From: Planctomycetota bacterium
GTDB taxonomy: Bacteria; Planctomycetota; UBA11346
NCBI GenBank assembly: GCA_014193115.1
Contig: BJHQ01000002.1
Span: forward strand, 382,815-446,814
Length of the DNA: 64,000 bases
Direction of reading: 5' to 3'
A program made the position numbers and the translations under genes. A model generated the notes under the pieces. The model ran no database searches. It had not been told where the DNA came from and worked only from the letters and a program-made list of their open reading frames with translations. The stretch's first letter is position 1, and the number at the start of each line of letters is the position of its first letter. Shown piece after piece: positions 1 through 64,000 of this stretch.

Positions 1-1
1 C

Positions 2-2566
2 GTCGCTGGGCCGCTGCCCGGCGTCGATCAGGCCGAATTGATCCGGGTGCTGGCCTATGGGGGGACGGCCTTCGTCGCCGAGGGGCCGCGCTGGACGACC
101 GTGAACGCGCCGGTGCCGGTTGGCCTCGGCCGACGCACCGACCACCAGGACACTCCCCGCCTGGTGGGCGGCGTGGCTGACGACAGCCTGGTGGTTCCGC
201 CCTTCGCCCTGCGCTGGTGGGATGGTCCGGCCATGGCCACGGAATATCCCCGACCGGCCCAGGGCGACGGGGTGATCGGGGTGGTGGCCGACGGCGGCAT
301 CACCGCCGTCCTGACCGATGTCGAACGACCGGATCCCTGGGCCCAGGTGCCGGCTGGTCGCACCCTGGTGGTGCGCAATGTCGCCAATGGTGTGCGTCTG
401 TGGACCCGGGCGGCACCCAAGGGCATCGCAGTGGCCATGGGCGGCGGCCGGATCTTCCTGCTTGATAACGCCGGAGTGACCGCCCTCTCCGCCGACACCG
501 GCACGGAGGTCTGGTCCAGGCCCCTGCCCACCCGGCGTGGAACCCGGCCCATCGCCTGGACTCCCAGCGCCGTGGTGGTGGGCGGCCTCAACCAGATCGA
601 GCAGTTCGCCTGCGCCGAAGGCACGCCGCTGGGCAAGCAGGTGGACATCAGCGATTGGACCTCCGTCGATGACTCGGTGATCAGCATCGCCATGAATGGC
701 GCCGTGACCCGGTGGCAGGCCGGCAAGCCGGTGTGGACCTCCACACCTGATCCGGCCCTGGCGCTGCCGGCGAAGACTTTCAGTTCGAACATCCGCGTCT
801 CCGGCGTGGTCGGCGATCTGGTCGGGGTCACCGGCGGGACGCCGGTCATCCTGCGCACCTTCAATTTGGCGGATGGGAAACCACGCTGGACCGCGACAGC
901 GCCGCCCAGCCAGGACGCGAAGTCCCACTTCATCCGCAATCCTATCTTCCCCTGGGGCGGCGGAGTCGCCTGGGCGACCCAGGTCTTCGATCCCGCCACC
1001 GGCGCGGCCCGGGGGCAGGCGCCGGAAGCCAGCGGCAGCCGTTGCACCAACGGCACCGTGACCCCTCGATTCGTGTCGGACGGGCGCGGCAATTATCTGC
1101 TGCCGGGCGCCACCAAGCCGGTCTACGAACACGGCCTGCGCGGCGGTTGCTGGGCAGGCCTCGCCATCGCCCAGGGCCGCCTGCTGGCGGTGCCGACGGT
1201 GTGCAGTTGCGTGAATTACATCCTGCCGGGCTGGTCCGGGCTGGCGGCGCAGCAGGCGCCGCGTCCCGGTGGCCAGGAGCGGGAAACCGGCCAGGCCAAG
1301 GCTCAGGGGCAGCCGCCTGCGGCCACAGATTGGCCCGAGCACCGGCGCAGCGGCACCCGGGGTGCCGCCTCGCCGGTGGCGGTTCCTGCCGACTTGACCC
1401 TGCGCTGGTCAGCGACCGTGGCGGCGACCGTGGCCACGCCCCTGGCCGAGCAGTGGCGGATGCGTGCGCCCCGGCTGACTCCCCCGGTGGTCGCCGGCGG
1501 CCAGGTGGTGGTGGCGGATGGCGATGGCCATCAGGTGATCGCCCTGTCGCTGGCCGACGGCACTGAACGCTGGCGGTACACCTTATCGGCGCGCATCGAC
1601 AGCGCCCCGACCCTGGTCGGCGGCGCTTGCATTTTCGGGGGCCGCGACGGTGCCGTCACCGCCCTGGATGGGTCCTCGGGCGGCTTGATCTGGCGGGTGC
1701 GGGTAGCCCCGGCTGAAGACCTGGTGGTCTCCGCCGGCCAGGTGGAATCCGCCTGGCCGGTGCCGGGTGCGGTGCTGATGGTCGGGGGCCTGGTGCATGC
1801 GGTGGCCGGACGCACCGGCGGCATCGATAACTCCGCAGCCTCGACCATTCCCACCACCAAGCACGGGGGAAATACGATCATCACCAGCGGGATGGCGTAT
1901 GCGGCCATCGACCTGGCCAGCGGCGAGGTGAAACGCCGCACCGCCGTCGGCGGCCGCAACGATCTGCCGATCCTGGGGGAGGGCAGCTTGCTGCTGGGTG
2001 GTGGCAGCTTGCTGCTGGGTGAAGGCACCGCAGTGGATCTGTCCACCGGAACCAATCAACGTCTGCGCAAATTCCCCAGTCCCTCGCGCCCGCTGGAGCG
2101 CGGCCATCCCGCCGCCGGCCTGATCGACGGCATGCGCACCCAACGCGGCATCGCCCAACCTTGGGTGGCGGCCTGGGACGATGCAGGCAAGGACGGCGGC
2201 GCCGTTTTCGCCGGTCAGTTGGACCCGACCAGGCAACTGGCCCAGGACACATCCAGCCGCCTGGCCGAGACCTGGGTCCGGTTGGTCGACGACGACGGCA
2301 AACTGCGCTGGTCCCAGGAACTCCCCAAGGATTCCCTGCCGACCGCGATCATCCTCGCCGGGGATGCGGTGGTGGTGGCGGGTGGGACGAAGGCCACGGG
2401 GACGGCGCCAGCCTCGGCCTGGATCCAGGTCCGCGCCCGCGGCGATGGCCGCCTGCGCCAGACCGTGCCGCTGCCCGACCTGACGGTTCCCGATGGCCTG
2501 GCGGTGGTCCCCGGCGCCCTGGTGGCCACCACTCGGGATGGCCGGGTGCTGTGCCTGGGCCGATGA
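2..2566 (+). CDS. PQQ-like beta-propeller protein, 5' end cut by window
   Basis: The frame is open from base 2, so the gene begins outside the window; the TTG at 38 in the ORF track is not the start. Visible blades carry the repeating (L/D)xxxG-x-x-W pattern of PQQ/BamB-type propellers, such as LSADTGTEVWSR, NLADGKPRWTA and LSLADGTERWRY. The first residues (ELIRVLAYGGTAF) resemble the late strand of a SAM-methyltransferase fold, as in Planctomycete proteins that join such a fold to a propeller. A Cys-x-Cys segment (CSCVNYILPGW) matches CDCSDYLRGYV in the reverse-strand gene at 15909-18896, so the two are paralogues. The product is probably exported or periplasmic. No substrate can be inferred; a PQQ cofactor need not be bound. 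Confidence 0.85.
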   Translation, partial: VAGPLPGVDQAELIRVLAYGGTAFVAEGPRWTTVNAPVPVGLGRRTDHQDTPRLVGGVADDSLVVPPFALRWWDGPAMATEYPRPAQGDGVIGVVADGGITAVLTDVERPDPWAQVPAGRTLVVRNVANGVRLWTRAAPKGIAVAMGGGRIFLLDNAGVTALSADTGTEVWSRPLPTRRGTRPIAWTPSAVVVGGLNQIEQFACAEGTPLGKQVDISDWTSVDDSVISIAMNGAVTRWQAGKPVWTSTPDPALALPAKTFSSNIRVSGVVGDLVGVTGGTPVILRTFNLADGKPRWTATAPPSQDAKSHFIRNPIFPWGGGVAWATQVFDPATGAARGQAPEASGSRCTNGTVTPRFVSDGRGNYLLPGATKPVYEHGLRGGCWAGLAIAQGRLLAVPTVCSCVNYILPGWSGLAAQQAPRPGGQERETGQAKAQGQPPAATDWPEHRRSGTRGAASPVAVPADLTLRWSATVAATVATPLAEQWRMRAPRLTPPVVAGGQVVVADGDGHQVIALSLADGTERWRYTLSARIDSAPTLVGGACIFGGRDGAVTALDGSSGGLIWRVRVAPAEDLVVSAGQVESAWPVPGAVLMVGGLVHAVAGRTGGIDNSAASTIPTTKHGGNTIITSGMAYAAIDLASGEVKRRTAVGGRNDLPILGEGSLLLGGGSLLLGEGTAVDLSTGTNQRLRKFPSPSRPLERGHPAAGLIDGMRTQRGIAQPWVAAWDDAGKDGGAVFAGQLDPTRQLAQDTSSRLAETWVRLVDDDGKLRWSQELPKDSLPTAIILAGDAVVVAGGTKATGTAPASAWIQVRARGDGRLRQTVPLPDLTVPDGLAVVPGALVATTRDGRVLCLGR

Positions 2567-2638
2567 CCTCCTGACGGCGAAACCCATCGGTGGATTTCCA
2601 TCGGTCCCCTCGATTCCTTCACCCAGTCAGGGCTTTCC

Positions 2639-5251
2639 ATGATCCGCTTCCTCGTCCCGTCCATCATCGTCGTCGCCGCCGTGGCCAGCGCCGAGGACGC
2701 CGCCGCCTGGCGCACCGGCTGGCCGAACTACCTGGGTCCCAACGGCAACTGGTCGGCCAGCGATGCGGTGCCCCTGACCGACGATCCCCGCCAGGCGCCG
2801 GTGGTGTGGCAGAGCGAACAACCGACACCCGCCGGCATCGCCTGGGGCATCCAGAAGGCCTCGGGCGGCGGCTCGTCGCCGGTGCTGGCGGACGGCCGGG
2901 CCTTCGTGTGGTATTACGAACCCTCCGGGGGGATTCCCGGCCGGGTGGCCAGCCGGCCGGCCGGCGCCATCGAAAAAGGCATCGTGCCGCCATCGGTGCG
3001 CTGGGTCGATGCCGATGACGTGACCCTGGCGGTGGACGCGGCCACCGGTCAGACCCTGTGGCTCAACCGCATTGCGAATTCCCTGGCCAATGTCCAGTCG
3101 GACAAGACCTGCGCGCCCGAGAACAACACCGCGGTGGTGGCCGCCCTGGCCGACGGCCGGCAACGGGTGGTGGTGCTGTCGGCAGCCTTCCGGCTCAGCG
3201 CCTATGACGCCGAGACCGGGGCCTTGGCCTGGCAGAACCATATCGGCCAGGCCACCCGGGAAGCCGTGCTGGACCACGCCCAGGCCGTCCACTGCCGCAG
3301 CATCGACTTCGGCCATGTCCACGGGGCCGGATCCTCCGCCTTGGCTGCGCTGGCCGGGGTGGTGCTGGTGAAGGATCAGTACGAGCATCTGCTGGGGTTC
3401 GACCTCGCCACCGGCGTGCAGCGCTGGTCGCTCAAGGTCGACTCCGCCCGAGGACTGTGGGAGGCCGCCACCATCATCCCGTGGCGGGGCAAGGTGCTGA
3501 TCAATGGGGTGAAGGGTGCCCTGCTCTGCGTCGACCCGGCCAATGGAGCGGTGGTGTGGAGCCTGCCCATGGGCAGCACTCCCCATGTCTGCCTGGTGGG
3601 TGACGACCTGATCGTCAGTTCCAGCGCCAAGCCCCAGGATTTCGTCTATCGGGGAAAACTGGAGGCAGCCAGCCAAGGCCGCGATTACTTCCATAATTTC
3701 GGCTCGCCCGGAGCCTGGCGCCTCAGCGATACCGGCGGGACCAGGTTGTGGGATCGCGAAGACCTGATGAGCGGCACCGCCGATGTGCCCTATGCCCTGC
3801 CGGAAGGCCGGGTGGTGCTGGTGCGCTATTCCAAACCCCCGGCGGAGGTCGAGAGCGATACCGGCCTGATGCTGCTGGACGCCGCCACCGGCCGCAGCCT
3901 TGGCCCGCCTTTGTCGGGCAAGGGCGCGCCGGCACCGCAGCAGATGATCGTGCAATCCGGGGGCGTCTCCCAGGGCGACCGCATCCTGTTCCAGCCCTAT
4001 GTCTACAAGGCGCGCTCGACCATCGCCTATGCCAGCGGCGGTCCTGATGGCCTGCGCTATCTGATCCCCATGGCTGAATCCTGGGTGATCAAGAGCACGC
4101 CAGTGCCCGGCGGCTTCGGACCGTATGCGCAGGACATCACCACCAGCCTGGGAGCCCCCGTCGCGTCCTATGGTCTGCCGGTGGCCAAACCCCTGGCCGC
4201 CGGCTTCTTCATCGTGCGCTGCCAGGACCACCTGCGCTGCTGGGATCTGCGCGCCGACCGCAAGGTCCCGGCGCCGTACCTGACGGCGAAGCCCCTGCCT
4301 GCCGCCGTGGCGGCCGCACCGCCGGCGGTGCGCGATCTCGGCGACCGCCACGCCAGCGTGCGCGCCGCAGCGGTCGCCCGCCTGGGGAAGCTGCCCGAAC
4401 ACGCCGACGCGGTGGCGGCGCTCCTGCCCGGCAGCGACGCCCTGACCGCCCAAGCCGCTGCATCGGTGCTGACCGCCCTGCGCCCGGCCAATGCCGTGGC
4501 GGTACTGCGCCAACGCCTGGACACCGCCATCGCCCAGAACGAACGCGAAGTCGCCGGTGCCTGCGCCGCCGCGTTGACCGCCCTGGGCCAGCCGATTCCA
4601 ACGGACGGTCCATTGACCATCGGTCGCCTGAGCGCCTTGGCCGGCGCCGGCGACCAGGCTCAGGCGGCCCTGCCACAGGTGATCGCGGTGTTGAAAACCA
4701 CCGATGATCCCCGGCTGGCCCAGGTGGCGGTGCAGACCGTGGCAGCGATCGGCGGCGGCAGGATCGAGGCGGTGCAAACCCTGGTGACCGCCGCCGGCCA
4801 CGCGGATCCTCTGGTGGCCGCCGATGCCTGGCGGGGCCTACGCGACCTGGTCGCCAGCAGACGCCTGGGCACCGACCAGGCCGCCCTGGTGGCCGCTGCC
4901 AGTCCCCTCACCGTCTCCGTACCGAAGGAAAAAACGGATGAGGCCGGACTGCGCTATTATGCCCGGCTGGTGGTGCTCAGCGCCGCTGGCGACGAGGGCA
5001 TCAGCGTGATGACCAAGGCACTGGCCGCCTCAAGCAAAGGCGACCAGACCCGGACCGCGGCCCTGGTCGCCGCCCTGGCCGCGCATGCCGCCAAGCCCGA
5101 CGTGGCGGCGGCCCTGCGGGTCGCCGTGGACCGCCTGCAGGAACCGATCTCCGGCATCGCCCAATTGGCCATCGAAGGCAAGGAGTCGGCGACGGCCAGC
5201 TGGCCGGAGATCCGCGCTGCGCTGGAACGGGTGAAGTCAGCTAGAAAATGA
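2639..5251 (+). CDS. Secreted PQQ-like beta-propeller with C-terminal HEAT-like repeats
   Basis: 870 residues starting at ATG 2639, 72 bp after the previous gene, probably in the same transcript. Residues 1-18 (MIRFLVPSIIVVAAVASA) form a signal peptide. The opening WPNYLGPNGNW is typical of Planctomycete-type secreted propellers. Blades run to about residue 545. From about 555 to 865 the protein becomes Ala/Leu-rich helical repeats (for example HASVRAAAVARLGKLPEHAD), the look of HEAT or PBS-lyase-like repeats. The propeller-plus-HEAT architecture suggests a periplasmic scaffold or binding protein rather than a quinoprotein dehydrogenase, since I see no clear dehydrogenase catalytic motif. The role is unknown. 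Confidence 0.85.
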   Translation: MIRFLVPSIIVVAAVASAEDAAAWRTGWPNYLGPNGNWSASDAVPLTDDPRQAPVVWQSEQPTPAGIAWGIQKASGGGSSPVLADGRAFVWYYEPSGGIPGRVASRPAGAIEKGIVPPSVRWVDADDVTLAVDAATGQTLWLNRIANSLANVQSDKTCAPENNTAVVAALADGRQRVVVLSAAFRLSAYDAETGALAWQNHIGQATREAVLDHAQAVHCRSIDFGHVHGAGSSALAALAGVVLVKDQYEHLLGFDLATGVQRWSLKVDSARGLWEAATIIPWRGKVLINGVKGALLCVDPANGAVVWSLPMGSTPHVCLVGDDLIVSSSAKPQDFVYRGKLEAASQGRDYFHNFGSPGAWRLSDTGGTRLWDREDLMSGTADVPYALPEGRVVLVRYSKPPAEVESDTGLMLLDAATGRSLGPPLSGKGAPAPQQMIVQSGGVSQGDRILFQPYVYKARSTIAYASGGPDGLRYLIPMAESWVIKSTPVPGGFGPYAQDITTSLGAPVASYGLPVAKPLAAGFFIVRCQDHLRCWDLRADRKVPAPYLTAKPLPAAVAAAPPAVRDLGDRHASVRAAAVARLGKLPEHADAVAALLPGSDALTAQAAASVLTALRPANAVAVLRQRLDTAIAQNEREVAGACAAALTALGQPIPTDGPLTIGRLSALAGAGDQAQAALPQVIAVLKTTDDPRLAQVAVQTVAAIGGGRIEAVQTLVTAAGHADPLVAADAWRGLRDLVASRRLGTDQAALVAAASPLTVSVPKEKTDEAGLRYYARLVVLSAAGDEGISVMTKALAASSKGDQTRTAALVAALAAHAAKPDVAAALRVAVDRLQEPISGIAQLAIEGKESATASWPEIRAALERVKSARK

Positions 5252-5328
5252 TGGCCACGAATCACCAGAAGCGAACCGGGTTCTGAGCAGCCTCAGCTTG
5301 CACGGGGAACGCCGGAAGCGAGTCATGA

Positions 5329-5366
5329 GACAAGGCGGACCACTGCGGAAGTGGCCATTTGGGCAG
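5329..5366. repeat. 38-bp direct repeat, copy 1
   Basis: It is identical to 5403-5440 and begins GACAAGGCGGACCACTGCGG. It contains a small stem-loop, CCACT-GCGGA-AGTGG, so it is a structured repeat rather than a simple sequence. Copy-to-copy spacing is 74 bp. Confidence 0.9.
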
Positions 5367-5374
5367 CTGGCGCT

Positions 5375-5402
5375 CGGCGCTCCCAGGCCACCCGGAGCGC
5401 CG
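5375..5402. repeat. 9-bp inverted repeat between the direct repeats
   Basis: The arms CGGCGCTCC (5375-5383) and GGAGCGCCG (5394-5402) are perfect complements around a 10-nt loop. The hairpin sits exactly between the two 38-bp direct repeats. Confidence 0.8.
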
Positions 5403-5440
5403 GACAAGGCGGACCACTGCGGAAGTGGCCATTTGGGCAG
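5403..5440. repeat. 38-bp direct repeat, copy 2
   Basis: Exact copy of 5329-5366, including the CCACT/AGTGG stem. With the hairpin between the copies, the block reads repeat-hairpin-repeat. Confidence 0.9.
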
Positions 5441-5767
5441 CCCACAGTCAAACGCCAGTTCGGGACGAAAAAGCCGACTCCCCGGCCATGGCGGAGCCTG
5501 CACAGCGATGGGCACTTGACGAGTTCCCGCGGAGGCTCAGCGCCATCGCAGTGCCGATGCGGTCCACACTGACGGGTATCCTGCTGTTGACGCTGCTGCT
5601 CGATGCCTTGGTTACCCATGCCACCACCTGATCTGGCTACGTCAGGACGCCGCCGGACCGGTTCGGCGCTTATGGACCGGCTGGGTCGTTCCCGTCCGCT
5701 GTCGTCTGCTGAGGATGTCGGCCACGGATGTGAAACCGGACAGTACGCGCCAGGAGCAAGGATCCTC

Positions 5768-8488
5768 GTGAATCACCTCTTATTTCACATGCTTATCGTG
5801 GCTGCCGGCGTCCTGGCGGCGGCTGAGGGTCCGCCTGCCAAGGTTCCAGATCCCGGCCAGGCCACCTGGCACCTCGGTATGTCCGGGTTTCTGGGGGTCA
5901 CCCCAAAGGGGGTCAGCCGAAATCTGGATATCTACGCCACCTTCGCCGATGGCAGGGTGGTCAACTGCCTGGGAACGGCCCCGACCTACAACAAATCCAT
6001 CCACCTTCCGGAGCGCTGCGACATCGCCGTGGCGCCCAACCGCACGGTGGCCGGCAGTGTGCGCATCCAGATGACGCCGGATCCCTGGATCCCTGCCGAC
6101 CACCAGGCGTTCTCGGTGGACTTCACCATTTCCGGCACCTTGGACGCGGCCGATCGGCTGAGCGGTTCGTGGTCGGCGCAGCGGGTCGGCGATGGACCCT
6201 TGGGCGACCATCCCGGCTCCGCGACCGGTGCCCTGGTAGGCGGTGCAAGTGCGACCGAAACCGGTTGGGGCGATGCGTCCTGGACGATGGGAATGAACCA
6301 GATCACCCCGGTGGGCGGCATCGATACTGATGTGATCGTGCTCAGCTTCGGGGTCGCTTCCGGGGCAGTGCGCTGGGCCGGCCTTGGTCTGACGGCGAAT
6401 CCCGCATGGCCAGCCTGGCGGATCGCGCCGGTGCCGGTCGATGGACTGACCGTCAGCGGCCAGGGCAGCCTGGTGCAGGGCTCGATCATCGTCAGCGGCC
6501 GAAACCTCCATCCCGGTGGCGATCCGGCCGCCCGTTTCCGCCTCGATGTCGATGCCCGCCGGGTCCAGGGCCTGAGCGGCGGCCGGGCCCGCATTACTCC
6601 GCTGGACGCCGCCGGGAAACCAGCCGGCGAGAGCTGGAGCGCCGCCGGTCGCGGCACCTGTCGCAAAGGTGATGGCGAAACGGATCCCACCGGTGCGGCC
6701 TTGTGGCGTCGCAGTCTCGACCAGCGCCCCTGGTGGGTGCCGGTCGCCGGTCACGTCCCGGTCCAGCCGGACGAACACCCGCGCCTGCTGTTCCGCAAGT
6801 CCGATCTGCCCGCCCTGCGCCAGCGCGCCGCCACCGCCACCGGTGCAGCTCTGATCGGCCGCCTGCGCGAGGTCCTGGGCAAGAACGGCGAGGCCATCCC
6901 GGACCAGTTCAACCCGACGCCGCCGAACAATGGCAACCCATCCCCCAACCTTCCCTTAGGCACGTTCACCACCTGGCACGCCGCCGGGTTCGGATTCCTG
7001 CACCAGATCACCGGTGAGGCGACCTACGCCGAGCTGAGCCGCCAGTGCGTGCAGCTGATGCTCGATGGCAAGGGCGACATCGACGCCCGCTATGGCTGGT
7101 CCATGCCCGGCCTCGACATGCGTTGCGGCAGCGTCCTGGCAGCCATGGCCTATGCCTATGATTTCTGCCATGACGCTTGGCCGGACGAATTTCGTCGGAA
7201 AATCGCCCTGGAAATCCAAGATTTCAAAAAATCGACGGCCGGGGGTGGCGCCAGGAAGACCGATATTCCTGAATTGGCCGGCCGTACCGGCTATCCGCCT
7301 GGATCGAACCATTATGGATCCCTCATCGGCGGTGCCGCCGTGGCCCTGCTCGCCGTCCGCGGTGACGCCGGCACCGACCTGGCCTTCGTCGATCGTCACC
7401 TGGAAGAGATCCGTTCCAACGTCCCGCGCATGCTGGAACTGGGCTTCGGCGACGCCGGTATGTACGCTGAGGGGATTCCGCCCAGCCGGCTGTCCAGCAA
7501 TGGCGGTCTGCTGGAGATGTTCCTGGCCGAGCGCCATGCCGCCGGCCGGGATTGGGTCGATGGTCCGCGCCCCAACGCCGCCTGGATCACCTTGCGCTGG
7601 ATCACCCATCTCGGCGACACCTTCGCCATGTATCCCAATCGCGGCATCTATGGGAATGATTCCATGTACGCCCGCGAGGGGATGCTCTCCCACGAGGGCG
7701 ACTTTGCCGTGGGCTTCGCCACCATTCCTGAGAAATACCGCGGCGCCTTGCTGTGGAGCTGGAAAACCTATGTCGAAGCAGGCGAGTTGACGGAATGGGA
7801 TCCGAAAAACCGTCCCAAGTTCAACTGCATCCGTTATCCCCACCGCGCCTTCCTGGCCTTCCTCAGCTGGCCGGTGGACGAGGCGCCCACCGACCCGGCA
7901 ACGGTCATCCCGCGCTGCACCGTTGACCGCGTGCATGGCTGCATCGTGGCCCGCGAACGCTGGCGCGATGCCCAGGACATCATCGTCACCCAGGCGTTGG
8001 AAATCGGTCCCAAGGGCTATTACCAGCTGAAGGACGGCAAGCGGTCGAGCGACCGCGCCGGCACCTTCCGCATCTGGGGGCGGGGCTTGCAGACGTTGCT
8101 GACCACCAACCTGGCAGGCGCTTTGCCGGTGGCATTCGCCCGCGCAGACAACGGCAGCTATGCCATGACCGTGCTGAAGAACTCCAAGCGGAGCGCGTTC
8201 GCCGTGGACTTCAGCGGCCGCAGCGGCGCCTTGGCGGTCGTCCTGGCGGTCGGCCCGGATGCGGTGTCGGCCAAGGTCGCGGATCCACCGGCGGCCAAGG
8301 GCACCGTCAGCACCGCCGTGCAGGTGCTGGCCCTGGCCGACAGCAGCCCGGTCAACCTGGTCACTCTCCAAGAAGGCGCCGCCCCGCCGGTAACGGTCAA
8401 CGGCCAAAAGATCTCGGTCGGCGGCCAGATCTTCGCCTGGGATGGGAACCAGCTGTCCTTCGACGGTTTCACCCCGGTGCCGGAGTGA
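5768..8488 (+). CDS. Heparinase II/III-like polysaccharide lyase, secreted
   Basis: I start at GTG 5768, which has AGGAG 11 nt upstream and opens a signal peptide (VNHLLFHMLIVAAGVLAAAEG); the track's 5603 start adds an unlikely 55-residue leader. The product is 906 residues. The first ~330 residues are beta-rich and unassigned. From about 335 comes the DEHPRLLFRKSDLPALRQR opening typical of alginate-lyase/heparinase (alpha/alpha) toroids, then MAYAYDFCHDAWPDEFR, GSNHYGSLIGGAAVALL and a MYAEG segment. The C-terminal third is beta-sandwich-like, as in heparinase II/III. It likely cleaves uronate-containing polysaccharide in the periplasm. The GH65-like gene follows after 55 bp in the same direction, suggesting joint use. 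The substrate cannot be told from sequence. Confidence 0.8.
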   Translation: MNHLLFHMLIVAAGVLAAAEGPPAKVPDPGQATWHLGMSGFLGVTPKGVSRNLDIYATFADGRVVNCLGTAPTYNKSIHLPERCDIAVAPNRTVAGSVRIQMTPDPWIPADHQAFSVDFTISGTLDAADRLSGSWSAQRVGDGPLGDHPGSATGALVGGASATETGWGDASWTMGMNQITPVGGIDTDVIVLSFGVASGAVRWAGLGLTANPAWPAWRIAPVPVDGLTVSGQGSLVQGSIIVSGRNLHPGGDPAARFRLDVDARRVQGLSGGRARITPLDAAGKPAGESWSAAGRGTCRKGDGETDPTGAALWRRSLDQRPWWVPVAGHVPVQPDEHPRLLFRKSDLPALRQRAATATGAALIGRLREVLGKNGEAIPDQFNPTPPNNGNPSPNLPLGTFTTWHAAGFGFLHQITGEATYAELSRQCVQLMLDGKGDIDARYGWSMPGLDMRCGSVLAAMAYAYDFCHDAWPDEFRRKIALEIQDFKKSTAGGGARKTDIPELAGRTGYPPGSNHYGSLIGGAAVALLAVRGDAGTDLAFVDRHLEEIRSNVPRMLELGFGDAGMYAEGIPPSRLSSNGGLLEMFLAERHAAGRDWVDGPRPNAAWITLRWITHLGDTFAMYPNRGIYGNDSMYAREGMLSHEGDFAVGFATIPEKYRGALLWSWKTYVEAGELTEWDPKNRPKFNCIRYPHRAFLAFLSWPVDEAPTDPATVIPRCTVDRVHGCIVARERWRDAQDIIVTQALEIGPKGYYQLKDGKRSSDRAGTFRIWGRGLQTLLTTNLAGALPVAFARADNGSYAMTVLKNSKRSAFAVDFSGRSGALAVVLAVGPDAVSAKVADPPAAKGTVSTAVQVLALADSSPVNLVTLQEGAAPPVTVNGQKISVGGQIFAWDGNQLSFDGFTPVPE

Positions 8489-8543
8489 CCTACCGCCGTC
8501 ATCCAGATTTCCTTGTTCGCACCGGCCCTCGGACCATCTCGCC

Positions 8544-10724
8544 ATGACCCACGACAATCTGCGCACCGTCACCAGCCAAGACCCCCACCAGGTCTCGCCC
8601 ATCGCCGGCAACGGCGAGATCGTCACCGCGTTCGGTCCCAGCGGCTACCACGACACACCGATCCGGGACGGTCATCTCGACACGCGGCAGATCGCCTGGT
8701 CCGGCCGGCGCCTCCACGGTCCCACCCATCCACTGATCCGTTTCGGGCGCATCCAGCGCAGTCTCACCGTGGATGGAGCTGCCATCATCGACCGCGACTG
8801 GTCGCAGACCATCGACTACGACCACGGCTGGATCGACTCCCACCTGACCCACGGCAATCTGCATGAGACAACGCGCAGTCTGGTCTGCCTGAGTGAAAAT
8901 CTGCTCATCTTCCGCAGCCGGTTCCACAACCAGGGACCAACGGCGATCGATCTTGTCCTGGCTCTCAGCTATGCGTTTCCCACCACCATCGACCCGAACC
9001 TGCATGCCCCCGGTCCGCATCAGCGGGTCGAGGGCGAATCGGAGGTCGCTGGCGCCGAGACCATCCGCCTGCGTGTGAAGACGCGTTCTGATGGGTTCAG
9101 CGTGTACTACCACATCGGACAGCACCTCGGCGAGGTCCGGCTTGCCGGCAATCCCATCAGCGTGGTGGCTACCACCACCCAAGGCGGATCCTGCACCCAT
9201 CGCCTGACCCTCGCCCCAGGCGCCGAGGCCGAAGTCTGGACCTGGGTCGCCTTCTGCGACCGCGTGCATTTCACCCATTTTCCCGACCTCACCCGGATCC
9301 GCACCTTGGTGGAAGACCACGCCCGTGGCTGGCAGGCCTTCTGGGCGACCAGCCAGGTCGAGTACGACGACCCGCAGCTCACCGCCTTCCGGCAGGCGTG
9401 CCTCTACACCATCCGCTGCAACGCTTCGCCCTGGTCGATCCCGCCAGGGTATTTCCACATCTATTGGGAGGGTCGCACTTTCCATGATGAACTCTATCCA
9501 TTCCTGGCCTTGTTGTCTGCGGGACATGGCGAGCTGGCCCAGCGCATCCCGCAGTTCCGCCTGACGACGCTCCCGCAGGCGTTGGCCACCGGAGGCGGCC
9601 TCGCTGCGCACTATCCTTGGGAGACCACCGAGGCCGGCCTCGAAGGCGGCCCCTATGGCCATTGGCACGATGAGCGGTTCCACATCGGCCAGATCGCCGA
9701 GACCGCCTGGCGGCTGTTCCTCTATCAGCGCGACGATGACGATTTGCGCCGCTTCTATCCCTTGCTGCGCGGATGCGCGGAGATGTTCGTGAAAGATGTC
9801 CTGGTGCGCGATGCCCAGGGCAGCCTGCGCACCCGGCTGCTGACGGATTTCGATGAAAACTGGGGTCCCCTCTCCAATGGCATCTTCACTCTCGCCGCCG
9901 CGATCCGCACCCTGGAAAACGCTGCTTCGGCAGCCGAGCGGCTCCAGGTCGACCTGCGCACACGTTCGGCCTGGCAGGCGATGGCCAAGGAACTGCGCCT
10001 GGCCATGCCCGGTGCAGAAATCTATACGGCTGCTGACGACGCTCCGGCCGGCTATCGGCACATAGCCCAGGTCGGCCCCCTGCATCCCTTTCCCGTCGAT
10101 TCCACCAGTGCCAAGGCGCGGGCAACCCTCACCGCCCTGCACCAGGACCTGAAGACCTCACGCAACGCCACCGTCGGTGGCGGGGTCAGCAATCCCCAAG
10201 GTTCGCATTGGATCTGGGCCACCGCCCTGCTGGCGACGGCGTACAATCAGCAGGGGCGGGGAGATGAGGGCTTCGCTCTGCTGCGCCAGATGCTCAACAG
10301 TGCAGGACCATTCCTGTGCTCGAATGAGCGATGGCAGGAAGATCGCCCGCAGCCCATCGTCCTGCCCTGGTTCACCACCTCGGCCGGGGCGGCGGTGTTC
10401 GCCCTGCACAGCACGTTCGTGCAGGTGGATGAGACCGGGACCATCCTGCTCAATGGCATTGGACCGAACTTCGGCAGCGCGCGTTTCACCGGGCTTGCCG
10501 CCAGCCACGGGGTGACGGTGTCGGGCGAGATCCGCGCCGGCGCCGTCGTACGCCTGAGCGTGAACGCCCCCGTCGCCGTAAGCTGGTCATTCGCTGTGCC
10601 GCAACGCATCGCGACCGCCAATGGCCTTGCCGGCCACTGCGATGGGAACGACCTCTGCCATTGCGAATTCGATCTGCCGGCCGGCCAGACGGTCCTGGTG
10701 GGTGGTGACATCCTCGACCGGTGA
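8544..10724 (+). CDS. Six-hairpin glycosidase, GH65-like
   Basis: I choose ATG 8544 (MTHDNLRTVTSQDPHQVSP) because the track start at 8442 lies inside the previous gene. The product is 726 residues with no signal peptide, so probably cytoplasmic. The N-terminal half is a beta-sandwich. The second half has (alpha/alpha)6-toroid features, including YWEGRTFHDELYPFLALL, which resembles the G-x-x-F-x-D-x-E region of GH65 glycosidases and phosphorylases, and later DFDENWGPLSNG. Following the heparinase-like lyase, it would act on the released oligosaccharides. GH15, GH95 or another clan-related family is possible; I do not assign the catalytic acid. Confidence 0.65.
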   Translation: MTHDNLRTVTSQDPHQVSPIAGNGEIVTAFGPSGYHDTPIRDGHLDTRQIAWSGRRLHGPTHPLIRFGRIQRSLTVDGAAIIDRDWSQTIDYDHGWIDSHLTHGNLHETTRSLVCLSENLLIFRSRFHNQGPTAIDLVLALSYAFPTTIDPNLHAPGPHQRVEGESEVAGAETIRLRVKTRSDGFSVYYHIGQHLGEVRLAGNPISVVATTTQGGSCTHRLTLAPGAEAEVWTWVAFCDRVHFTHFPDLTRIRTLVEDHARGWQAFWATSQVEYDDPQLTAFRQACLYTIRCNASPWSIPPGYFHIYWEGRTFHDELYPFLALLSAGHGELAQRIPQFRLTTLPQALATGGGLAAHYPWETTEAGLEGGPYGHWHDERFHIGQIAETAWRLFLYQRDDDDLRRFYPLLRGCAEMFVKDVLVRDAQGSLRTRLLTDFDENWGPLSNGIFTLAAAIRTLENAASAAERLQVDLRTRSAWQAMAKELRLAMPGAEIYTAADDAPAGYRHIAQVGPLHPFPVDSTSAKARATLTALHQDLKTSRNATVGGGVSNPQGSHWIWATALLATAYNQQGRGDEGFALLRQMLNSAGPFLCSNERWQEDRPQPIVLPWFTTSAGAAVFALHSTFVQVDETGTILLNGIGPNFGSARFTGLAASHGVTVSGEIRAGAVVRLSVNAPVAVSWSFAVPQRIATANGLAGHCDGNDLCHCEFDLPAGQTVLVGGDILDR

Positions 10725-10799
10725 TCCTGAAACACGCAGGTGGACCCACACGGAGGAACGGAGGCAACTGAGGCGACCATGGTGAGCGAGCCGATGGAC

Positions 10800-11645
10800 T
10801 CAGGCGCGACCGAGGCTGGATGGTGACAAACCGAAGCGGCGGCGGAAACGCTGGCAGAAATGCGGGTACGACGGCATCCCCACCTGGCGGGCCACGGCGG
10901 ATAATGGCACTCGGGTAGTAGTGATCAGCTCCATCGCGCGTTCCAGCCGCCGATCGATGATCCAGGCGTAGGGACTGAAGCCGCGGTGCGCTCGGAATTG
11001 GCGCGCGAAGTGGGCCGGACTGATTCCCGCGGCAGCGGCCAGATCGGTCACTCCCAGGGTCGGATCATCAAGTCGCTCTTCCGCCGCGGCGAGGGCGCGC
11101 GCGAGCGCTGGCGGGCAGCGGCTGGGCTGCTGGTGCTGGCGCCAGAGGCTGTGCACAAGGCGGTGCAGCAATTCAGCCGCTATCAGCGGGTCGGCCCGGG
11201 TTGAGCGGGCATGCTCGTGCAGGGCGTGCAGCAGGCGCCGTCCTGGGGCACGCGGGTCGAGATCCCACACCGGTCCATGAGCCGCATCGAGAGCGGTGGC
11301 GTGGGCGGCGATCCCTGGACCCTTGGCAAGCAGCCAGAGGAAATCCCAGTCACTGCCCTCGGCGCGCCAGTACTGCGTTGGCGAGGGGAACGGCACGATG
11401 AAGGCCGTTCCTGGCGGCAGCGGGATCTGGCGTCCGGTGCGATCGTCGGCGAATATCCCCATCCCTGCCAACGTCAACTGGACCACCCAGGCCGATGGAC
11501 GCTGATGATTGCGCCAATGGAAGGGAACCTCGCGAGGCTGGTATTGGCGGGCGATGACCAATGGCTGGTAGTCGGCCGGCAGGTGCTGATCCGGAACGGG
11601 GAAGGGGATCGCGCCCAACGGCAATCGGTCGAGAATACCGCTCAT
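10800..11645 (-). CDS. AraC-family transcriptional regulator
   Basis: The product is 281 residues from ATG 11645. The track start at 11759 would overlap the divergent PhyH gene, so I reject it. The N-terminal half is a cupin-like sensor (ADDRTGRQIPLPPGTAFIVP). The C-terminal ~100 residues carry both AraC helix-turn-helix motifs (VTDLAAAAGISPAHFARQF and LSAVARQVGMPSYPHFCQRF). It is divergent from the PhyH gene at 11752 across 106 bp and probably controls it. A TATAAA lies 19 nt upstream of this start. The effector is unknown. Confidence 0.9.
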   Translation of the reverse strand: MSGILDRLPLGAIPFPVPDQHLPADYQPLVIARQYQPREVPFHWRNHQRPSAWVVQLTLAGMGIFADDRTGRQIPLPPGTAFIVPFPSPTQYWRAEGSDWDFLWLLAKGPGIAAHATALDAAHGPVWDLDPRAPGRRLLHALHEHARSTRADPLIAAELLHRLVHSLWRQHQQPSRCPPALARALAAAEERLDDPTLGVTDLAAAAGISPAHFARQFRAHRGFSPYAWIIDRRLERAMELITTTRVPLSAVARQVGMPSYPHFCQRFRRRFGLSPSSLGRA

Positions 11646-11738
11646 GGTGCCATGATCGATCCGTTTATACAGCTGCACAGCAGGAATGCGCAGGAGCCTG
11701 AGCGAAACGTGCTGTTGCTCGCCGCCAGATGACGTCGC

Positions 11739-11744
11739 TAGAAT
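11739..11744 (+). promoter_or_regulatory. -10-like hexamer TAGAAT, possible leaderless promoter
   Basis: TAGAAT ends 7 nt before ATG 11752. A TTGCTC hexamer lies 18 bp further upstream as a possible -35. The implied transcript would start at or next to the start codon. An in-frame ATG also overlaps the hexamer at 11743, so the start is not settled. Confidence 0.4.
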
Positions 11745-11751
11745 GACGGGC

Positions 11752-12564
11752 ATGACCACCCCGATCTCTCTGCCGCCGCTCAGCGACGAGCAACGCTACC
11801 TCTTCGACCTGCAGGGCTTCCTGATCCTCCGTCAGGTGGTGCCGGCCGCGCAGATCAAGCGCGCCAATCTGGCGATGGAGCGGCTGGAAGCGCTCAGCGA
11901 TGCCGAATTCCCGCCTCGGGTCGTCCTGGGCAGTCCGCGCACCGCTGCCAACCTGTACATCTCGAACCTGCTCGAATCCGGAGCCGAATTCGACGATTTT
12001 ATCGACGTTCCTGCCGTGCTGGGGGTGATCCGCGGCGTGATCGGGACGCAGTTCCGGCTCAACCACGCCTATTCCATCACTCGGCATGAGACGGGATTCA
12101 CCGGCCTGCACATGGGCGGAACCCCGTTGGTGCCCCAGGCGCCCTATGCCGTGCTGGGCGGCAGCATCTATTCGCCCCTGACCAAGGCGGTCTTTCCCCT
12201 GCTGCCCTGTCGGAGTGAAGACGGCTGCTTCGCCGCCATCCCGGGTTCGCACAAGAGCAGCTTCCGCCGGCCCTGGGGCGACCATCCGCAGCAGAATCCC
12301 GCCCTGGTGCCGGTTATCGCCGATCCCGGCGACGCCATCGTGTTCAGCGAGGCGATGACCCACGGATCGATGGTGAACACCTCCGGCCGGTTGCGCCGGA
12401 CTTTGTATTTCTGCTACAGCCAGGCGTGGACCACCGACTGGACCAGCCAGGGTCTGCGCTTCAGCAATGAATTGCTGGCCAGGCTCGTCCCCGACCGGCG
12501 CGCCCTGCTCGCCCTCGCGGATGGCGCCGGCAGCGCGCCGGTGCCGATGCGGTACCTGGATTGA
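11752..12564 (+). CDS. PhyH-family dioxygenase with HxG in place of HxD
   Basis: This is a phytanoyl-CoA dioxygenase-like Fe(II)/2-oxoglutarate enzyme of 270 residues from ATG 11752. The family core is visible: the N-terminal DLQGFLILRQVVP helix-strand, EDGCFAAIPGSHKSSF, and the distal THGSMVNTSGRLRR with His204 and the 2-oxoglutarate Arg (215 or 216). The first metal motif, normally His-x-Asp, reads HMG at residues 120-122, so the acidic ligand is missing. The neighbour gene at 20784 shows the same change. In characterised Fe/2OG halogenases this Asp is Gly or Ala, leaving room for a halide; whether that holds here is inference. It is divergent from an AraC gene, with another AraC gene 86 bp downstream. 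Confidence 0.85.
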   Translation: MTTPISLPPLSDEQRYLFDLQGFLILRQVVPAAQIKRANLAMERLEALSDAEFPPRVVLGSPRTAANLYISNLLESGAEFDDFIDVPAVLGVIRGVIGTQFRLNHAYSITRHETGFTGLHMGGTPLVPQAPYAVLGGSIYSPLTKAVFPLLPCRSEDGCFAAIPGSHKSSFRRPWGDHPQQNPALVPVIADPGDAIVFSEAMTHGSMVNTSGRLRRTLYFCYSQAWTTDWTSQGLRFSNELLARLVPDRRALLALADGAGSAPVPMRYLD

Positions 12565-12638
12565 TGCGACCTCTTTGGATGTCCTGTTCAGGCGATTAGA
12601 CGCCCTTGCGCCGTCCTGGCAGGTCCGTTCCGCCGAGG

Positions 12639-12644
12639 TAAATT
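12639..12644 (+). promoter_or_regulatory. -10-like hexamer TAAATT before AraC start
   Basis: TAAATT ends 6 nt before ATG 12651, the same geometry as at the PhyH genes. No Shine-Dalgarno sequence is seen at usual spacing (CGCAAC only). Confidence 0.35.
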
Positions 12645-12650
12645 CGCAAC

Positions 12651-13550
12651 ATGCAACGTCTTCCCGGTCCCCTGCCGCAGGCGAAAGGGCAGCATCATTG
12701 GAGCGTCGAGGAATGCTTTCGCCCCGGCATGGCTCGGGTGAAAGAATTCTTGCACCGCGATTACGCCATCGGCATGCACACCCAGGGCTTCATTGAGGTC
12801 AACATCATCTCAGCAGGCCAGGGCTGGCATCACCTGGAGGAGCAGGTTTTCGCCGTCGCGGCCGGAGACGCCTTCGTCATCCCTGAAGGCGCCCGCCACG
12901 GCTATGAACGGCGTGGCCGATTGGACGTCCAACACCTGCTGCTCCATCCACAGTACGTGGCTGAGCACCTGCATCGGCTCCTTGCGGTGCCGGGCTTCCT
13001 GCAATTGTTCACCGTCGAGCCGTTCTTCCGTGCCGAAGAAGGCGTCCGTCATCGCCTTCGCCTGGATCGCGCTACCACGACCGAACTGGTCCGTCTGCTG
13101 GCAAGCATCACCAAGGTATCCAATCGTTCGCCTGCCGCGATTCTTACTGCCGAGGCCCTGGCGTTAGCGGCGCTGGCCCGCCTCTGCCAGGCCTGGTCTG
13201 ACGATCATCCGGGTTCTACCGCCACCAGTCCACGCTTGAATGCGGTGCTGGCGGTGATCGACACCATCGAACAACGCTTCGCGGAAACCCTGCCTTTGTC
13301 CGATCTTGCCAGAGCCGCCGACCTGACGCCTTCGGCCTGCTGCCGCCTGTTCCGCACGGTCACCGGCACGACCCCGATGGTGCACCTACGCCAGGTGCGT
13401 TTGCGCCACGCAGGTGTCTTGTTGCGCTCTGGACTGCCTTTGGCTGAGGTCGCCACGCGCACCGGCTTCTACGACGCCGCCCATCTGGCACGGGTGCACC
13501 GGCGGATCCTGGGCATCACGGCCGCGTCGCTGCGCCGTGGAGAGGCGTGA
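12651..13550 (+). CDS. AraC-family transcriptional regulator with cupin sensor
   Basis: 299 residues from ATG 12651. Residues ~40-110 form a cupin sensor (MHTQGFIEVNIISAGQGWHH, AVAAGDAFVIPEGARHGYER). Residues ~200-299 are the AraC DNA-binding domain with LSDLARAADLTPSACCRLF and LAEVATRTGFYDAAHLARVH. It lies 86 bp after the HxG-type PhyH gene on the same strand. Its stop codon is followed directly, with no gap, by a remnant of a PhyH 3' end, so this locus has been rearranged. It may control the PhyH gene before it or the convergent one after it. Confidence 0.9.
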   Translation: MQRLPGPLPQAKGQHHWSVEECFRPGMARVKEFLHRDYAIGMHTQGFIEVNIISAGQGWHHLEEQVFAVAAGDAFVIPEGARHGYERRGRLDVQHLLLHPQYVAEHLHRLLAVPGFLQLFTVEPFFRAEEGVRHRLRLDRATTTELVRLLASITKVSNRSPAAILTAEALALAALARLCQAWSDDHPGSTATSPRLNAVLAVIDTIEQRFAETLPLSDLARAADLTPSACCRLFRTVTGTTPMVHLRQVRLRHAGVLLRSGLPLAEVATRTGFYDAAHLARVHRRILGITAASLRRGEA

Positions 13551-13676
13551 ACCGCGGACTGGACCAGCCAAGGCCTGCGTTTCAGCATCGTATGGCTTGC
13601 ACCCGAGCGGCGCGCCCTCCTCGCCTATGCGGATGGCAACGGCAGCGAGCAGGTGCCGATGCGGTACCTGCACTGA
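13551..13676 (+). pseudogene. Remnant of a PhyH gene 3' end
   Basis: Starting at the base after the AraC stop, one frame reads DWTSQGLRFS, then ERRALLAYADGNGS, then VPMRYLH and a stop. The PhyH gene at 11752-12564 ends DWTSQGLRFS, DRRALLALADGAGS, VPMRYLD. The match covers about 41 codons with one 3-codon deletion and continues into the TGATGCG after the stop. There is no start codon or upstream body, so it is a fragment left by duplication or recombination. Short internal ORFs in the track (13414, 13547) are accidental. Confidence 0.85.
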
Positions 13677-13690
13677 TGCGTCTGCGCAGA

Positions 13691-14518
13691 TCACCAGCTG
13701 GTCATCTCACCCAGCAGCAATCTGGTCCGGGATGAACCCTGCTCACGCAAACGTTTGACTTTGGGGCCATCAAATTTTTCTCGCGATTTTGTCCATGCAT
13801 GCTGGTAGCTGAACAAACATACCCGACGCGGGGCTGGTCCCTGATGGGCACCCCCGCGATGCCACATATCGCTATCGAACAGCACGGCCTGACCAGGGCG
13901 GGGAAATAGTCGCACCTCTTCAGGATGGCGGTTGGAGGATCCAGCCGATTGGATTTTCCCCCCGCGTTGGCTTCCAGGAATGCAGATGAACGGTCCTGAG
14001 TCGGGATCCACGTCGAGGTAATATCCACAGACGATCTGGGAGGGGATTCCGCCATGTGGGATTCCGATCTGATCGACTGCCCAAGGAAAATCACGGTGCC
14101 AATGCTGATCCCCCTTTCCCGGGGGAACGATGCGGGCAGTGGCAGAGTGGAGCTGAAGCCATTCACCAAGGATAGCATGGAGTCGCCGCATAACGGCTGG
14201 GACTTCCAGCAATACCGCAAACCGATCGTCCTCTTCCAGCAGGGCGTGGATGAGCTCCTGTTTTGGATGGCGTTGTACCAGCCCATCCAGCGCGAGGCGC
14301 AGGTCGGCGATGGTCGCCGCATCCAAGACATCATCGATCACCAGCCAGCCATGCCGAAGGAAATGGAGGACGTCGGGATCCTGGAACGCGGCTGGGCCCT
14401 GGCCCAGGGTTGTTGGTAATTGCAATTTGGTTTGGGTGTAGGGCTCCGCAGTCCGTTCGGCCACCACTGACGGTTTCGATCCGGTGGCCGTAGAGGCAGG
14501 CGATGAAGGATCTTTCAT
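13691..14518 (-). CDS. PhyH-family Fe(II)/2OG dioxygenase (canonical HxD)
   Basis: 275 residues from ATG 14518; the longer start at 14557 lies upstream of a strong promoter-like TATAAT and is unlikely. Iron ligands are visible as HWHRDFPW (His-x-Asp, near residue 140) and a distal DMWHRGG, followed by a PRRVCLF Arg that would bind 2-oxoglutarate. GPFICIPGSQRGG is the family's PGSH-like turn. It is convergent with the AraC gene and the PhyH remnant, only 14 bp from the latter. It shares little sequence with the HMG-type PhyH proteins here beyond the fold. The substrate is unknown; typical reactions are hydroxylations of small hydrophobic molecules. Confidence 0.85.
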   Translation of the reverse strand: MKDPSSPASTATGSKPSVVAERTAEPYTQTKLQLPTTLGQGPAAFQDPDVLHFLRHGWLVIDDVLDAATIADLRLALDGLVQRHPKQELIHALLEEDDRFAVLLEVPAVMRRLHAILGEWLQLHSATARIVPPGKGDQHWHRDFPWAVDQIGIPHGGIPSQIVCGYYLDVDPDSGPFICIPGSQRGGKIQSAGSSNRHPEEVRLFPRPGQAVLFDSDMWHRGGAHQGPAPRRVCLFSYQHAWTKSREKFDGPKVKRLREQGSSRTRLLLGEMTSW

Positions 14519-14526
14519 GAACACTA

Positions 14527-14535
14527 TTATATCAC
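14527..14535 (-). promoter_or_regulatory. Extended -10 promoter TGATATAAT, probably leaderless
   Basis: On the minus strand the sequence reads TGATATAAT then 8 nt and ATG 14518. This is a perfect TATAAT with the TGn extension, so a good -35 is not needed. The expected transcription start falls at or 1-2 nt before the start codon. Confidence 0.6.
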
Positions 14536-14636
14536 GGGATTGGCCTGCGATTTGCACACCCTGGTCATCCGCTTGGATGGGATTGTCTCGCGTTTTCTGG
14601 TTTCAACTGCGATGCTCGGTACGCGCGATCAGGTGA

Positions 14637-14825
14637 TTCCGCCGCATCGAAGATCCCCGCCTGGAACGCGCGCAGAATCTGCTCCCCGATCAGTGACGTT
14701 CGATCGGTGACATCGCCCATGCCCTCGGCTACAGCTATCCTGGTCATTTCATCCGTGTTTTCAGGCAGCGGTACGGGATGCCTCCTGGGCGGTCACGACG
14801 AGCCGCGGACGATGGCAGAGCCTGA
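14637..14825 (+). pseudogene. AraC-family regulator remnant (C-terminal HTH with a stop)
   Basis: The + strand frame reads FRRIEDPRLERAQNLLPDQ, then a TGA stop at 14694-14696, then RSIGDIAHALGYSYPGHF and IRVFRQRYGMPPGRSRR. This is the second helix-turn-helix and end of an AraC-type DNA-binding domain, interrupted by a stop codon and with no N-terminal part in any frame upstream. The ORF track misses it because it has no start. It sits between the PhyH promoter and the next AraC gene and is antisense to both. Confidence 0.85.
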
Positions 14826-14842
14826 CTGTACGTCCTGCGAGC

Positions 14843-15793
14843 TCAGCCGCTCCGAGCGGAGGGCTTCCAAGCCCGCGGATGGTCGCCCAGGACCATGCGG
14901 CAGCGCCGCACCAGCGTTTCACGCTTGCTCCAGCCGACGGCCCGCGCCACCGCCGCGAGGCTGAGCCCGCCGGCGCGGATCAGGCGCACCGCCTCATTGA
15001 TGCGCACTTCGTCGAGATAATCGCCGGCGGGGCGTCCACGGCTGAGGTGGTAGACGGCAGAGAATCGGGGCCGGCTCATGCGCGCCACCTCGGCCATGCC
15101 GGCGACATCCGCCCCTGCCGCCAAATGGCGGCGCGCCCAGATTTCGGCCCGGTCGAGGGGATCCGACGGCGGTGGACCTTCGCTGCGCAGACTGGCGACG
15201 AGTTCGAGCAGCCACTCGCTGACCACCAGGTTGGCGCGCATGTGGTCAAGTGGCGACAGCCACCAGGTGCGGTTGGCGAGGGCCAGGGCGCGCCGCGCCG
15301 CAGGCCAGTCCTGCTCGGGCAGCGGCACCGGCAGCTCGACCGCCCAGAGCTCGGCTGGGGAAGGCTGGACGGTATTATCGACGGCGGCGCGGGAGCCGCT
15401 GTAACCAACCTGACGACGCTGATAGACGGTATCGAAGACCAGGCAGGCGCAGACGTCATGCTGGCCGGGGTGGACGGTCCAGCCGCTCAGCGGTGGCAGC
15501 AGGGCGCAGCCGTGGCGAGGCAGGGTACGGGTCTCGTCGCCGCGGCGCAGTACCAAGCGTCCGTTGATGGCCATCCACAGGGCGTAACGGCGCCTACTCC
15601 CGGCGAGTTCGCAGTAGTCGCGGTGCTGGTCGGTGATCCGCGTGCGGCCGTAATGGATGAACGGCCCGTAGGGCAGGTCGAGGGCCGGCAGGGACACAAC
15701 TACGATCAGAACGGCTGCCCGGCCGTGGTCCACGGCGGCCGTCGCCGATCCGCCGGACGTGAGGGCAACAGAGTGAAGCCTCACGGCGGTCAC
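14843..15793 (-). CDS. AraC-family transcriptional regulator
   Basis: 316 residues from a GTG start at 15793. There is no ATG until well inside the sensor domain, so the start is uncertain. The N-terminal part is a cupin-like sensor (RLVLRRGDETRTLPRHGCAL). The C-terminal part has AraC HTH motifs (MAEVARMSRPRFSAVYHLS and LAAVARAVGWSKRETLVRR). It lies on the same strand as, and 324 bp upstream of, the canonical PhyH gene, with the AraC remnant between them. Its downstream target is probably that PhyH gene. Confidence 0.85.
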   Translation of the reverse strand: MTAVRLHSVALTSGGSATAAVDHGRAAVLIVVVSLPALDLPYGPFIHYGRTRITDQHRDYCELAGSRRRYALWMAINGRLVLRRGDETRTLPRHGCALLPPLSGWTVHPGQHDVCACLVFDTVYQRRQVGYSGSRAAVDNTVQPSPAELWAVELPVPLPEQDWPAARRALALANRTWWLSPLDHMRANLVVSEWLLELVASLRSEGPPPSDPLDRAEIWARRHLAAGADVAGMAEVARMSRPRFSAVYHLSRGRPAGDYLDEVRINEAVRLIRAGGLSLAAVARAVGWSKRETLVRRCRMVLGDHPRAWKPSARSG

Positions 15794-15908
15794 CAGCGAT
15801 GGCCAGGACCAGCAGTGGGACGGCGCCTTGCCGACCAGCCGATCAGTGCGGCGGATCCCAAAGCACCTGCATGCGCCCCCGGCGCTCCCTCACGCAGTCC
15901 ACGGCAGG

Positions 15909-18896
15909 TTATGGCGCCTTCCCTATCGCCACCACGCTGCCATCCAGACAGGTGGCGTAGAGCATCCTGCCGCTGACCGCCAGGCCGTTGGGCACCACCA
16001 TGGCGGGCAGTTCCAGGCGTTGAAGTTCAGCGCCATCGCTGGCAGCGCACACCAGCAGCCAGCCCGGTCCGGCGCCAGTGCGGTCGCCGCCGCCCAGGTA
16101 CAACCGCTCACCCGCCACCACCAATCCGCCGGGGGCGCTGTTGACCATGGTGAACTTCAGCTCAGCCGCGGTCTTCTGCCATAGCGGTTCGGGGATCAGG
16201 AGGTCGGGCTTGTCCGGCCGGGGCTTGGTGCTGGCCGCCGCCAAAATCACTCCCTCATAGCTGGTATAGATGCGATTTCCTGCCACGGCCAGGCGCAGAC
16301 CGTTGATCGGTCCGCGCCGGACCGGCCTGTTCCAATTGTGGGTCGATCCGCCGGTTCGCACCTTTCCTCGTCCGATATGGCAGAAGCGCACCAGGGAGCT
16401 GCGGCGATCGAAGATGATGCGCTCCGGATCGCTGGCCTCCTTGCTTTTCTGGTTGAAGGTCATCGAGCCATCCGCCTGCATCTTCATGCCCCAGGACAGG
16501 AAGCCCGCCGTGCCGGCGGCATCCGCCACCAGGAGATCGTTGCTGGCCAGCGCCACATTGCCGGAGGGTCCGTCCTGGTACCGACCATTGGCCAGGGCCT
16601 TGCCGGTGGCGGCGTCCAGCACCCAGCCGGCGATCCCGCCTAGCTGGGCATGCCAGCCGGTGGTGGCGAAGACCTTGCCATCCAGCACCAGCACCGAACC
16701 CACCGCGGGATAAGCAGAACTGATCCGGCCGAAGGCCACCGCCGTCTGCCGAGCCGGGGCGGCATCGAATGTCCACACCCGCTGGCCGTCGTTCAGACGC
16801 AGGGCGTGGATGGTGCCGGCAGCGGTGCCGACGATGGCCAGTCCGCGGTACAGGGTTGGCGGAGCGTCGATGGCGCCGTCCAGCGGTGTAGTCCAGAGAA
16901 CCTTGCCGCTGGGGGCGTCGAGTCCGGCCACCGCCCCAGCATCACCGAGGGCGACGACCACCCGATCGCCCACAGCGGTGGGCGCGGTCAGCGGACCCGA
17001 CCAATATTCACTCAGGGCCCGGTCGTTGGCCACCAGGCCAGGCACCGCCGTCGGGGCGGGTTTCACCGTCCATTGCACGGCCAGGCGATCCGCCAGGCGC
17101 TGGGCGGTGGCATTGGTGCGCTGCGGGGTGCCGCAGAAGATCGGCCAGCCATCGGTGGGATCGGCGGGCCCGAGCGGGGTCTCGACTCCAGGGTCCAGAC
17201 GCCCGGCCTCGGGCAGCGCTGGCGGAGTGGTACAGGCCATGCCGACGTAGCCGCGCAGGTAGTCCGAGCAGTCGCAGCCGCCGGGATTGGCGAAGACCAT
17301 GCCCTGGGCCGGGAAGTTGCCGGATCCGCAGCCGCTGCGCACCGCCGGCCGGTGGACCGGGGCGCCGCCGTCCACCGGCACGAACGTGGTGGAACACATG
17401 ATGATCCACTGGGAAGTGGCCCGCGGTCCGCTGCACGCGCCGCCATAGCCGCCATAGGTGTAGTTCACGCGCTTGGTGAAGGGACGCTTCTCGGCGCCGC
17501 TGGCCAGATCCCACACCGTCCAACCGGAGGCGCCGTGGCCGCCCACGAACCAGGCTTCGCCGGGCCTCAGGAAGATCTTGCAGGCAGAATCGGTGCTCGC
17601 CCATTTCCCTGGCAGATTGTCGTTGAGGGGATGGCGCCAGCGCCTGGCGCCGGTGGCCAGGTCGAGGACTTCGACGAAGGCCCCTCTGACATGGGTCTGG
17701 TAGCTGCTGGCGTAGAGCAGGACGCTGTTCTGCCCGACGGTCAGATTGCGCAGGCAGAGATGGTAGCTTTCACCGATGTCTTCCGCATTCGGCGACCATT
17801 CCACCGGATTGCGCCAGCGTTGCGCGCCGGTGGCCAGGTCCAGGACCACGACATATTTCGGGGTCTGCGTATTGTCGATACGTCCTCGGGTGCCGCCGGA
17901 GGTGCGGTCGGCCTGGACCGCCACCACTGCGCCGGCTGCGACGTCCACGGCGGTGCCGAACCACACCAGGCCATTGGGGGCTGCGACGGTCCACCGGCGG
18001 GAGCCACTCGCCCGGTCCACCGCTGCCAGCTCCTGGCCCACCTGCATGACGATGGTCCCGCCCACCACCAGATCGGTGGGGAAATAACGATCGCCTTTCG
18101 CCATCGCCGTGATCGCCGGCCCTTCGCCATAGGTCACGAGGTCGGCTCCGGTGGCCAGATCCAGTGCGTGCAGCGGACCGAATTCCCGCGAACTGCTGTC
18201 CGCTGGCGGTATCCGCAGGTAGACCCGGCTGTCGTGCAGGCTGAGATCCGCCAGCTCAGGCAGGGCCTGGGCGCTCCGCCACCGGATCAGGCCGTTGCCG
18301 GCGCTGCGCACCACCAGGGTGCCGCTGGCATTGTCGAGGCAGGCGTGGGCGCCCTGGGCGATACGCGGATGTTTGACGCTGGTCCCGTCAGCAAAGAAGG
18401 GCCCAGCCACCCACTGGACGGCCGTGGTTGGCCCGACCTTGGTGTCGGGGGTGGTGCCGTTTCCGGTCTCGTCCGCCCACTTGCTGGCCCAAGTGCCCAG
18501 GCCGGCCTCGGGAGGGCGCACCTTGGGCGGGGCGCCGTTGATCACCAGCTGGGCCTCGACATTGGCGATCCGGATCAGCTCAGGTTCGCCGATGCTGCCG
18601 TCCGCCACCACCAGGTCGGCGAAGCGGTCAGGCTCGGCCAGGCGGCCATCCGCCGGCAACGGGGCGACGCTGATGCGGTCCGCCAGGCCAGCGCTCAGCC
18701 AGGATTGGCGCTCAGCGGCGACCTGGGCCGCCGGGACATATCGCCGCACCAGAAAAGCTCCGCTGCGGGCCAGGGCCGCTGCCGCCGCTGCCGGCTGGCC
18801 GATCTGGACCGCCAGGCCGCTGGGCACGGGCTCGGCGGCGACAGCCAGGCCGAAGGCGAAAGACAGGAAAACTGAGCGAAGGAGATTGGTGGCCAT
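15909..18896 (-). CDS. Secreted PQQ-like beta-propeller with degenerate methyltransferase-like N-terminus
   Basis: 995 residues with a signal peptide (LLRSVFLSFAFGLAVAAEP). Residues ~25-130 look like a worn SAM-methyltransferase fold: GLAVQIG in the place of motif I, DRFADLVVADG as the motif III/IV strand, and ELIRIANVEAQLVING as the late strand. The catalytic glycines are mostly lost. The rest is PQQ-type propeller with blades such as LDLATGAQRWRNP and GLDAPSGKVLWTTPL, and a CDCSDYLRGYVGMAC Cys-x-Cys segment shared with the gene at 2-2566. It is divergent from the propeller gene at 19122. It is probably periplasmic and of unknown function. Confidence 0.85.
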   Translation of the reverse strand: MATNLLRSVFLSFAFGLAVAAEPVPSGLAVQIGQPAAAAAALARSGAFLVRRYVPAAQVAAERQSWLSAGLADRISVAPLPADGRLAEPDRFADLVVADGSIGEPELIRIANVEAQLVINGAPPKVRPPEAGLGTWASKWADETGNGTTPDTKVGPTTAVQWVAGPFFADGTSVKHPRIAQGAHACLDNASGTLVVRSAGNGLIRWRSAQALPELADLSLHDSRVYLRIPPADSSSREFGPLHALDLATGADLVTYGEGPAITAMAKGDRYFPTDLVVGGTIVMQVGQELAAVDRASGSRRWTVAAPNGLVWFGTAVDVAAGAVVAVQADRTSGGTRGRIDNTQTPKYVVVLDLATGAQRWRNPVEWSPNAEDIGESYHLCLRNLTVGQNSVLLYASSYQTHVRGAFVEVLDLATGARRWRHPLNDNLPGKWASTDSACKIFLRPGEAWFVGGHGASGWTVWDLASGAEKRPFTKRVNYTYGGYGGACSGPRATSQWIIMCSTTFVPVDGGAPVHRPAVRSGCGSGNFPAQGMVFANPGGCDCSDYLRGYVGMACTTPPALPEAGRLDPGVETPLGPADPTDGWPIFCGTPQRTNATAQRLADRLAVQWTVKPAPTAVPGLVANDRALSEYWSGPLTAPTAVGDRVVVALGDAGAVAGLDAPSGKVLWTTPLDGAIDAPPTLYRGLAIVGTAAGTIHALRLNDGQRVWTFDAAPARQTAVAFGRISSAYPAVGSVLVLDGKVFATTGWHAQLGGIAGWVLDAATGKALANGRYQDGPSGNVALASNDLLVADAAGTAGFLSWGMKMQADGSMTFNQKSKEASDPERIIFDRRSSLVRFCHIGRGKVRTGGSTHNWNRPVRRGPINGLRLAVAGNRIYTSYEGVILAAASTKPRPDKPDLLIPEPLWQKTAAELKFTMVNSAPGGLVVAGERLYLGGGDRTGAGPGWLLVCAASDGAELQRLELPAMVVPNGLAVSGRMLYATCLDGSVVAIGKAP

Positions 18897-19121
18897 AGGG
18901 ACACGTCAGTTCCATGGGTGACACGCAGCGTTGGATCATCGGGAGGGTCGGTGACCAGGACAAGATGGCCGATCCACGATCAGACGAACCGATTAGAGGA
19001 CATCCTCGGGAGCCGTTTGCCCCCGGTTCTGTCGATCACCGTCGCGGCCCGAACACCACGACGCAGAGCCGTGTAACATGGATGCAGCCCAGAGTTGCGC
19101 TGCCGCCCGTTCGAGGTCCCC

Positions 19122-20681
19122 ATGACACTCTTCCCGCTCCGCTCCATCGCCTGCCTCGTGGTCGCCTGCACCAGATTGCTGCTGGCCGCCGAGCCTTCCG
19201 TTCCGGCGATCACCGGCCAATCGGCCGATTACTTCGGCCCCAACGGCGCCTATGCCGATGCGGGTGGCGTCAAACTGGTGGATCAGGTCAAGCAGATCAC
19301 AGTCGCCTGGGTCAGCGAGGAAGGCGGCATCGGCTTCGGCAAGGCATTTTCCGGAGCGATGGGCGCAGGTTATCTCAAGGGCAGCGGCCTGCCGCCGTCG
19401 GGCGCAGCCCAGCCGATCATCGCCGGCGGCCTGGTCATCCAGTCGTACTTCCTGCCCCGGGGACCGCTGACCATCACCGCCGCTGAACAGCGGCTGTCGG
19501 AAAAGCACGGCGATGAATTCAAAAGTTTCTCCTTCATTGCAGCGGATGATGTGGTGATCGCCATCGACGCCGCCACCGGCAAGACCCGCTGGAAGCAGGT
19601 GTTCGAGGACCGGGGCATCAATTTTCAGCCGGGCAAACGCGGCGAATGGAACATCACCCCCTGCGCCGCCGACGGCAAAGTCGTCGCCTCGGGCACCACC
19701 GGCCGGCTCTACTGCCTGGAACTCGCCAGCGGCAAGGTCCTGTGGGAATCCAACGTGGGCGAGGCCCACACCCGGCTGGAGGCCGCCAAGAAGGAAGCCC
19801 TCGCCACTCGCACCGCGATCAAGAAGACCCGGGATGGTTACGGCCAACTGATCACCCTGGATGGCGTGGTGGTGTCCCCGGACTGGAACGAGGGTCTGAT
19901 CGCCCTCGATCTCGCCACCGGCGCCGTCCGCTGGACTTTGAACGACAAACACGGCCTGACCTCGGGCTATAACGCACCGGTGCCGGTGACGATCGACGGC
20001 ACCAGCTATCTCTGCACGATCAACGCCACCGGCGACCTCCGTCTGATCGATCATCGCACGGGCAAGGTCCTGTGGACCCACGCCCTGAACACCCAGCACC
20101 TCAATGCGCCGGTCTTCGGCAAGGAATTGCTGCTGGTCCAGGATCCGGTGGAGGGCGGAGATGGTAAAAAGAAGTATGGCGTCATGGCCGGCTATCGCCT
20201 GAGCCTGCAAGGCGCCACCCGGGTCTGGCAGCTCGACCCCAAGAGATACCCGGTGCCCTGCTGGATGGATGCCGGTCCCACGCGAAAGGTCAGCACCCGC
20301 CGAGATGGCGTCCTCTATTATGCCGCGGCCGTCGGCTTCGAAGGGAAGCTCGCCACGGTACGCGAATCCGATGGCCAGATCCTCGCCAGCATCGATGACT
20401 GCGACCACTACTGGGCGAGCTACCTGTGGGGCGACAAGTTCTACTTCCTGACCGACATCCAGCACGGAAAACACGACAAATGGCAGGTCTATGGCAATGA
20501 TCCGGCGAACCTGACCAAGCTCGACGAGGCCCTGTTCCCGTCCTATGGGACGCACCGGGTGGTGGGCTATGAGGTGCCCCTGCACGAGGTGTACGCCGAC
20601 GGCTTCATGTACGTGCGCGAGGCCAAGGACCGCTGGGGCGGCATCGTGTGCTACGACCTGCGCAAGCCATCACTGCCGTGA
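19122..20681 (+). CDS. Secreted PQQ-like beta-propeller protein
   Basis: 519 residues from ATG 19122, with GAGG 6 nt upstream; the track start at 19095 is a non-ATG codon ahead of the signal peptide (LRSIACLVVACTRLLLAAEP). The mature start DYFGPNGAYADAGG matches the YLGPNGNWSASD opening of the protein at 2639, so they are related. Propeller strands include AIDAATGKTRWKQVF, CLELASGKVLWESNV and ALDLATGAVRWTLND. There is no HEAT extension, unlike the 870-residue relative. It is divergent from the 995-residue propeller gene across 225 bp. The function is unknown; an exported scaffold or binding protein is likely. Confidence 0.85.
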   Translation: MTLFPLRSIACLVVACTRLLLAAEPSVPAITGQSADYFGPNGAYADAGGVKLVDQVKQITVAWVSEEGGIGFGKAFSGAMGAGYLKGSGLPPSGAAQPIIAGGLVIQSYFLPRGPLTITAAEQRLSEKHGDEFKSFSFIAADDVVIAIDAATGKTRWKQVFEDRGINFQPGKRGEWNITPCAADGKVVASGTTGRLYCLELASGKVLWESNVGEAHTRLEAAKKEALATRTAIKKTRDGYGQLITLDGVVVSPDWNEGLIALDLATGAVRWTLNDKHGLTSGYNAPVPVTIDGTSYLCTINATGDLRLIDHRTGKVLWTHALNTQHLNAPVFGKELLLVQDPVEGGDGKKKYGVMAGYRLSLQGATRVWQLDPKRYPVPCWMDAGPTRKVSTRRDGVLYYAAAVGFEGKLATVRESDGQILASIDDCDHYWASYLWGDKFYFLTDIQHGKHDKWQVYGNDPANLTKLDEALFPSYGTHRVVGYEVPLHEVYADGFMYVREAKDRWGGIVCYDLRKPSLP

Positions 20682-20770
20682 CCGGCTGGTTGTCCGCCTG
20701 GCACCTGCCCGGGGCAGCCCGATCCGGAAGAACTGGCACCACCTGCGGACGCACGGACAAGCCGAGCCGT

Positions 20771-20776
20771 TAGGAT
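20771..20776 (+). promoter_or_regulatory. -10-like hexamer TAGGAT before PhyH start
   Basis: TAGGAT ends 7 nt before ATG 20784, matching the TAGAAT arrangement at 11739. As there, an in-frame ATG overlaps the hexamer 9 nt upstream (20775), so either ATG could be used. Confidence 0.4.
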
Positions 20777-20783
20777 GCCGCCC

Positions 20784-21656
20784 ATGGACACCTTCCAACG
20801 CTACGAGTTCGACCGCCAGGGCTACCTCGTCCTCCGCAACCTGATCCCCGCCGACCTGGTCTCCCGCCTGAGCGCGACCGTGGAACGGATCGAGGAATCC
20901 GCCAGCGCGCTTGCGCCGGACGATCGTCCACACCGATCCCTGTGGGGCAGCACCTATCATCATGACCGGCGACAAGGGGTGCTGATCCACGGGCAGCGCA
21001 AGCAAGGTGGAACGTTCCTGATCGAGGATTTCTGGAACGCCGACCCGGTGTTCGATCAGCTCATCGATTTCCCGGCGACCATGGACATCGTCCGTGCGGT
21101 GGTGCGCGACCGGGTGACGATCAACAATTCCGAGATCCGGATCCGTTATCAGGGCAACTACACCGGAGCCCATATGGGCGGACCGATCGGCAAAAAATAC
21201 CAGTACCGCACTGATGTGGATGGCATCGACTGCACCATGGTGCGGATGGTGTATTTCCTTCAGCACGTCAAGGCAGAAGATGGAGCCTTTTCGGTGGTTC
21301 CGGGCACCCACAAAAGTGCTTTTCCGCCGCCGACAGCCAAATTGCCCGAAGATGAACCCGGCGCGATCCCGCTCGAAGTCGGACCTGGCGATGCGATCTT
21401 TTTCACTGAGCACCTGCGCCACGGCGGCTTCACCAACCGCGGCAATCAAACCCGCCGCACCCTGCACGTCGGCTACGGACCGTGCTGGATGCGTTCCCAG
21501 AACATCGCCACCATGGATGAGATGCCGTACCTGACCCCCGCGACCTGGGAGCGCCTGACTCCGGCGCGACGCGAGCTGTTCCTTGCCGGACCGATAGAGA
21601 ACCAAGGTTCACGCCTGCCCCACGGCAGCCGAGCGGCGCTGCTCTCGGCTGGCTGA
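20784..21656 (+). CDS. PhyH-family dioxygenase with HxG in place of HxD
   Basis: 290 residues from ATG 20784 (ATG 20775 is possible). It belongs to the same subfamily as 11752: FDRQGYLVLRNLIPADL, GAHMGG, EDGAFSVVPGTHKSAF and EHLRHGGFTNRGNQTRR. The first metal motif is His130-Met-Gly132 instead of His-x-Asp. The distal His213 and the 2-oxoglutarate Arg (224 or 225) are kept, so cofactor binding looks intact and only the carboxylate ligand is gone. That pattern is known from Fe/2OG halogenases, but a family-wide alternative ligand or a changed reaction is equally open. It faces an AraC gene tail to tail with a 5-bp gap. Confidence 0.85.
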   Translation: MDTFQRYEFDRQGYLVLRNLIPADLVSRLSATVERIEESASALAPDDRPHRSLWGSTYHHDRRQGVLIHGQRKQGGTFLIEDFWNADPVFDQLIDFPATMDIVRAVVRDRVTINNSEIRIRYQGNYTGAHMGGPIGKKYQYRTDVDGIDCTMVRMVYFLQHVKAEDGAFSVVPGTHKSAFPPPTAKLPEDEPGAIPLEVGPGDAIFFTEHLRHGGFTNRGNQTRRTLHVGYGPCWMRSQNIATMDEMPYLTPATWERLTPARRELFLAGPIENQGSRLPHGSRAALLSAG

Positions 21657-21661
21657 CCGGG

Positions 21662-22525
21662 TCACTCGGCGGAGCGCGTCCGGGCGGCGAAGGCCGCTGG
21701 CGGTTCCCCAACCAGGCGGGAGAAGACCCTGGTGAAATGCTGCACGTTGGCGAACCCGGCGCGCCGTGCAGCGGCCTTGACGGTCATGCCGCCCCATTGC
21801 AGGTCGGCCTTTGCCCGTTCGATCCGCGATCTCCTCCGATAGGCCATCGGCGCCAAACCGTAGTGCCGGGTGAAGGCGGCGGCAAAGGCGCTACGGCCGA
21901 GATGGGCGACGGCGGCCACGTCTTCCAACCGAACCGGGCCATTGGCGTCGTCCAGATGGCGACGGGCTCGTTCAAGGTGCGGATCCGGCGCAGGCAGCGA
22001 CCCGCCGGATCCGAACCGGCGCAGCACCACCGCGAGCAGCTCCAGCATCGACGCCCGCTGGACCAGCAGGTCGGAACCAGCGGCCGCAGGCCAGGTCCGG
22101 GCCAGTCGGCGAAATGCGGCTACATACGCGGCTGGGGGGTGCACCGTCAGCACGTGGACCTGGTCGGCGGGCAATGGCCCTGGCGCCCCCGGCGGCCGGG
22201 GCCGACGGGCATCCTGATGCCAATGCACTGCCGTCGAATCCGCGCGCTGGGCCGGGTCGTAGTGGACGTTGAGCAGATTGACTCCGGAGAGTTCTTTGAG
22301 CGAAAACGCATGCTCGCGATCCGGCGGGACGACCAGGACTGTTCCCGGCCCCACGGCCTGATCCCGTCCGTCGGTTTGCAGGGTGCCCTCCCCGCGGTGG
22401 ATGTAGAGCAAGGCATGATCGTTTATGCGCCGTGCGGGCAGATGAAAAATCTGACCGGCCTGGAAATCGTGAACCAGCCGGACGAACGGAGCGCAACCGG
22501 CGATCGGATCGGCCATGCCGGACAT
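21662..22525 (-). CDS. AraC-family transcriptional regulator
   Basis: 287 residues from ATG 22525, chosen for AGGAAG about 6 nt upstream; the track start at 22597 adds 24 unlikely residues. The cupin-like sensor is visible as HALLYIHRGEGTLQTDG and VGPGTVLVVPPDREHAF, and the two HTH motifs as LEDVAAVAHLGRSAFAAAF and VKAAARRAGFANVQHFTRVF. It is convergent with the HxG-type PhyH gene, ending 5 bp from it. It probably belongs to the same regulator/oxygenase unit though not co-transcribed. Confidence 0.9.
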   Translation of the reverse strand: MSGMADPIAGCAPFVRLVHDFQAGQIFHLPARRINDHALLYIHRGEGTLQTDGRDQAVGPGTVLVVPPDREHAFSLKELSGVNLLNVHYDPAQRADSTAVHWHQDARRPRPPGAPGPLPADQVHVLTVHPPAAYVAAFRRLARTWPAAAGSDLLVQRASMLELLAVVLRRFGSGGSLPAPDPHLERARRHLDDANGPVRLEDVAAVAHLGRSAFAAAFTRHYGLAPMAYRRRSRIERAKADLQWGGMTVKAAARRAGFANVQHFTRVFSRLVGEPPAAFAARTRSAE

Positions 22526-22715
22526 GGTGTCTTCCTGGACGAACGGACAAGGACGCCGGACAGGCCAATCCAGCCGAACCTGCGCCTTCGCCAACACCCA
22601 AATTCCTCACCAAAAACGATGCGCAGGCCCCGCGATGCGTAATGCCAGTTCAGGAAGTCTGAACTTCCTGATCACCAGGTTGATTGCAATTGATCGGCGC
22701 ATGCCGACCCCCTCA

Positions 22716-24164
22716 TCATTGAGCACTGACCGGTATGGGCGCCAGGATGGCTTCCTGACTTGGTCGCAGTTCGATCCGCTGGACGCCACCACTCGCTGGT
22801 CCAACGATGGCGTCGGTCGGCGCGATCGCAGTCCATAGATGCTGAGGCAGGACGACGAGCGTGATGATGCGGATGATCGCTCTGGCAGTGATGCTGAGTG
22901 GCGTCACTCCGGAGCTATCGACCCGCACGGTCTGGACGTCGGAGCTGTTCCCCAAGGTCCACGCTCCGACGGTGGCGGATCCGAAGGCATTGGTGAACGA
23001 TGAACCTCCGGCGACCGTGCCGCCACCGCTGGTGACCGTGTAGCTGATCGGAGCTCCGATCAGCGGATTGCGGAACCCATCGAGCAGGGCGACCGCAGGC
23101 GTGATTGGCAGGGTCTGGCCGGGCTCTGCGCTTTGGCCTGTTCCGGCAGTACAGGTGAAGCGCGCACCCAGGGTCTTGTACCAGACGATATTCGCGGATT
23201 TGTACGAGCCGCCGCTGATCCGATCATTGTCCGTCACGGTGAAGAACCAACCATCGCCCGGAGTTCCATCGGGGCGGCGTGCCGGGGTCACGGCGATGCC
23301 CTCGACGTTTCCGGATTGCGGACCAGTGAAGATGGCCAATTGCTGCAGACGCAGGCTTCCGACCGTGCCGGTGGAGGTCAGGCTGGTGACCTCGATCGGA
23401 TTTGCACCCGTGTTATGGGAGATGAACAGCCGGTGGTTGCTGCGATCGAATGCCAGACCGCTGGATTCCCCCGCCCCGGTCAGGAAGCGACCCAGGTAGG
23501 TCGCTGCCGAGGTGGCGGATGCCGAGGTGGCGGGCAGGTCGTAGGCATAGACATAGCCGCCATTCTGTGACGCGATCAGGAAGATGCCCCCCAGACCGCC
23601 CTGTGAGGCTGGATAGGCGGTGCCAACATCAGGCACACCATCACCCTTACGGAAGCCGCTTGCGCTCAGAGAAGCATCGGGAACGAAGGTCAGTCCTTCC
23701 GGGCCGCTGTTCCCGGACGAGACCAGACTGGTCGCCATGCCGGTGTAGTCGGTGATCTTCGCCCCGGTATCGGCCCGGTACGACGTCACCTTCTCCGGTC
23801 CTTCGTGCAGAATGTAGAAGATATTGTCATCCATCGCCTGGGTGATGCCTTCCCCGTCGCTGCCGATAGCAAAACGGTGGACGGCGGTGAATGCGGTTCC
23901 CGCCGGATTGGCTTGGAACGCATAGACGTAGGTTCCGGATCGGGCGTCCGCGGTCCACAATTGCCGGGTATTGGCATTCCAGAAGGCATCGCTCATCTCG
24001 TAGAAATCCGCAGCCGTAGTCAGACTAACGGTGGCCGAAGACAGCGCTGCCGGAGTCAGGTCGGTCGCCTGAGCCACGGTCTCGCCTGGCCAGGGTTCAC
24101 TGGCAACCAGGTGGCTGGCGCAGATGCCGAGCAGCAGACTGAGCAGCCGACGAATGGTCATCAT
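22716..24164 (-). CDS. Secreted propeller (phytase/SdiA-regulated-like) with Ig-like domain
   Basis: 482 residues from ATG 24164, supported by TGAGGAG 9 nt upstream; the track start adds 43 residues ahead of the signal peptide (MTIRRLLSLLLGICASHLVA). Residues ~50-320 have propeller strands with GSDGEGITQAMDD, GPEGLTFVPD, ESSGLAFDRSNHRLFISHN and NVEGIAV, the pattern of esterase-like/SdiA-regulated propellers. Residues ~340-430 resemble a bacterial Ig-like (Big_1) domain (PAVALLDGFRNPLIGAPISY, then TSGGGTVAGG). It is divergent from the ECF sigma gene and is a plausible target or signal partner of that system. Confidence 0.75.
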   Translation of the reverse strand: MMTIRRLLSLLLGICASHLVASEPWPGETVAQATDLTPAALSSATVSLTTAADFYEMSDAFWNANTRQLWTADARSGTYVYAFQANPAGTAFTAVHRFAIGSDGEGITQAMDDNIFYILHEGPEKVTSYRADTGAKITDYTGMATSLVSSGNSGPEGLTFVPDASLSASGFRKGDGVPDVGTAYPASQGGLGGIFLIASQNGGYVYAYDLPATSASATSAATYLGRFLTGAGESSGLAFDRSNHRLFISHNTGANPIEVTSLTSTGTVGSLRLQQLAIFTGPQSGNVEGIAVTPARRPDGTPGDGWFFTVTDNDRISGGSYKSANIVWYKTLGARFTCTAGTGQSAEPGQTLPITPAVALLDGFRNPLIGAPISYTVTSGGGTVAGGSSFTNAFGSATVGAWTLGNSSDVQTVRVDSSGVTPLSITARAIIRIITLVVLPQHLWTAIAPTDAIVGPASGGVQRIELRPSQEAILAPIPVSAQ

Positions 24165-24231
24165 GGACTGATTCTCCTCAACCACTGGTGTCGCCTCCAA
24201 CCGTCCCGTCACAGGAACTTGAACCGGGTCG

Positions 24232-24852
24232 ATGCCGGCCCACCCTGAGTTTGAAGTGAACCTGGTGCGTGACGGATCACAGGGTGGCGACACCAGTCAG
24301 CAGATGGACTTGCCCAACCTCTGCCGCCTGGCCGCACAAGGGGATGCCATGGCCTTCACCCGTCTGGTCGATGCAACCCAGGATGACCTGATGCCCCTGG
24401 CCTGCCTGTTGACCCATGACTCCACCCTGGCGGAGGATTGTCTGCAGGAATGCTACATGATCGCCTGGAGAAAACGCTCGGTGCTGGACGGGATCCGTGA
24501 TCCGGCCGCCTGGCTGCGCGTGGTCCTGCGCCAGGTCGCCGCCAACGCGCGACGGCGACGCGACACCCTCCGGGCCCACGAACGTCCGCTGATCGAAGGA
24601 CTGGTGACGGCACAGAGCGAGCTGACCGAACTGGCCGAGGACTGGGGGGCCGAGCTGGTGGCCCGGTTGCGCAGCTGCGTCGAAGGCCTCTCACCGACCG
24701 CCAGGCATCTGGTCGAGGCCCATTATCGCGAAGGGACTCCATTGAACGAACTCGCAACCGAGGCTGGACGCAGCGCATCGTGGAGCCGTATGACCCTGCT
24801 GCGCATCCGCCAGGTTCTTGCGACCTGCCTGGCCAGGGCTGCCCAACCGTGA
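24232..24852 (+). CDS. ECF-family RNA polymerase sigma factor
   Basis: 206 residues from ATG 24232; ATG 24304 (MDLPNLCRLAAQGD) is a good alternative. Region 2 is visible as FTRLVDATQDDLMPL with LAEDCLQECYMIAWRKR. Region 4 is LSPTARHLVEAHYREG followed by the recognition helix area LATEAGRSASWSRMTLLRIR. The next gene, a membrane FecR-like protein, starts at or 14 bp past this stop, so the two form a sigma/regulator operon. It is expected to direct transcription in response to an envelope signal. Confidence 0.85.
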   Translation: MPAHPEFEVNLVRDGSQGGDTSQQMDLPNLCRLAAQGDAMAFTRLVDATQDDLMPLACLLTHDSTLAEDCLQECYMIAWRKRSVLDGIRDPAAWLRVVLRQVAANARRRRDTLRAHERPLIEGLVTAQSELTELAEDWGAELVARLRSCVEGLSPTARHLVEAHYREGTPLNELATEAGRSASWSRMTLLRIRQVLATCLARAAQP

Positions 24853-24866
24853 CAGGACGATCCGAC

Positions 24867-26261
24867 ATGGCCACCGACCCGAGTGATGAACCGTCGCCGG
24901 TTGAAGACCAGGCGACCGAAGACGTGCAGGATCTCCTGCCATTGCTGTATCGGCCCCGTCCCGATCTGGCCAGCCGGGTCCGCCGGGCCATCGACCGCGA
25001 GCGTTTCCGCCGGGTCGTGCTGGCTGCCGCAGCGGTGCTCGCCCTGATCTTCGGCGCCATCATCTGGTCGATGGCGACGACCCGGGCAGACCATGAACCA
25101 CGCTCGTCCACTGGGGTTGTCGCCGTTGCCGGGACCTCCCTGGGCGAGGCCACGGTCGAGACTCGCTGGAGTTGGGGCCTGACAGCAGCCAAATTTGCTC
25201 TGGCCCCTGGCACCGTGGCCCGGGCCGGTGCTGAACCAGGCCTGATCGACCTGACCGCGGGATCGATCACGGCGAGCGTGGACCACAGCCGCCAGCGCCA
25301 AGCGCTGGTCATCCGCACTCCGCATGCGGTGGCGACCGTGATCGGGACGGTATTCACCATCCGGGTCGATGCCCGGACGACCCGACTGACGGTTGAAAGC
25401 GGATCGGTGAGGTTCTCCTTTGCCGACCGCAACGAGGTGGTCAGTGGTCCGGGAATGATGGAGACTCCGGCACCGATCGCCGTGGCACCCACCAGCTGGA
25501 CCGTGCGCGAACTCAGCCGCTGGATCATCACCGACCGGCGGCTGCGGGAATTGAGCGCCCTGGCCGTCGACCCGATGCACCCTGATCGTCTTTGGGGATG
25601 CGGCGATCACGGCAACCCGGCCTCGTTGTTCGCCATCGACCCTGGCACCCAGCGGATCACCGAATACCCGGTTGCCCGAGCGGTGAACCATGATTGGGAG
25701 GATCTGGCCCCGATGGTGATGGATGGTCGGCCGCTGGTGGCGATCGGCGATATCGGGAAAAGCCGGAAGAATCAGCCCGCCAGGATCCTCTTGGTCGAGG
25801 CGGACCCACCGCTGGCGGTCCAGCAGACCCTGGTCATCAACCTGCCGGCTGACGTGATCGATCTCGACTGCCTGGCCTGGGATGCCAGGGAACAGTCCTT
25901 CTATCTGGTGGGCAAGGATGGCGACCACCCGGTCCTGCGCTGTCCGTTCACGACCCAGGAAACGACCACGGCGAGCGTGGTCGGAGCAGTCGTGGCCCGG
26001 CGACCAGCGGCCTTGGCCATCGATACCTCAGCCGAACGGATGGCGCTCTTGGATGAGGACGGAACCATCACCTTCTTCGGCCGGACCGGCGGCGTTTGGG
26101 ATCTGGCCAGGCCCCGCGGCTCCTGGGTGGTCAGCGGCATTCCCATTGCCCAAGCCCTCGCCTGGAGCGATGCCGGTACCCGGTTGTGGGTCAGCGGCGA
26201 AGGCCCCACCAAACCGCTGTGCCAACTTGCCGTCGAGGCCCATCAACACGGGGATTTTTGA
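24867..26261 (+). CDS. FecR-like transmembrane regulator fused to a periplasmic propeller
   Basis: 464 residues from ATG 24867; a GTG at 24849 overlapping the sigma stop is also possible. The order is: cytoplasmic N-terminus, one membrane helix at ~50-69 (VVLAAAAVLALIFGAIIWSM), then a FecR domain at ~83-205 (GLIDLTAGSITASV, TPHAVATVIGTVFTIRVD, LTVESGSVRF). The C-terminal ~240 residues form a propeller with LSALAVDPMHPDRLW, HDWEDLAP and AIGDIGKSRKNQPARILLVE, a pattern of phytase/SdiA-regulated-like propellers. It probably controls the sigma factor encoded before it by sensing something outside the membrane. The propeller fusion is unusual and resembles the propeller of the divergent secreted protein. 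Confidence 0.8.
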   Translation: MATDPSDEPSPVEDQATEDVQDLLPLLYRPRPDLASRVRRAIDRERFRRVVLAAAAVLALIFGAIIWSMATTRADHEPRSSTGVVAVAGTSLGEATVETRWSWGLTAAKFALAPGTVARAGAEPGLIDLTAGSITASVDHSRQRQALVIRTPHAVATVIGTVFTIRVDARTTRLTVESGSVRFSFADRNEVVSGPGMMETPAPIAVAPTSWTVRELSRWIITDRRLRELSALAVDPMHPDRLWGCGDHGNPASLFAIDPGTQRITEYPVARAVNHDWEDLAPMVMDGRPLVAIGDIGKSRKNQPARILLVEADPPLAVQQTLVINLPADVIDLDCLAWDAREQSFYLVGKDGDHPVLRCPFTTQETTTASVVGAVVARRPAALAIDTSAERMALLDEDGTITFFGRTGGVWDLARPRGSWVVSGIPIAQALAWSDAGTRLWVSGEGPTKPLCQLAVEAHQHGDF

Positions 26262-26496
26262 CCCGTTGGGTTCTACGGTCCGTCCGACTGAGTCGCGGGT
26301 CCCTACTGCTTCCCCAGCTCAGACTTCGAACAACCACCGCGTAGAATCGCAATGCTGAGCCGAATTCGCGCCCCGGTTGCGATGCTGCAAATCGCTTGGT
26401 CCCTTGTCCATCCAGATGTCCCTGAGGGCGCTCAGCAAGCCCTGACCCCGGGTGGAACCGGTGCGCACGTCCATGGAGACACAGGCGACGTTGCCG

Positions 26497-26534
26497 AAAA
26501 AAAGCGAACCTGGACCTTATGGGCCCAGGTTCGC
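26497..26534 (-). terminator. Rho-independent terminator after tRNA-Gln
   Basis: On the minus strand the stem GCGAACCTGG pairs with CCAGGTTCGC over 10 bp around an 11-nt loop and is followed by seven T. It lies 14 bp beyond the 3' CCA end of the tRNA gene. Confidence 0.95.
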
Positions 26535-26548
26535 ATAGCTGTCTACAC

Positions 26549-26622
26549 TGGTTGGGGTGCAGGGATTCGAACCCCGATAGGCAGAGCCAGAATCTGCAGT
26601 CCTACCGTTAGACGACACCCCA
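26549..26622 (-). tRNA. tRNA-Gln (anticodon CTG)
   Basis: The minus strand folds as a cloverleaf. The acceptor TGGGGTG pairs with CACCCCA. The D arm is GTCTAACGGTAGGAC. The anticodon stem GCAGA/TCTGC holds the loop TTCTGGC, giving CTG, which reads CAG (Gln). The T arm contains GGTTCGAATCC. The 3' CCA is encoded (26549-26551). The gene is 74 nt including CCA. Confidence 0.95.
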
Positions 26623-26786
26623 GTGCCAAGCGCCCCAGCATTTTCGGGGCGCCGGAAGCATGTGGCTGTCGCGGGCAGTTCAACCCTGTGGCCGCGGTGG
26701 CGGCCCGAACCGTCGCTCGCCGCTGGTGCAGAACCGTGCTGCCGCTGCATTGTCCCATCTCTTCACGCCCCTACGGTTCGCGACCC

Positions 26787-27305
26787 ATGCTGACCATCCC
26801 GCCGCCGCTGGCGGCCTCCCTCATCGATCTGGCCCTCGCTGGCTATCCCGGAGAGATCTGCGGACTGCTTTTCGCCGCTGGGTCTGGTGGTGACCAGGCG
26901 GTGCGGGTCCTGGCCATGGACAACCTGGCGGATCGGCTGCATGCCCTCGATCCGGTGGAGCATCCCCACACCAGTCGCAACTATTTCACCATGAATGAGT
27001 TGAAGGTTTCCAAGGCGGTTGCTGCGGCCGAGGCCGCCGGCGAGCGCTGGCTGGCGATCTATCACAGCCACATCAATTGCGGCGCCTATTTCAGCGCCGA
27101 GGACATCGCCGCGGCAGCCCCCGATGGCGCGTGCGTCTATCCCCAGATCTGGCAGGTGGTGATCGACGTGCGTGGCGGTGATGCCTCGCCCGGACAATCG
27201 GTGCCCGAGGCCAAGGCGTTCCGCTGGGATGGCCGGCGGTTCGCAGATCATGGCGTCATCGCTGGACTCGCCCGGGTCGGCAGCCGTAGCGAGCCGCCAC
27301 GCTGA
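26787..27305 (+). CDS. JAMM/MPN+ metallopeptidase (M67-like)
   Basis: 172 residues from ATG 26787; the track start at 26352 would run across the tRNA. The JAMM zinc site is complete: Glu23 in GYPGEICGLLFA, then HSH at 93-95 and the spaced Ser103 and Asp106 in HSHINCGAYFSAED. Bacterial stand-alone JAMM proteins of this size trim sulfur-carrier (ThiS/MoaD-like) proteins in cysteine or cofactor synthesis. The next gene, 58 bp downstream, is a Cys/Met-metabolism PLP enzyme, which fits a sulfur role. No ubiquitin-like gene or E1-like activator is in the window, so the target is inference. Confidence 0.9.
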   Translation: MLTIPPPLAASLIDLALAGYPGEICGLLFAAGSGGDQAVRVLAMDNLADRLHALDPVEHPHTSRNYFTMNELKVSKAVAAAEAAGERWLAIYHSHINCGAYFSAEDIAAAAPDGACVYPQIWQVVIDVRGGDASPGQSVPEAKAFRWDGRRFADHGVIAGLARVGSRSEPPR

Positions 27306-27363
27306 TGGCCAGACAGCGCCGTCTGCAGCCCAAACAACGCAATTACTGACCTGAGGATTCCTG

Positions 27364-28545
27364 ATGGCCCGTTCGATCGACACCCTGGCCGTGCACGCAG
27401 GCGAGCCCCGCGACAAGGCCCATGACTCCCTGGTCACGCCGATCATCCTGGCCACCGCCTATCCTTTCGACGACACCGACGAATTGCACCGCTATTTCCG
27501 CGGCGATTACCAGCGAGGCGAGGAATACGGCCGTTACGGCAATCCGACCCAGGAGGTTGCCGAGGCCAAGCTGGCGGCGCTGGAATGCGGCCCCGAGGGC
27601 ACCAGCGCCCTGCTCACCAGCACCGGAATGTCTGCCATCGTCACCACCCTGCTGGCGATGGTGAAGCCAGGTATGCACCTGGTGATCACCAAGGACAGCT
27701 ATCGCAAGACGCGGGTCTTCGTCCGAGAATTCCTAGCGAAATTCAATGTCGAGCACACCAGCTGCGAGCCGTCGGTGGCGGGCATCGAGTCGGCGGTCCG
27801 GCCGAACACCCGGCTGATCATCACCGAAAGCCCGACCAATCCATATTTGAACTGCATCGACCTGGCGGCGCTGGCGAGCTTCGCCAAGGCCAACCGGATC
27901 AAGACCCTGATCGATGCGACCTTGGCCACGCCGTTCAATTTGCAGCCATTGGCCTTTGGCATCGACCTGGTGGTGCATAGCGCCACCAAGTACCTGGGTG
28001 GGCACAACGACCTGATGGCCGGCGTGGTGATCGGCAGCAAGCCTTTGATCGACGCTATCCGCGAGCACCAGGGGATGTTTGGCGCCCTCGCCAGCCCCTT
28101 CACCGCCTACATGCTGATCCGCGGCTTGAAGACCTTCGCCGTGCGCATGCGTCATCAGAACGAGAGCGGTCTACGCGTCGCGCGTTTTTTGGAGGCCCAT
28201 CCCAAGGTCGAGCAGGTGTGGTACCCAGGGCTGGAGAGCCATGGCGCCCACGCTATCGCCAAACGCCAGATGCGCGGCTTCGGAGCTCTGATCAGCTTCG
28301 CCATCCGCGGCGATCTGGTCGCCGGCAGCCGGATGGTCGACGCCTGCCAGATTCCCTTTCTGGCACCGTCGCTGGGCGGACCGGAGTCGCTGATCGAGCA
28401 ACCGGCACTGATGAGCTATTACGACAAATCACCGGAAGAGCGCACTGCGCTTGGAATAAAGGAAAACCTGATCCGGTTGAGCGTCGGCCTGGAGTCCGCC
28501 GATGATCTGATTGAGGACCTCGACCAGGCGCTTGCCAAAGTCTGA
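27364..28545 (+). CDS. Cys/Met metabolism PLP-dependent enzyme (cystathionine gamma-synthase/lyase-like)
   Basis: 393 residues from ATG 27364 with CTGAGGA 8 nt upstream. It is a full-length fold-type I enzyme of the Cys/Met family: DTLAVHAGEPRD opening, RYGNPTQEVAEAKLA, and the PLP lysine in SATKYLGGHNDLMAG, with SLGGPESLIEQPALM near the end. Members include cystathionine gamma-synthase, cystathionine gamma- or beta-lyase, O-acetylhomoserine sulfhydrylase and methionine gamma-lyase; sequence reading does not separate them. It follows the JAMM peptidase in one probable operon, suggesting sulfur amino-acid metabolism. Confidence 0.9.
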   Translation: MARSIDTLAVHAGEPRDKAHDSLVTPIILATAYPFDDTDELHRYFRGDYQRGEEYGRYGNPTQEVAEAKLAALECGPEGTSALLTSTGMSAIVTTLLAMVKPGMHLVITKDSYRKTRVFVREFLAKFNVEHTSCEPSVAGIESAVRPNTRLIITESPTNPYLNCIDLAALASFAKANRIKTLIDATLATPFNLQPLAFGIDLVVHSATKYLGGHNDLMAGVVIGSKPLIDAIREHQGMFGALASPFTAYMLIRGLKTFAVRMRHQNESGLRVARFLEAHPKVEQVWYPGLESHGAHAIAKRQMRGFGALISFAIRGDLVAGSRMVDACQIPFLAPSLGGPESLIEQPALMSYYDKSPEERTALGIKENLIRLSVGLESADDLIEDLDQALAKV

Positions 28546-28656
28546 GGCTTTCTTTTCCTTTGGGGGCTTCCGCCTCCACGGGCTGTTGGCCCTGGTCCAG
28601 TTTCGCTTCGCTCCGCCCCCGCGGCCTTGGTCGGCGCTCGCTTTCCTGCGGAAAAC

Positions 28657-28692
28657 GTGGGCGGATGGGCTTCGCCCATGTTATCCGCCCAC
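28657..28692. repeat. Cruciform element, copy 1
   Basis: The outer arms GTGGGCGGAT and ATCCGCCCAC are 10-bp perfect complements, and an inner ATGGGC/GCCCAT stem lies inside. A shorter relative occurs in reverse orientation at 40124-40153. There is no T run, so it is not a standard terminator. Confidence 0.8.
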
Positions 28693-28707
28693 CGCTTCTC
28701 CGTTGGC

Positions 28708-28734
28708 CGTTCCCCTCGCTGCGCGTGGGGACCC
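28708..28734. repeat. 27-bp near-identical repeat, copy 1
   Basis: It begins CGTTCCCCTCGCTGCGCGTG and differs from copy 2 at one base. The two starts are 49 bp apart. Confidence 0.8.
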
Positions 28735-28756
28735 CTTCCCGCTCGGCCCCGGTCGG

Positions 28757-28783
28757 CGTTCCCCTCGGTGCGCGTGGGGACCC
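28757..28783. repeat. 27-bp near-identical repeat, copy 2
   Basis: It begins CGTTCCCCTCGGTGCGCGTG and is separated from copy 1 by 22 nt. Only two copies exist, so a CRISPR array is not supported. Confidence 0.8.
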
Positions 28784-28900
28784 ATTCCTGCCGCCCGGGC
28801 CACAACGGGTGGCCCAGTTCCAGCTCCGCCCCGCGGCCTTGGTCAGTGAGGTTACTTTTCGACAGGTTTTCGCCACTCTCTACCATGGCGGAATCCTGGA

Positions 28901-28923
28901 ATACCTGCATACCATGCAGGTAT
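28901..28923. promoter_or_regulatory. 10-bp palindrome overlapping PhyH start codon
   Basis: ATACCTGCAT and ATGCAGGTAT are perfect complements separated by ACC. The right arm runs into the start codon at 28922. It contains TACCAT, a possible -10, 6 nt before ATG. It could be a repressor operator or a hairpin covering the start. Confidence 0.7.
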
Positions 28924-29866
28924 GAACGCCCCCCTCCGCCAGCCCGCCACTGCTTCTGTCCAGGTTGCTGATGCCGTCTCTGACGCCCAGGTGAGATCCT
29001 TCGTCGACGACGGTTTCCTGGTCGTTCCTGATCTGGTCGCGCCGGCTGAGATCGAGTTGCTCAAGCGGGACACCGCCGACCTCGCCCGGGGCAAGTATCC
29101 CTGCAAGAGCCTCCAACCGCTGCCAGCGGACCTGGATGACCAGCAGGTGCTGGAAAGCCTGCTGTGCATCCACCAACCCCACAACGTCAGTCCGGTGATC
29201 AAGGATTTCGTCACCCACGCCGGCATCTGTGGGGTCCTTGGGCGGATCGTCGCTGCCCACCTGCCGCACTGGGACGGGGCGGTGAAATGCATGCAATCCA
29301 TGCTGTTCGTGAAGCCACCAGGCAAACCAGGCCAGGCCTGGCACCAGGACGAGATGTACATTCCGACCCGCGATCGCAGCCTGTGCGGAGCCTGGATCGC
29401 CATTGATGACGCCACCATCGAGAACGGCTGCCTGTGGGTGGTTCCCGGATCGCATCGCGATGGTTATCTGTTCCCGTCGAAGTCCCCTGAAGATCTGGTC
29501 GAGTATGATGGCTCCAACCAATGCTACGAATTCGACGAAGCGAAAGCCGTCCCGGTCGAAGTGAAAAGCGGATCCGTGGTCTTCTTCAATGGCTACCTGC
29601 TCCATAAATCCCTGCGCAACCGCAGCACGATCTATCGTCGGGCCCTGGTCAGCCACTACATGAACTCGTGGTCGCTGCTGCCCTGGTCGATCCCTAAGGA
29701 AGGAACCTCGGTGGCTACCGCCGACATCCGCCGCGTGATCCAGGTCTGCGGCACCGATCCGTACGCTCACAAAGGCTATGATCCCCCTGGCGATGATGTC
29801 CACCTGCGTAAATGGGGCGAAGCGTGGCAGAAGGTCAAAGCTGCTGCGGCGGTCCCAAAAAGTTGA
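28922..29866 (+). CDS. PhyH-family Fe(II)/2OG dioxygenase (canonical HxD)
   Basis: 314 residues from ATG 28922. The iron motif is His141-Gln-Asp143 in AWHQDEMYIPTRDRSL, followed by ENGCLWVVPGSHRDGYL and the distal YLLHKSLRNRS with the RRALVSHY Arg that would bind 2-oxoglutarate. It is a complete, typical member, probably a hydroxylase of a small molecule. No dedicated AraC gene flanks it, but its start codon is overlapped by a strong palindrome. A convergent GH28 gene follows after 124 bp. Confidence 0.85.
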   Translation: MNAPLRQPATASVQVADAVSDAQVRSFVDDGFLVVPDLVAPAEIELLKRDTADLARGKYPCKSLQPLPADLDDQQVLESLLCIHQPHNVSPVIKDFVTHAGICGVLGRIVAAHLPHWDGAVKCMQSMLFVKPPGKPGQAWHQDEMYIPTRDRSLCGAWIAIDDATIENGCLWVVPGSHRDGYLFPSKSPEDLVEYDGSNQCYEFDEAKAVPVEVKSGSVVFFNGYLLHKSLRNRSTIYRRALVSHYMNSWSLLPWSIPKEGTSVATADIRRVIQVCGTDPYAHKGYDPPGDDVHLRKWGEAWQKVKAAAAVPKS

Positions 29867-29990
29867 TCTACTCCATCAAAACGAAGGCATCCGATTGCGC
29901 ACCGATGCCGGAGCGTGGAAGCGACTGACGGCGCATCCGGGGGTGAGGCGGCCCCCGGACCACCTTATGATCCTAGAGAAGCGCTACGAT

Positions 29991-31370
29991 TCAGCCTGGT
30001 GCTGTGTCCGACCGCACGCCGGACAGATCGATGCCGGGCACGTCCTCGCACACCACGGCTGGGCGCACGTCACTCGATGCCAGGCGGAATCGGACCCGTT
30101 GCAACACCAGGTCGTCGACGTGGCGTGCGAACAGGGCGTAGGCAGGCGGTACACCGAACATGAACGGAGTCGGATAGGTACGGTCTAGCTCAGGGATCGG
30201 CCGGGCCGCGTCTTCGAGGGTGCCGCCGCCAGGATAGGTGACATCGATCTGGTCAAAGGTGATGCGCGCTGGCCGGGTAGCCGTTGTTCCGGTCACGGTG
30301 ATGCAGGTTTTCTCATTGGCTTTGAAGGTGCGGCTCTCCTTGGGTGTGCCTTCCAGGAAATAGCGCGGCACCCGTGCCCGGATGTTGCTGAACAGCACGT
30401 CGCTGAGGCTGCCCTCCTGCCAGCGGCTGTCGTCCAGGAACCACGGCTTCACATTGTCGTCGCCATCGCGCCAACCGCCAAGGCGGATCGAGATCGGATT
30501 GCACACCCTGTCCATCACCAGGTTGGCGAAGACCAGGTCGCGGATGCGGCCGCCGTGGGCCACTTGCAGGCAGATGCCACCCATTCCGGTATCACGGATG
30601 AGGCAATTGCTCACCGTGACCCGTTCGATGTCGGCCAGGGTTTCCGGCCCGACCCGGATCGCCTGGCAATAGGAACTGAGCTGGCAATCGCTGACGGTCA
30701 CGTCGCGGCACGGGAAACCCGGCCTGGTGGCTTTCAACGCGATGCTGTCATCGCTGGTGGTGATCGAACACCGGGTCACGAAGACCTCTGAGCATCCGTC
30801 GATGTCCAGTCCATCGTTGGTGGCATGATCGACGCTGCGGATGGTCAAATCCTGGTAGCGCACCTGCTGGCAGCCGATGGCGTGGATGGTCCACGAAGGC
30901 CCATCGCGCAGCGACAGGTCTTGGACCCGGACCTGGCGACAATCGCGGAAACGCACCAGGACCGGTCGCGACGCCGCCATCTTCTTTTCGAACCGGCCCG
31001 CATTCCCATCGATCGTGCCGGTGCCGGTGATGGCGACATCGGTGCACTCCTGGGCGAAAATCAGGACCTGGCCGATGATGCCCGGGGCATAGGTCTGCTG
31101 GTCGTCGCGGTCATACGCGCCCAAGTCGGGACTTCCGAGCAAGGTCGCTCCCCCAGCCACATGCAGGGTGACGTGGGAGCGCAGATGCAGGGTTCCCGTG
31201 ACGAAGGTTCCGCCGCCACCCAACACCACACGGCCGCCGCCCTGGGCTGCAACCGCGTCGATGGCGCGCTGGATGGCGACGGTGTCGATGGTGCGGCCAT
31301 CGCCGACCGCACCGAACGACCGGACATCGGCCGCATGGGGATCGGTTACAGACTGGTGAGCTTCGGGCAT
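29991..31370 (-). CDS. Glycoside hydrolase family 28 (polygalacturonase-like)
   Basis: 459 residues from ATG 31370 (MPEAHQSVTDPHAADVRSFG); the track start at 31502 is a GTG and adds 44 unlikely residues. The right-handed beta-helix opening DVRSFGAVGDGRTIDTVAIQ and the GH28 catalytic Asp triplet are visible: NDGLDIDG (first Asp, the NTDG motif) and TSDDSIALKA (the paired Asp). No signal peptide is seen, so it may act on imported oligogalacturonides or related glycans. It fits the lyase and GH65-like genes at 6-11 kb and the sugar-acid module at 39-41 kb. The exact linkage is not deducible. Confidence 0.85.
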   Translation of the reverse strand: MPEAHQSVTDPHAADVRSFGAVGDGRTIDTVAIQRAIDAVAAQGGGRVVLGGGGTFVTGTLHLRSHVTLHVAGGATLLGSPDLGAYDRDDQQTYAPGIIGQVLIFAQECTDVAITGTGTIDGNAGRFEKKMAASRPVLVRFRDCRQVRVQDLSLRDGPSWTIHAIGCQQVRYQDLTIRSVDHATNDGLDIDGCSEVFVTRCSITTSDDSIALKATRPGFPCRDVTVSDCQLSSYCQAIRVGPETLADIERVTVSNCLIRDTGMGGICLQVAHGGRIRDLVFANLVMDRVCNPISIRLGGWRDGDDNVKPWFLDDSRWQEGSLSDVLFSNIRARVPRYFLEGTPKESRTFKANEKTCITVTGTTATRPARITFDQIDVTYPGGGTLEDAARPIPELDRTYPTPFMFGVPPAYALFARHVDDLVLQRVRFRLASSDVRPAVVCEDVPGIDLSGVRSDTAPG

Positions 31371-31563
31371 GCCTGAACTTGGACCGTTCGGTGCATCCGA
31401 CAATGCCCGATCGGAGCCGCGAGTGGACGTCAGATGCATGAGGACCGCCGTGCGGATCACCCAAGTCGAACTGCGATCGGCCGTTCCTGATGGCGGCTCC
31501 ACATGGCGGCAAGGCAGGATTTGTCCTGGGATCTCGCTGACAAAACCGAGCAGACCGAGAATT

Positions 31564-32280
31564 TCACCGCGGTGGTATGTCCAGCGCTTTTACGGCTGAT
31601 CTCAGTTCTGCCATGCTGTTGGGATGCAGACGACCTGGTGACGCGAAGGTCCCCAGGCACACGCCCTCGCCATCCCAACGACCAGCCCAAGAGGCACAGG
31701 AATGCCACTGGTGGGTACGGCATTCGATCCAGCCTTGCCTGCGCAGCCGGCGCAGTTCGTGATCCAGCTCGTCGCGCAACAGGATGCCCGGCCACTGGCG
31801 TGGCTGGGGTAGGCCGAGGTGGGCGATGAGCAGGTTCCGATGACGCGGGGCGAGATGGGCGAGAAGCAGCCGGCCGGTGGCGGTGCCATACAGGTCCTGA
31901 TCCTGGGCGCTGGAAATCTCGGCGTTGTCGCCCTGCGGCGAGCGTAACAGCAAAACCTGACGACGATCACCGCGCAGACGCACCACCACCACGCTCTGGC
32001 CCAGGCGCGCGGCCAGCCGGGCAGCCACCGGTCGCACGTTTCGCACCAACTCCTCCAGGTAGGGCCGACGTTCAGCGAGGAGCTGGGGGCGGAGTCCCAG
32101 GCGATAAGGTCCCCGCGGCGCCACTTGGTCGGCCCAGTCCAGGCGCACCAGAGCGGCAAGTAGGCGTGCGCAGGTCGCCGGGGGCAGGTGGCAGCGCTCT
32201 GCGAGTTCACCGAGGCTGGCCAGCGGTCGCTCGGCGAGCGCATCGAGCAATGCGGTTGTCCGCGCCAAACTCCGGCTCAT
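31564..32280 (-). CDS. IclR-family transcriptional regulator
   Basis: 238 residues from ATG 32280, with AGGA about 9 nt upstream; the track start at 32304 lies inside the operator-like palindrome. The N-terminal winged helix reads SLARTTALLDALAERPLASL and GELAERCHLPPATCARLLAA. The C-terminal half is the IclR effector-binding domain (GTATGRLLLAHLAPRHRN, LDHELRRLRRQGWIECR). It is divergent from the canonical PhyH gene at 32365 across 84 bp and is its likely regulator. This is the only PhyH partner in the window that is IclR rather than AraC. Confidence 0.9.
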   Translation of the reverse strand: MSRSLARTTALLDALAERPLASLGELAERCHLPPATCARLLAALVRLDWADQVAPRGPYRLGLRPQLLAERRPYLEELVRNVRPVAARLAARLGQSVVVVRLRGDRRQVLLLRSPQGDNAEISSAQDQDLYGTATGRLLLAHLAPRHRNLLIAHLGLPQPRQWPGILLRDELDHELRRLRRQGWIECRTHQWHSCASWAGRWDGEGVCLGTFASPGRLHPNSMAELRSAVKALDIPPR

Positions 32281-32297
32281 GCGACCATCCTGGCTGA

Positions 32298-32314
32298 ATT
32301 CCACCTAATGGAAT
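32298..32314. promoter_or_regulatory. Candidate IclR operator
   Basis: ATTCCA and TGGAAT are perfect complements 5 nt apart, placed in the divergent gap between the IclR and PhyH starts. IclR-type regulators bind short TTCCA/TGGAA-like palindromes, so this is the natural candidate site. Confidence 0.55.
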
Positions 32315-32364
32315 CCGGGCAGCGGGATGTGCAGCCGATCGAGTGGCCAGTAGCATCACAACCC

Positions 32365-33123
32365 ATGATGAACCTTACCGACAACGACGTTGAGCGCTAC
32401 CACGCCGACGGATTCCTGCACCTGCCAGGGCTGCTCGATCCGGCGCGTATGGCCGCTGTTGCAACGGCGGTGGATCGCCTTCCCCAGACCCACTCCCACC
32501 TGATCCATGAGGACAACATCAGAATCGAATACAGCCTGGCCAAGCCAAAGGGCGTCTGGAAATGGGATCCGGTGATCGACATCTGTCCAGAGATCGCGGC
32601 TCTGGCTGCAGATACCATCCTGATCGAGGTGCTCACCCGGATCTTTCGCGGATCGCCGCCACGCCTGTTCAAAGATAAAATGATCCTGAAACCGCCGGGT
32701 TCACAGGGCAACGATCTGCATCAGGACTATACCTGGTGGCAAGGCTTCCCCGACAGCCTGCTGACCGTGACTATCGCTATTGATGGCGCGGACGAACAGA
32801 CCGGCTGCACCGAACTGTGGCCCGGCATGCACCGACAAGGTTTGTACCATGCGCCCGGAAAAATGGCCATGATCGATCCGGCTGTGGTCGCTGGAAGGCC
32901 GTCCCGCTTGTTCGTTTCGCGGCCAGGCGACGTTGCCCTCTTTCATTGCTTGACGCCGCATCGTGCTGGTGCCAACCGCAGTGACCGGAACCGTCGGCAG
33001 CTGTTCCTGACCTATCACGACAGTGCTGCTGGCGATTATTATCAAGCCCATTACCGCCACTTTCTCAGCTATCGGAGGGCCATGCTGCCGCCTGAACGGC
33101 GTGCTGCATGTCATTTGGCGTAG
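32365..33123 (+). CDS. PhyH-family Fe(II)/2OG dioxygenase (canonical HxD)
   Basis: 252 residues from ATG 32365 (or 32368); the track start at 32188 lies inside the IclR gene. Iron motif His-Gln-Asp in NDLHQDYTWWQGFPD, the family turn CTELWPGMHRQG, and the distal FHCLTPHRAGANRSDRNRRQ with the 2-oxoglutarate Arg. A TAGCAT hexamer sits 8 nt before the start codon. The protein is a complete typical member. Together with the divergent IclR gene it forms a regulator/oxygenase unit. Confidence 0.85.
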   Translation: MMNLTDNDVERYHADGFLHLPGLLDPARMAAVATAVDRLPQTHSHLIHEDNIRIEYSLAKPKGVWKWDPVIDICPEIAALAADTILIEVLTRIFRGSPPRLFKDKMILKPPGSQGNDLHQDYTWWQGFPDSLLTVTIAIDGADEQTGCTELWPGMHRQGLYHAPGKMAMIDPAVVAGRPSRLFVSRPGDVALFHCLTPHRAGANRSDRNRRQLFLTYHDSAAGDYYQAHYRHFLSYRRAMLPPERRAACHLA

Positions 33124-33328
33124 CCGTCCTAAGCGGCCCTTGCCTCCCCTAGCCTAGCACGGTCGACCGGAGCAGAAGCGCCGGGTTGCTTCGACTCGAT
33201 CGGCCACAGGCCGGCAGGCGAGGCATGCCCTGCGAGCAGAGTTGGGCTGGGGCGCCCCACTGTTCGCTGCTGAGGTGTGGACTCCCTGAAAATACAGGTG
33301 TCCGCCCACAGGAAGCGATCAGACCGGG

Positions 33329-34054
33329 TCAACCCGCCGGCTTCCGTCCGATGAAGCGGTAGTACGGCACGCGCAGCACCGGCAGGTACGGGACCTTGGC
33401 TTTGCATTCGGCCAGGTGCAGGCGTTCGAGCCGGCTCAGCAGCCAGGGCAGATGGTCCTGGCTGGGGCGGACGCCGTCGTGGGCGAACCACAGCGGCCAG
33501 AAGTGGCGGGCGAAGCCGCCGTGGCGCACCAGGCCGTCACCCGGTTCCTTGCGCGAGACGTAGAAATCGACCACGCCGAGCACGCCGCCCGGTTTCAGGC
33601 AGGCGATGGCGTTCTCGGCCGCCCGCCACCAGTCCGGCACCATGGTCAGGCAATAGCTGAAATAGATCGCGTCGAGGGGTTGATCGGGCCGCCAGGTGCA
33701 GACATCGGCGTTGACTGTGCGCACGTTGGTCCAGCCGCGCTCGCTGATCCGCTGGTAGGCCTGAGCGAGCAGTGGCCGGCACAGGTCGACCACGGTGGCC
33801 TCGGCGCAATCCTTCAGCCGGTCGCCAAGGAATTCCAGGTTGCGGCCGGTGCCGCCGCCGAATTCGGCGATCCGGGCACCGGGCGCTAAAGGCAGATTCG
33901 TGAGCAGATCGCCGCGGCCTTGCAGCAGCCGTTCGCGGAACTGATCGTAGTCCTTGGCCTGGCCGCCATAGAACCCTTCGAGCCGATCCTGATGGCTGCC
34001 TGCGCTGGGCATGCCCCGCACCAGCCGCCACAGCACGCTGAAATCTCCGGCCAT
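33329..34054 (-). CDS. btaB: SAM-dependent methyltransferase, BtaB-like
   Basis: 241 residues. SAM motif I is IAEFGGGTGRNLEFLG (~residues 62-77), then VVDLCRPLLAQAY and the CLKPGGVLGVVDFYVS strand. Its start codon overlaps the stop of the btaA gene (TGATG), so the two are translationally coupled. In known betaine-lipid pathways BtaB methylates the amino group of the homoserine-diacylglycerol made by BtaA three times, giving DGTS. The assignment rests mainly on this pairing plus the generic methyltransferase fold. Confidence 0.8.
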   Translation of the reverse strand: MAGDFSVLWRLVRGMPSAGSHQDRLEGFYGGQAKDYDQFRERLLQGRGDLLTNLPLAPGARIAEFGGGTGRNLEFLGDRLKDCAEATVVDLCRPLLAQAYQRISERGWTNVRTVNADVCTWRPDQPLDAIYFSYCLTMVPDWWRAAENAIACLKPGGVLGVVDFYVSRKEPGDGLVRHGGFARHFWPLWFAHDGVRPSQDHLPWLLSRLERLHLAECKAKVPYLPVLRVPYYRFIGRKPAG

Positions 34055-35343
34055 CAGCGGACGCCCTTGGCCAGATGGGCGATGTGGAAGCCGCCATAGG
34101 TACCGACCCGATCCTGCTTGTGCAGGCGATCGGCCAGCGGCCGGTCATAGGTCAGCACCTTGCCCAGCGTGCTGGTGCCGTCATTGGGGATTTTCACCGG
34201 TACGCCGTCGAGCCAGTCGACCTGGGCCCTGGCGCTGCGGAACAGGATCATGGTCTCGGGCGCAGCCCGGGCGAGGATCTCGTCCCATTCCTCGCCCAGG
34301 TCATCGGGCCGGTGGCTGGCCATCCAATCCATGTGGTCGAGCAGCACGAACCGGCTGATGGCGGCCTGGCCGCGGCTCTCTTGAAGGAACCCGGTGATGG
34401 TGTTGGTGTGGCTGGTGACCCGATCGACCAGTCCGGATTTGAGCGCGGCGAAACCGGCGACGGTGAGGTATTCCGGACAGCAGTTCCGGGTGTAATGGCC
34501 GCGGATGTACAGCGTCCAGAAATAATTGGTCCAGATCGGCAGCTCGCGGAAGACGTAGTCGATGGCGCCGCGGATGAAGCCGGCGACGCCCTGGGCGGTG
34601 GCCTGGGCGGACATCGGGAGATCGCCGCCGTGGTGCTGCATCGCCACTTCGCGGGTCTGGGACGGTGGCACGCCGAGCAGGCTCATGGTGGTCTGGCGGC
34701 TGATCGCCCACTGCACGTGCTTCGACCACAGGCGCGGAGCGACCTCATGGTCGTACAAGGCGCGCTGGGTCGCCAGATCGGTGCAGTCGACCAATTGATC
34801 CAGAGCCCGACGCAGGCGCGGCCGGACCTGGAAATAACTGCGCAGCAGGCGCGCCACCAAGCCTGACAGGCCGTGGAAATAGAAGCTGTCGCGCCAGCCG
34901 CGGCCGTTGAACCAGTGCTGGTGGCGATCCCAGAAGGCACGGGCGCCATCGGGCAGCTCGGCGCGGATCCGGCTGCGGTACAGCTGGCGGAAATCGGGAT
35001 GCCAGCCGTCGCCGAAGATGCGGAAGAAATCGTCGTGTTCGAGGCTGCGGATGCCGGCGATCTTGAGGTCGAGCAGGGCATTCTGGCGCGGATTGGCGTC
35101 CACCGCGTGGACGTGGGCCGGGCCGCACAGGGCGTAATCGAGGGCGTTGCAGCCGCCGCTGGTGATGACCAGCACCCGGTCGTTCGCGGTCAGGTGCAGG
35201 GCCTGGCGATCGCAGGCCGGATCCTCCCAGCAGGCGTTGTAGAGCAGGCTGGTGCGATACAGAGCGTCAAAAACCGATTGGGAAAGACGGCTTCCCACGC
35301 CGCTGCTGCGGGCCGGGGCGCGATTGGCGAGGGTGGTGGTCAT
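34054..35343 (-). CDS. btaA: SAM:diacylglycerol 3-amino-3-carboxypropyltransferase, BtaA-like
   Basis: 429 residues from ATG 35343. It is a DUF3419/BtaA family protein: LLYNACWEDPACDRQAL at the N-terminus, then the SAM-binding strand VLVITSGGCNALDYALCGP and HAVDANPRQNALLDLK, with the long family body to the end (FRSARAQVDWLDGVP). The enzyme moves the aminocarboxypropyl group of SAM to diacylglycerol, the first step of the phosphorus-free membrane lipid DGTS. It is first in a two-gene operon with btaB. Such lipids usually replace phospholipids under phosphate limitation; no Pho box was identified. Confidence 0.88.
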   Translation of the reverse strand: MTTTLANRAPARSSGVGSRLSQSVFDALYRTSLLYNACWEDPACDRQALHLTANDRVLVITSGGCNALDYALCGPAHVHAVDANPRQNALLDLKIAGIRSLEHDDFFRIFGDGWHPDFRQLYRSRIRAELPDGARAFWDRHQHWFNGRGWRDSFYFHGLSGLVARLLRSYFQVRPRLRRALDQLVDCTDLATQRALYDHEVAPRLWSKHVQWAISRQTTMSLLGVPPSQTREVAMQHHGGDLPMSAQATAQGVAGFIRGAIDYVFRELPIWTNYFWTLYIRGHYTRNCCPEYLTVAGFAALKSGLVDRVTSHTNTITGFLQESRGQAAISRFVLLDHMDWMASHRPDDLGEEWDEILARAAPETMILFRSARAQVDWLDGVPVKIPNDGTSTLGKVLTYDRPLADRLHKQDRVGTYGGFHIAHLAKGVR

Positions 35344-35427
35344 GGGGGCAGCTCGCGCGGAGGTGTACGACGGTGGCGGATCGGATGAAGCCGGCGTGAA
35401 GGCCGGCCCCGCGCCCGGTGGCGCGGA

Positions 35428-36732
35428 TCAGGGCGGCATGATGGGACCGCGGGGGATGGGACCAGTGGCAGGCCGGGTGGTGCGGGCATTGCGATTGGTG
35501 GTCCGGACCGTGGTAGCCGGAACCGGTGCGGCATCTGGGTCGGGCCTGGTCTCGACCTTGACCTGGTTCCGGCCGGCCTCTTTGGCCAGGAGCATCGCCG
35601 CGTCAGCGCGAGCGATCAGCTCGGGGGTGGAGTCATGCTGGTGGCAGACGGCCACGCCCACCGAGATCGTGACATGGGGCAGGATTTTCCCGCTCGACAG
35701 CGCCTCGACCGCCTGGCGCAGCCGCTCGCCGACCTGCACCGCGCCTTCCGGCGTCGAACCAGGCAGGATGCAGAGGAATTCCTCTCCGCCCATCCGGCAG
35801 CACAGGTCGCCGGTGCGCAGCTGCATGACCAGGCAGGACCCCACCGCCGCCAGCACCCGGTCGCCGACCGAATGCCCATGCAGATCGTTGACCAGCTTGA
35901 AATGGTCGATGTCCACCATGAGGGCCGCCAGGACCTCGCCCGAATCGATCAGCTCGGACAGACGGGCTTCGCCATACCAGCGCCGCCAGGTTCCGGTCAG
36001 ACCATCGCGACGGGCGAGCAGCTCCAGGGTCGCGTAGCGTGCGACCCGGCTGAGACCGAGGGCGAACTGGCCGCGCAGAACCTCGGCGACAAACCGCCGC
36101 TGCGGCCCATCGCGGCCGTCCAGGCTGGGCTGATCGTAGACTTCGCGCAAGATCATCGCGGCCTGGCCGGTGACCCCGGTGGAGAGATCCAGCACCAGAT
36201 CCTGTCCTGGCTGGCCGGGCAGGCTGACCGGCAAGGACAGCTGCGGCGCCTGGGCGCCGGGGGCGGCACCGCGGTGGCGCCACTTGCCTTTCTCCCAGAT
36301 CCACAGCTCGGCTGCCGAGAACCGCCACCACCGGCGCAGGGCGGCGGCGAAACGCACCCTGGCGTCCTCCTCATCGACGCAGCCCACCAGCTCAGCGCTG
36401 ACCTCGAACACGCCGCGCAGGAGATCCTCGGCATCTTCGAGATCATCGGTGGCCGATTCGGTGCCGGTGACCGGATGCAGCAGCCAGAGCCCGATCAGCG
36501 AAACGACCAGCGCAGCGGCCAGCCCAACCGTCCCGGTGGCCAGTCCGGTCATCACCGTGGTCACCATCGCCAACACCACCGCGACCCAGCCGAGCACCGG
36601 CGCCGGCAGGACCCAGGATCGCGCACCGGGCTGGACCTCGATCGGAAAGACATCGGACGGCGGTCGGATCCGCCAGCTGCTGCTGCTGTCGTGGCCGTGC
36701 GTGCGTTGCCGGCGATGATCGGCGGAGCTCAT
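35428..36732 (-). CDS. Membrane GGDEF diguanylate cyclase
   Basis: 434 residues from ATG 36732. Two adjacent membrane helices lie at ~43-90 (VLGWVAVVLAMVTTVMTGLA, GLAAALVVSLIGLWLLHPV). A GAF-like sensor region follows, then a GGDEF domain with MVDIDHFKLVNDLHGHSVGD and the active-site GGEEF. An RTGD sits five residues before GGEEF, matching the RxxD product-inhibition site. It should make cyclic di-GMP. A Pro/Thr/Arg-rich tail of ~45 residues follows. It lies downstream of a second GGDEF gene on the same strand. Confidence 0.9.
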   Translation of the reverse strand: MSSADHRRQRTHGHDSSSSWRIRPPSDVFPIEVQPGARSWVLPAPVLGWVAVVLAMVTTVMTGLATGTVGLAAALVVSLIGLWLLHPVTGTESATDDLEDAEDLLRGVFEVSAELVGCVDEEDARVRFAAALRRWWRFSAAELWIWEKGKWRHRGAAPGAQAPQLSLPVSLPGQPGQDLVLDLSTGVTGQAAMILREVYDQPSLDGRDGPQRRFVAEVLRGQFALGLSRVARYATLELLARRDGLTGTWRRWYGEARLSELIDSGEVLAALMVDIDHFKLVNDLHGHSVGDRVLAAVGSCLVMQLRTGDLCCRMGGEEFLCILPGSTPEGAVQVGERLRQAVEALSSGKILPHVTISVGVAVCHQHDSTPELIARADAAMLLAKEAGRNQVKVETRPDPDAAPVPATTVRTTNRNARTTRPATGPIPRGPIMPP

Positions 36733-36791
36733 GGCCAACCGCCGCCAGGCATGGGTTCACCGGTAAACCGAGCAAAGCCCCATGAACCAAA

Positions 36792-36882
36792 GCGCCAAGA
36801 CGACAAGAGAAAAAAAGGAGGATGGTCTGGTACCCGGTCCTGCAATGAGAATTCTTCTGAAAATACTCTGGCGTCTTGGCGC
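36792..36882. repeat. Interrupted 11-bp inverted repeat
   Basis: GCGCCAAGACG (36792-36802) and CGTCTTGGCGC (36872-36882) are perfect complements 69 bp apart in the gap between the two GGDEF genes. Flanks extend the similarity imperfectly (AACCAAA against GCCTTGGCGGTT). It resembles dispersed GCCAAGACGCC-type intergenic repeats. Confidence 0.6.
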
Positions 36883-36919
36883 CTTGGCGGTTCAGGCCCG
36901 GATGTTCCAGGAGCCGGGA

Positions 36920-38302
36920 TCATTCCGCCACCTCGGTGCGGTCACGACCGGCGGCCTTGGCCCGATACAGCGCGATGTCGGCGCGTTGGATCAGGGCATG
37001 GATCGTTTCATCCTTGCGCAGGACGGCGATTCCCAGAGAGGTCGTGATGGTCTGAGGCGACTGCGCAGTGGCGATCGGAGTCTTCGCCACCTCCCCGCGC
37101 ACCTGCTCGGCCACCTCTCGCGCCTCGGCGATGGTGGTTCCCGGCAGGATCACTGCGAACTCCTCGCCGCCCTGGCGGCAGGCGATGGCCCGACGCGGGA
37201 TCGAGTCGCGGATCGCCTTGGCCACCGCGATCAAAGCCCGGTCGCCAGCGGCATGACCGAAGCGGTCGTTGAACTGCTTGAGGTGATCGAGATCGGCGAG
37301 CACCAGGCAGAGAGGCCGATCCTTGCGCCGGGATTCGGCCGACTGTTCTTCGAGCCGGCGCATGAACTCATCATGGCCGTACAATCCGGTCAGATCATCG
37401 CGCAGGGCTGCAGCCCGGGTCTGCTCCACCAGATCCACCGCCGCCAGACCCAGACCGCCGATCCGGCCGAGGGCTTCCAGCGCCTCGCGACGCAGAGGAT
37501 CCAGCGCGGTCCCGGTGGGCAGCGCCACCGTCAGGCAGCCGCGGGTCGGGCCGGAATCGGTGGTGGCGTGGCCGCCGGACGCTTCCTTGTCGATTCCGCC
37601 GTCACGTCGGCGATCGCCGCGCAGCGGCAGCAACATGCGCAGTCCGTGCTTGGTCCGGCGGAGCAGCGACCGCGATTCGGCCACGACATAGCGGACGTCC
37701 TGGGCCGATTGGGCCACCGCAGCCAGGTCGGATTCGGCTCCAGACTGCTGATCGACCCCGGCCTGAGCCACCAGGCGCAGGCGCTCGCCGCGGCCCAGGT
37801 GCACGTTGACCGACCGGACATCGCCGGCCACCACGTTCGCCCGGGCGCACAACGCCTGGGCGAATCCCTCACCGTCGCGGGCCAGGGAGAGCTCCTGACA
37901 GGCGTCGAGCAGCGCTGAAAAGCGGTCGAGGTGACGGGCGAGCTGGTCACGGCGGATGTCGGCCCGGCGATGGGCGACGCCAGCGGCCAGAGTCATGGCT
38001 CCGCCCGCTGCGGTCCACGCCAGCCACCACAGCCACCCTCCCCCAGCTAAAGCCAAGCACGGCAAGGCCGCGCCGGTGATCCGGGGACCGATGGCGAACC
38101 ATCCGGCGCAGACCCAGAACCCCGCCGCGGTCGCAGCCAGCCAGGCCGGAGCCGGCGTCCACGGTGGGATCCCCGACCACCTGAGCCAGGTCAGCTCGGC
38201 AGCAGGCAAAGCCGCCGCAGTGCAGAGGGCGATGATGGCGACGATTGCCAGCGCCTGGACATCCTCCCAGGAATCCCTGCGACGCACCGGGACGTCAGGC
38301 AT
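36920..38302 (-). CDS. Membrane GGDEF diguanylate cyclase
   Basis: 460 residues from ATG 38302 (MPDVPVRRRDSWED); the track start adds 27 residues. Membrane helices at ~20-110 (ALAIVAIIALCTAAALPAAE, WLAATAAGFWVCAGWFAIG, LALAGGGWLWWLAWTAAGG). A GAF-like region follows (RANVVAGDVRSVNVHLGRG), then GGDEF with LADLDHLKQFNDRFGHAAGD and active-site GGEEF. The RxxD inhibition site is not preserved (the four residues in its place are PRRA), unlike the neighbour. The two enzymes may thus be regulated differently despite their shared locus. Confidence 0.9.
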   Translation of the reverse strand: MPDVPVRRRDSWEDVQALAIVAIIALCTAAALPAAELTWLRWSGIPPWTPAPAWLAATAAGFWVCAGWFAIGPRITGAALPCLALAGGGWLWWLAWTAAGGAMTLAAGVAHRRADIRRDQLARHLDRFSALLDACQELSLARDGEGFAQALCARANVVAGDVRSVNVHLGRGERLRLVAQAGVDQQSGAESDLAAVAQSAQDVRYVVAESRSLLRRTKHGLRMLLPLRGDRRRDGGIDKEASGGHATTDSGPTRGCLTVALPTGTALDPLRREALEALGRIGGLGLAAVDLVEQTRAAALRDDLTGLYGHDEFMRRLEEQSAESRRKDRPLCLVLADLDHLKQFNDRFGHAAGDRALIAVAKAIRDSIPRRAIACRQGGEEFAVILPGTTIAEAREVAEQVRGEVAKTPIATAQSPQTITTSLGIAVLRKDETIHALIQRADIALYRAKAAGRDRTEVAE

Positions 38303-38567
38303 GGCGGAGTGTCGCTGCGATATCCCCGCGAGGCAAGGAGGGATGATCCAACGCGGCGGAAGCCGAGCGCTCTCAGTGCGCATGCAACAACAAGGCGTGC
38401 GTTTCGGAGCGGCGATGCCCTCATTGCCGGCGCAACGCTGGTTCCGGTGGCAGCCTGATCAGACCGTGGCCGCTGGTTTGGGTTTTCGATGGTTTCGCGA
38501 CTCACTTCAATTCCGGCGATGTGGGCATCGCAGCACGGCATCCGTGCAAGGTCATCCAACGCGAGCG

Positions 38568-40052
38568 CTAGCTGGCCGCGGCCGGTTCCGGGAACAGGGT
38601 TGATTCGAGCCGTGCCAGCTGCCGGCGTTGGGCCGCATAGCGCAGCTTCAACGCAGGTCGCGGGTCGACCGTGCGACCGCCAATTCCACTGATCCGGTCA
38701 GCCGCGCCGAGCCGCTCGATGGCGCAGACCGCGGCGCCGCGCAGCGAGGTCTCCGGTTCCTCGCAGGCGACCAGGCGCAGGCCGGTGATGTCGGCCAGGC
38801 GTTGCAGGCTGGCGACGGATTTCTGGATGCCGCCACCGACAATCGCGGTCGGTCGTCGGCCGGGCAGCAGGTCGGCGATGGTCGCCAACCGCTGATAACC
38901 CGCCTCGGTGATGGCGTGGAGAAGATCCACCGCTGTGGTCGATTGGGTGATGCCGGCGATCACCCCGGTCAGATCCTCACGCCACGTCGGCGCCCGTTCC
39001 GCCATCCAGAACGGCAGCACTGACAGGCCGTGGTCGGGACCCGGACGATCGGCCAAGGCCGCTTCGATCGCGGCCTCATCGGGCAGACGCAGGTGCTGCA
39101 AGCACCAGGCCCGTAGCGACCCGGCATTGCTGATCGCTCCGCCGATCAGATGGCGCTGGGCATCGACCCGATAACAGAACAGGCCGAACGGCGCCAGCGG
39201 CCGGGTCCTGGCGTCATCGCGGCGCAGCAGCCGTATCGCCGCCGAGGTGCCGACATTGATCGCAGCCAACCCCGGTGCCGTCGCGCCGGCCCCCAGGTTG
39301 TTGGCGGCGCCATCGCCGATCCCCGGAAACCAGGCCGTGTCCGCCAATTCCGGAAACAATGCCATCGGTGATTGGCGCAGCCCAGCGTCATCAATCGCTA
39401 GCAGTGTCCGCCGATCCAGCCGGCATGCTTCGAGCATGCCCGGATCCCATGCCCGGGTCCCTGGATCATAGCATCCGGTACCGGTGGCCATGCCGTGGGC
39501 GGTGCGCAGTTTCTCTGGAGGCAACCCGGCCAACTGCCCGACCAGCCAGTCCGCCGGCGACAGGAACCAGGCGATCGAGCGGAACACCGCCGGCTGGGTA
39601 CGCCGCAGCCAGCGCAGTTTCGCCGGCCAGAACGATACCCTCAGCATGCACCCGGTGCGGCTGTGCACCTCCCGCTCGTCCAGTTCCTTGCGCAGGCGCT
39701 GGGCATCATCCTTGGCCCGGCTGTCGGCCCAGGTCAGCACCGGGGTCAGGGCCGTGCCATCATCCGAACAACCGACCAGCGAGTGCCAAAAGCAGGACAT
39801 GCCCACGGCGGCGATCGGCCGGCTGGCCAGCGCTCGTTTTCCGGCGCGATAGCTGAGCGCCCCGGTGATCACCTGCCTGGCGCCGGCAAGTAGATCAACA
39901 GCGGACAGCTCTGCCTTTCCCGCCCGATCGGTGTGCAGCGGATACGTCGCCTGGACCAGGCTGTCGGCCAACCGCACGCCGTTCAGATCGAACCACCCGG
40001 CCCGGATCGATGACGTGCCAAGATCGAGGGCGAGGATCAGGGGTGTGGCCAT
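38568..40052 (-). CDS. FGGY-family carbohydrate kinase (gluconokinase-like)
   Basis: 494 residues, full length. The N-terminal phosphate loop is LALDLGTSSIRAGWFD, followed by AVGMSCFWHSLVGCSDDG and TWADSRAKDDAQRLRK, which resemble gluconokinase-type members. The second ATPase lobe shows AAINVGTSAAIRLL and PTAIVGGGIQKS. It phosphorylates a sugar, polyol or sugar acid with ATP. The SDR oxidoreductase upstream on the same strand, 187 bp away, is of the mannonate/gluconate type, so a sugar acid is the likely substrate. Confidence 0.85.
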   Translation of the reverse strand: MATPLILALDLGTSSIRAGWFDLNGVRLADSLVQATYPLHTDRAGKAELSAVDLLAGARQVITGALSYRAGKRALASRPIAAVGMSCFWHSLVGCSDDGTALTPVLTWADSRAKDDAQRLRKELDEREVHSRTGCMLRVSFWPAKLRWLRRTQPAVFRSIAWFLSPADWLVGQLAGLPPEKLRTAHGMATGTGCYDPGTRAWDPGMLEACRLDRRTLLAIDDAGLRQSPMALFPELADTAWFPGIGDGAANNLGAGATAPGLAAINVGTSAAIRLLRRDDARTRPLAPFGLFCYRVDAQRHLIGGAISNAGSLRAWCLQHLRLPDEAAIEAALADRPGPDHGLSVLPFWMAERAPTWREDLTGVIAGITQSTTAVDLLHAITEAGYQRLATIADLLPGRRPTAIVGGGIQKSVASLQRLADITGLRLVACEEPETSLRGAAVCAIERLGAADRISGIGGRTVDPRPALKLRYAAQRRQLARLESTLFPEPAAAS

Positions 40053-40123
40053 GTCAGCGCCTCCATAGTGATTGGGTCACGTGATTCGCGTCTGCCGGGT
40101 ACTCGGGCGCCGCCGAGAGGCGA

Positions 40124-40153
40124 TGGGCGGTTAATGGCGAGGCCATCCGCCCA
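40124..40153. repeat. Cruciform element, copy 2 (reverse orientation)
   Basis: On the minus strand it reads TGGGCGGATGGCCTCGCCAT, then TAACCGCCCA. It aligns with 28658-28691 along its whole length with a few short gaps. It forms nested GGGCGG/CCGCCC and ATGGC/GCCAT stems and lies between the SDR and kinase genes. Confidence 0.7.
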
Positions 40154-40239
40154 AATCTTCGGCTGCAAAGCAAAAAAGCCCTGACAAAGCCCGGGGATAG
40201 GACCGCAGGTCCGCAGGGTCGAAGCCGGCGAAGCCCCAG

Positions 40240-41055
40240 TCAAATCGTCTGGCTCAGGAATCCGCCATCCACCCGCAGGTCACTGCCGGTGACGAAACCG
40301 CTGGCTTTCGCGCTGGCCAGGAACACCACGGCGCCGACCAGCTCCTCGTCCTTGCCGAAGCGACCCATCGGGGTGTGGCCGAGGATCTGCCTGGCCCGCT
40401 CGGTGGGGCTGCCGTCCTCCTGGAACAGCAGTTTGCGGTTCTGCTCGGCGGGGAAGAACCCCGGAGTGACGGTGTTGACCCGCACCCCGTGTTTGGCCCA
40501 TTCCCGGGCCAGGAACTGGCTGAGCGACAGCACCGCGGCCTTGGCCGCGCTATAGGCCACCACCCGCGACAGCGGGATGTGGGCCGACACCGAGGCGATG
40601 TTGATCACCGATCCGACCCCGCGTCGGCACATCCCCGGCCCGAATTCCTGGCAGGGCAGCAGGGCGCCGCCCACCAGGTTCAGATCGTAATTGGCCTTCC
40701 AGTCCTCGATCCGCAGATCTTCGAAGCGCTTGTCGCCAACCACCGTCACCTTGGGGTCGTTGCCGCCGGCGGCGTTGACCAGCACGGTCGGCTCGCCAAG
40801 GGCGGTGCCGACCTCGGCGTGGGCGTTCTTCAGGCTGAGCTGATCGGCCGCATCGCAGGAAACGAAGATGGCCTTTCCGCCTGCGGCGCGAATCCGGCTG
40901 GCGCGTTCCTCGCCGCGTTCGCGGTTGCGTCCGAGCACTGCCACGGCAGCCCCGGCCCGGCCCAGACCCTCGGCCAAAGCCCCGCCGAGCACACCGGTAC
41001 CACCGATGACCACGGCGACATCGCGGGAGAGATCGAAAAGGGCGTGGTCGGGCAT
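40240..41055 (-). CDS. SDR oxidoreductase, mannonate/gluconate-dehydrogenase type
   Basis: 271 residues from ATG 41055 (MPDHALFDLSRDVAVV); the track start adds 12 residues. Classical SDR motifs: VIGGTGVLGGALAEGLGRAG for NAD(P) binding, the NAAGGNDP strand, Ser in NIASVSAH, and the catalytic YSAAK. The end, TGSDLRVDGGFLSQTI, is typical of SDRs acting on D-mannonate or 2-keto-3-deoxygluconate-like sugar acids. It pairs with the FGGY kinase downstream in a uronate/gluconate breakdown module. Confidence 0.85.
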   Translation of the reverse strand: MPDHALFDLSRDVAVVIGGTGVLGGALAEGLGRAGAAVAVLGRNRERGEERASRIRAAGGKAIFVSCDAADQLSLKNAHAEVGTALGEPTVLVNAAGGNDPKVTVVGDKRFEDLRIEDWKANYDLNLVGGALLPCQEFGPGMCRRGVGSVINIASVSAHIPLSRVVAYSAAKAAVLSLSQFLAREWAKHGVRVNTVTPGFFPAEQNRKLLFQEDGSPTERARQILGHTPMGRFGKDEELVGAVVFLASAKASGFVTGSDLRVDGGFLSQTI

Positions 41056-41274
41056 GGTTTGGCACGCTCCGATCGGGTGCATGCCTGTCAACGCGATGGG
41101 CTTCGTCGAGCAGCAGTGCTGAATGGCTCGCGGGTCGCTGCCCTCGCCCGATATGGGGCCTTATTGAGACATCGACCACATGACTCGGGAGGACGCTGGC
41201 TCGCTGGATGCTAGTGAGGGAAGACGATCCCTGGAGGTTGCTGTCGAGGCCGGCCGAATACACTGCCGCCAGAG

Positions 41275-42060
41275 ATGCAGATCGCAGCCCGCTCCGAGGT
41301 CGTCGAAGCCGCCGCCCAGCTCGCCCGCTGCCAGCGGTTGCTGGTACTGACCGGCGCAGGCAGCAGCGCCGATGCCGGGGTTCCGACTTTCCGCGGCGAG
41401 GGCGGGCTGTGGAACGACCGCCGGGTCGAAGAGCTCGCCAGCCCGGAAGGCTTCGCCAACGATCGCGATGGCGTGTGGACCTGGTACCGCGAACGCCGCC
41501 TGCAAGTCGCCAGCTGCCAGCCCCATCCCGGACAGCGCGCCTTGGCCCTGCTCCAACGCCATCTGACCCAGCCAAACCAGGTCCTGATGGCGACCACCAA
41601 CGAAGACGACCTGCTCGATCGCGCCGGAGTGAAGGGCGTAGTCCATCTGCACGGTTCGCTGTTCGACACCCAGTGCAGCGCCGAATGCGGCTGGATCGCC
41701 CGGGACGACGCCGACAACGCCCTCAGTTTCCTGCCCTGCCCGGAATGCGGCGCCCCCTCCCGGCCGGGTTCAGTGTGGTACGGCGAGACGGTTCCGCGCT
41801 CGGGATTGTCCAAGATCGCCGCCTTCGATCCGGATGGCTGCCTGGTGGTGGGCCTGTCGTGCCTGGTCCAGCCCGTCGCCGGCATTCCGCCCGAACTGGT
41901 CAACCACGGCTGCCCGGTGGTCGAGATCAACCCGAGCGAAACGCCCATTTCGCCGGTGGTGTTGACCAGCATCCGTTCCACCGCCAAACACGTCTTGCCG
42001 ATTCTGGTCGACCTGCTGACCTCGCACACCGTGCGCGACCAGACCAGGCGACTGACGTAG
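41275..42060 (+). CDS. Sirtuin (Sir2) NAD-dependent deacylase
   Basis: 261 residues from ATG 41275. NAD site GAGSSADAGVPTFRG (27-41); TNEDDLLDRAG replaces the usual TQNxDxLHxxAG, with Thr for Gln but the Asn and Asp kept; the catalytic His is in VVHLHGS. Four zinc Cys are present as CSAEC and CPEC. It removes acyl groups from lysine using NAD. It is tail to tail with the DinB-like gene, 6 bp apart. A TACACT hexamer lies 10 nt before the start codon, so its leader may be very short. Confidence 0.9.
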   Translation: MQIAARSEVVEAAAQLARCQRLLVLTGAGSSADAGVPTFRGEGGLWNDRRVEELASPEGFANDRDGVWTWYRERRLQVASCQPHPGQRALALLQRHLTQPNQVLMATTNEDDLLDRAGVKGVVHLHGSLFDTQCSAECGWIARDDADNALSFLPCPECGAPSRPGSVWYGETVPRSGLSKIAAFDPDGCLVVGLSCLVQPVAGIPPELVNHGCPVVEINPSETPISPVVLTSIRSTAKHVLPILVDLLTSHTVRDQTRRLT

Positions 42061-42066
42061 GTCGAC

Positions 42067-42552
42067 TTACCGCGCCGCTGGAATCCGCGGCATGCTCAGG
42101 TTCTTCCATTGGCCGCCAGCTGCACTCTTGGCGAGCAACACGATCTGCCCGGCATGGTAAGCGGTGTGAGCCAAGGACCGGGCTAACGCCAAGGCCACCG
42201 TGAGTTCCGAGCCGCGGATTTTTACGGATTTTCCCAAATCGCCATCGCTCAACCCGCCCAGCGTCGCGAACAAGGTCGACCAGCCTTGCCGCCACACGTC
42301 CATCAGCTCGGCCCGCTGCGTTCGATCAAAATCGAACTCGCCATCCCGGTTCCGCCACGGTTTTTCGCCATCGCTGGTCAGGAAATCGGTGAATCGTGAG
42401 TGCAAATTGCCGCCGACATGCTTGACATAGACCGCGATCGAAACCTCGCCGTCCAGCGTAAAGAACGTCGCATCGTCGACCTGGGCCAGCGCTTTTTCAG
42501 CGACGCTCTGGTAACGACGGTATTCTTCGGTGATGGCGGGGATGACGAGCAT
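42067..42552 (-). CDS. DinB-like protein of the DUF1572 type
   Basis: 161 residues from ATG 42552, 11 bp after the stop of the dehydrogenase gene and so in one operon with it. The sequence SIAVYVKHVGGNLHSRFTDF and ARSLAHTAYHAGQIVLLAK gives His residues placed as in the metal site of the DinB four-helix bundle. DUF1572 members are small cytoplasmic proteins of unknown activity; some relatives are thiol S-transferases. The function is not inferred further. Confidence 0.8.
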   Translation of the reverse strand: MLVIPAITEEYRRYQSVAEKALAQVDDATFFTLDGEVSIAVYVKHVGGNLHSRFTDFLTSDGEKPWRNRDGEFDFDRTQRAELMDVWRQGWSTLFATLGGLSDGDLGKSVKIRGSELTVALALARSLAHTAYHAGQIVLLAKSAAGGQWKNLSMPRIPAAR

Positions 42553-42563
42553 GACCGGTCCAG

Positions 42564-44870
42564 TTACTTTCCGACCGCCCGCTTCACCGCAGCGACGATG
42601 TCCTCGGCCCACACCAGATAAGCTTTTTCCATGCCCTTCGCCTGGGGGCTGATGCTGTCGGCGGCGCCGAGGCGGATCGGCGGGGCGTCGAGCCAGTCGA
42701 AGGCGCGGGTGACGATGCCGTCGGAAACGTCGGCGGTGAAGCTGCCGATGCGCACTGCCTGGCTGGCGATGACGACCTTGCCGGTCTTCTTGACGCTGCC
42801 GATGACGGTGTCCCAGTCGAAGGGCACCAGGGTGCGGGCGTCGATGACTTCGAGTTCGATGCCATCCTTGGCGAGCAACGAAGCGGCCTTCACTGCTTCG
42901 TTCACCACATACGACCAGCCGACAAAGGTGCAGTGCCGGCCGGGGACCTTCACCGCCGCCTGGCCGAAGGGGATCAGGTAATCGGTGTCGGGCACCACGC
43001 TCTTTGTGCCGTAGAGCAGCTGGCCCTCGACGTACAGCACCGGATTGTCGTCACGGATGGCGGTTTTCAGCAGGCCTTTGGCGTCATAGGCGTTCGACGG
43101 GATGGCGATGCGCAGGCCCGGCGTGTGGCAGAAGATCGACTCGATCGATTGGCTGTGCTGGCCGCCATAGCCTTTGCCGCCGCCAGCGCTGGCCCGCACC
43201 ACCAGGGGCAAGGTGCGCTCGCCGCCGGACATGTAGTGCCATTTCGCGGCCTGATTGCTGATCTGATCGCTGGCCTGCAAGGCGAAGTCGAAATACATCA
43301 GTTCGACCACCGGGCGAAGGCCGGCCATGGCGGCGCCGACCGCGGTGCCGCAGATCGCTGATTCGCTGATCGAGGAATTGAAGATGCGGTCGCGACCAAA
43401 CTGTTCGAGCAGTCCGGCGGTAACGAAGAACGCTCCGCCATAGTCAGCGATATCCTCGCCCCAGGTGACCACCCGATTGTCGCGCAGCATTTCTTCTTGC
43501 AGGGCTTCCTTGATCGCATCTTTATAAGTGATCTGGCCCTGGTCGTCGCGTTTGGCCTTGTCGGCCTTGGCGATGGTTTTGCCCGGCGAAGCCGTCGCCG
43601 GCACCGTCGCGCTGGTGCTGGTGGTGTACAAGTACTGATAGAGCGCCTTGGGATCGGGATCGGGACTGGCGGCAGCCCGCACCGCCTGCTCGGCGTTGCG
43701 CTGGAAGCACTTGTCGTAGATCGCGCCCAGGGATTTCTCGTCAGCCAGGCCGTTGTCGATCAACTGCTTGCCGAAGGTCACCAGCGGATCGATGTCGCGC
43801 CACGCCTGCTCTTCTTCTTTGCGGCGATAGGCTTTACGCGGGTCCGACAGCGAGTGGCCATAATAACGGTACGTGATCAATTCCTTGAGCATCGCGCCTT
43901 CGCCGGCGCGGGTGCGGGCGACGGCCTCGCGCATGCAACGGCGCACCGCCAGCACGTCCATGCCGTTGACCACTTCGGCGTGCATCGCGTCCTGGGCGAA
44001 ACCCCAGGCCCGGGCGGCGAGGTACGACACGTCGCACAGCTCGCCGTGGGTCTGACCGGTCATCGCGTAGAGATTGTTCAAGATGCAGAAGATGACCGGC
44101 ACGCCGGCTTTGCGCGCATGCAGGCCGTTGTCGAACTGCGGCATGGTCGCCATCTGCAGCGATTCCAGCGTGATCCCGTTGGAGAACGCGCCGTCACCGA
44201 CAAAGCACACCGCGACCTTGCCGTCGTCGAGGTAGCGGCTGGCATAGGCCGCTCCGGTCGCGATCGGAGTTCCGCCGCCGACGATAGCGTTGGCACCCAG
44301 ATGGCCGAGCGTGAAGTCGGCGATGTGCATCGATCCGCCCCGGCCCTTGCAATAGCCGTGCTCTTTGCCGAACAGTTCGCAGATCGAGCGGTACACGTGG
44401 TCGGCCAGCAGCTCTTGGCGCAGGCCCTCGGTATCGGTGGATTTCACCGCGATCTTGTAGTGGGCGACCCGGGCATCCATGGCGGTGCGGTCCATCGCCA
44501 GGATCGCGGCATAGCCCTTGGCCATGGAATCGCCGTGACCTCGGTGGGTGCTGGTGATGTAGTCGTCCCACTTCAGCACGCTGCACGCGCCGACGCTGGC
44601 GGCTTCCTGGCCGATGCTCAGGTGGGTCGGCCCTTGGTATTCGTATTTGCCCTTCAGCGCCTCATAGGCGCCGGAGCGCAGCTGATAGATCATTTCCTCA
44701 AGCGCCCGCACCGCGCCCATCTGCTCGTAGAGCGACAGGGCCTCGGCCGGGGTGATGGTGCCGGCCGCCAGCTCCTCACGCAGCGTGCTGGTGGTCTGGA
44801 AGACCGGGATGTCCCGCGCCTTGAGCGTGGCGGGGGTGAAGACAGGCATGCAGTCGAGGGCGAGGACCAT
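42564..44870 (-). CDS. Fused E1 alpha/beta 2-oxoacid dehydrogenase
   Basis: 768 residues joining both E1 subunits in one chain. The alpha half has HLSIGQEAASVGACSVLKWD, STHRGHGDSMAKG and the thiamine diphosphate motif GDGAFSNG...LNN (~residues 227-258). The beta half starts near 445 (ITYKDAIKEALQEEMLRD), with VTWGEDIADYGGAF and LELEVIDARTLVPFDWDTV-like sequence. It decarboxylates pyruvate, a branched-chain 2-oxoacid or acetoin; which one is not readable. No E2 or E3 gene is in the window, so its complex partners lie elsewhere. Confidence 0.9.
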   Translation of the reverse strand: MVLALDCMPVFTPATLKARDIPVFQTTSTLREELAAGTITPAEALSLYEQMGAVRALEEMIYQLRSGAYEALKGKYEYQGPTHLSIGQEAASVGACSVLKWDDYITSTHRGHGDSMAKGYAAILAMDRTAMDARVAHYKIAVKSTDTEGLRQELLADHVYRSICELFGKEHGYCKGRGGSMHIADFTLGHLGANAIVGGGTPIATGAAYASRYLDDGKVAVCFVGDGAFSNGITLESLQMATMPQFDNGLHARKAGVPVIFCILNNLYAMTGQTHGELCDVSYLAARAWGFAQDAMHAEVVNGMDVLAVRRCMREAVARTRAGEGAMLKELITYRYYGHSLSDPRKAYRRKEEEQAWRDIDPLVTFGKQLIDNGLADEKSLGAIYDKCFQRNAEQAVRAAASPDPDPKALYQYLYTTSTSATVPATASPGKTIAKADKAKRDDQGQITYKDAIKEALQEEMLRDNRVVTWGEDIADYGGAFFVTAGLLEQFGRDRIFNSSISESAICGTAVGAAMAGLRPVVELMYFDFALQASDQISNQAAKWHYMSGGERTLPLVVRASAGGGKGYGGQHSQSIESIFCHTPGLRIAIPSNAYDAKGLLKTAIRDDNPVLYVEGQLLYGTKSVVPDTDYLIPFGQAAVKVPGRHCTFVGWSYVVNEAVKAASLLAKDGIELEVIDARTLVPFDWDTVIGSVKKTGKVVIASQAVRIGSFTADVSDGIVTRAFDWLDAPPIRLGAADSISPQAKGMEKAYLVWAEDIVAAVKRAVGK

Positions 44871-45085
44871 GGGGGCTCCGAAGGGCGGTCAGACGCTAGG
44901 AACGGCGAGGGAACGGGTCAACGCAGTGCCTGACCGGGCGATGCCATGCGCTGGCCGCATGCATGACGGCAGCGTTGGTCGATGCCGCCGCGGCATGGAC
45001 ATACCGCCACCCACCATTTCACGAAGGTTCCTCGATCCACAGGGTTGTGCCGGAATTCGGGCCGAACCCATGCCCAAGAAAAAAG

Positions 45086-46405
45086 CTACAATCCGAGGAT
45101 TTCCCGGACCACCGCCTCGGTCTGCGGATCGCCGCGTTCGCGCAGCCGGCTGAGCAGCCGGTGCTGCAATTTGTTGGCTACCCGGCGCAGGCCATAGCGC
45201 ACATCGTCGCGCAGCGCCGCGTCTCCTGCGCGCTGCGCCACGTCACCCAGCCGCGCCGCCAGTCGGGCGTCCTCCGCCGCCACCACATCGTCGAACCACG
45301 CCGCTACCGCCGCCAGCAGGCTGTCGCGGCCGGGGCGGCGCTCCTCGAGGAATTCCGCCAGCCGGGTATCGATCAGGGTTTCGGCGGCGGTGACCTCGGC
45401 CGAGCGCTGTTCGCGGTGGCCGGCCACCACCCGCTCCAGGTCATCGACATTGTACAGATAGACATCGCCTTGATCGGCTACCGCCGCTTCGACATCCCGA
45501 GGTACTGCCAGGTCGATCAGCACCAGCGGTTGCCTCCGGCGGCGCACGGCCGCGGCCACCATCGCCGCGCCGATCACCGGATGCGGAGCCGCGGTGGAGC
45601 TGACCACCACGTCGTGGCTGGCGAGGGCGGCGCCCAGCGCCGACCAGTCGGCGACCTCGCCGCCCAGGCGCTCGGCCAGCGCCACCGCCCGTTCACGCTT
45701 GCGGTTGACCACCGTGACGGCGTGGACTCCAGCGCTTTTCAGGTAGGTCAGCACCAGTTCAGCGATCTCGCCGGCGCCCACCACCAGGACCTTGGCCGAG
45801 GCCAGATCGCCGAGGACATGCTTGGCCAGATCCACAGCGACCGATGCGACGCTCAGCTTGTGGCGGGCGATGCCGGTGGAGGTGCGGACCTCTTTCGCGA
45901 CTGCCAGGGCCCGCTGGAACAGTCCATTGAGGTGCTGCGCCGTGGCGCCGTGCTTGCGGGCCAGCTCATAAGCGTCTTTGACTTGGCGCAGGATCTGGTC
46001 TTCACCCAGCACCAGGCTGTCGAGTCCGCTGGCGACGCGAAAGGCATGGCGGACGCCTTCGGCGCCGGTGCGGGTGGTGGCGATGACCAGCTCAGCCGGA
46101 TCGATCCCCTGACGCTGCGCCAGCAGGGTCAGCACCGCCGCCGCCGGAACCCTGCCGGCGACATAGCACTCGACCCGGTTGCAGGTCGACAGCACCGCCG
46201 CCTCGCTGGCTCCTGGCAACGAGCGCAGCTCGCCAAGCAGGTCGGGAACAGCCGTGTCGGCGACCGCCAGCCGTTCGCGCAGCGCCACCGGTGCATGGTG
46301 GTGGTCGATGCCGACGATCAGCAGCGGGAAGGCTTCGTCCGCCGGAGTGTCTTCCTGGCCCTGAGCAGCTCTTTCCGCATCTTTCCCTCGCATCTCAGAG
46401 GCCAT
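45086..46405 (-). CDS. hemA: Glutamyl-tRNA reductase
   Basis: 439 residues from ATG 46405, which overlaps the end of hemX by 11 bp; ATG 46393 right after that stop is an alternative. Catalytic Cys in LSTCNRVECYVAG, then EDQILRQVKDAYELA and the NADPH domain KVLVVGAGEIAELVL. The C-terminal dimerisation helix is present (YGLRRVANKLQHRLLSRL). It converts glutamyl-tRNA to glutamate-1-semialdehyde, the first committed step of C5-pathway haem synthesis. It forms an operon with the HemX-like gene before it. Confidence 0.95.
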   Translation of the reverse strand: MASEMRGKDAERAAQGQEDTPADEAFPLLIVGIDHHHAPVALRERLAVADTAVPDLLGELRSLPGASEAAVLSTCNRVECYVAGRVPAAAVLTLLAQRQGIDPAELVIATTRTGAEGVRHAFRVASGLDSLVLGEDQILRQVKDAYELARKHGATAQHLNGLFQRALAVAKEVRTSTGIARHKLSVASVAVDLAKHVLGDLASAKVLVVGAGEIAELVLTYLKSAGVHAVTVVNRKRERAVALAERLGGEVADWSALGAALASHDVVVSSTAAPHPVIGAAMVAAAVRRRRQPLVLIDLAVPRDVEAAVADQGDVYLYNVDDLERVVAGHREQRSAEVTAAETLIDTRLAEFLEERRPGRDSLLAAVAAWFDDVVAAEDARLAARLGDVAQRAGDAALRDDVRYGLRRVANKLQHRLLSRLRERGDPQTEAVVREILGL

Positions 46406-47204
46406 GGGCGAGCACCAGGACAGCCATGCCACCGGCGGCGGAGAGCGCCAGGCTGACCACCGCCACCGTTGCCAGCCGGTGGCGAGGCAGGCGTCCCGTC
46501 GCCCGCAGACCCAGGGCGAACAGCAGCACCACCAGATGTCCAAGACCGATCAGCGCCGCCGGGCTGACCAGCGTGAAACCGGTGCTGATCTGCATCGCGG
46601 CGCCGCCAGTGGCGATCCCCGCCGACAACAAGGCGGTGCCGACCACCACCGCCCGCTCGGTGAGTTGTTCGAGCAGCGGCAAAGGCGGAAGCCGCAGACC
46701 GCGGCCGGAATCACGCTTCAAGGCCCGTCGCGCCACCAGGTACAACGCGCCAGCAGCACCTGCAACCAGCAGCACCGCCATCGCCGCAAGCATGAAACCG
46801 ACGTGGATCCAGACGATCACCGGGGTTCCGCCAAGCCGGGTCAAATCACCCTGGCCGGCGCCCAGGCGGAAGAACCCGGCCATCGCCAGCAGCAGGGCCA
46901 CCGCCGCGATCGGCAGCATCAGCAGCGGCAGGCTGGGCGTCGACAGGCTGCGCCCGACGAACAGCGCCGCCGCCACTGCTGCCCACACCGCCAAGACGAA
47001 ATAGCAGAAATCGCGATGCCCGGCCTCGACCAGGCTGGCGAGCAGACCGGCGGTCAGGCATGCGAATGCCGCCCACAGTGCTGCGACCCAGGCCCGGCCA
47101 CGGTCGTCCGCGGCCGATGTCCCCAGCCCGGTCCAACGCAACCAAGCCGACCATCCGGCCAGCAATCCGGCCAAGGCCAGCAACACGACCGCTGCCAGGT
47201 GCAT
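46395..47204 (-). CDS. HemX/CcsA-like membrane protein
   Basis: 269 residues, eight or so hydrophobic segments. The HemX-type signature IVWIHVGFMLAAMAVLLVAG followed by LYLVARRALKR is clear, as is the late GHLVVLLFALGLRATGRL. Proteins of this CcsA-related family are encoded before hemA in many genomes and are linked to cytochrome c assembly or to controlling HemA amount. Here it overlaps hemA, which supports joint expression. It lacks the full length of a CcsA haem-handling protein. Confidence 0.85.
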   Translation of the reverse strand: MHLAAVVLLALAGLLAGWSAWLRWTGLGTSAADDRGRAWVAALWAAFACLTAGLLASLVEAGHRDFCYFVLAVWAAVAAALFVGRSLSTPSLPLLMLPIAAVALLLAMAGFFRLGAGQGDLTRLGGTPVIVWIHVGFMLAAMAVLLVAGAAGALYLVARRALKRDSGRGLRLPPLPLLEQLTERAVVVGTALLSAGIATGGAAMQISTGFTLVSPAALIGLGHLVVLLFALGLRATGRLPRHRLATVAVVSLALSAAGGMAVLVLAHGL

Positions 47205-47366
47205 AGCCCGACGCTGGAAGCGACAGCCACCCGGTCAACCCTTGTTTGCACCGACTCGCCGACCGGGACGGCTTCTCCGGTGGAATTGACCGATGCACAC
47301 CGGGCCACAGGAGAAACCGGTTCGTGCCTCAGTCGTGACCGGCAAGCTGGACCGGCTGCTCCCGGT

Positions 47367-50300
47367 TCATCTCAGCACCCGGACCGCATGCTCTCGCCCG
47401 TCCTCGACCAGCGGGATGCGGCCATCCGCGCACACCTGGCCATCACACGTGGTCTGCGGCGTGCCTGAGCCGGTGGTCACCTGGATGTTGTAGGTCGCGG
47501 TGCCGGCCCGGTAAACCACGGTGAAATCGCCAAAGTCGGCTGAGGTGGTAGGTGAAACCCGCAAGTATCCGCCGGTCTTGGTGAGGCCGAGCAGGGATTC
47601 CAGGATCAGGCGCAGCATCCAGCCGGCGGAACCGGTGTACCAGGTCCAGCCGGCGCGGCCGATGTGGCCAGGGGCGCGGTAAACGTCGGCGGCGAGGACA
47701 TAGGGCTCGCCCTGCCAGCGATCGGGGTCGGCGCCGTGGCGGATGGGGTCGATCAGGCGGGTCAGCTCCAGGGCCTTGGCGCCGTCGCCGAGGGCGGCGA
47801 AGGCCATGGCGGTCCACACTGCGGCGTGGGTGTACTGGCCGCCGTTTTCACGCACCCCCGGCGCATAGCCTTTGATGTAACCGGGCTCCACCGGGCCATG
47901 ATCGAAGGGCGGGTCGAACAGCAGGATCAGGCCCTGATCGCGGAGGACCAGCAGACGTTCCACGGTGTCGAGGGCGATCCTGGCCCGGGCGGGATCGCCG
48001 GCTCCCTCCGGTCCCTTGGCCAGCGAGAGCGCCGCCCAGGCCTGGGGCAGGGCGTCGATCCGGCATTCCACCGACGTGGCGCTGCCCAGGGCGACGCCGT
48101 CGTCAGTCCATGCCCGCAGATACCGGTCATGCTCCCAGGCGGTGGCTTCGATCCGGGTGCGCAGGCCGATTGCCTCTGAGAGCAACCGAGCCGACAGCTC
48201 GGCATCGCCCACCGACTGGGCCACCGGAACAAACCGGCGCAGGCAATCGATCAGGAAGAATCCCAGCCAGACGCTTTCCCCTCGGCCCAGGCGGCCGACC
48301 CGGTCCATGCCATCGTTCCAGTCGCCGCTGCCCATCAAAGGCAAGCCGTGGCTGCCGAAGCGCAGCCCGTGCAACAGCGCCCGCACCGCATGCTGATAGA
48401 TGGTGGCCTGTTCATCGCTGATCTGGGGCAGGTCATAGACGGAATCAAGTTCCGCCGGCACCGCCGCGGCCTTCAGGAAGGGCAGCCGCTCATGGAGCAG
48501 CGCCGGATCGCCCCCGGTCTCCAGGTACCGGCAGAGGGCGTAGGGCAGCCAGAGATAGTCATCGCTGATCCGGGTACGGACCCCGCGGCCCTGGGGCGGA
48601 TGCCACCAGTGCTGGACATCGCCTTCGCTGAACTGCCGGCCGGCGCAGCGGCGGATCTGCTCCTTCAGGAAATGCGGAGCGTGGTGGACCAGGGCCATGC
48701 TGTCCTGGAGCTGGTCGCGGAAGCCCCAGGCCCCACCGGACTGCGAAAAGCCGCTGCGGGCGAGGATGCGGGCAGAGATGATCTGGTAGCCCAGCCAGCC
48801 GTTGGCGAGCAGATTGATGGTCGGATCGCAGGTGGACACCTGCACGGTGCTGAGCAAGTGCTTCCAGTGCTCATAGACCCGTGACAAGGATTCCCGGGCA
48901 GGCCCGGCACCCCGGCGGGCCAGGGCCTGGCTGCGGGCGTGGGCCCGGTCGCGGCCGCAGCCGATGGTGAAGACCACTTCCTGCTCTTCGCCCGGGGCCA
49001 GTTGGATCAGCACCTGGGCGGCTGCGCAGGGGTCGAAGCCGGCTCCGCAGCGACCGAGCAGGTTGCCGGCGGCCATGGCATCAGGGCGGTCGGCCAGGCT
49101 GCCGCGACCGAGGAACTCCGTGCGATCGCAGGTCCATCCGTGCAGGCGGCGGCTGGCGGCGAGGAAGGCATGGCGCTGGGATTCGTCGTCGTGCAGGGGA
49201 TTGCGGGCGAACAGCACGCCGTCCTCGTGCTCGGTGACCAGGTTGCCCTGGGTGCGTTCGCGCAGTTCGCCCAGGGTCCATTCCAGGAACATGGTCACGG
49301 TCAGCCGGCGTTCCCGGCCGCTGCGGTTGGCGATCAGCAGGCGCAGGTGCTTGACCGGCTCCACCGCATCGACCCAGGTGTGCAGTTCCGTGGCCAGGCC
49401 TTCCTCGCCTGCCATGAAAGCGCTGTAACCGAAACCGTGGCGGACCACCCGGGTGCTGCGGCCGGGCAGCGGGCCCGGGGTCGGCGACCACACCGCGCCG
49501 GTGTCCTCATCGCGGATCAGGGTTAGCTCGCCAAAGGGATCGGCCACCGCGTCGCAGCGCCAGGGAGTCAGGCGGAACTCGTGGCAATTACCGGCCCAGG
49601 TATAGGCGGCGCCGCGTTCGCTGACCACGGTGCCGAACGATTCGTTGGCCAGGACATTGCACCACGGCAGCGGCGTGGTCCGGCCCGGCGGCAAGATGAT
49701 GATGTATTCCCGGCCATCGCTGGTGAACCCGCCCAGTCCGTTCCATTGCGACAGGGTGAAGGTTGACGCCGCCAGCGGTTCATCGCGCAGCTGCGGCCGG
49801 GTCGGGCGGAAACGCGGCGCAGGGCTGTCAGGACGCACCCGTCGCTCCGAGAACTGGCCGAGGTTCCCCACCACATCGGCGATCACCAGGCTCGCCACCG
49901 CCGCCAGCAGGTGGCGGTCTTCCTCGGGGACCTGGTCGAGGCGGCGCACGAAGATGCCCCCCGGCCGGTCGATCTGGCCAGCCGACGGACCGGCCATGAC
50001 CAGGCCGAGGATGCGCTCGGTCTGCTCTTGCCGATAGATCGACGGATCTTCGATCAGGATCACCAAGTCCACCGCCAGGCCGCGTGAGCGCCACCAGGCA
50101 TGGGCGCGCAGGACCTGACGGACCAGGTCGGTGCGCTGGCTGTCCGTGACCCGCATCAGGCAGATCGGCAGATCGCCGGAGATGCCGTAGCTCCACAACC
50201 CGGCCCGGGTCCGGCGATTGCGCAGCATGGTGGCTGGGGCCGAACGTCTGTGAACCACCGGCACCACCAGGGAACCGGCCAGTCTGGCGAAGACCTGGGC

Positions 50301-53300
50301 CTCGGCTCCGCTGGCACCGATCTGCGACAGGACCACCTGGCCGTGGGTGTAGGCGAGGCCGAAAACCCGGTTGGCGATGTGCTCGTCCCGATAGCGTTGA
50401 GCCAGGGCCAGGGCCGCCGCCCGGGTCGGAGCCACGGCATAGATCACATCGACGATGATCCGGCCGCCGGCCGGCACGGTCACCTGCCGGCGCAGGGCCA
50501 GCACCGGATCGAGCACGCCTCCCACGGTGCCACCCAGGGCTTTGCAGGGACCTTGCAGCGCCTGCGGGGCGTGGAGGTGGCCGCCGCGGCCGAGGAAGGC
50601 CCGCCGATCGGTCTCGAAGGAGATCTCTCCGCCTGCCGCCTCGCCTCTCGGCACCAGGAGATGCACCAGCCACAACCGGGCGTCCTCGGGATGGCGCGGC
50701 CGCCGGGTCGCCAGCACCGCCTCGGCTTCGGGCACCATCTCGGTTTCGATGAACAGGTTGCTGAAGGCGGGATGGGACAGGTCGGCCACCGCCGGCGCCA
50801 GCACCGGTTCGACATAGGTGGTCAGTTCCAGCCGGCGATCGTCCTCGCCATGGTTGGCCAGATGCAGCCGGCGCAGCTCGACATCGTCCTCCGGGGAAAT
50901 GGCGATCTCAGTATGGGTGCTGAGGTCGCCATCACGCCGGCGGAATTCGGCCCGTCCCTGGGAGAACACCGCTTCGTAGAGTCGAGCCGTGCGATTACTC
51001 GGAAAATGGCAGGCCGACCAGCAGGCACCGGCGCCGGAGTGGTCATCAGAACGGTCGCCAGTGAGCACGTCGCGGAGATAGAGCCCGGGGCCGCCGCCAT
51101 CGCCGGTCGGATCCGCCCGCCACCGGGTCACGCTCAGATCGTTCCACCGGCTGCCGCCGGAACCCGAGGCGAACACCAGGCAATGGTAACGGCCATTGGA
51201 GAGCAGCTGGACCTCGGCTGCGGCGGGATGGGGCTGGGTGATGACCCTCAGGGCGGAATCCTGGCCAAGCGACAGGCTGCCTCCGGGCTGGTCGGTCTCT
51301 TCGCTCGGCCCCTGGATCGGCACCGGCCGCTCCTCAAGCAATAGTCGATGTGCCAGCAGTTGCGGATCAGCCAGGAACCGCCGGCGCATCGGTGCGTCTT
51401 CCAGGACGTGCAGGAACGCGAGCAGGGCCATGCCCTGGTGGTGGGCCATCCAGGAACGGATGACCACCAGCGGCACCCCCACCGGCAGCCGGCTGGGGGT
51501 GAAATCGATGGCATCGCAGAAGCCGAACCGCCCCATGGATCCCAGGGATTCCAGCTTGTGGAGATTGGCCACTGCCGCCTCGGGATCGATCAGCAGGCCG
51601 AGGGCGCAGGCATAGGGCGCGACCACCAGATCCTCGGCCAGGCCGCGTTTCATGCCCAGGCTGGGCACGCCGAAGGCCCGATACTGCCAGTTGAGCGAGG
51701 CATCGGTGTGGTAGTAAGCTGACTCCGAGATGCCCCAGGGCACACCTCGGCTGGCGGCGTAGCGGATCTGTTCGGCCACCGCCGTGCGGTTGCTGTCATC
51801 GATCAGGGTTCCCGGCTCTTCGGGCATGACCAGGGACGGCATCAGGTATTCGAACAGGGTTCCGCTCCACGAGACCAGGACCTGACCGCCGCCGCCCAGC
51901 CAGCCGGCGGTGAGATCCGCCGCCACGCCTCCGGCCAGTCCATCGGCCAGAGTGCGGACCTGACGCCGGCCGAGATGGAACCAATGGTCCTGGCTGATCG
52001 AGCCGGTGGCGATCGCGACGTACGAACCGAGGCGCGATTCGCTCGCCAGCAGATCATAGGAACTGTCATCCAGCCTCGTGTCGTCGCACCGGTAGCCGAT
52101 GGCGAACAGCTTGGTCCGACGGTCGTACAGGAACGGCCACTCCATCCCCAGGGCCAGGGCGGTCATCGCATCGGCCAGCGACCGGGCCCGGTCGAGGTCC
52201 GCGGCCAAGACCTCCGGCTCGGCCTGCTGCTCGGCCCAGGTCTGCCTGGCGGACGCCAGCCACATCCCGGCTTCGGACTTGGCGGTTGCATCCCTTGGTT
52301 CCGACATGCTGTCCAGCAGCTGGTCCAGGCGCAGCCCGATCCCGGCCAGGTCGCAGGTCAGCACGTCGTTGGCCAAGGCTAGGGCCTGCGGAGTTCCGGC
52401 GCAGGCAAGGGTGGCAGCCAGTCCGCGCCGCCGGCGAGCGGTTTCGACTCTGTCCGGCAGGGCCCGCAGGCCAGCTGCCAGGACCAGCAGATGCCCGGCC
52501 AGGTTGCCGCTGTCCACGGTGGAGACGTAGCGCGGAGTCAGGACCTGGCCGGTGCGGGTGTCATACCAGTTGAACAGATGCCCGCGATGGCGGGCGAGGG
52601 CGTTGGTCGAGTCCCAGGTGAGCTCCAGCCGGCGGATCAGTCCGCCGGTGGTCAGCCAGCCGAGGTCATGGGCGGCCAGATCGGCGAGCAGGGCCAGGCC
52701 GATGTTGGTCGGGGAAGTGCGATGAGCGATGGCCTGAACCGGTTCATCCTGGACGTTGTCGGGCGGCAGATAGCGATCCTCGGCGCTCCAATTTTCAGTG
52801 AAGAACCGCCAGGTTTTCCGCGCGCAGACATCAAGATACCGCCGATCAGATAAACCCAGGATGACCGTGGCGGAACGGCGCGGACGGGACAACCCCCACG
52901 CCATGAACGGGGCCAGGATCCACAGGATGCCCAGCGGGACGGCAACGACTCCCAGCCCTGGGCGGAACCCGGCCAACAGGATGGCGAGGACCCCAGCCGT
53001 TGGTGCCGGCCACATGGTCAGGATCACGTCGGTCAGGCGACCGCTGGCCAGGCGTTCCGCCTCGGACGAGGTCTGCCATTCCTGGAGATGGCGATGGCTG
53101 ATCAGCAGGCGCCACATGGTGCGCAGCACTGCCCGGGTTTGAATGACGGCCTCGAAGGGCAGGACCGCCAGCCCACCCGCCGCCACCAGGGATCCCTGAC
53201 CGAACCGCTGGCGGGCCAGGCGGAGATGGCTGGACCACGGCAGTTCAAGATCCTTGTGCAGGATGCCCAAGGCCCCGAGCACGGTCGGCAGCAACGCCAG

Positions 53301-55907
53301 TCCGAGGATGCCTGCACTCACCACCAAGGCCGATGGCATGTCTGCGCCAATCCACACCGCTGCCAGCAGGCCCACGGACGCGGCCGCCAGCAGGCTGCGG
53401 CGCAGGTTGTCCAGGATCTTCCAACGGGCCAGTTCTCCGAGCACATTGGCCGCATGCCCATGGGCGCTGGCTACGCTCCGCGCCAGCCACGGCAGCAGCT
53501 GCCAGTCGCCCCGGATCCAGCGGATCCGCCGGGCGACGTCCGCCAGGTAACGGGCAGGGTGGTCTTCGACCAGCAACACGTCGCTGATCAGGCCGGCGCG
53601 GGCGAAGCTGCCTTCGATCAGGTCGTGGGACAAGATGGCATTGTCGGGAAAGCGGCCGTCCATCACCGACGCAAAGGCAGCCAGGTCATAGATGCCCTTG
53701 CCGATGAATGAGCCCTGGTCGAACAGATCCTGGTACACATCCGAGACGGTGCGGGTGTAGGGATCGAAACCGGCTTCGCCGGACCACCAGGTGGCGAACC
53801 AGGAACGGGTCGAGCTGCCCAGGCTGGTCACGATCCGGGGTTGCAGGATCGCGTGGCCGGCAACCACCAGGCCATCGCGCACGACCGGCCAGTTGAGCGG
53901 ATGGGCCATGGCCGCGACCAGGTCGCGGCCGGCATCCCGGGGCAGCCTGGTGTCGGCGTCGAGGACCAGGACGTAACGGACCGCGGTCAGACGGGTCGCA
54001 TCACCAACCACCACGGTGAAGGCCGAGCGCTCGCCGCGCAGCAGGAATCCGTTGAGATCCTCGATCTTGCCGCGTTTGCGTTCGCGGCCCATGAACACCC
54101 CTTCGCCGGCATTCCAGCACCGGGGCCGGTGGAACAGATGGAAGCGATCGCCGTGGCGGCGGTTCAACGCAGCGATCGCCGCCGTCGCGCTGCTGAGCAG
54201 CAGGGCGTCGGCGGGCATGTCCACCCGATCGGCATCGGCGAAATCGGTCAGCAGGGCGAATCTCAGGCCCGACTCCCGGTTGGCCAAGGAGCGCACCAGC
54301 AACCCGTCGGTCAGTTCCTGGACATCGATGGCCGAGCGGAGCAGGCAGGGCACCACCACCAGGCAGGTCCGGTCTGCCGGGATGCCTTCGGAATAATCCA
54401 TGCGCGGCATCCGTTCGGCCCTGGCGCAACAAGTCGAGATCCAATTGGTGACCGCCACCGCCGCCTGGCTGGCGGGGATGACCGACAGGATTCCGACCAG
54501 CACGGCGAACCAGGTCTGCCCACCCATCAGCAGCCACGCTGCGCCGGTGAGAACTGCGGTCAGCACCAGGATGGACAGGACGAACCAGGCCAACGCCAAT
54601 GGTCTGGTGCCCCGATCGCTCGGATGGCGCAGGCCGTGGACTTGGGCCAGGTGCTGCTCCAGCTGCCGCCGGCCGTCGCCGATCAGCCACCACCCGACGT
54701 GCTGCTGCGCAGGATGTCTCACGGATCCGGTCTGCTGTCCGGCATCGGCTGGCGCTTGGGCCAGGGCCATGGCGGCCTCCGCCACCGCCCGCTCGGCGGC
54801 CGCTCCGGGCGGATGGCAGCGGCGGGCCAGGCCCTCGATCGCCTTGCGGTAGCGGTCCCTGGTGCCGGGATCCATGGCCGGATGCACCGGATCCTGGCGC
54901 AGAACCGCCTCGACCGGGCTCTGCTCCTCGACGAACGTCCGCCAATCGATGGTCGCCATCCGGCGCAGGCTGGTGATGGCGTGCTCGACCGCGAGCTGAT
55001 CGCTGGCCTGGACCTGGTGGTCCGCCCGCACCAGATCGGTCACCATCTGGTGGTGGTCGGCCAGGCGCTGGTCCAGCCACTGCATGACCAGGGCGACCTG
55101 GGGATTGAGGCCCTGGACCCGGCGATGAAGTTCGGCCACGAAGGCCTGGCTGAGCACCACCGAGCGGGCCAGCTCGCTGATCACGATGACCAGAGAGCTG
55201 GGCTGCTCATCGGCGATCTGGCCGAGGCGGGCCGCCCACAGCGCCGCCAGCCGCCGCTGCTCCTCATGTCCGGCGACCCGCACCGCGACCCGGCGCAGGT
55301 TCTCGATCAGGGCCAGACGCAGCATGATCGGTACGGCCCACAATTCGCCCAGGGTCAGCGGAGCGATCTCCTGATACGCGGAAATGAACGCCGAAAGGCT
55401 GTCAGCATCGACCCGGCCGTCGGCATGGGCGATGAGCTCGATCGACAGGGCGTAGACCCGCGGCGCACCGGCGGGATCTCCGGTGGTCAGGCGGGGCAGT
55501 TCCCGGCTGTACCCCCGGGGCAGATGCCGCCGGGCGGTGGCGATCTGCTCCATGATCAGGTGCTGGTTGTCGAGCAGCCAGTCGCCGGCCGGCACCAGGG
55601 GCGCTGACAATGGCGTGGAAGCGGGGCCGTCGACCAACCGCTCCAGAATCCCGCGTAAGGTGGATTCGTTGTCCCGCAGCCGCTGCAACAGCTGGTTGCC
55701 GCCCCGGCGGACCTCCAGGCGGTGCCAGCCAGCAAGGTCGCGGCCGTGTCGGACCAACTGCGGAGTGGAGAAAATCTCCGCCCGCAACAGGCCATCCCCG
55801 GCCAGGATCTCATCCGGCAAGGGAGCCGGGGATAAGGACGGGATCAGGGTGGGCAGGACCACGGTCCGCTCCCGGTGCGCCTTCGCGGCTGGTGGGGCGG
55901 TGGTCAT
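47367..55907 (-). CDS. ndvB: Cyclic beta-1,2-glucan synthase
   Basis: 2846 residues, the size of the Rhizobium/Brucella NdvB/Cgs proteins. The order is: N-terminal region (1-430); membrane helices near 435-490; a glycosyltransferase with DADTRLPRD (~647), GKGIYDLAAF, LSHDLIEGSFARAG and RRIRWIRGDWQ; more helices at ~850-1010; a glucoamylase-like toroid (NVQDEPVQAIAHRTSPTNIG); then GH94-type phosphorylase-like domains with SGDWNDGMDRVG (~2529). It would polymerise glucose from UDP-glucose, cyclise the chain and export or trim it into the periplasm, in line with osmoadaptation or capsule-like roles. The start at ATG 55907 has no strong Shine-Dalgarno. It is in one uninterrupted frame. Confidence 0.9.
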   Translation of the reverse strand: MTTAPPAAKAHRERTVVLPTLIPSLSPAPLPDEILAGDGLLRAEIFSTPQLVRHGRDLAGWHRLEVRRGGNQLLQRLRDNESTLRGILERLVDGPASTPLSAPLVPAGDWLLDNQHLIMEQIATARRHLPRGYSRELPRLTTGDPAGAPRVYALSIELIAHADGRVDADSLSAFISAYQEIAPLTLGELWAVPIMLRLALIENLRRVAVRVAGHEEQRRLAALWAARLGQIADEQPSSLVIVISELARSVVLSQAFVAELHRRVQGLNPQVALVMQWLDQRLADHHQMVTDLVRADHQVQASDQLAVEHAITSLRRMATIDWRTFVEEQSPVEAVLRQDPVHPAMDPGTRDRYRKAIEGLARRCHPPGAAAERAVAEAAMALAQAPADAGQQTGSVRHPAQQHVGWWLIGDGRRQLEQHLAQVHGLRHPSDRGTRPLALAWFVLSILVLTAVLTGAAWLLMGGQTWFAVLVGILSVIPASQAAVAVTNWISTCCARAERMPRMDYSEGIPADRTCLVVVPCLLRSAIDVQELTDGLLVRSLANRESGLRFALLTDFADADRVDMPADALLLSSATAAIAALNRRHGDRFHLFHRPRCWNAGEGVFMGRERKRGKIEDLNGFLLRGERSAFTVVVGDATRLTAVRYVLVLDADTRLPRDAGRDLVAAMAHPLNWPVVRDGLVVAGHAILQPRIVTSLGSSTRSWFATWWSGEAGFDPYTRTVSDVYQDLFDQGSFIGKGIYDLAAFASVMDGRFPDNAILSHDLIEGSFARAGLISDVLLVEDHPARYLADVARRIRWIRGDWQLLPWLARSVASAHGHAANVLGELARWKILDNLRRSLLAAASVGLLAAVWIGADMPSALVVSAGILGLALLPTVLGALGILHKDLELPWSSHLRLARQRFGQGSLVAAGGLAVLPFEAVIQTRAVLRTMWRLLISHRHLQEWQTSSEAERLASGRLTDVILTMWPAPTAGVLAILLAGFRPGLGVVAVPLGILWILAPFMAWGLSRPRRSATVILGLSDRRYLDVCARKTWRFFTENWSAEDRYLPPDNVQDEPVQAIAHRTSPTNIGLALLADLAAHDLGWLTTGGLIRRLELTWDSTNALARHRGHLFNWYDTRTGQVLTPRYVSTVDSGNLAGHLLVLAAGLRALPDRVETARRRRGLAATLACAGTPQALALANDVLTCDLAGIGLRLDQLLDSMSEPRDATAKSEAGMWLASARQTWAEQQAEPEVLAADLDRARSLADAMTALALGMEWPFLYDRRTKLFAIGYRCDDTRLDDSSYDLLASESRLGSYVAIATGSISQDHWFHLGRRQVRTLADGLAGGVAADLTAGWLGGGGQVLVSWSGTLFEYLMPSLVMPEEPGTLIDDSNRTAVAEQIRYAASRGVPWGISESAYYHTDASLNWQYRAFGVPSLGMKRGLAEDLVVAPYACALGLLIDPEAAVANLHKLESLGSMGRFGFCDAIDFTPSRLPVGVPLVVIRSWMAHHQGMALLAFLHVLEDAPMRRRFLADPQLLAHRLLLEERPVPIQGPSEETDQPGGSLSLGQDSALRVITQPHPAAAEVQLLSNGRYHCLVFASGSGGSRWNDLSVTRWRADPTGDGGGPGLYLRDVLTGDRSDDHSGAGACWSACHFPSNRTARLYEAVFSQGRAEFRRRDGDLSTHTEIAISPEDDVELRRLHLANHGEDDRRLELTTYVEPVLAPAVADLSHPAFSNLFIETEMVPEAEAVLATRRPRHPEDARLWLVHLLVPRGEAAGGEISFETDRRAFLGRGGHLHAPQALQGPCKALGGTVGGVLDPVLALRRQVTVPAGGRIIVDVIYAVAPTRAAALALAQRYRDEHIANRVFGLAYTHGQVVLSQIGASGAEAQVFARLAGSLVVPVVHRRSAPATMLRNRRTRAGLWSYGISGDLPICLMRVTDSQRTDLVRQVLRAHAWWRSRGLAVDLVILIEDPSIYRQEQTERILGLVMAGPSAGQIDRPGGIFVRRLDQVPEEDRHLLAAVASLVIADVVGNLGQFSERRVRPDSPAPRFRPTRPQLRDEPLAASTFTLSQWNGLGGFTSDGREYIIILPPGRTTPLPWCNVLANESFGTVVSERGAAYTWAGNCHEFRLTPWRCDAVADPFGELTLIRDEDTGAVWSPTPGPLPGRSTRVVRHGFGYSAFMAGEEGLATELHTWVDAVEPVKHLRLLIANRSGRERRLTVTMFLEWTLGELRERTQGNLVTEHEDGVLFARNPLHDDESQRHAFLAASRRLHGWTCDRTEFLGRGSLADRPDAMAAGNLLGRCGAGFDPCAAAQVLIQLAPGEEQEVVFTIGCGRDRAHARSQALARRGAGPARESLSRVYEHWKHLLSTVQVSTCDPTINLLANGWLGYQIISARILARSGFSQSGGAWGFRDQLQDSMALVHHAPHFLKEQIRRCAGRQFSEGDVQHWWHPPQGRGVRTRISDDYLWLPYALCRYLETGGDPALLHERLPFLKAAAVPAELDSVYDLPQISDEQATIYQHAVRALLHGLRFGSHGLPLMGSGDWNDGMDRVGRLGRGESVWLGFFLIDCLRRFVPVAQSVGDAELSARLLSEAIGLRTRIEATAWEHDRYLRAWTDDGVALGSATSVECRIDALPQAWAALSLAKGPEGAGDPARARIALDTVERLLVLRDQGLILLFDPPFDHGPVEPGYIKGYAPGVRENGGQYTHAAVWTAMAFAALGDGAKALELTRLIDPIRHGADPDRWQGEPYVLAADVYRAPGHIGRAGWTWYTGSAGWMLRLILESLLGLTKTGGYLRVSPTTSADFGDFTVVYRAGTATYNIQVTTGSGTPQTTCDGQVCADGRIPLVEDGREHAVRVLR

Positions 55908-56051
55908 TGGGCCTGGGGACGATCCATCGTGCCGAGCTGGTAAGCACCCGGCGGTCCAGCCGGCCGTCAGCCACGCGGATCCCGCTGGATCCGCTGATTG
56001 AACACCTCTGCGCTCTGGAATCCGGTTTCAGCCTGTGCGCCCAAAGCGGAA

Positions 56052-56076
56052 GGAATCCTGCTGAATGCAGGATTCC
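56052..56076. promoter_or_regulatory. Perfect 10-bp inverted repeat upstream of the recombinase
   Basis: GGAATCCTGC and GCAGGATTCC pair perfectly around the loop TGAAT. It lies in the 247-bp divergent gap between the glucan synthase and the Xer-like gene, 79 bp before the chosen start, and overlaps the track's ATG 56065. There is no T run, so an operator or recombinase-related site is more likely than a terminator. Confidence 0.6.
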
Positions 56077-56154
56077 CGCCCGGTGATCCTGCTCGACGCA
56101 ATCCAGGTCCATCGGGACGCTGGCCTGGGCTGCGGCTCAGACGATCCTGCGCCG

Positions 56155-57141
56155 ATGACTGCGGTGTCTGATCTGCGTGTACCCGCGGCAGCGGTGGCGG
56201 CATTCATCGCTGAGCTGCGCGATGCCCGGGGCAGCAGTCCGCATACCCTCCGGGCCTACGCGACGGAATTGGCCCGGTTGGTGGCCTGGCTGCCGACCGG
56301 CGCACCGGATTTGACCGACATCGCCCTGCTTGATGCGTCGACGTTGCGCGCCTATGTCGCCGATCGGGCAGCGGGAGCATTCCCCATTCCCGCAGGAACC
56401 TCAGGGAAAAAGCATGCGGCAGCGGTCGGACTGGCGCCAGCGAGCACTGCCCGGCTGGTGGCCTGCCTGCGCGCCTTCTGCCGTTATTGCGCCCGCACCG
56501 GGCTGCGGGCCGGCGATCCGTCGGCGCTGCTCCGCGGACCTCGGCAGCGCCGCAAACTGCCGCATTGGCTCGAACCGGACGAGATCTCCGCCTTGCTCGC
56601 CGCACCCCAGGGCGATGACGAGGCCGCCCTGCGCGACCGGGCGCTGCTCGAAACCCTGTATTCCACCGGCATGCGGGTCGGGGAACTGGTGGCGGTGGAC
56701 GACGCCGATCTTGATCCGGCCGCTGGTACCTGCCTGATCCGGGGTAAAGGCCGGAAGGAACGGCTGGGCCTGCTCGGCGGACCGGCGCTGGCGGCGCTCG
56801 CGGCATACCGGATCCGCCGCGATGCCGTCCACGGCGCCGGAACGTCTGATCGCGGCAGCTTCCTCAGCGTCCGTGCCCGCCATCCGGGCGGCCGGCGGCT
56901 GACCGATCGCGATGTGCGCAGGATCCTGCTCCGCCATCTCGTCGCCTGCGGCCTGTCGCTGAAGACCACGCCCCACACCCTGCGCCATTCCTTCGCCACC
57001 CATCTGGTCCAAGCCGGTGCCGACATCCGCTCGGTGCAGGAGCTGCTCGGCCATGCCAGCTTGTCGACCACCGCCATTTACACCCACCTGTCGCTGGACG
57101 CCTTGCGTGAAGTGTACCGCAAGGCCCACCCCAGGGCCTGA
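56155..57141 (+). CDS. Xer-type tyrosine recombinase
   Basis: 328 residues from ATG 56155 ([18 protein letters not shown]); ATG 56065 lies inside the palindrome and adds 30 residues. The core-binding domain is followed by a complete catalytic set: Arg in TGMRVGEL, Lys in [17 protein letters not shown] (His and Arg), the later His in [12 protein letters not shown], and the nucleophile Tyr in AIYTHL. It matches XerC/XerD; which of the pair it is cannot be said. The next gene begins 18 bp later. It probably resolves chromosome dimers; no integration module is visible nearby. Confidence 0.9.
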
Positions 57142-57159
57142 AGCCGGATCGGACCACCT

Positions 57160-57981
57160 ATGAGCGCCTCGGACACCTCGAGAACGACGCTGATCCTCGG
57201 CTGCGGCGCACTAGGCGCGGCGGTCGCCGAACGATTACGCCGCCGCGGAATCCCGGTGCTCGGCGTGCGTCGCTCAGGAGGCGCAGGCCTGCTCGCGGGC
57301 GACGCCGCCGAACCTGAGCTCTACCAGCGGCTGCCGCTGACCGAGATCACCTCGGTGCTGCTCGCTGCTTCGCCTGGCCTGCGTCGCGGCCGTGACAACC
57401 GTCTGGCCGCCGCCGTTACACTGATCACGCGGTTTTTACCTGCGGCACACTTGGTCTATTCCGGCACCACCGCGGTCTATGCCGATGCCGGCGGCGGTGA
57501 TGCCGATGAGTCCGCATCGCTGATCGGCGAGGGTCCTGGAGCGGGGCTCGTCGCCATCGAGCAGGCAGTGCTCGCCCACCAGCGCGCGCTGGTGCTGCGC
57601 TTTCCCGCCCTGGTCGGAGCCCAACGCCGCCATGCGCGGGACCGGGTCGAGGCGGCGCTCGCAGCGGCGGTCCCCTGCGTCGTCGCCGGCGATCCCGACC
57701 GGCCGTTTTCGTACTGCCACGACGAGGACGCCGCCGATCTGTGCGCCTTGGCTGCGACCGGCGGATTGGCGGTGGAGGGCAACCGCGTGCTCAACGCCGC
57801 GGCTCCTGACCGGATGACCGTGCGGGGATATTATCAGGGATTCGCCGACCAGATCCTCGCCGGCCAGCCGGCGCCGGCAGGGTTCACCATTGTCGGTGAC
57901 GGCTCGGCCCAACCGCGCCGACGGATCGATGCCGGTCGGCTCCATCATCTGCTGCCGGACTGGCGGTGGCGCCGGCCTTGA
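57160..57981 (+). CDS. NAD(P)-binding epimerase/reductase-like protein
   Basis: 273 residues, 18 bp after the recombinase stop and probably co-transcribed. The N-terminus is a Rossmann fold (LILGCGALGAAVAERLRRRG), followed by TAVYADAGGG and ALVLRFPALVGAQRRH, the layout of extended-SDR/NAD-dependent epimerase-like proteins. The usual SDR Tyr-x-x-x-Lys is not evident. It could act on a nucleotide sugar or serve as a redox-linked regulator. The function is unknown. Confidence 0.65.
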   Translation: MSASDTSRTTLILGCGALGAAVAERLRRRGIPVLGVRRSGGAGLLAGDAAEPELYQRLPLTEITSVLLAASPGLRRGRDNRLAAAVTLITRFLPAAHLVYSGTTAVYADAGGGDADESASLIGEGPGAGLVAIEQAVLAHQRALVLRFPALVGAQRRHARDRVEAALAAAVPCVVAGDPDRPFSYCHDEDAADLCALAATGGLAVEGNRVLNAAAPDRMTVRGYYQGFADQILAGQPAPAGFTIVGDGSAQPRRRIDAGRLHHLLPDWRWRRP

Positions 57982-58066
57982 TCCATCGATCGGTGGCTGC
58001 TGGTCTGGTCACCACGATCTTCGTCCAGCCCTTGCGTCTGGCGGCGCCCGCCATGCGCTTGACCAC

Positions 58067-60913
58067 ATGACCCCCGCCGCCGCCCTCCGCCGCCGCCACC
58101 TCACCGACCGCGCCGGACTGGAACGGATCGAAGCCCAATGTCGCTTCGCCGACGGCCTGGGTGCTGACGGAAAAATCCTGGCGCAGCAGGCCCGGGAACG
58201 TGCCTCCGCGGTGCTCGCTGGCGGCGATGTGGCGGCAGCGGTCGCAGCTGCCGAAGCGGTGCTCGACCCCCTCGCGGCCACCGCCAAGACCTTCACCGTC
58301 CACGCTGTCGGCCACGCCCACATCGATATGAACTGGATGTGGGGCTGGCATGAGACCGTCGCCATCACCTGCGACACGGTGCGCACCGTATTGAAGCTGA
58401 TGGATGAATTCCCTGCGTTCCGCTTCGGCCAGTCCCAGGCCTCGGTGTACCGGATCCTGGAACAGCACGCGCCGGACCTGTTGCATGGCGTCAGAGCCAA
58501 GATCGCCGCAGGCCAGTGGGAGGTCCTCGCCGCACACTGGGTCGAAGGTGACCGCAATGTCCCGAGCGGCGAAGGCATCGTCCGCCAGCTGGTCGAGACC
58601 CGCAGTTACGTCGCTCAGCTGCTCGGTTTGTCCCCGGCCGATGTGCCGGTGGACTGGTCGCCAGACACCTTCGGTCATGCCGCCAGCATTCCCGCCATCT
58701 CGGTGGGTGGCGGAACCCCGTATCTGTACTGCTGCCGCACCGGGACCACCGATCGTCCAGCGGTGTTCTGGTGGCGCGGCCCGGACGGATCCCGGGTGCT
58801 GGTCAATCGCGAGATCGCCTGGTACCAGGAAAGCTGGTACGCCGGCATGCCGATGCCGAGCGCGATCGCCAAACACGCCCTGGATTTCCAGCGCCGCACC
58901 GAACTGAAGGACTGGATGATGGTCTACGGAGTCGGCGACCACGGTGGTGGACCGACCCGACGGGACCTGCGCCTGATCGAGGAGATGACCCGCTGGCCGG
59001 TGTTTCCGCGGATCATCCCGGGACGGGTGGGCGAGTTCTTCCGCCTGCTCGAACGCGACGGCGCCCGCTGGCCCGAGGTGGCCAGCGAGCTCAATGTCGA
59101 GTTCACCGGCTGTTATACGTCGCAATCGGTGATCAAGCGCGGCAACCGCCGGGGCGAGGCGCTGTGCCTGTCGGCCGAAACCGCTGACGCCATCGCCGGC
59201 CGCATCGCCGGTCGTGCGCCGGGCGACCTGCGCGAATCCTGGCGCAAGGTCCTGTTCGGTCATTTCCACGACATCCTGCCTGGTTCCGGCGTGACCCTGA
59301 CCCGGGAATACCAATCGGCACTGTATCAAGATGTCCAGGCCGAAGCCGGGCAGATCCGCCAGCAGAGCCTGGCCGCCATCACCGCCCAGCTCGACACCTC
59401 GTTCGGCGGAACGCTGGCCTCGTCCGGGGCATCCAACCTGCCAGCCGCCTTGACCGGATTGGGAACCGGATCGGGCTCAGGCCGGCTCGACGGCGACCTG
59501 TCGGTGGGCTCCCAGGTCGGTGACGGACCGCGGCCGATGGTGGTGGTGAACCCTTCGGCCTGGGAACGCCGTGAGGTGGTCACCTGCACGGTGTGGGATG
59601 GCGACGGCGACGACGACCGCCATCCCGGCAAACGGGCGTGGACCGCGGTCCTGCCTGATGGGACGCGCTTGGCTCCGCAACAAGTCGGGCAGGGACGCAG
59701 CTGGAGCCACGACTTCGTCAAGCTGGCGGTGCCTGTGACCGTGCCGGCCCTTGGCTGGGCCACGGTTGCTTTGATTGAGGGCGAGCCGGCAGCGACCCCG
59801 CCCACCACTGCGGGTGCGTCCATCGTTCGCCAGCAAGATGGCGGACACGGCCAGGTCCAGCATCGCGCCGATGGGTCTTGGTCGCTGGTGAACGAGCATC
59901 TGTCGGTACGGATCGATCGGGTCACCGGCGGCCTGGCCAGCATCATCGACCGCGCTACCGGGGCCGAACTGATCGCCGGCCCCTGTGGCGTGTTGGAAAT
60001 CATCCAGGAACGGCCAGGGACGATGACCGCGTGGCTGTGCGGCGATGCCGATGCGCCGCTGCCGCTGCATATCGATAAGGTCGAGCTGATCGAGGAAGGT
60101 CCGCTGCAAGTGGCGGCGCGGGTCCAGCTCAGCCGGAACGCGACGCAACTGACCGCGACCTGGCGCCTGGCTTCGGGCAGCCGCCAGATTGATCTGACGG
60201 TCGAAGCAAAATGGCGGGAGATCGGCACCAAGGACGGCGGCGTGCCTCGCTTGCAGCTGAGCCTGCCGACCGCCTTGGTCGAAGCGTCGGGCCGTTACGA
60301 GACGCCTCACGGCGCCGTCCGCCGCCCTGCTGAAGGCCGGGTGATGCCAGCGGTGCGCTGGGCGGCGGTAGATGGCAAGCGCCCCCAGGGCCCGGGCTCG
60401 TTGGTGGCGCTGACCCAGGGTCAGCATGCCTTCGACCTGCGCCCCGATGGCACCTTGATCGTGCATCTGCTGCGTTCGTCCTGGGATCCGGACCCCCTGC
60501 CCGAGGTTGCCGACCATGTCCTGCGCCTGGCGCTGGTCCCCTGCTCCGCCCTGCCCAGCGATGCCGACTGCCTGCGCTGGGCCATGGCCCACGACCAGCC
60601 CGTGGCCGTGATCCCGGCCACGGTCCATCCGGGCCGGTTGCCGAGCAGCGCCACGTTGCTGACCGCAGATGACGCGGCGGTCGTGGTGGTGGCGGTCCGC
60701 CGGACCAGCGACGGCCTGGTGGTCAGACTGCTCAACACCGCCGCCGAACGCACCTCTGCTCTGTCGGTCGATCCGCTGCTCGGGCGGATCGTCGCAGCCC
60801 GCTCCGCCGACCTGCTCCAGCGGCCGCAAAGCGATCTGACGGTGACTGGCCAGCAGATCAGCATCGCCCTGGGCGGATTCGCCATCGCGACCGTGCTGAT
60901 CACGCTGGCCTGA
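58067..60913 (+). CDS. Alpha-mannosidase, GH38
   Basis: 948 residues from ATG 58067; the track start at 57890 lies inside the previous gene. The metal site is visible in HAVGHAHIDMNWMWGWHE (His85, Asp87) and the nucleophile Asp200 in WSPDTFGHAASIP. FHDILPGSGVTLTREYQ is the second conserved metal region. The C-terminal 450 residues are the family's beta-sandwich domains. It removes alpha-mannose residues by the retaining mechanism, in the cytoplasm as no signal peptide is seen. It follows the epimerase-like gene after 85 bp and fits the other glycan enzymes here. Confidence 0.92.
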   Translation: MTPAAALRRRHLTDRAGLERIEAQCRFADGLGADGKILAQQARERASAVLAGGDVAAAVAAAEAVLDPLAATAKTFTVHAVGHAHIDMNWMWGWHETVAITCDTVRTVLKLMDEFPAFRFGQSQASVYRILEQHAPDLLHGVRAKIAAGQWEVLAAHWVEGDRNVPSGEGIVRQLVETRSYVAQLLGLSPADVPVDWSPDTFGHAASIPAISVGGGTPYLYCCRTGTTDRPAVFWWRGPDGSRVLVNREIAWYQESWYAGMPMPSAIAKHALDFQRRTELKDWMMVYGVGDHGGGPTRRDLRLIEEMTRWPVFPRIIPGRVGEFFRLLERDGARWPEVASELNVEFTGCYTSQSVIKRGNRRGEALCLSAETADAIAGRIAGRAPGDLRESWRKVLFGHFHDILPGSGVTLTREYQSALYQDVQAEAGQIRQQSLAAITAQLDTSFGGTLASSGASNLPAALTGLGTGSGSGRLDGDLSVGSQVGDGPRPMVVVNPSAWERREVVTCTVWDGDGDDDRHPGKRAWTAVLPDGTRLAPQQVGQGRSWSHDFVKLAVPVTVPALGWATVALIEGEPAATPPTTAGASIVRQQDGGHGQVQHRADGSWSLVNEHLSVRIDRVTGGLASIIDRATGAELIAGPCGVLEIIQERPGTMTAWLCGDADAPLPLHIDKVELIEEGPLQVAARVQLSRNATQLTATWRLASGSRQIDLTVEAKWREIGTKDGGVPRLQLSLPTALVEASGRYETPHGAVRRPAEGRVMPAVRWAAVDGKRPQGPGSLVALTQGQHAFDLRPDGTLIVHLLRSSWDPDPLPEVADHVLRLALVPCSALPSDADCLRWAMAHDQPVAVIPATVHPGRLPSSATLLTADDAAVVVVAVRRTSDGLVVRLLNTAAERTSALSVDPLLGRIVAARSADLLQRPQSDLTVTGQQISIALGGFAIATVLITLA

Positions 60914-61025
60914 GACCGGACCGCCTGAACCAGCTGCGGAAACGCAGCCGCTGCCTCGGTCCCACGTGTGATCCGCGACAGGGATTCCGCAGCTCGTCGG
61001 TTGGCTTTCGATCGGAAATGGTCGT

Positions 61026-63545
61026 ATGCATCCAACGATGCCGTTCGACCTGAAGCCTGCTGCGCGCCCCTTTCCGCTACTCCTCGCGGTCACCGCCCTC
61101 GCGCTGGGATCGCTTCGGCCGGTCATCGCCGGCGAAGCGAAGGTGGATCCTCGGCTGATCAGTCCGGCCGCCGAATTCATTCCGGCGGCTGCTTTGCAGC
61201 CTGCGATCAATGGCGCCGTCGCCAGCGGCCTGGCCTCGCTGCTCGCCAGGGCCACTGCTCCTGAGAACGATACCCACTTCGTCTTCCCGCCGGTGCGGAC
61301 CCGCAAAGTGGTCAGCTACGACGAGAAACAGGTGCCGCATAAGTGGGTCACGATCAAGGAGCCGACTTATCAGGACGAATACAAAGACGTCGATCAGCTG
61401 GTGCCGATCAGGGATCAGTACGGCACCATCACCGGCTACGAACGGAAAATGGTCAAGGTTCTGGCCAAGCGCACCCAGGTCGGAACCCACGATGCGAAGC
61501 GCCTGGTCGCCGATCCCGCTGGCGACGTGATGGTGACCAAGCGGTCCCCGATCTACGGACCTGGCGGTCCTGATGTCTATCCGCACGGCATGCTCGGCTG
61601 CAACGGCATGGCCCTGTATGTGTTCGCCCGGGCCGGACTCGGCGACCATCCCGCAGTGCGCGATCTGGCCCAGGCCATGATCGACAAGATGATGGCCTAT
61701 GGCATCCCTGATTACACCTTCGATGTCGCCTGGATGTCCGCGGGGTTCTCCGCCCTCGGCCGTGATTCGAGTTACCGATTGTGGTCCGACAAGCTGATTT
61801 CCCGGCTGATCGACGGCCAGATTCGCGACAAAGGCGACGCCGCCGGCCTGTGGGGTCCGGTGTGCATCCACTACACCTATATCGCAAAGTTCTTCGACAT
61901 CGAACTCCTTCTGCGCGATGAACTGAAGAAATTGGAGGATGTCCTGAGCGGGGCGGATGCCGCCACCCTCAAGTCGATGCAACCCCGCCGCGCCGATCTG
62001 GCCAATGCCTTGACCGAGGTCGTCACCGCCCTGCGCGATGCCACCAGCCAAGGCAAGCGACTGATGGACATCACCAATCCCTGGAAACCTGCCGAGGACA
62101 CCATCTTCCCTGGATTGCCGGTGTACATCTACAACCGGATCCTCGCCGATGTCGATTCCACCGCCAACGCGGCGTTCGCCATCGCCGAGGCCGAACGGGT
62201 CGGCATCCTGCCCAAGGAGACCCGGCGGGTGAATCCCCGTGGGAAAAAGCTGCTCGCTCCGGAATCCACCGATCTGAGCATCAAATCGGCGATCGAACGG
62301 CTGGCCAAGGTTGAGCAGACCGATGGCGCCTTCACCGCGACCACGCTCCAGCAGGTCAACACCGCCTTTGATACGTCGCGAACGCTGACCCTGATGAACG
62401 TGCCGTTCCAAGGAGCACATCCGGCACTGGTCGATCAGCAGAGCCTGGAAACCAATGTGAATGGGTCTGCTGCCTTGCTCTTTCTCGGCTGGACTCGGCC
62501 GGACTTGACCAAAACGGTGACAGCAAAGGTCGATCCCGCCCGGGTCAGGGCCGAAGCCGTCGCCAAACGCTGGTACGGCGCAGGCAATGACTTCGTCCGC
62601 GACTGGCCCAGGGATTTCACTGGAAAATCCACACCAGCAGATGAGCTCCTGAAGAACAAGGGAATCCTGCAATGGCCGGCAGTGCAATTCACCGCGACCG
62701 CGATCGACCAACTGCCCTGCGGAGGATCCTGGTCCCCCTACAGCCTGATGCCCTCGCTGGTTGCATTAGCCCGAGACCGGACGGCCCAGGACCCGTTGCG
62801 GATGGATCTCTATCGCCAACTCGCCTACCGGTTGTTGGCGCTTCAGGGGAACGACGGCCAGTGGCGTTTCCGCGGCGAAGGCGCCGCGTCGGTGTCCAGC
62901 GCCGAGGACGCGGTCAGCCTCGCGAATTCGGCAGAAAATCTCTACCAGCACCTCTCCCGCCAAGCCGCCGTGCAGGCGGAGGTCCCAGAGAAGGGCAAAG
63001 GGAAAGGCAAACCCGATCCAGCCGCTCCCAAGCCGAAAACAGGCAAGGATCCGAAACCGGCCAACCCGGAGCCGGCGCCAAGCCCGACCAAGAAGAAACC
63101 CACCGATGATTTCATCTGGCTCAACCAGCTGAAGCAACATCGCAACAGCGATTTTTTCCGGTATCCAGTCGACCTCTACCCGACCTTGGCCAGCCTGGTG
63201 CTGCTGGTCGAAGGGCTGAACGGCCAGGTCAGTCTGGACGGCCTCGCGATCTTGCCGTTGCCTCCGACCCCAGGCTCGACCACCGCGGCCAGCCTGGGTT
63301 CAGCCAGCGCCCCAGCCGTACCTGCGGAGCCAGCCGGACCGATGACGCCGGCCCAGGCGGCGAGTGGCGCCACCCGGAGCAATCCGGCCCTGTTTTCCCT
63401 GTACGAAGCCGTCCTGAAGCTCCAGGGAGAAAAAACCCTCGATGCACCGCCGCTGGCCGCCCCCAATCCGGCCCTGCCTGCCGTGGACCCGCAGGCACCG
63501 GGAACGAAATCGATCGACGACCTGCTCGGGCCGGCCGCTCCCTGA
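61026..63545 (+). CDS. Secreted protein of unknown function with Lys/Pro linker
   Basis: 839 residues from ATG 61026 with a signal peptide (FPLLLAVTALALGSLRPVIAG). I do not recognise a named family. Residues ~190-660 are helical with repeated Ala/Gly/Trp patterns (FDVAWMSAGFSALGRDSS, GLWGPVCIHYTYIAKFF, LALQGNDGQWRF) and could form an (alpha/alpha) toroid like the secreted Planctomycete prenyltransferase-like proteins. Residues ~655-690 are a low-complexity linker (EKGKGKGKPDPAAPKPK). The C-terminus is Pro/Ala-rich. It stands alone, 112 bp after the mannosidase, and could be exported or surface-bound. Confidence 0.75.
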   Translation: MHPTMPFDLKPAARPFPLLLAVTALALGSLRPVIAGEAKVDPRLISPAAEFIPAAALQPAINGAVASGLASLLARATAPENDTHFVFPPVRTRKVVSYDEKQVPHKWVTIKEPTYQDEYKDVDQLVPIRDQYGTITGYERKMVKVLAKRTQVGTHDAKRLVADPAGDVMVTKRSPIYGPGGPDVYPHGMLGCNGMALYVFARAGLGDHPAVRDLAQAMIDKMMAYGIPDYTFDVAWMSAGFSALGRDSSYRLWSDKLISRLIDGQIRDKGDAAGLWGPVCIHYTYIAKFFDIELLLRDELKKLEDVLSGADAATLKSMQPRRADLANALTEVVTALRDATSQGKRLMDITNPWKPAEDTIFPGLPVYIYNRILADVDSTANAAFAIAEAERVGILPKETRRVNPRGKKLLAPESTDLSIKSAIERLAKVEQTDGAFTATTLQQVNTAFDTSRTLTLMNVPFQGAHPALVDQQSLETNVNGSAALLFLGWTRPDLTKTVTAKVDPARVRAEAVAKRWYGAGNDFVRDWPRDFTGKSTPADELLKNKGILQWPAVQFTATAIDQLPCGGSWSPYSLMPSLVALARDRTAQDPLRMDLYRQLAYRLLALQGNDGQWRFRGEGAASVSSAEDAVSLANSAENLYQHLSRQAAVQAEVPEKGKGKGKPDPAAPKPKTGKDPKPANPEPAPSPTKKKPTDDFIWLNQLKQHRNSDFFRYPVDLYPTLASLVLLVEGLNGQVSLDGLAILPLPPTPGSTTAASLGSASAPAVPAEPAGPMTPAQAASGATRSNPALFSLYEAVLKLQGEKTLDAPPLAAPNPALPAVDPQAPGTKSIDDLLGPAAP

Positions 63546-63588
63546 CCACTCTTCGGGTGGATGACTGCCGGTTGATGACCTGAAAGTC

Positions 63589-64000
63589 TCAGGTTTCAGC
63601 AGCCGGCTGCACCACGGCCCGGCGCCAGGCGGCAGGCGACGTGCCGACCTGGGCCAGGAAAGCGGTGTGGAAGGTGCGTGCAGAAGCGAACCCGGCGACG
63701 CTGGCCGCCTGGGCGACGCTGTCGCCAGCGATCAACCGGCGCTGGGCCTGGGCGACGCGGAAAGCCTCCAGGAAACCGCGGGGAGTGAACCCGGTGTGGC
63801 GACGCACGGCCGTATAGGCGTATTTTGCGTTCATTCCGGCGCTGCGGGCGGCGGCCTCCACCGAGACCCGGCTGCGATGGCCTGCGACCAGCCGGTCGAG
63901 CAGCCCGGCGACTGCCGGTGACGGGATGGTGGTGACTGCCGGCTCGGCTTCGGTGGCGAGCAGCCGGGCAAACCGGGAACGCAGTTCGAGCAGGACGACC
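63589..64000 (-). CDS. AraC-family transcriptional regulator, 5' end cut by window
   Basis: The minus-strand frame is open to the window edge, so the start lies outside; the GTG at 63861 in the track is internal. The visible part is an AraC DNA-binding domain: LLDRLVAGHRSRVSVEAAAR and MNAKYAYTAVRRHTGFTP for the first HTH, then SVAQAASVAGFASARTFHTA for the second. It is convergent with the secreted unknown protein, 43 bp away. Its partner gene cannot be seen. Confidence 0.9.
   Translation of the reverse strand, partial: VVLLELRSRFARLLATEAEPAVTTIPSPAVAGLLDRLVAGHRSRVSVEAAARSAGMNAKYAYTAVRRHTGFTPRGFLEAFRVAQAQRRLIAGDSVAQAASVAGFASARTFHTAFLAQVGTSPAAWRRAVVQPAAET

Follow-up and report, generated by a model that had tools for sequence, protein, structure and literature searches.

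A PhyH-family protein without the HxD aspartate in a Planctomycetota bacterium belongs to a HygX-type clade with a conserved acid four residues before the distal histidine

What does a PhyH-type active site do when the aspartate of its HxD motif has given way to glycine? The question is raised by the gene at position 20784 of a 64,000-nucleotide stretch of Planctomycetota DNA (the window, in which all plain positions below are counted), whose product scores 64 bits against the PhyH profile PF05721, above the Pfam cut-off of 22. Its reading frame is open over 20775–21656, and the ATG at 20784, already chosen as the start in the first-pass annotation, is the start shared with the homologues. Numbered from this ATG, the residues of interest are H130, M131, G132, G133, H213 and R224. 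When these are set against the classic HxD…H triad with its 2-oxoglutarate (2OG)-binding arginine, both histidines and the arginine are present and the aspartate is absent, so that the protein can be read as a PhyH fold with a variant site. The annotation had likewise described HMG in place of HxD at H130–G132 with H213 and the 2OG arginine retained, the latter now assigned to R224. A frameshift or misassembly at the locus is ruled out by the intact homologues.

The same window supplies its own comparison (Table 1). The copy at 11752 is also of the HMGG type yet diverged, being 33% identical to the 20784 protein, and the window's remaining three PhyH proteins retain HxD (HQD at 28922 and 32188, HRD at 13691 on the reverse strand); both points agree with the first-pass annotation. 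At least four of the 44 PhyH matches in the source genome (5.25 Mb, 94% complete) fall in the Asp-less clade described below, namely the window genes 11752 and 20784 together with C2:195958 and C2:448320. A total of 44 matches in 5.25 Mb is a strong expansion, similar to that described for Poribacteria, where PhyH outnumbers every other domain family and is mostly of unknown function (PMC3909097).

Table 1. Coordinates of the PhyH genes, active-site codons and regulators discussed in the text
Feature	Position	Strand	Evidence
PhyH-family protein, 290 aa, HxG type (HMGG)	20784..21656	+	Pfam, homologue alignment
H130, proximal metal His, invariant	21171..21173	+	family alignment, clade column scan
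G132, aligned with the HxD Asp; Gly in 51/58 clade members, Asp in 67/67 others	21177..21179	+	
E209, acid conserved at −4 relative to H213; putative replacement for the HxD carboxylate (inferred role)	21408..21410	+	
H213, distal metal His, invariant	21420..21422	+	family alignment, clade column scan
R224, 2OG-binding Arg, invariant	21453..21455	+	family alignment, clade column scan
Other Asp-less PhyH of the window (HMGG; FSEAMTH with E at −4), HygX-type clade, branch other than that of 20784	11752..12564	+	
HxD control, PhyH with HRD	13691..14557	-	
HxD control, PhyH with HQD	28922..29866	+	
HxD control, PhyH with HQD	32188..33123	+	
Asp-less clade paralogue, 51% identical to 20784	C2:195958-196794 (outside window)		
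Asp-less clade member, HSGG	C2:448320-449144 (~1.5 kb past window end)		
AraC-type regulator (cupin sensor domain), adjacent to and convergent with 20784	21662..22597	-	
AraC-family-like regulator adjoining the 11752 copy	10800..11759	-	BLAST to other AraC proteins
AraC regulator 3′ of the 11752 copy	12651..13550	+	

When 84,980 species genomes were scanned, 66 loci related to 20784 were recovered at about 48–58% identity. The relatives are distributed over ten named phyla (by submitter names), comprising Chloroflexota, Latescibacterota, Gemmatimonadota, Verrucomicrobiota, Planctomycetota, Armatimonadota, Poribacteria, Handelsmanbacteria, Spirochaetota and Bacillota, the last represented by the isolate Paenibacillus mendelii. 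Across the 79 rows of the family alignment, the first histidine, the second histidine and the arginine are each found in 79/79 rows, the glycine position is Gly in 76/79, and HxD occurs in 0/79. The dN/dS of close family pairs is about 0.06–0.08; only close pairs are cited here, the values for distant pairs (up to 0.79) having been set aside as saturated. The ten-phylum spread, the invariant His/His/Arg set and the low close-pair dN/dS mark this as a maintained enzyme family and not a product of decay. Some loci hold more than one copy. In Chloroflexota (L097, L113, L115, L127 and L131), tandem family copies comprise one HMGG and one HCGG protein, and a Latescibacterota locus (L136:5116-8659) carries four consecutive PhyH genes (HMHG, HGGM, HVD and HCGG), three of them Asp-less.

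The distribution of the variant site was mapped on quick trees built without the trait columns, which contained CytC3 and the SyrB2-like protein L170 but not HctB, and in which HygX is a long branch. The 42 Asp-less rows, including HygX and the 11752 copy, form one clade with 98% SH-aLRT support, and CytC3 and L170 fall in the opposite half. A joint clade of all Asp-less proteins with CytC3 is rejected by the AU test (p=3e-5), which indicates that the aspartate was lost at least twice. Within the clade, H130, H213 and R224 are present in 42/42 rows of the column scan. The earlier suggestion that HxG is a conserved subfamily trait and not a random loss is therefore upheld: with HxD and HxG mapped on the tree, the Asp-less proteins make up one clade with their other active-site residues intact and are not scattered among damaged sequences.

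HygX, the oxygenase of hygromycin B biosynthesis (PDB 4XC9, 4XCA, 4XCB and 4ZPI), emerges as the relevant relative. When AlphaFold2 models of the 20784 and 11752 proteins (pLDDT 91 and 89) were compared with the PDB by Foldseek, the top 16 and top 15 matches, respectively, were all HygX chains, so that HygX is, judged by these models, by far the nearest solved structure to both proteins. The clade profile matches HygX at 1e-33, ectoine hydroxylase at 3e-22 and SyrB2 at 5e-9. Fold and clade are common to HygX and the 20784 protein, as are an HxG-type proximal motif (HGG within LHGG in HygX, which likewise lacks HxD), a glutamate at position −4 from the distal histidine (LNEALMH in HygX, the glutamate being E202 when counted along the 4XC9 chain), the 2OG arginine and the GSHK segment. 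By comparison, the two proteins are only about 20% identical, HygX has an insert after HGG and belongs to Streptomyces antibiotic biosynthesis, whereas the 20784 family spans many phyla and has an AraC neighbour in Planctomycetota. The 20784 protein is of the HygX type in having neither Asp nor Glu at HxD+2, an acid at −4, a place in the same clade and HygX as its nearest fold. The abstract of McCulloch 2015 reportedly describes a variant coordination of the metal by HygX. According to the titles of its PDB entries, HygX was crystallised with iron, with Ni and 2OG, and with hygromycin B, which indicates that both a metal and the cosubstrate can bind to an Asp-less site of this kind. The Asp-less site itself has a precedent in HygX; new are the spread of the clade, its signature and its misfiling under the halogenase rule considered below.

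Beyond what the first-pass annotation contained, our analysis reveals the link to HygX and a putative compensating acid at −4, E209, conserved like the metal ligands. In a set of 125 PhyH proteins made non-redundant with a 75% cut, an acid occupies this position in 57 of the 58 members of the Asp-less clade (E 44, D 13, Q 1), as compared with 3 of the 67 HxD proteins. The HxD+2 position is Asp in all 67 of these others; in the clade it varies (Gly, and also His, Glu, Thr, Ser, Pro and Leu) while the −4 acid stays. The 20784 protein reads FTEHLRH up to the distal histidine. In the column scan, only E209 and D10, the latter near the N-terminus, are acids that approach 98% in the clade and are well below this outside it (14% for the E209 column and 31% for the D10 column). 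In a held-out set of 20 further profile matches, which were picked with an acid-containing profile and are slightly biased toward the acid, E/D is found at −4 in 17/17 proteins without HxD and in 0/3 with HxD. On the tree, loss of the aspartate and gain of the acid amount in essence to a single event, and the 57 acid-bearing proteins among the 58 are therefore not 57 independent cases. The independent-pairs test for the two changes rests on 2–3 pairs and is not significant; with so few independent pairs, the pooled Fisher value (p=1.7e-29) is not taken as proof. Human phytanoyl-CoA 2-hydroxylase (2A1X) and ectoine hydroxylase (4MHR) share the PF05721 fold, distal histidine and 2OG arginine with the 20784 protein; they differ in retaining HxD (HSD in ectoine hydroxylase) and in having Pro or Cys at −4.

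In the reading we favour, and consider probable, the 20784 protein is a HygX-type Fe(II)/2OG oxygenase in which the lost aspartate is made good by E209. Iron would be held by H130 and H213, and 2OG by R224; the change from the HxD aspartate to glycine would open the site, and the negative charge lost with the aspartate would come from E209, most likely acting as third ligand to the iron or, alternatively, as a second-shell residue directed toward the open ligand position. A ferryl oxidation of the substrate would follow, either a hydroxylation or, like the reaction suggested for HygX, an oxidative cyclisation, and not a chlorination. A broader proposition, put forward more tentatively and about as open to doubt as to belief, is that in a large PhyH clade of at least ten phyla, HygX included, the facial-triad carboxylate has relocated from HxD to −4 (HxG…E/DxxxH), and that the HXG/A rule for halogenases is wrong there.

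An acid at −4 is, however, not exclusive to Asp-less proteins. In a SyrB2-like branch (L171–L173 and L176–L181) it stands alongside HxD, where it cannot be a replacement, and HctB has a glutamate at the same position. This glutamate, Glu223, four residues before His227, is close to the halide, and one computed model places it on the Fe–Cl axis (PMC6218459); position −4 would accordingly face the vacated ligand site, which favours E209 as a stand-in ligand. The same observations lend some weight to a two-histidine oxygenase, in which water fills the open site and E209 acts only in the second shell, by hydrogen bonding, proton relay or substrate binding, given that the −4 acid coexists with HxD in the SyrB2-like branch and that HctB Glu223 has been described as a second-shell residue (PMC6218459). 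Such a mechanism, which we regard as unlikely although worth serious attention, leaves unexplained a near-invariant acid exactly where the aspartate is missing. Furthermore, an Asp-to-Gly change in a prolyl hydroxylase abolished hydroxylation (PMC2767507), so that the bare loss is not tolerated there.

Halogenation by the 20784 protein is less likely than oxygenation. Here the glycine would make room for chloride on the iron, and chlorination would be tuned by a second-shell pairing of E209 with R224, as has been put forward for HctB. A missing HxD aspartate (HXG/A) is a published mark used to call halogenases (PMC12871659, PMC11186838), the 20784 protein carries it (HMG), and most clade members have a small residue at HxD+2 (Gly in 51/58). 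HctB resembles the 20784 protein in lacking the HxD aspartate (Val113 at +2, by the numbering of PMC6218459) and in its glutamate at −4 and, being a true chlorinase, shows that an acid there is compatible with chlorination; it differs as a fused multidomain enzyme acting on an acyl carrier. SyrB2 and CytC3 also share the PhyH-like Fe/2OG fold and have a small residue in place of the aspartate (HQA), but they have Ser at −4, belong to a separate lineage (CytC3 in the tree) and act on carrier-bound amino acids. The 20784 protein lies outside this lineage by the AU test above, and it scores 12 bits against TIGR01762 (chlorinating enzyme), whose cut-off is 226. In addition, the nearest relative, HygX, has been proposed to form an orthoester (PMC8234114), some clade members have bulky or charged +2 residues (His, Glu, Thr, Leu) that would leave little room for a chloride but still have the acid, and carrier-protein or NRPS genes were not seen among the neighbours examined. 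Taken together, these points make a halogenase doubtful. L170 itself, from another genome of the same phylum (G045:C1, about 2394334-2395116), is SyrB2/CytC3-like with HQA and a glutamate at −4 (FTERCIH), and is by its sequence a candidate Fe/2OG halogenase.

A decayed, catalytically dead PhyH protein retained for ligand binding or regulation would agree with the missing aspartate and with the fact that no activity is known for the 20784 family, but it is highly improbable in view of the intact frames across ten named phyla, the complete conservation of H130, H213 and R224, the low close-pair dN/dS and the binding of iron and 2OG by HygX indicated by the PDB titles.

These observations bear on how PhyH proteins are named. 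The Asp-less clade satisfies the HXG/A rule and is nonetheless kin to the oxygenase HygX and carries a conserved −4 acid, so that the rule would misname it; a second check, combining the −4 acid with membership of the HygX clade, would sort halogenase candidates better. If E209 binds iron, the 20784 protein would be a natural case of a catalytic carboxylate shifted in sequence, for which the HxD siblings encoded in its own genome provide controls. The clade also offers a testable handle on PhyH expansions.

The genomic setting gives hints of the substrate. An AraC regulator of one type adjoins a family gene at five planctomycete loci (including those in the window and at C2:195958) and in P. 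mendelii. These regulators match the AraC protein at 21662 over its full length with 28–51% identity, whereas other AraC proteins match it over 80–96 residues only. The next genes in P. mendelii resemble, by sequence appearance, a Gfo/Idh oxidoreductase and a sugar-type ABC transporter, and the window also encodes a GH28 protein, an FGGY sugar kinase and a GH95-like protein. Among the family loci, no operon partner conserved across all phyla was found; the only recurring neighbours are AraC in Planctomycetota and Paenibacillus and an amidohydrolase-like gene in Latescibacterota and some Gemmatimonadota loci. From this setting and the kinship with HygX, we would guess at a sugar-like, catabolic substrate for the HygX-type oxygenase, probably a sugar, a polyol or a related compound that the neighbouring AraC protein would sense. 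At L087:5187-5990 and about 12 other loci, mainly of Latescibacterota and Gemmatimonadota, the gene that is amidohydrolase-like by sequence lies just upstream of the family gene and is probably in one operon with it, which provides a further substrate hint. Elsewhere, the window holds a giant open reading frame of 2846 aa (47367-55907, reverse strand) and a tyrosine recombinase of the phage integrase family (56065-57141, forward strand), the latter possibly part of a mobile element.
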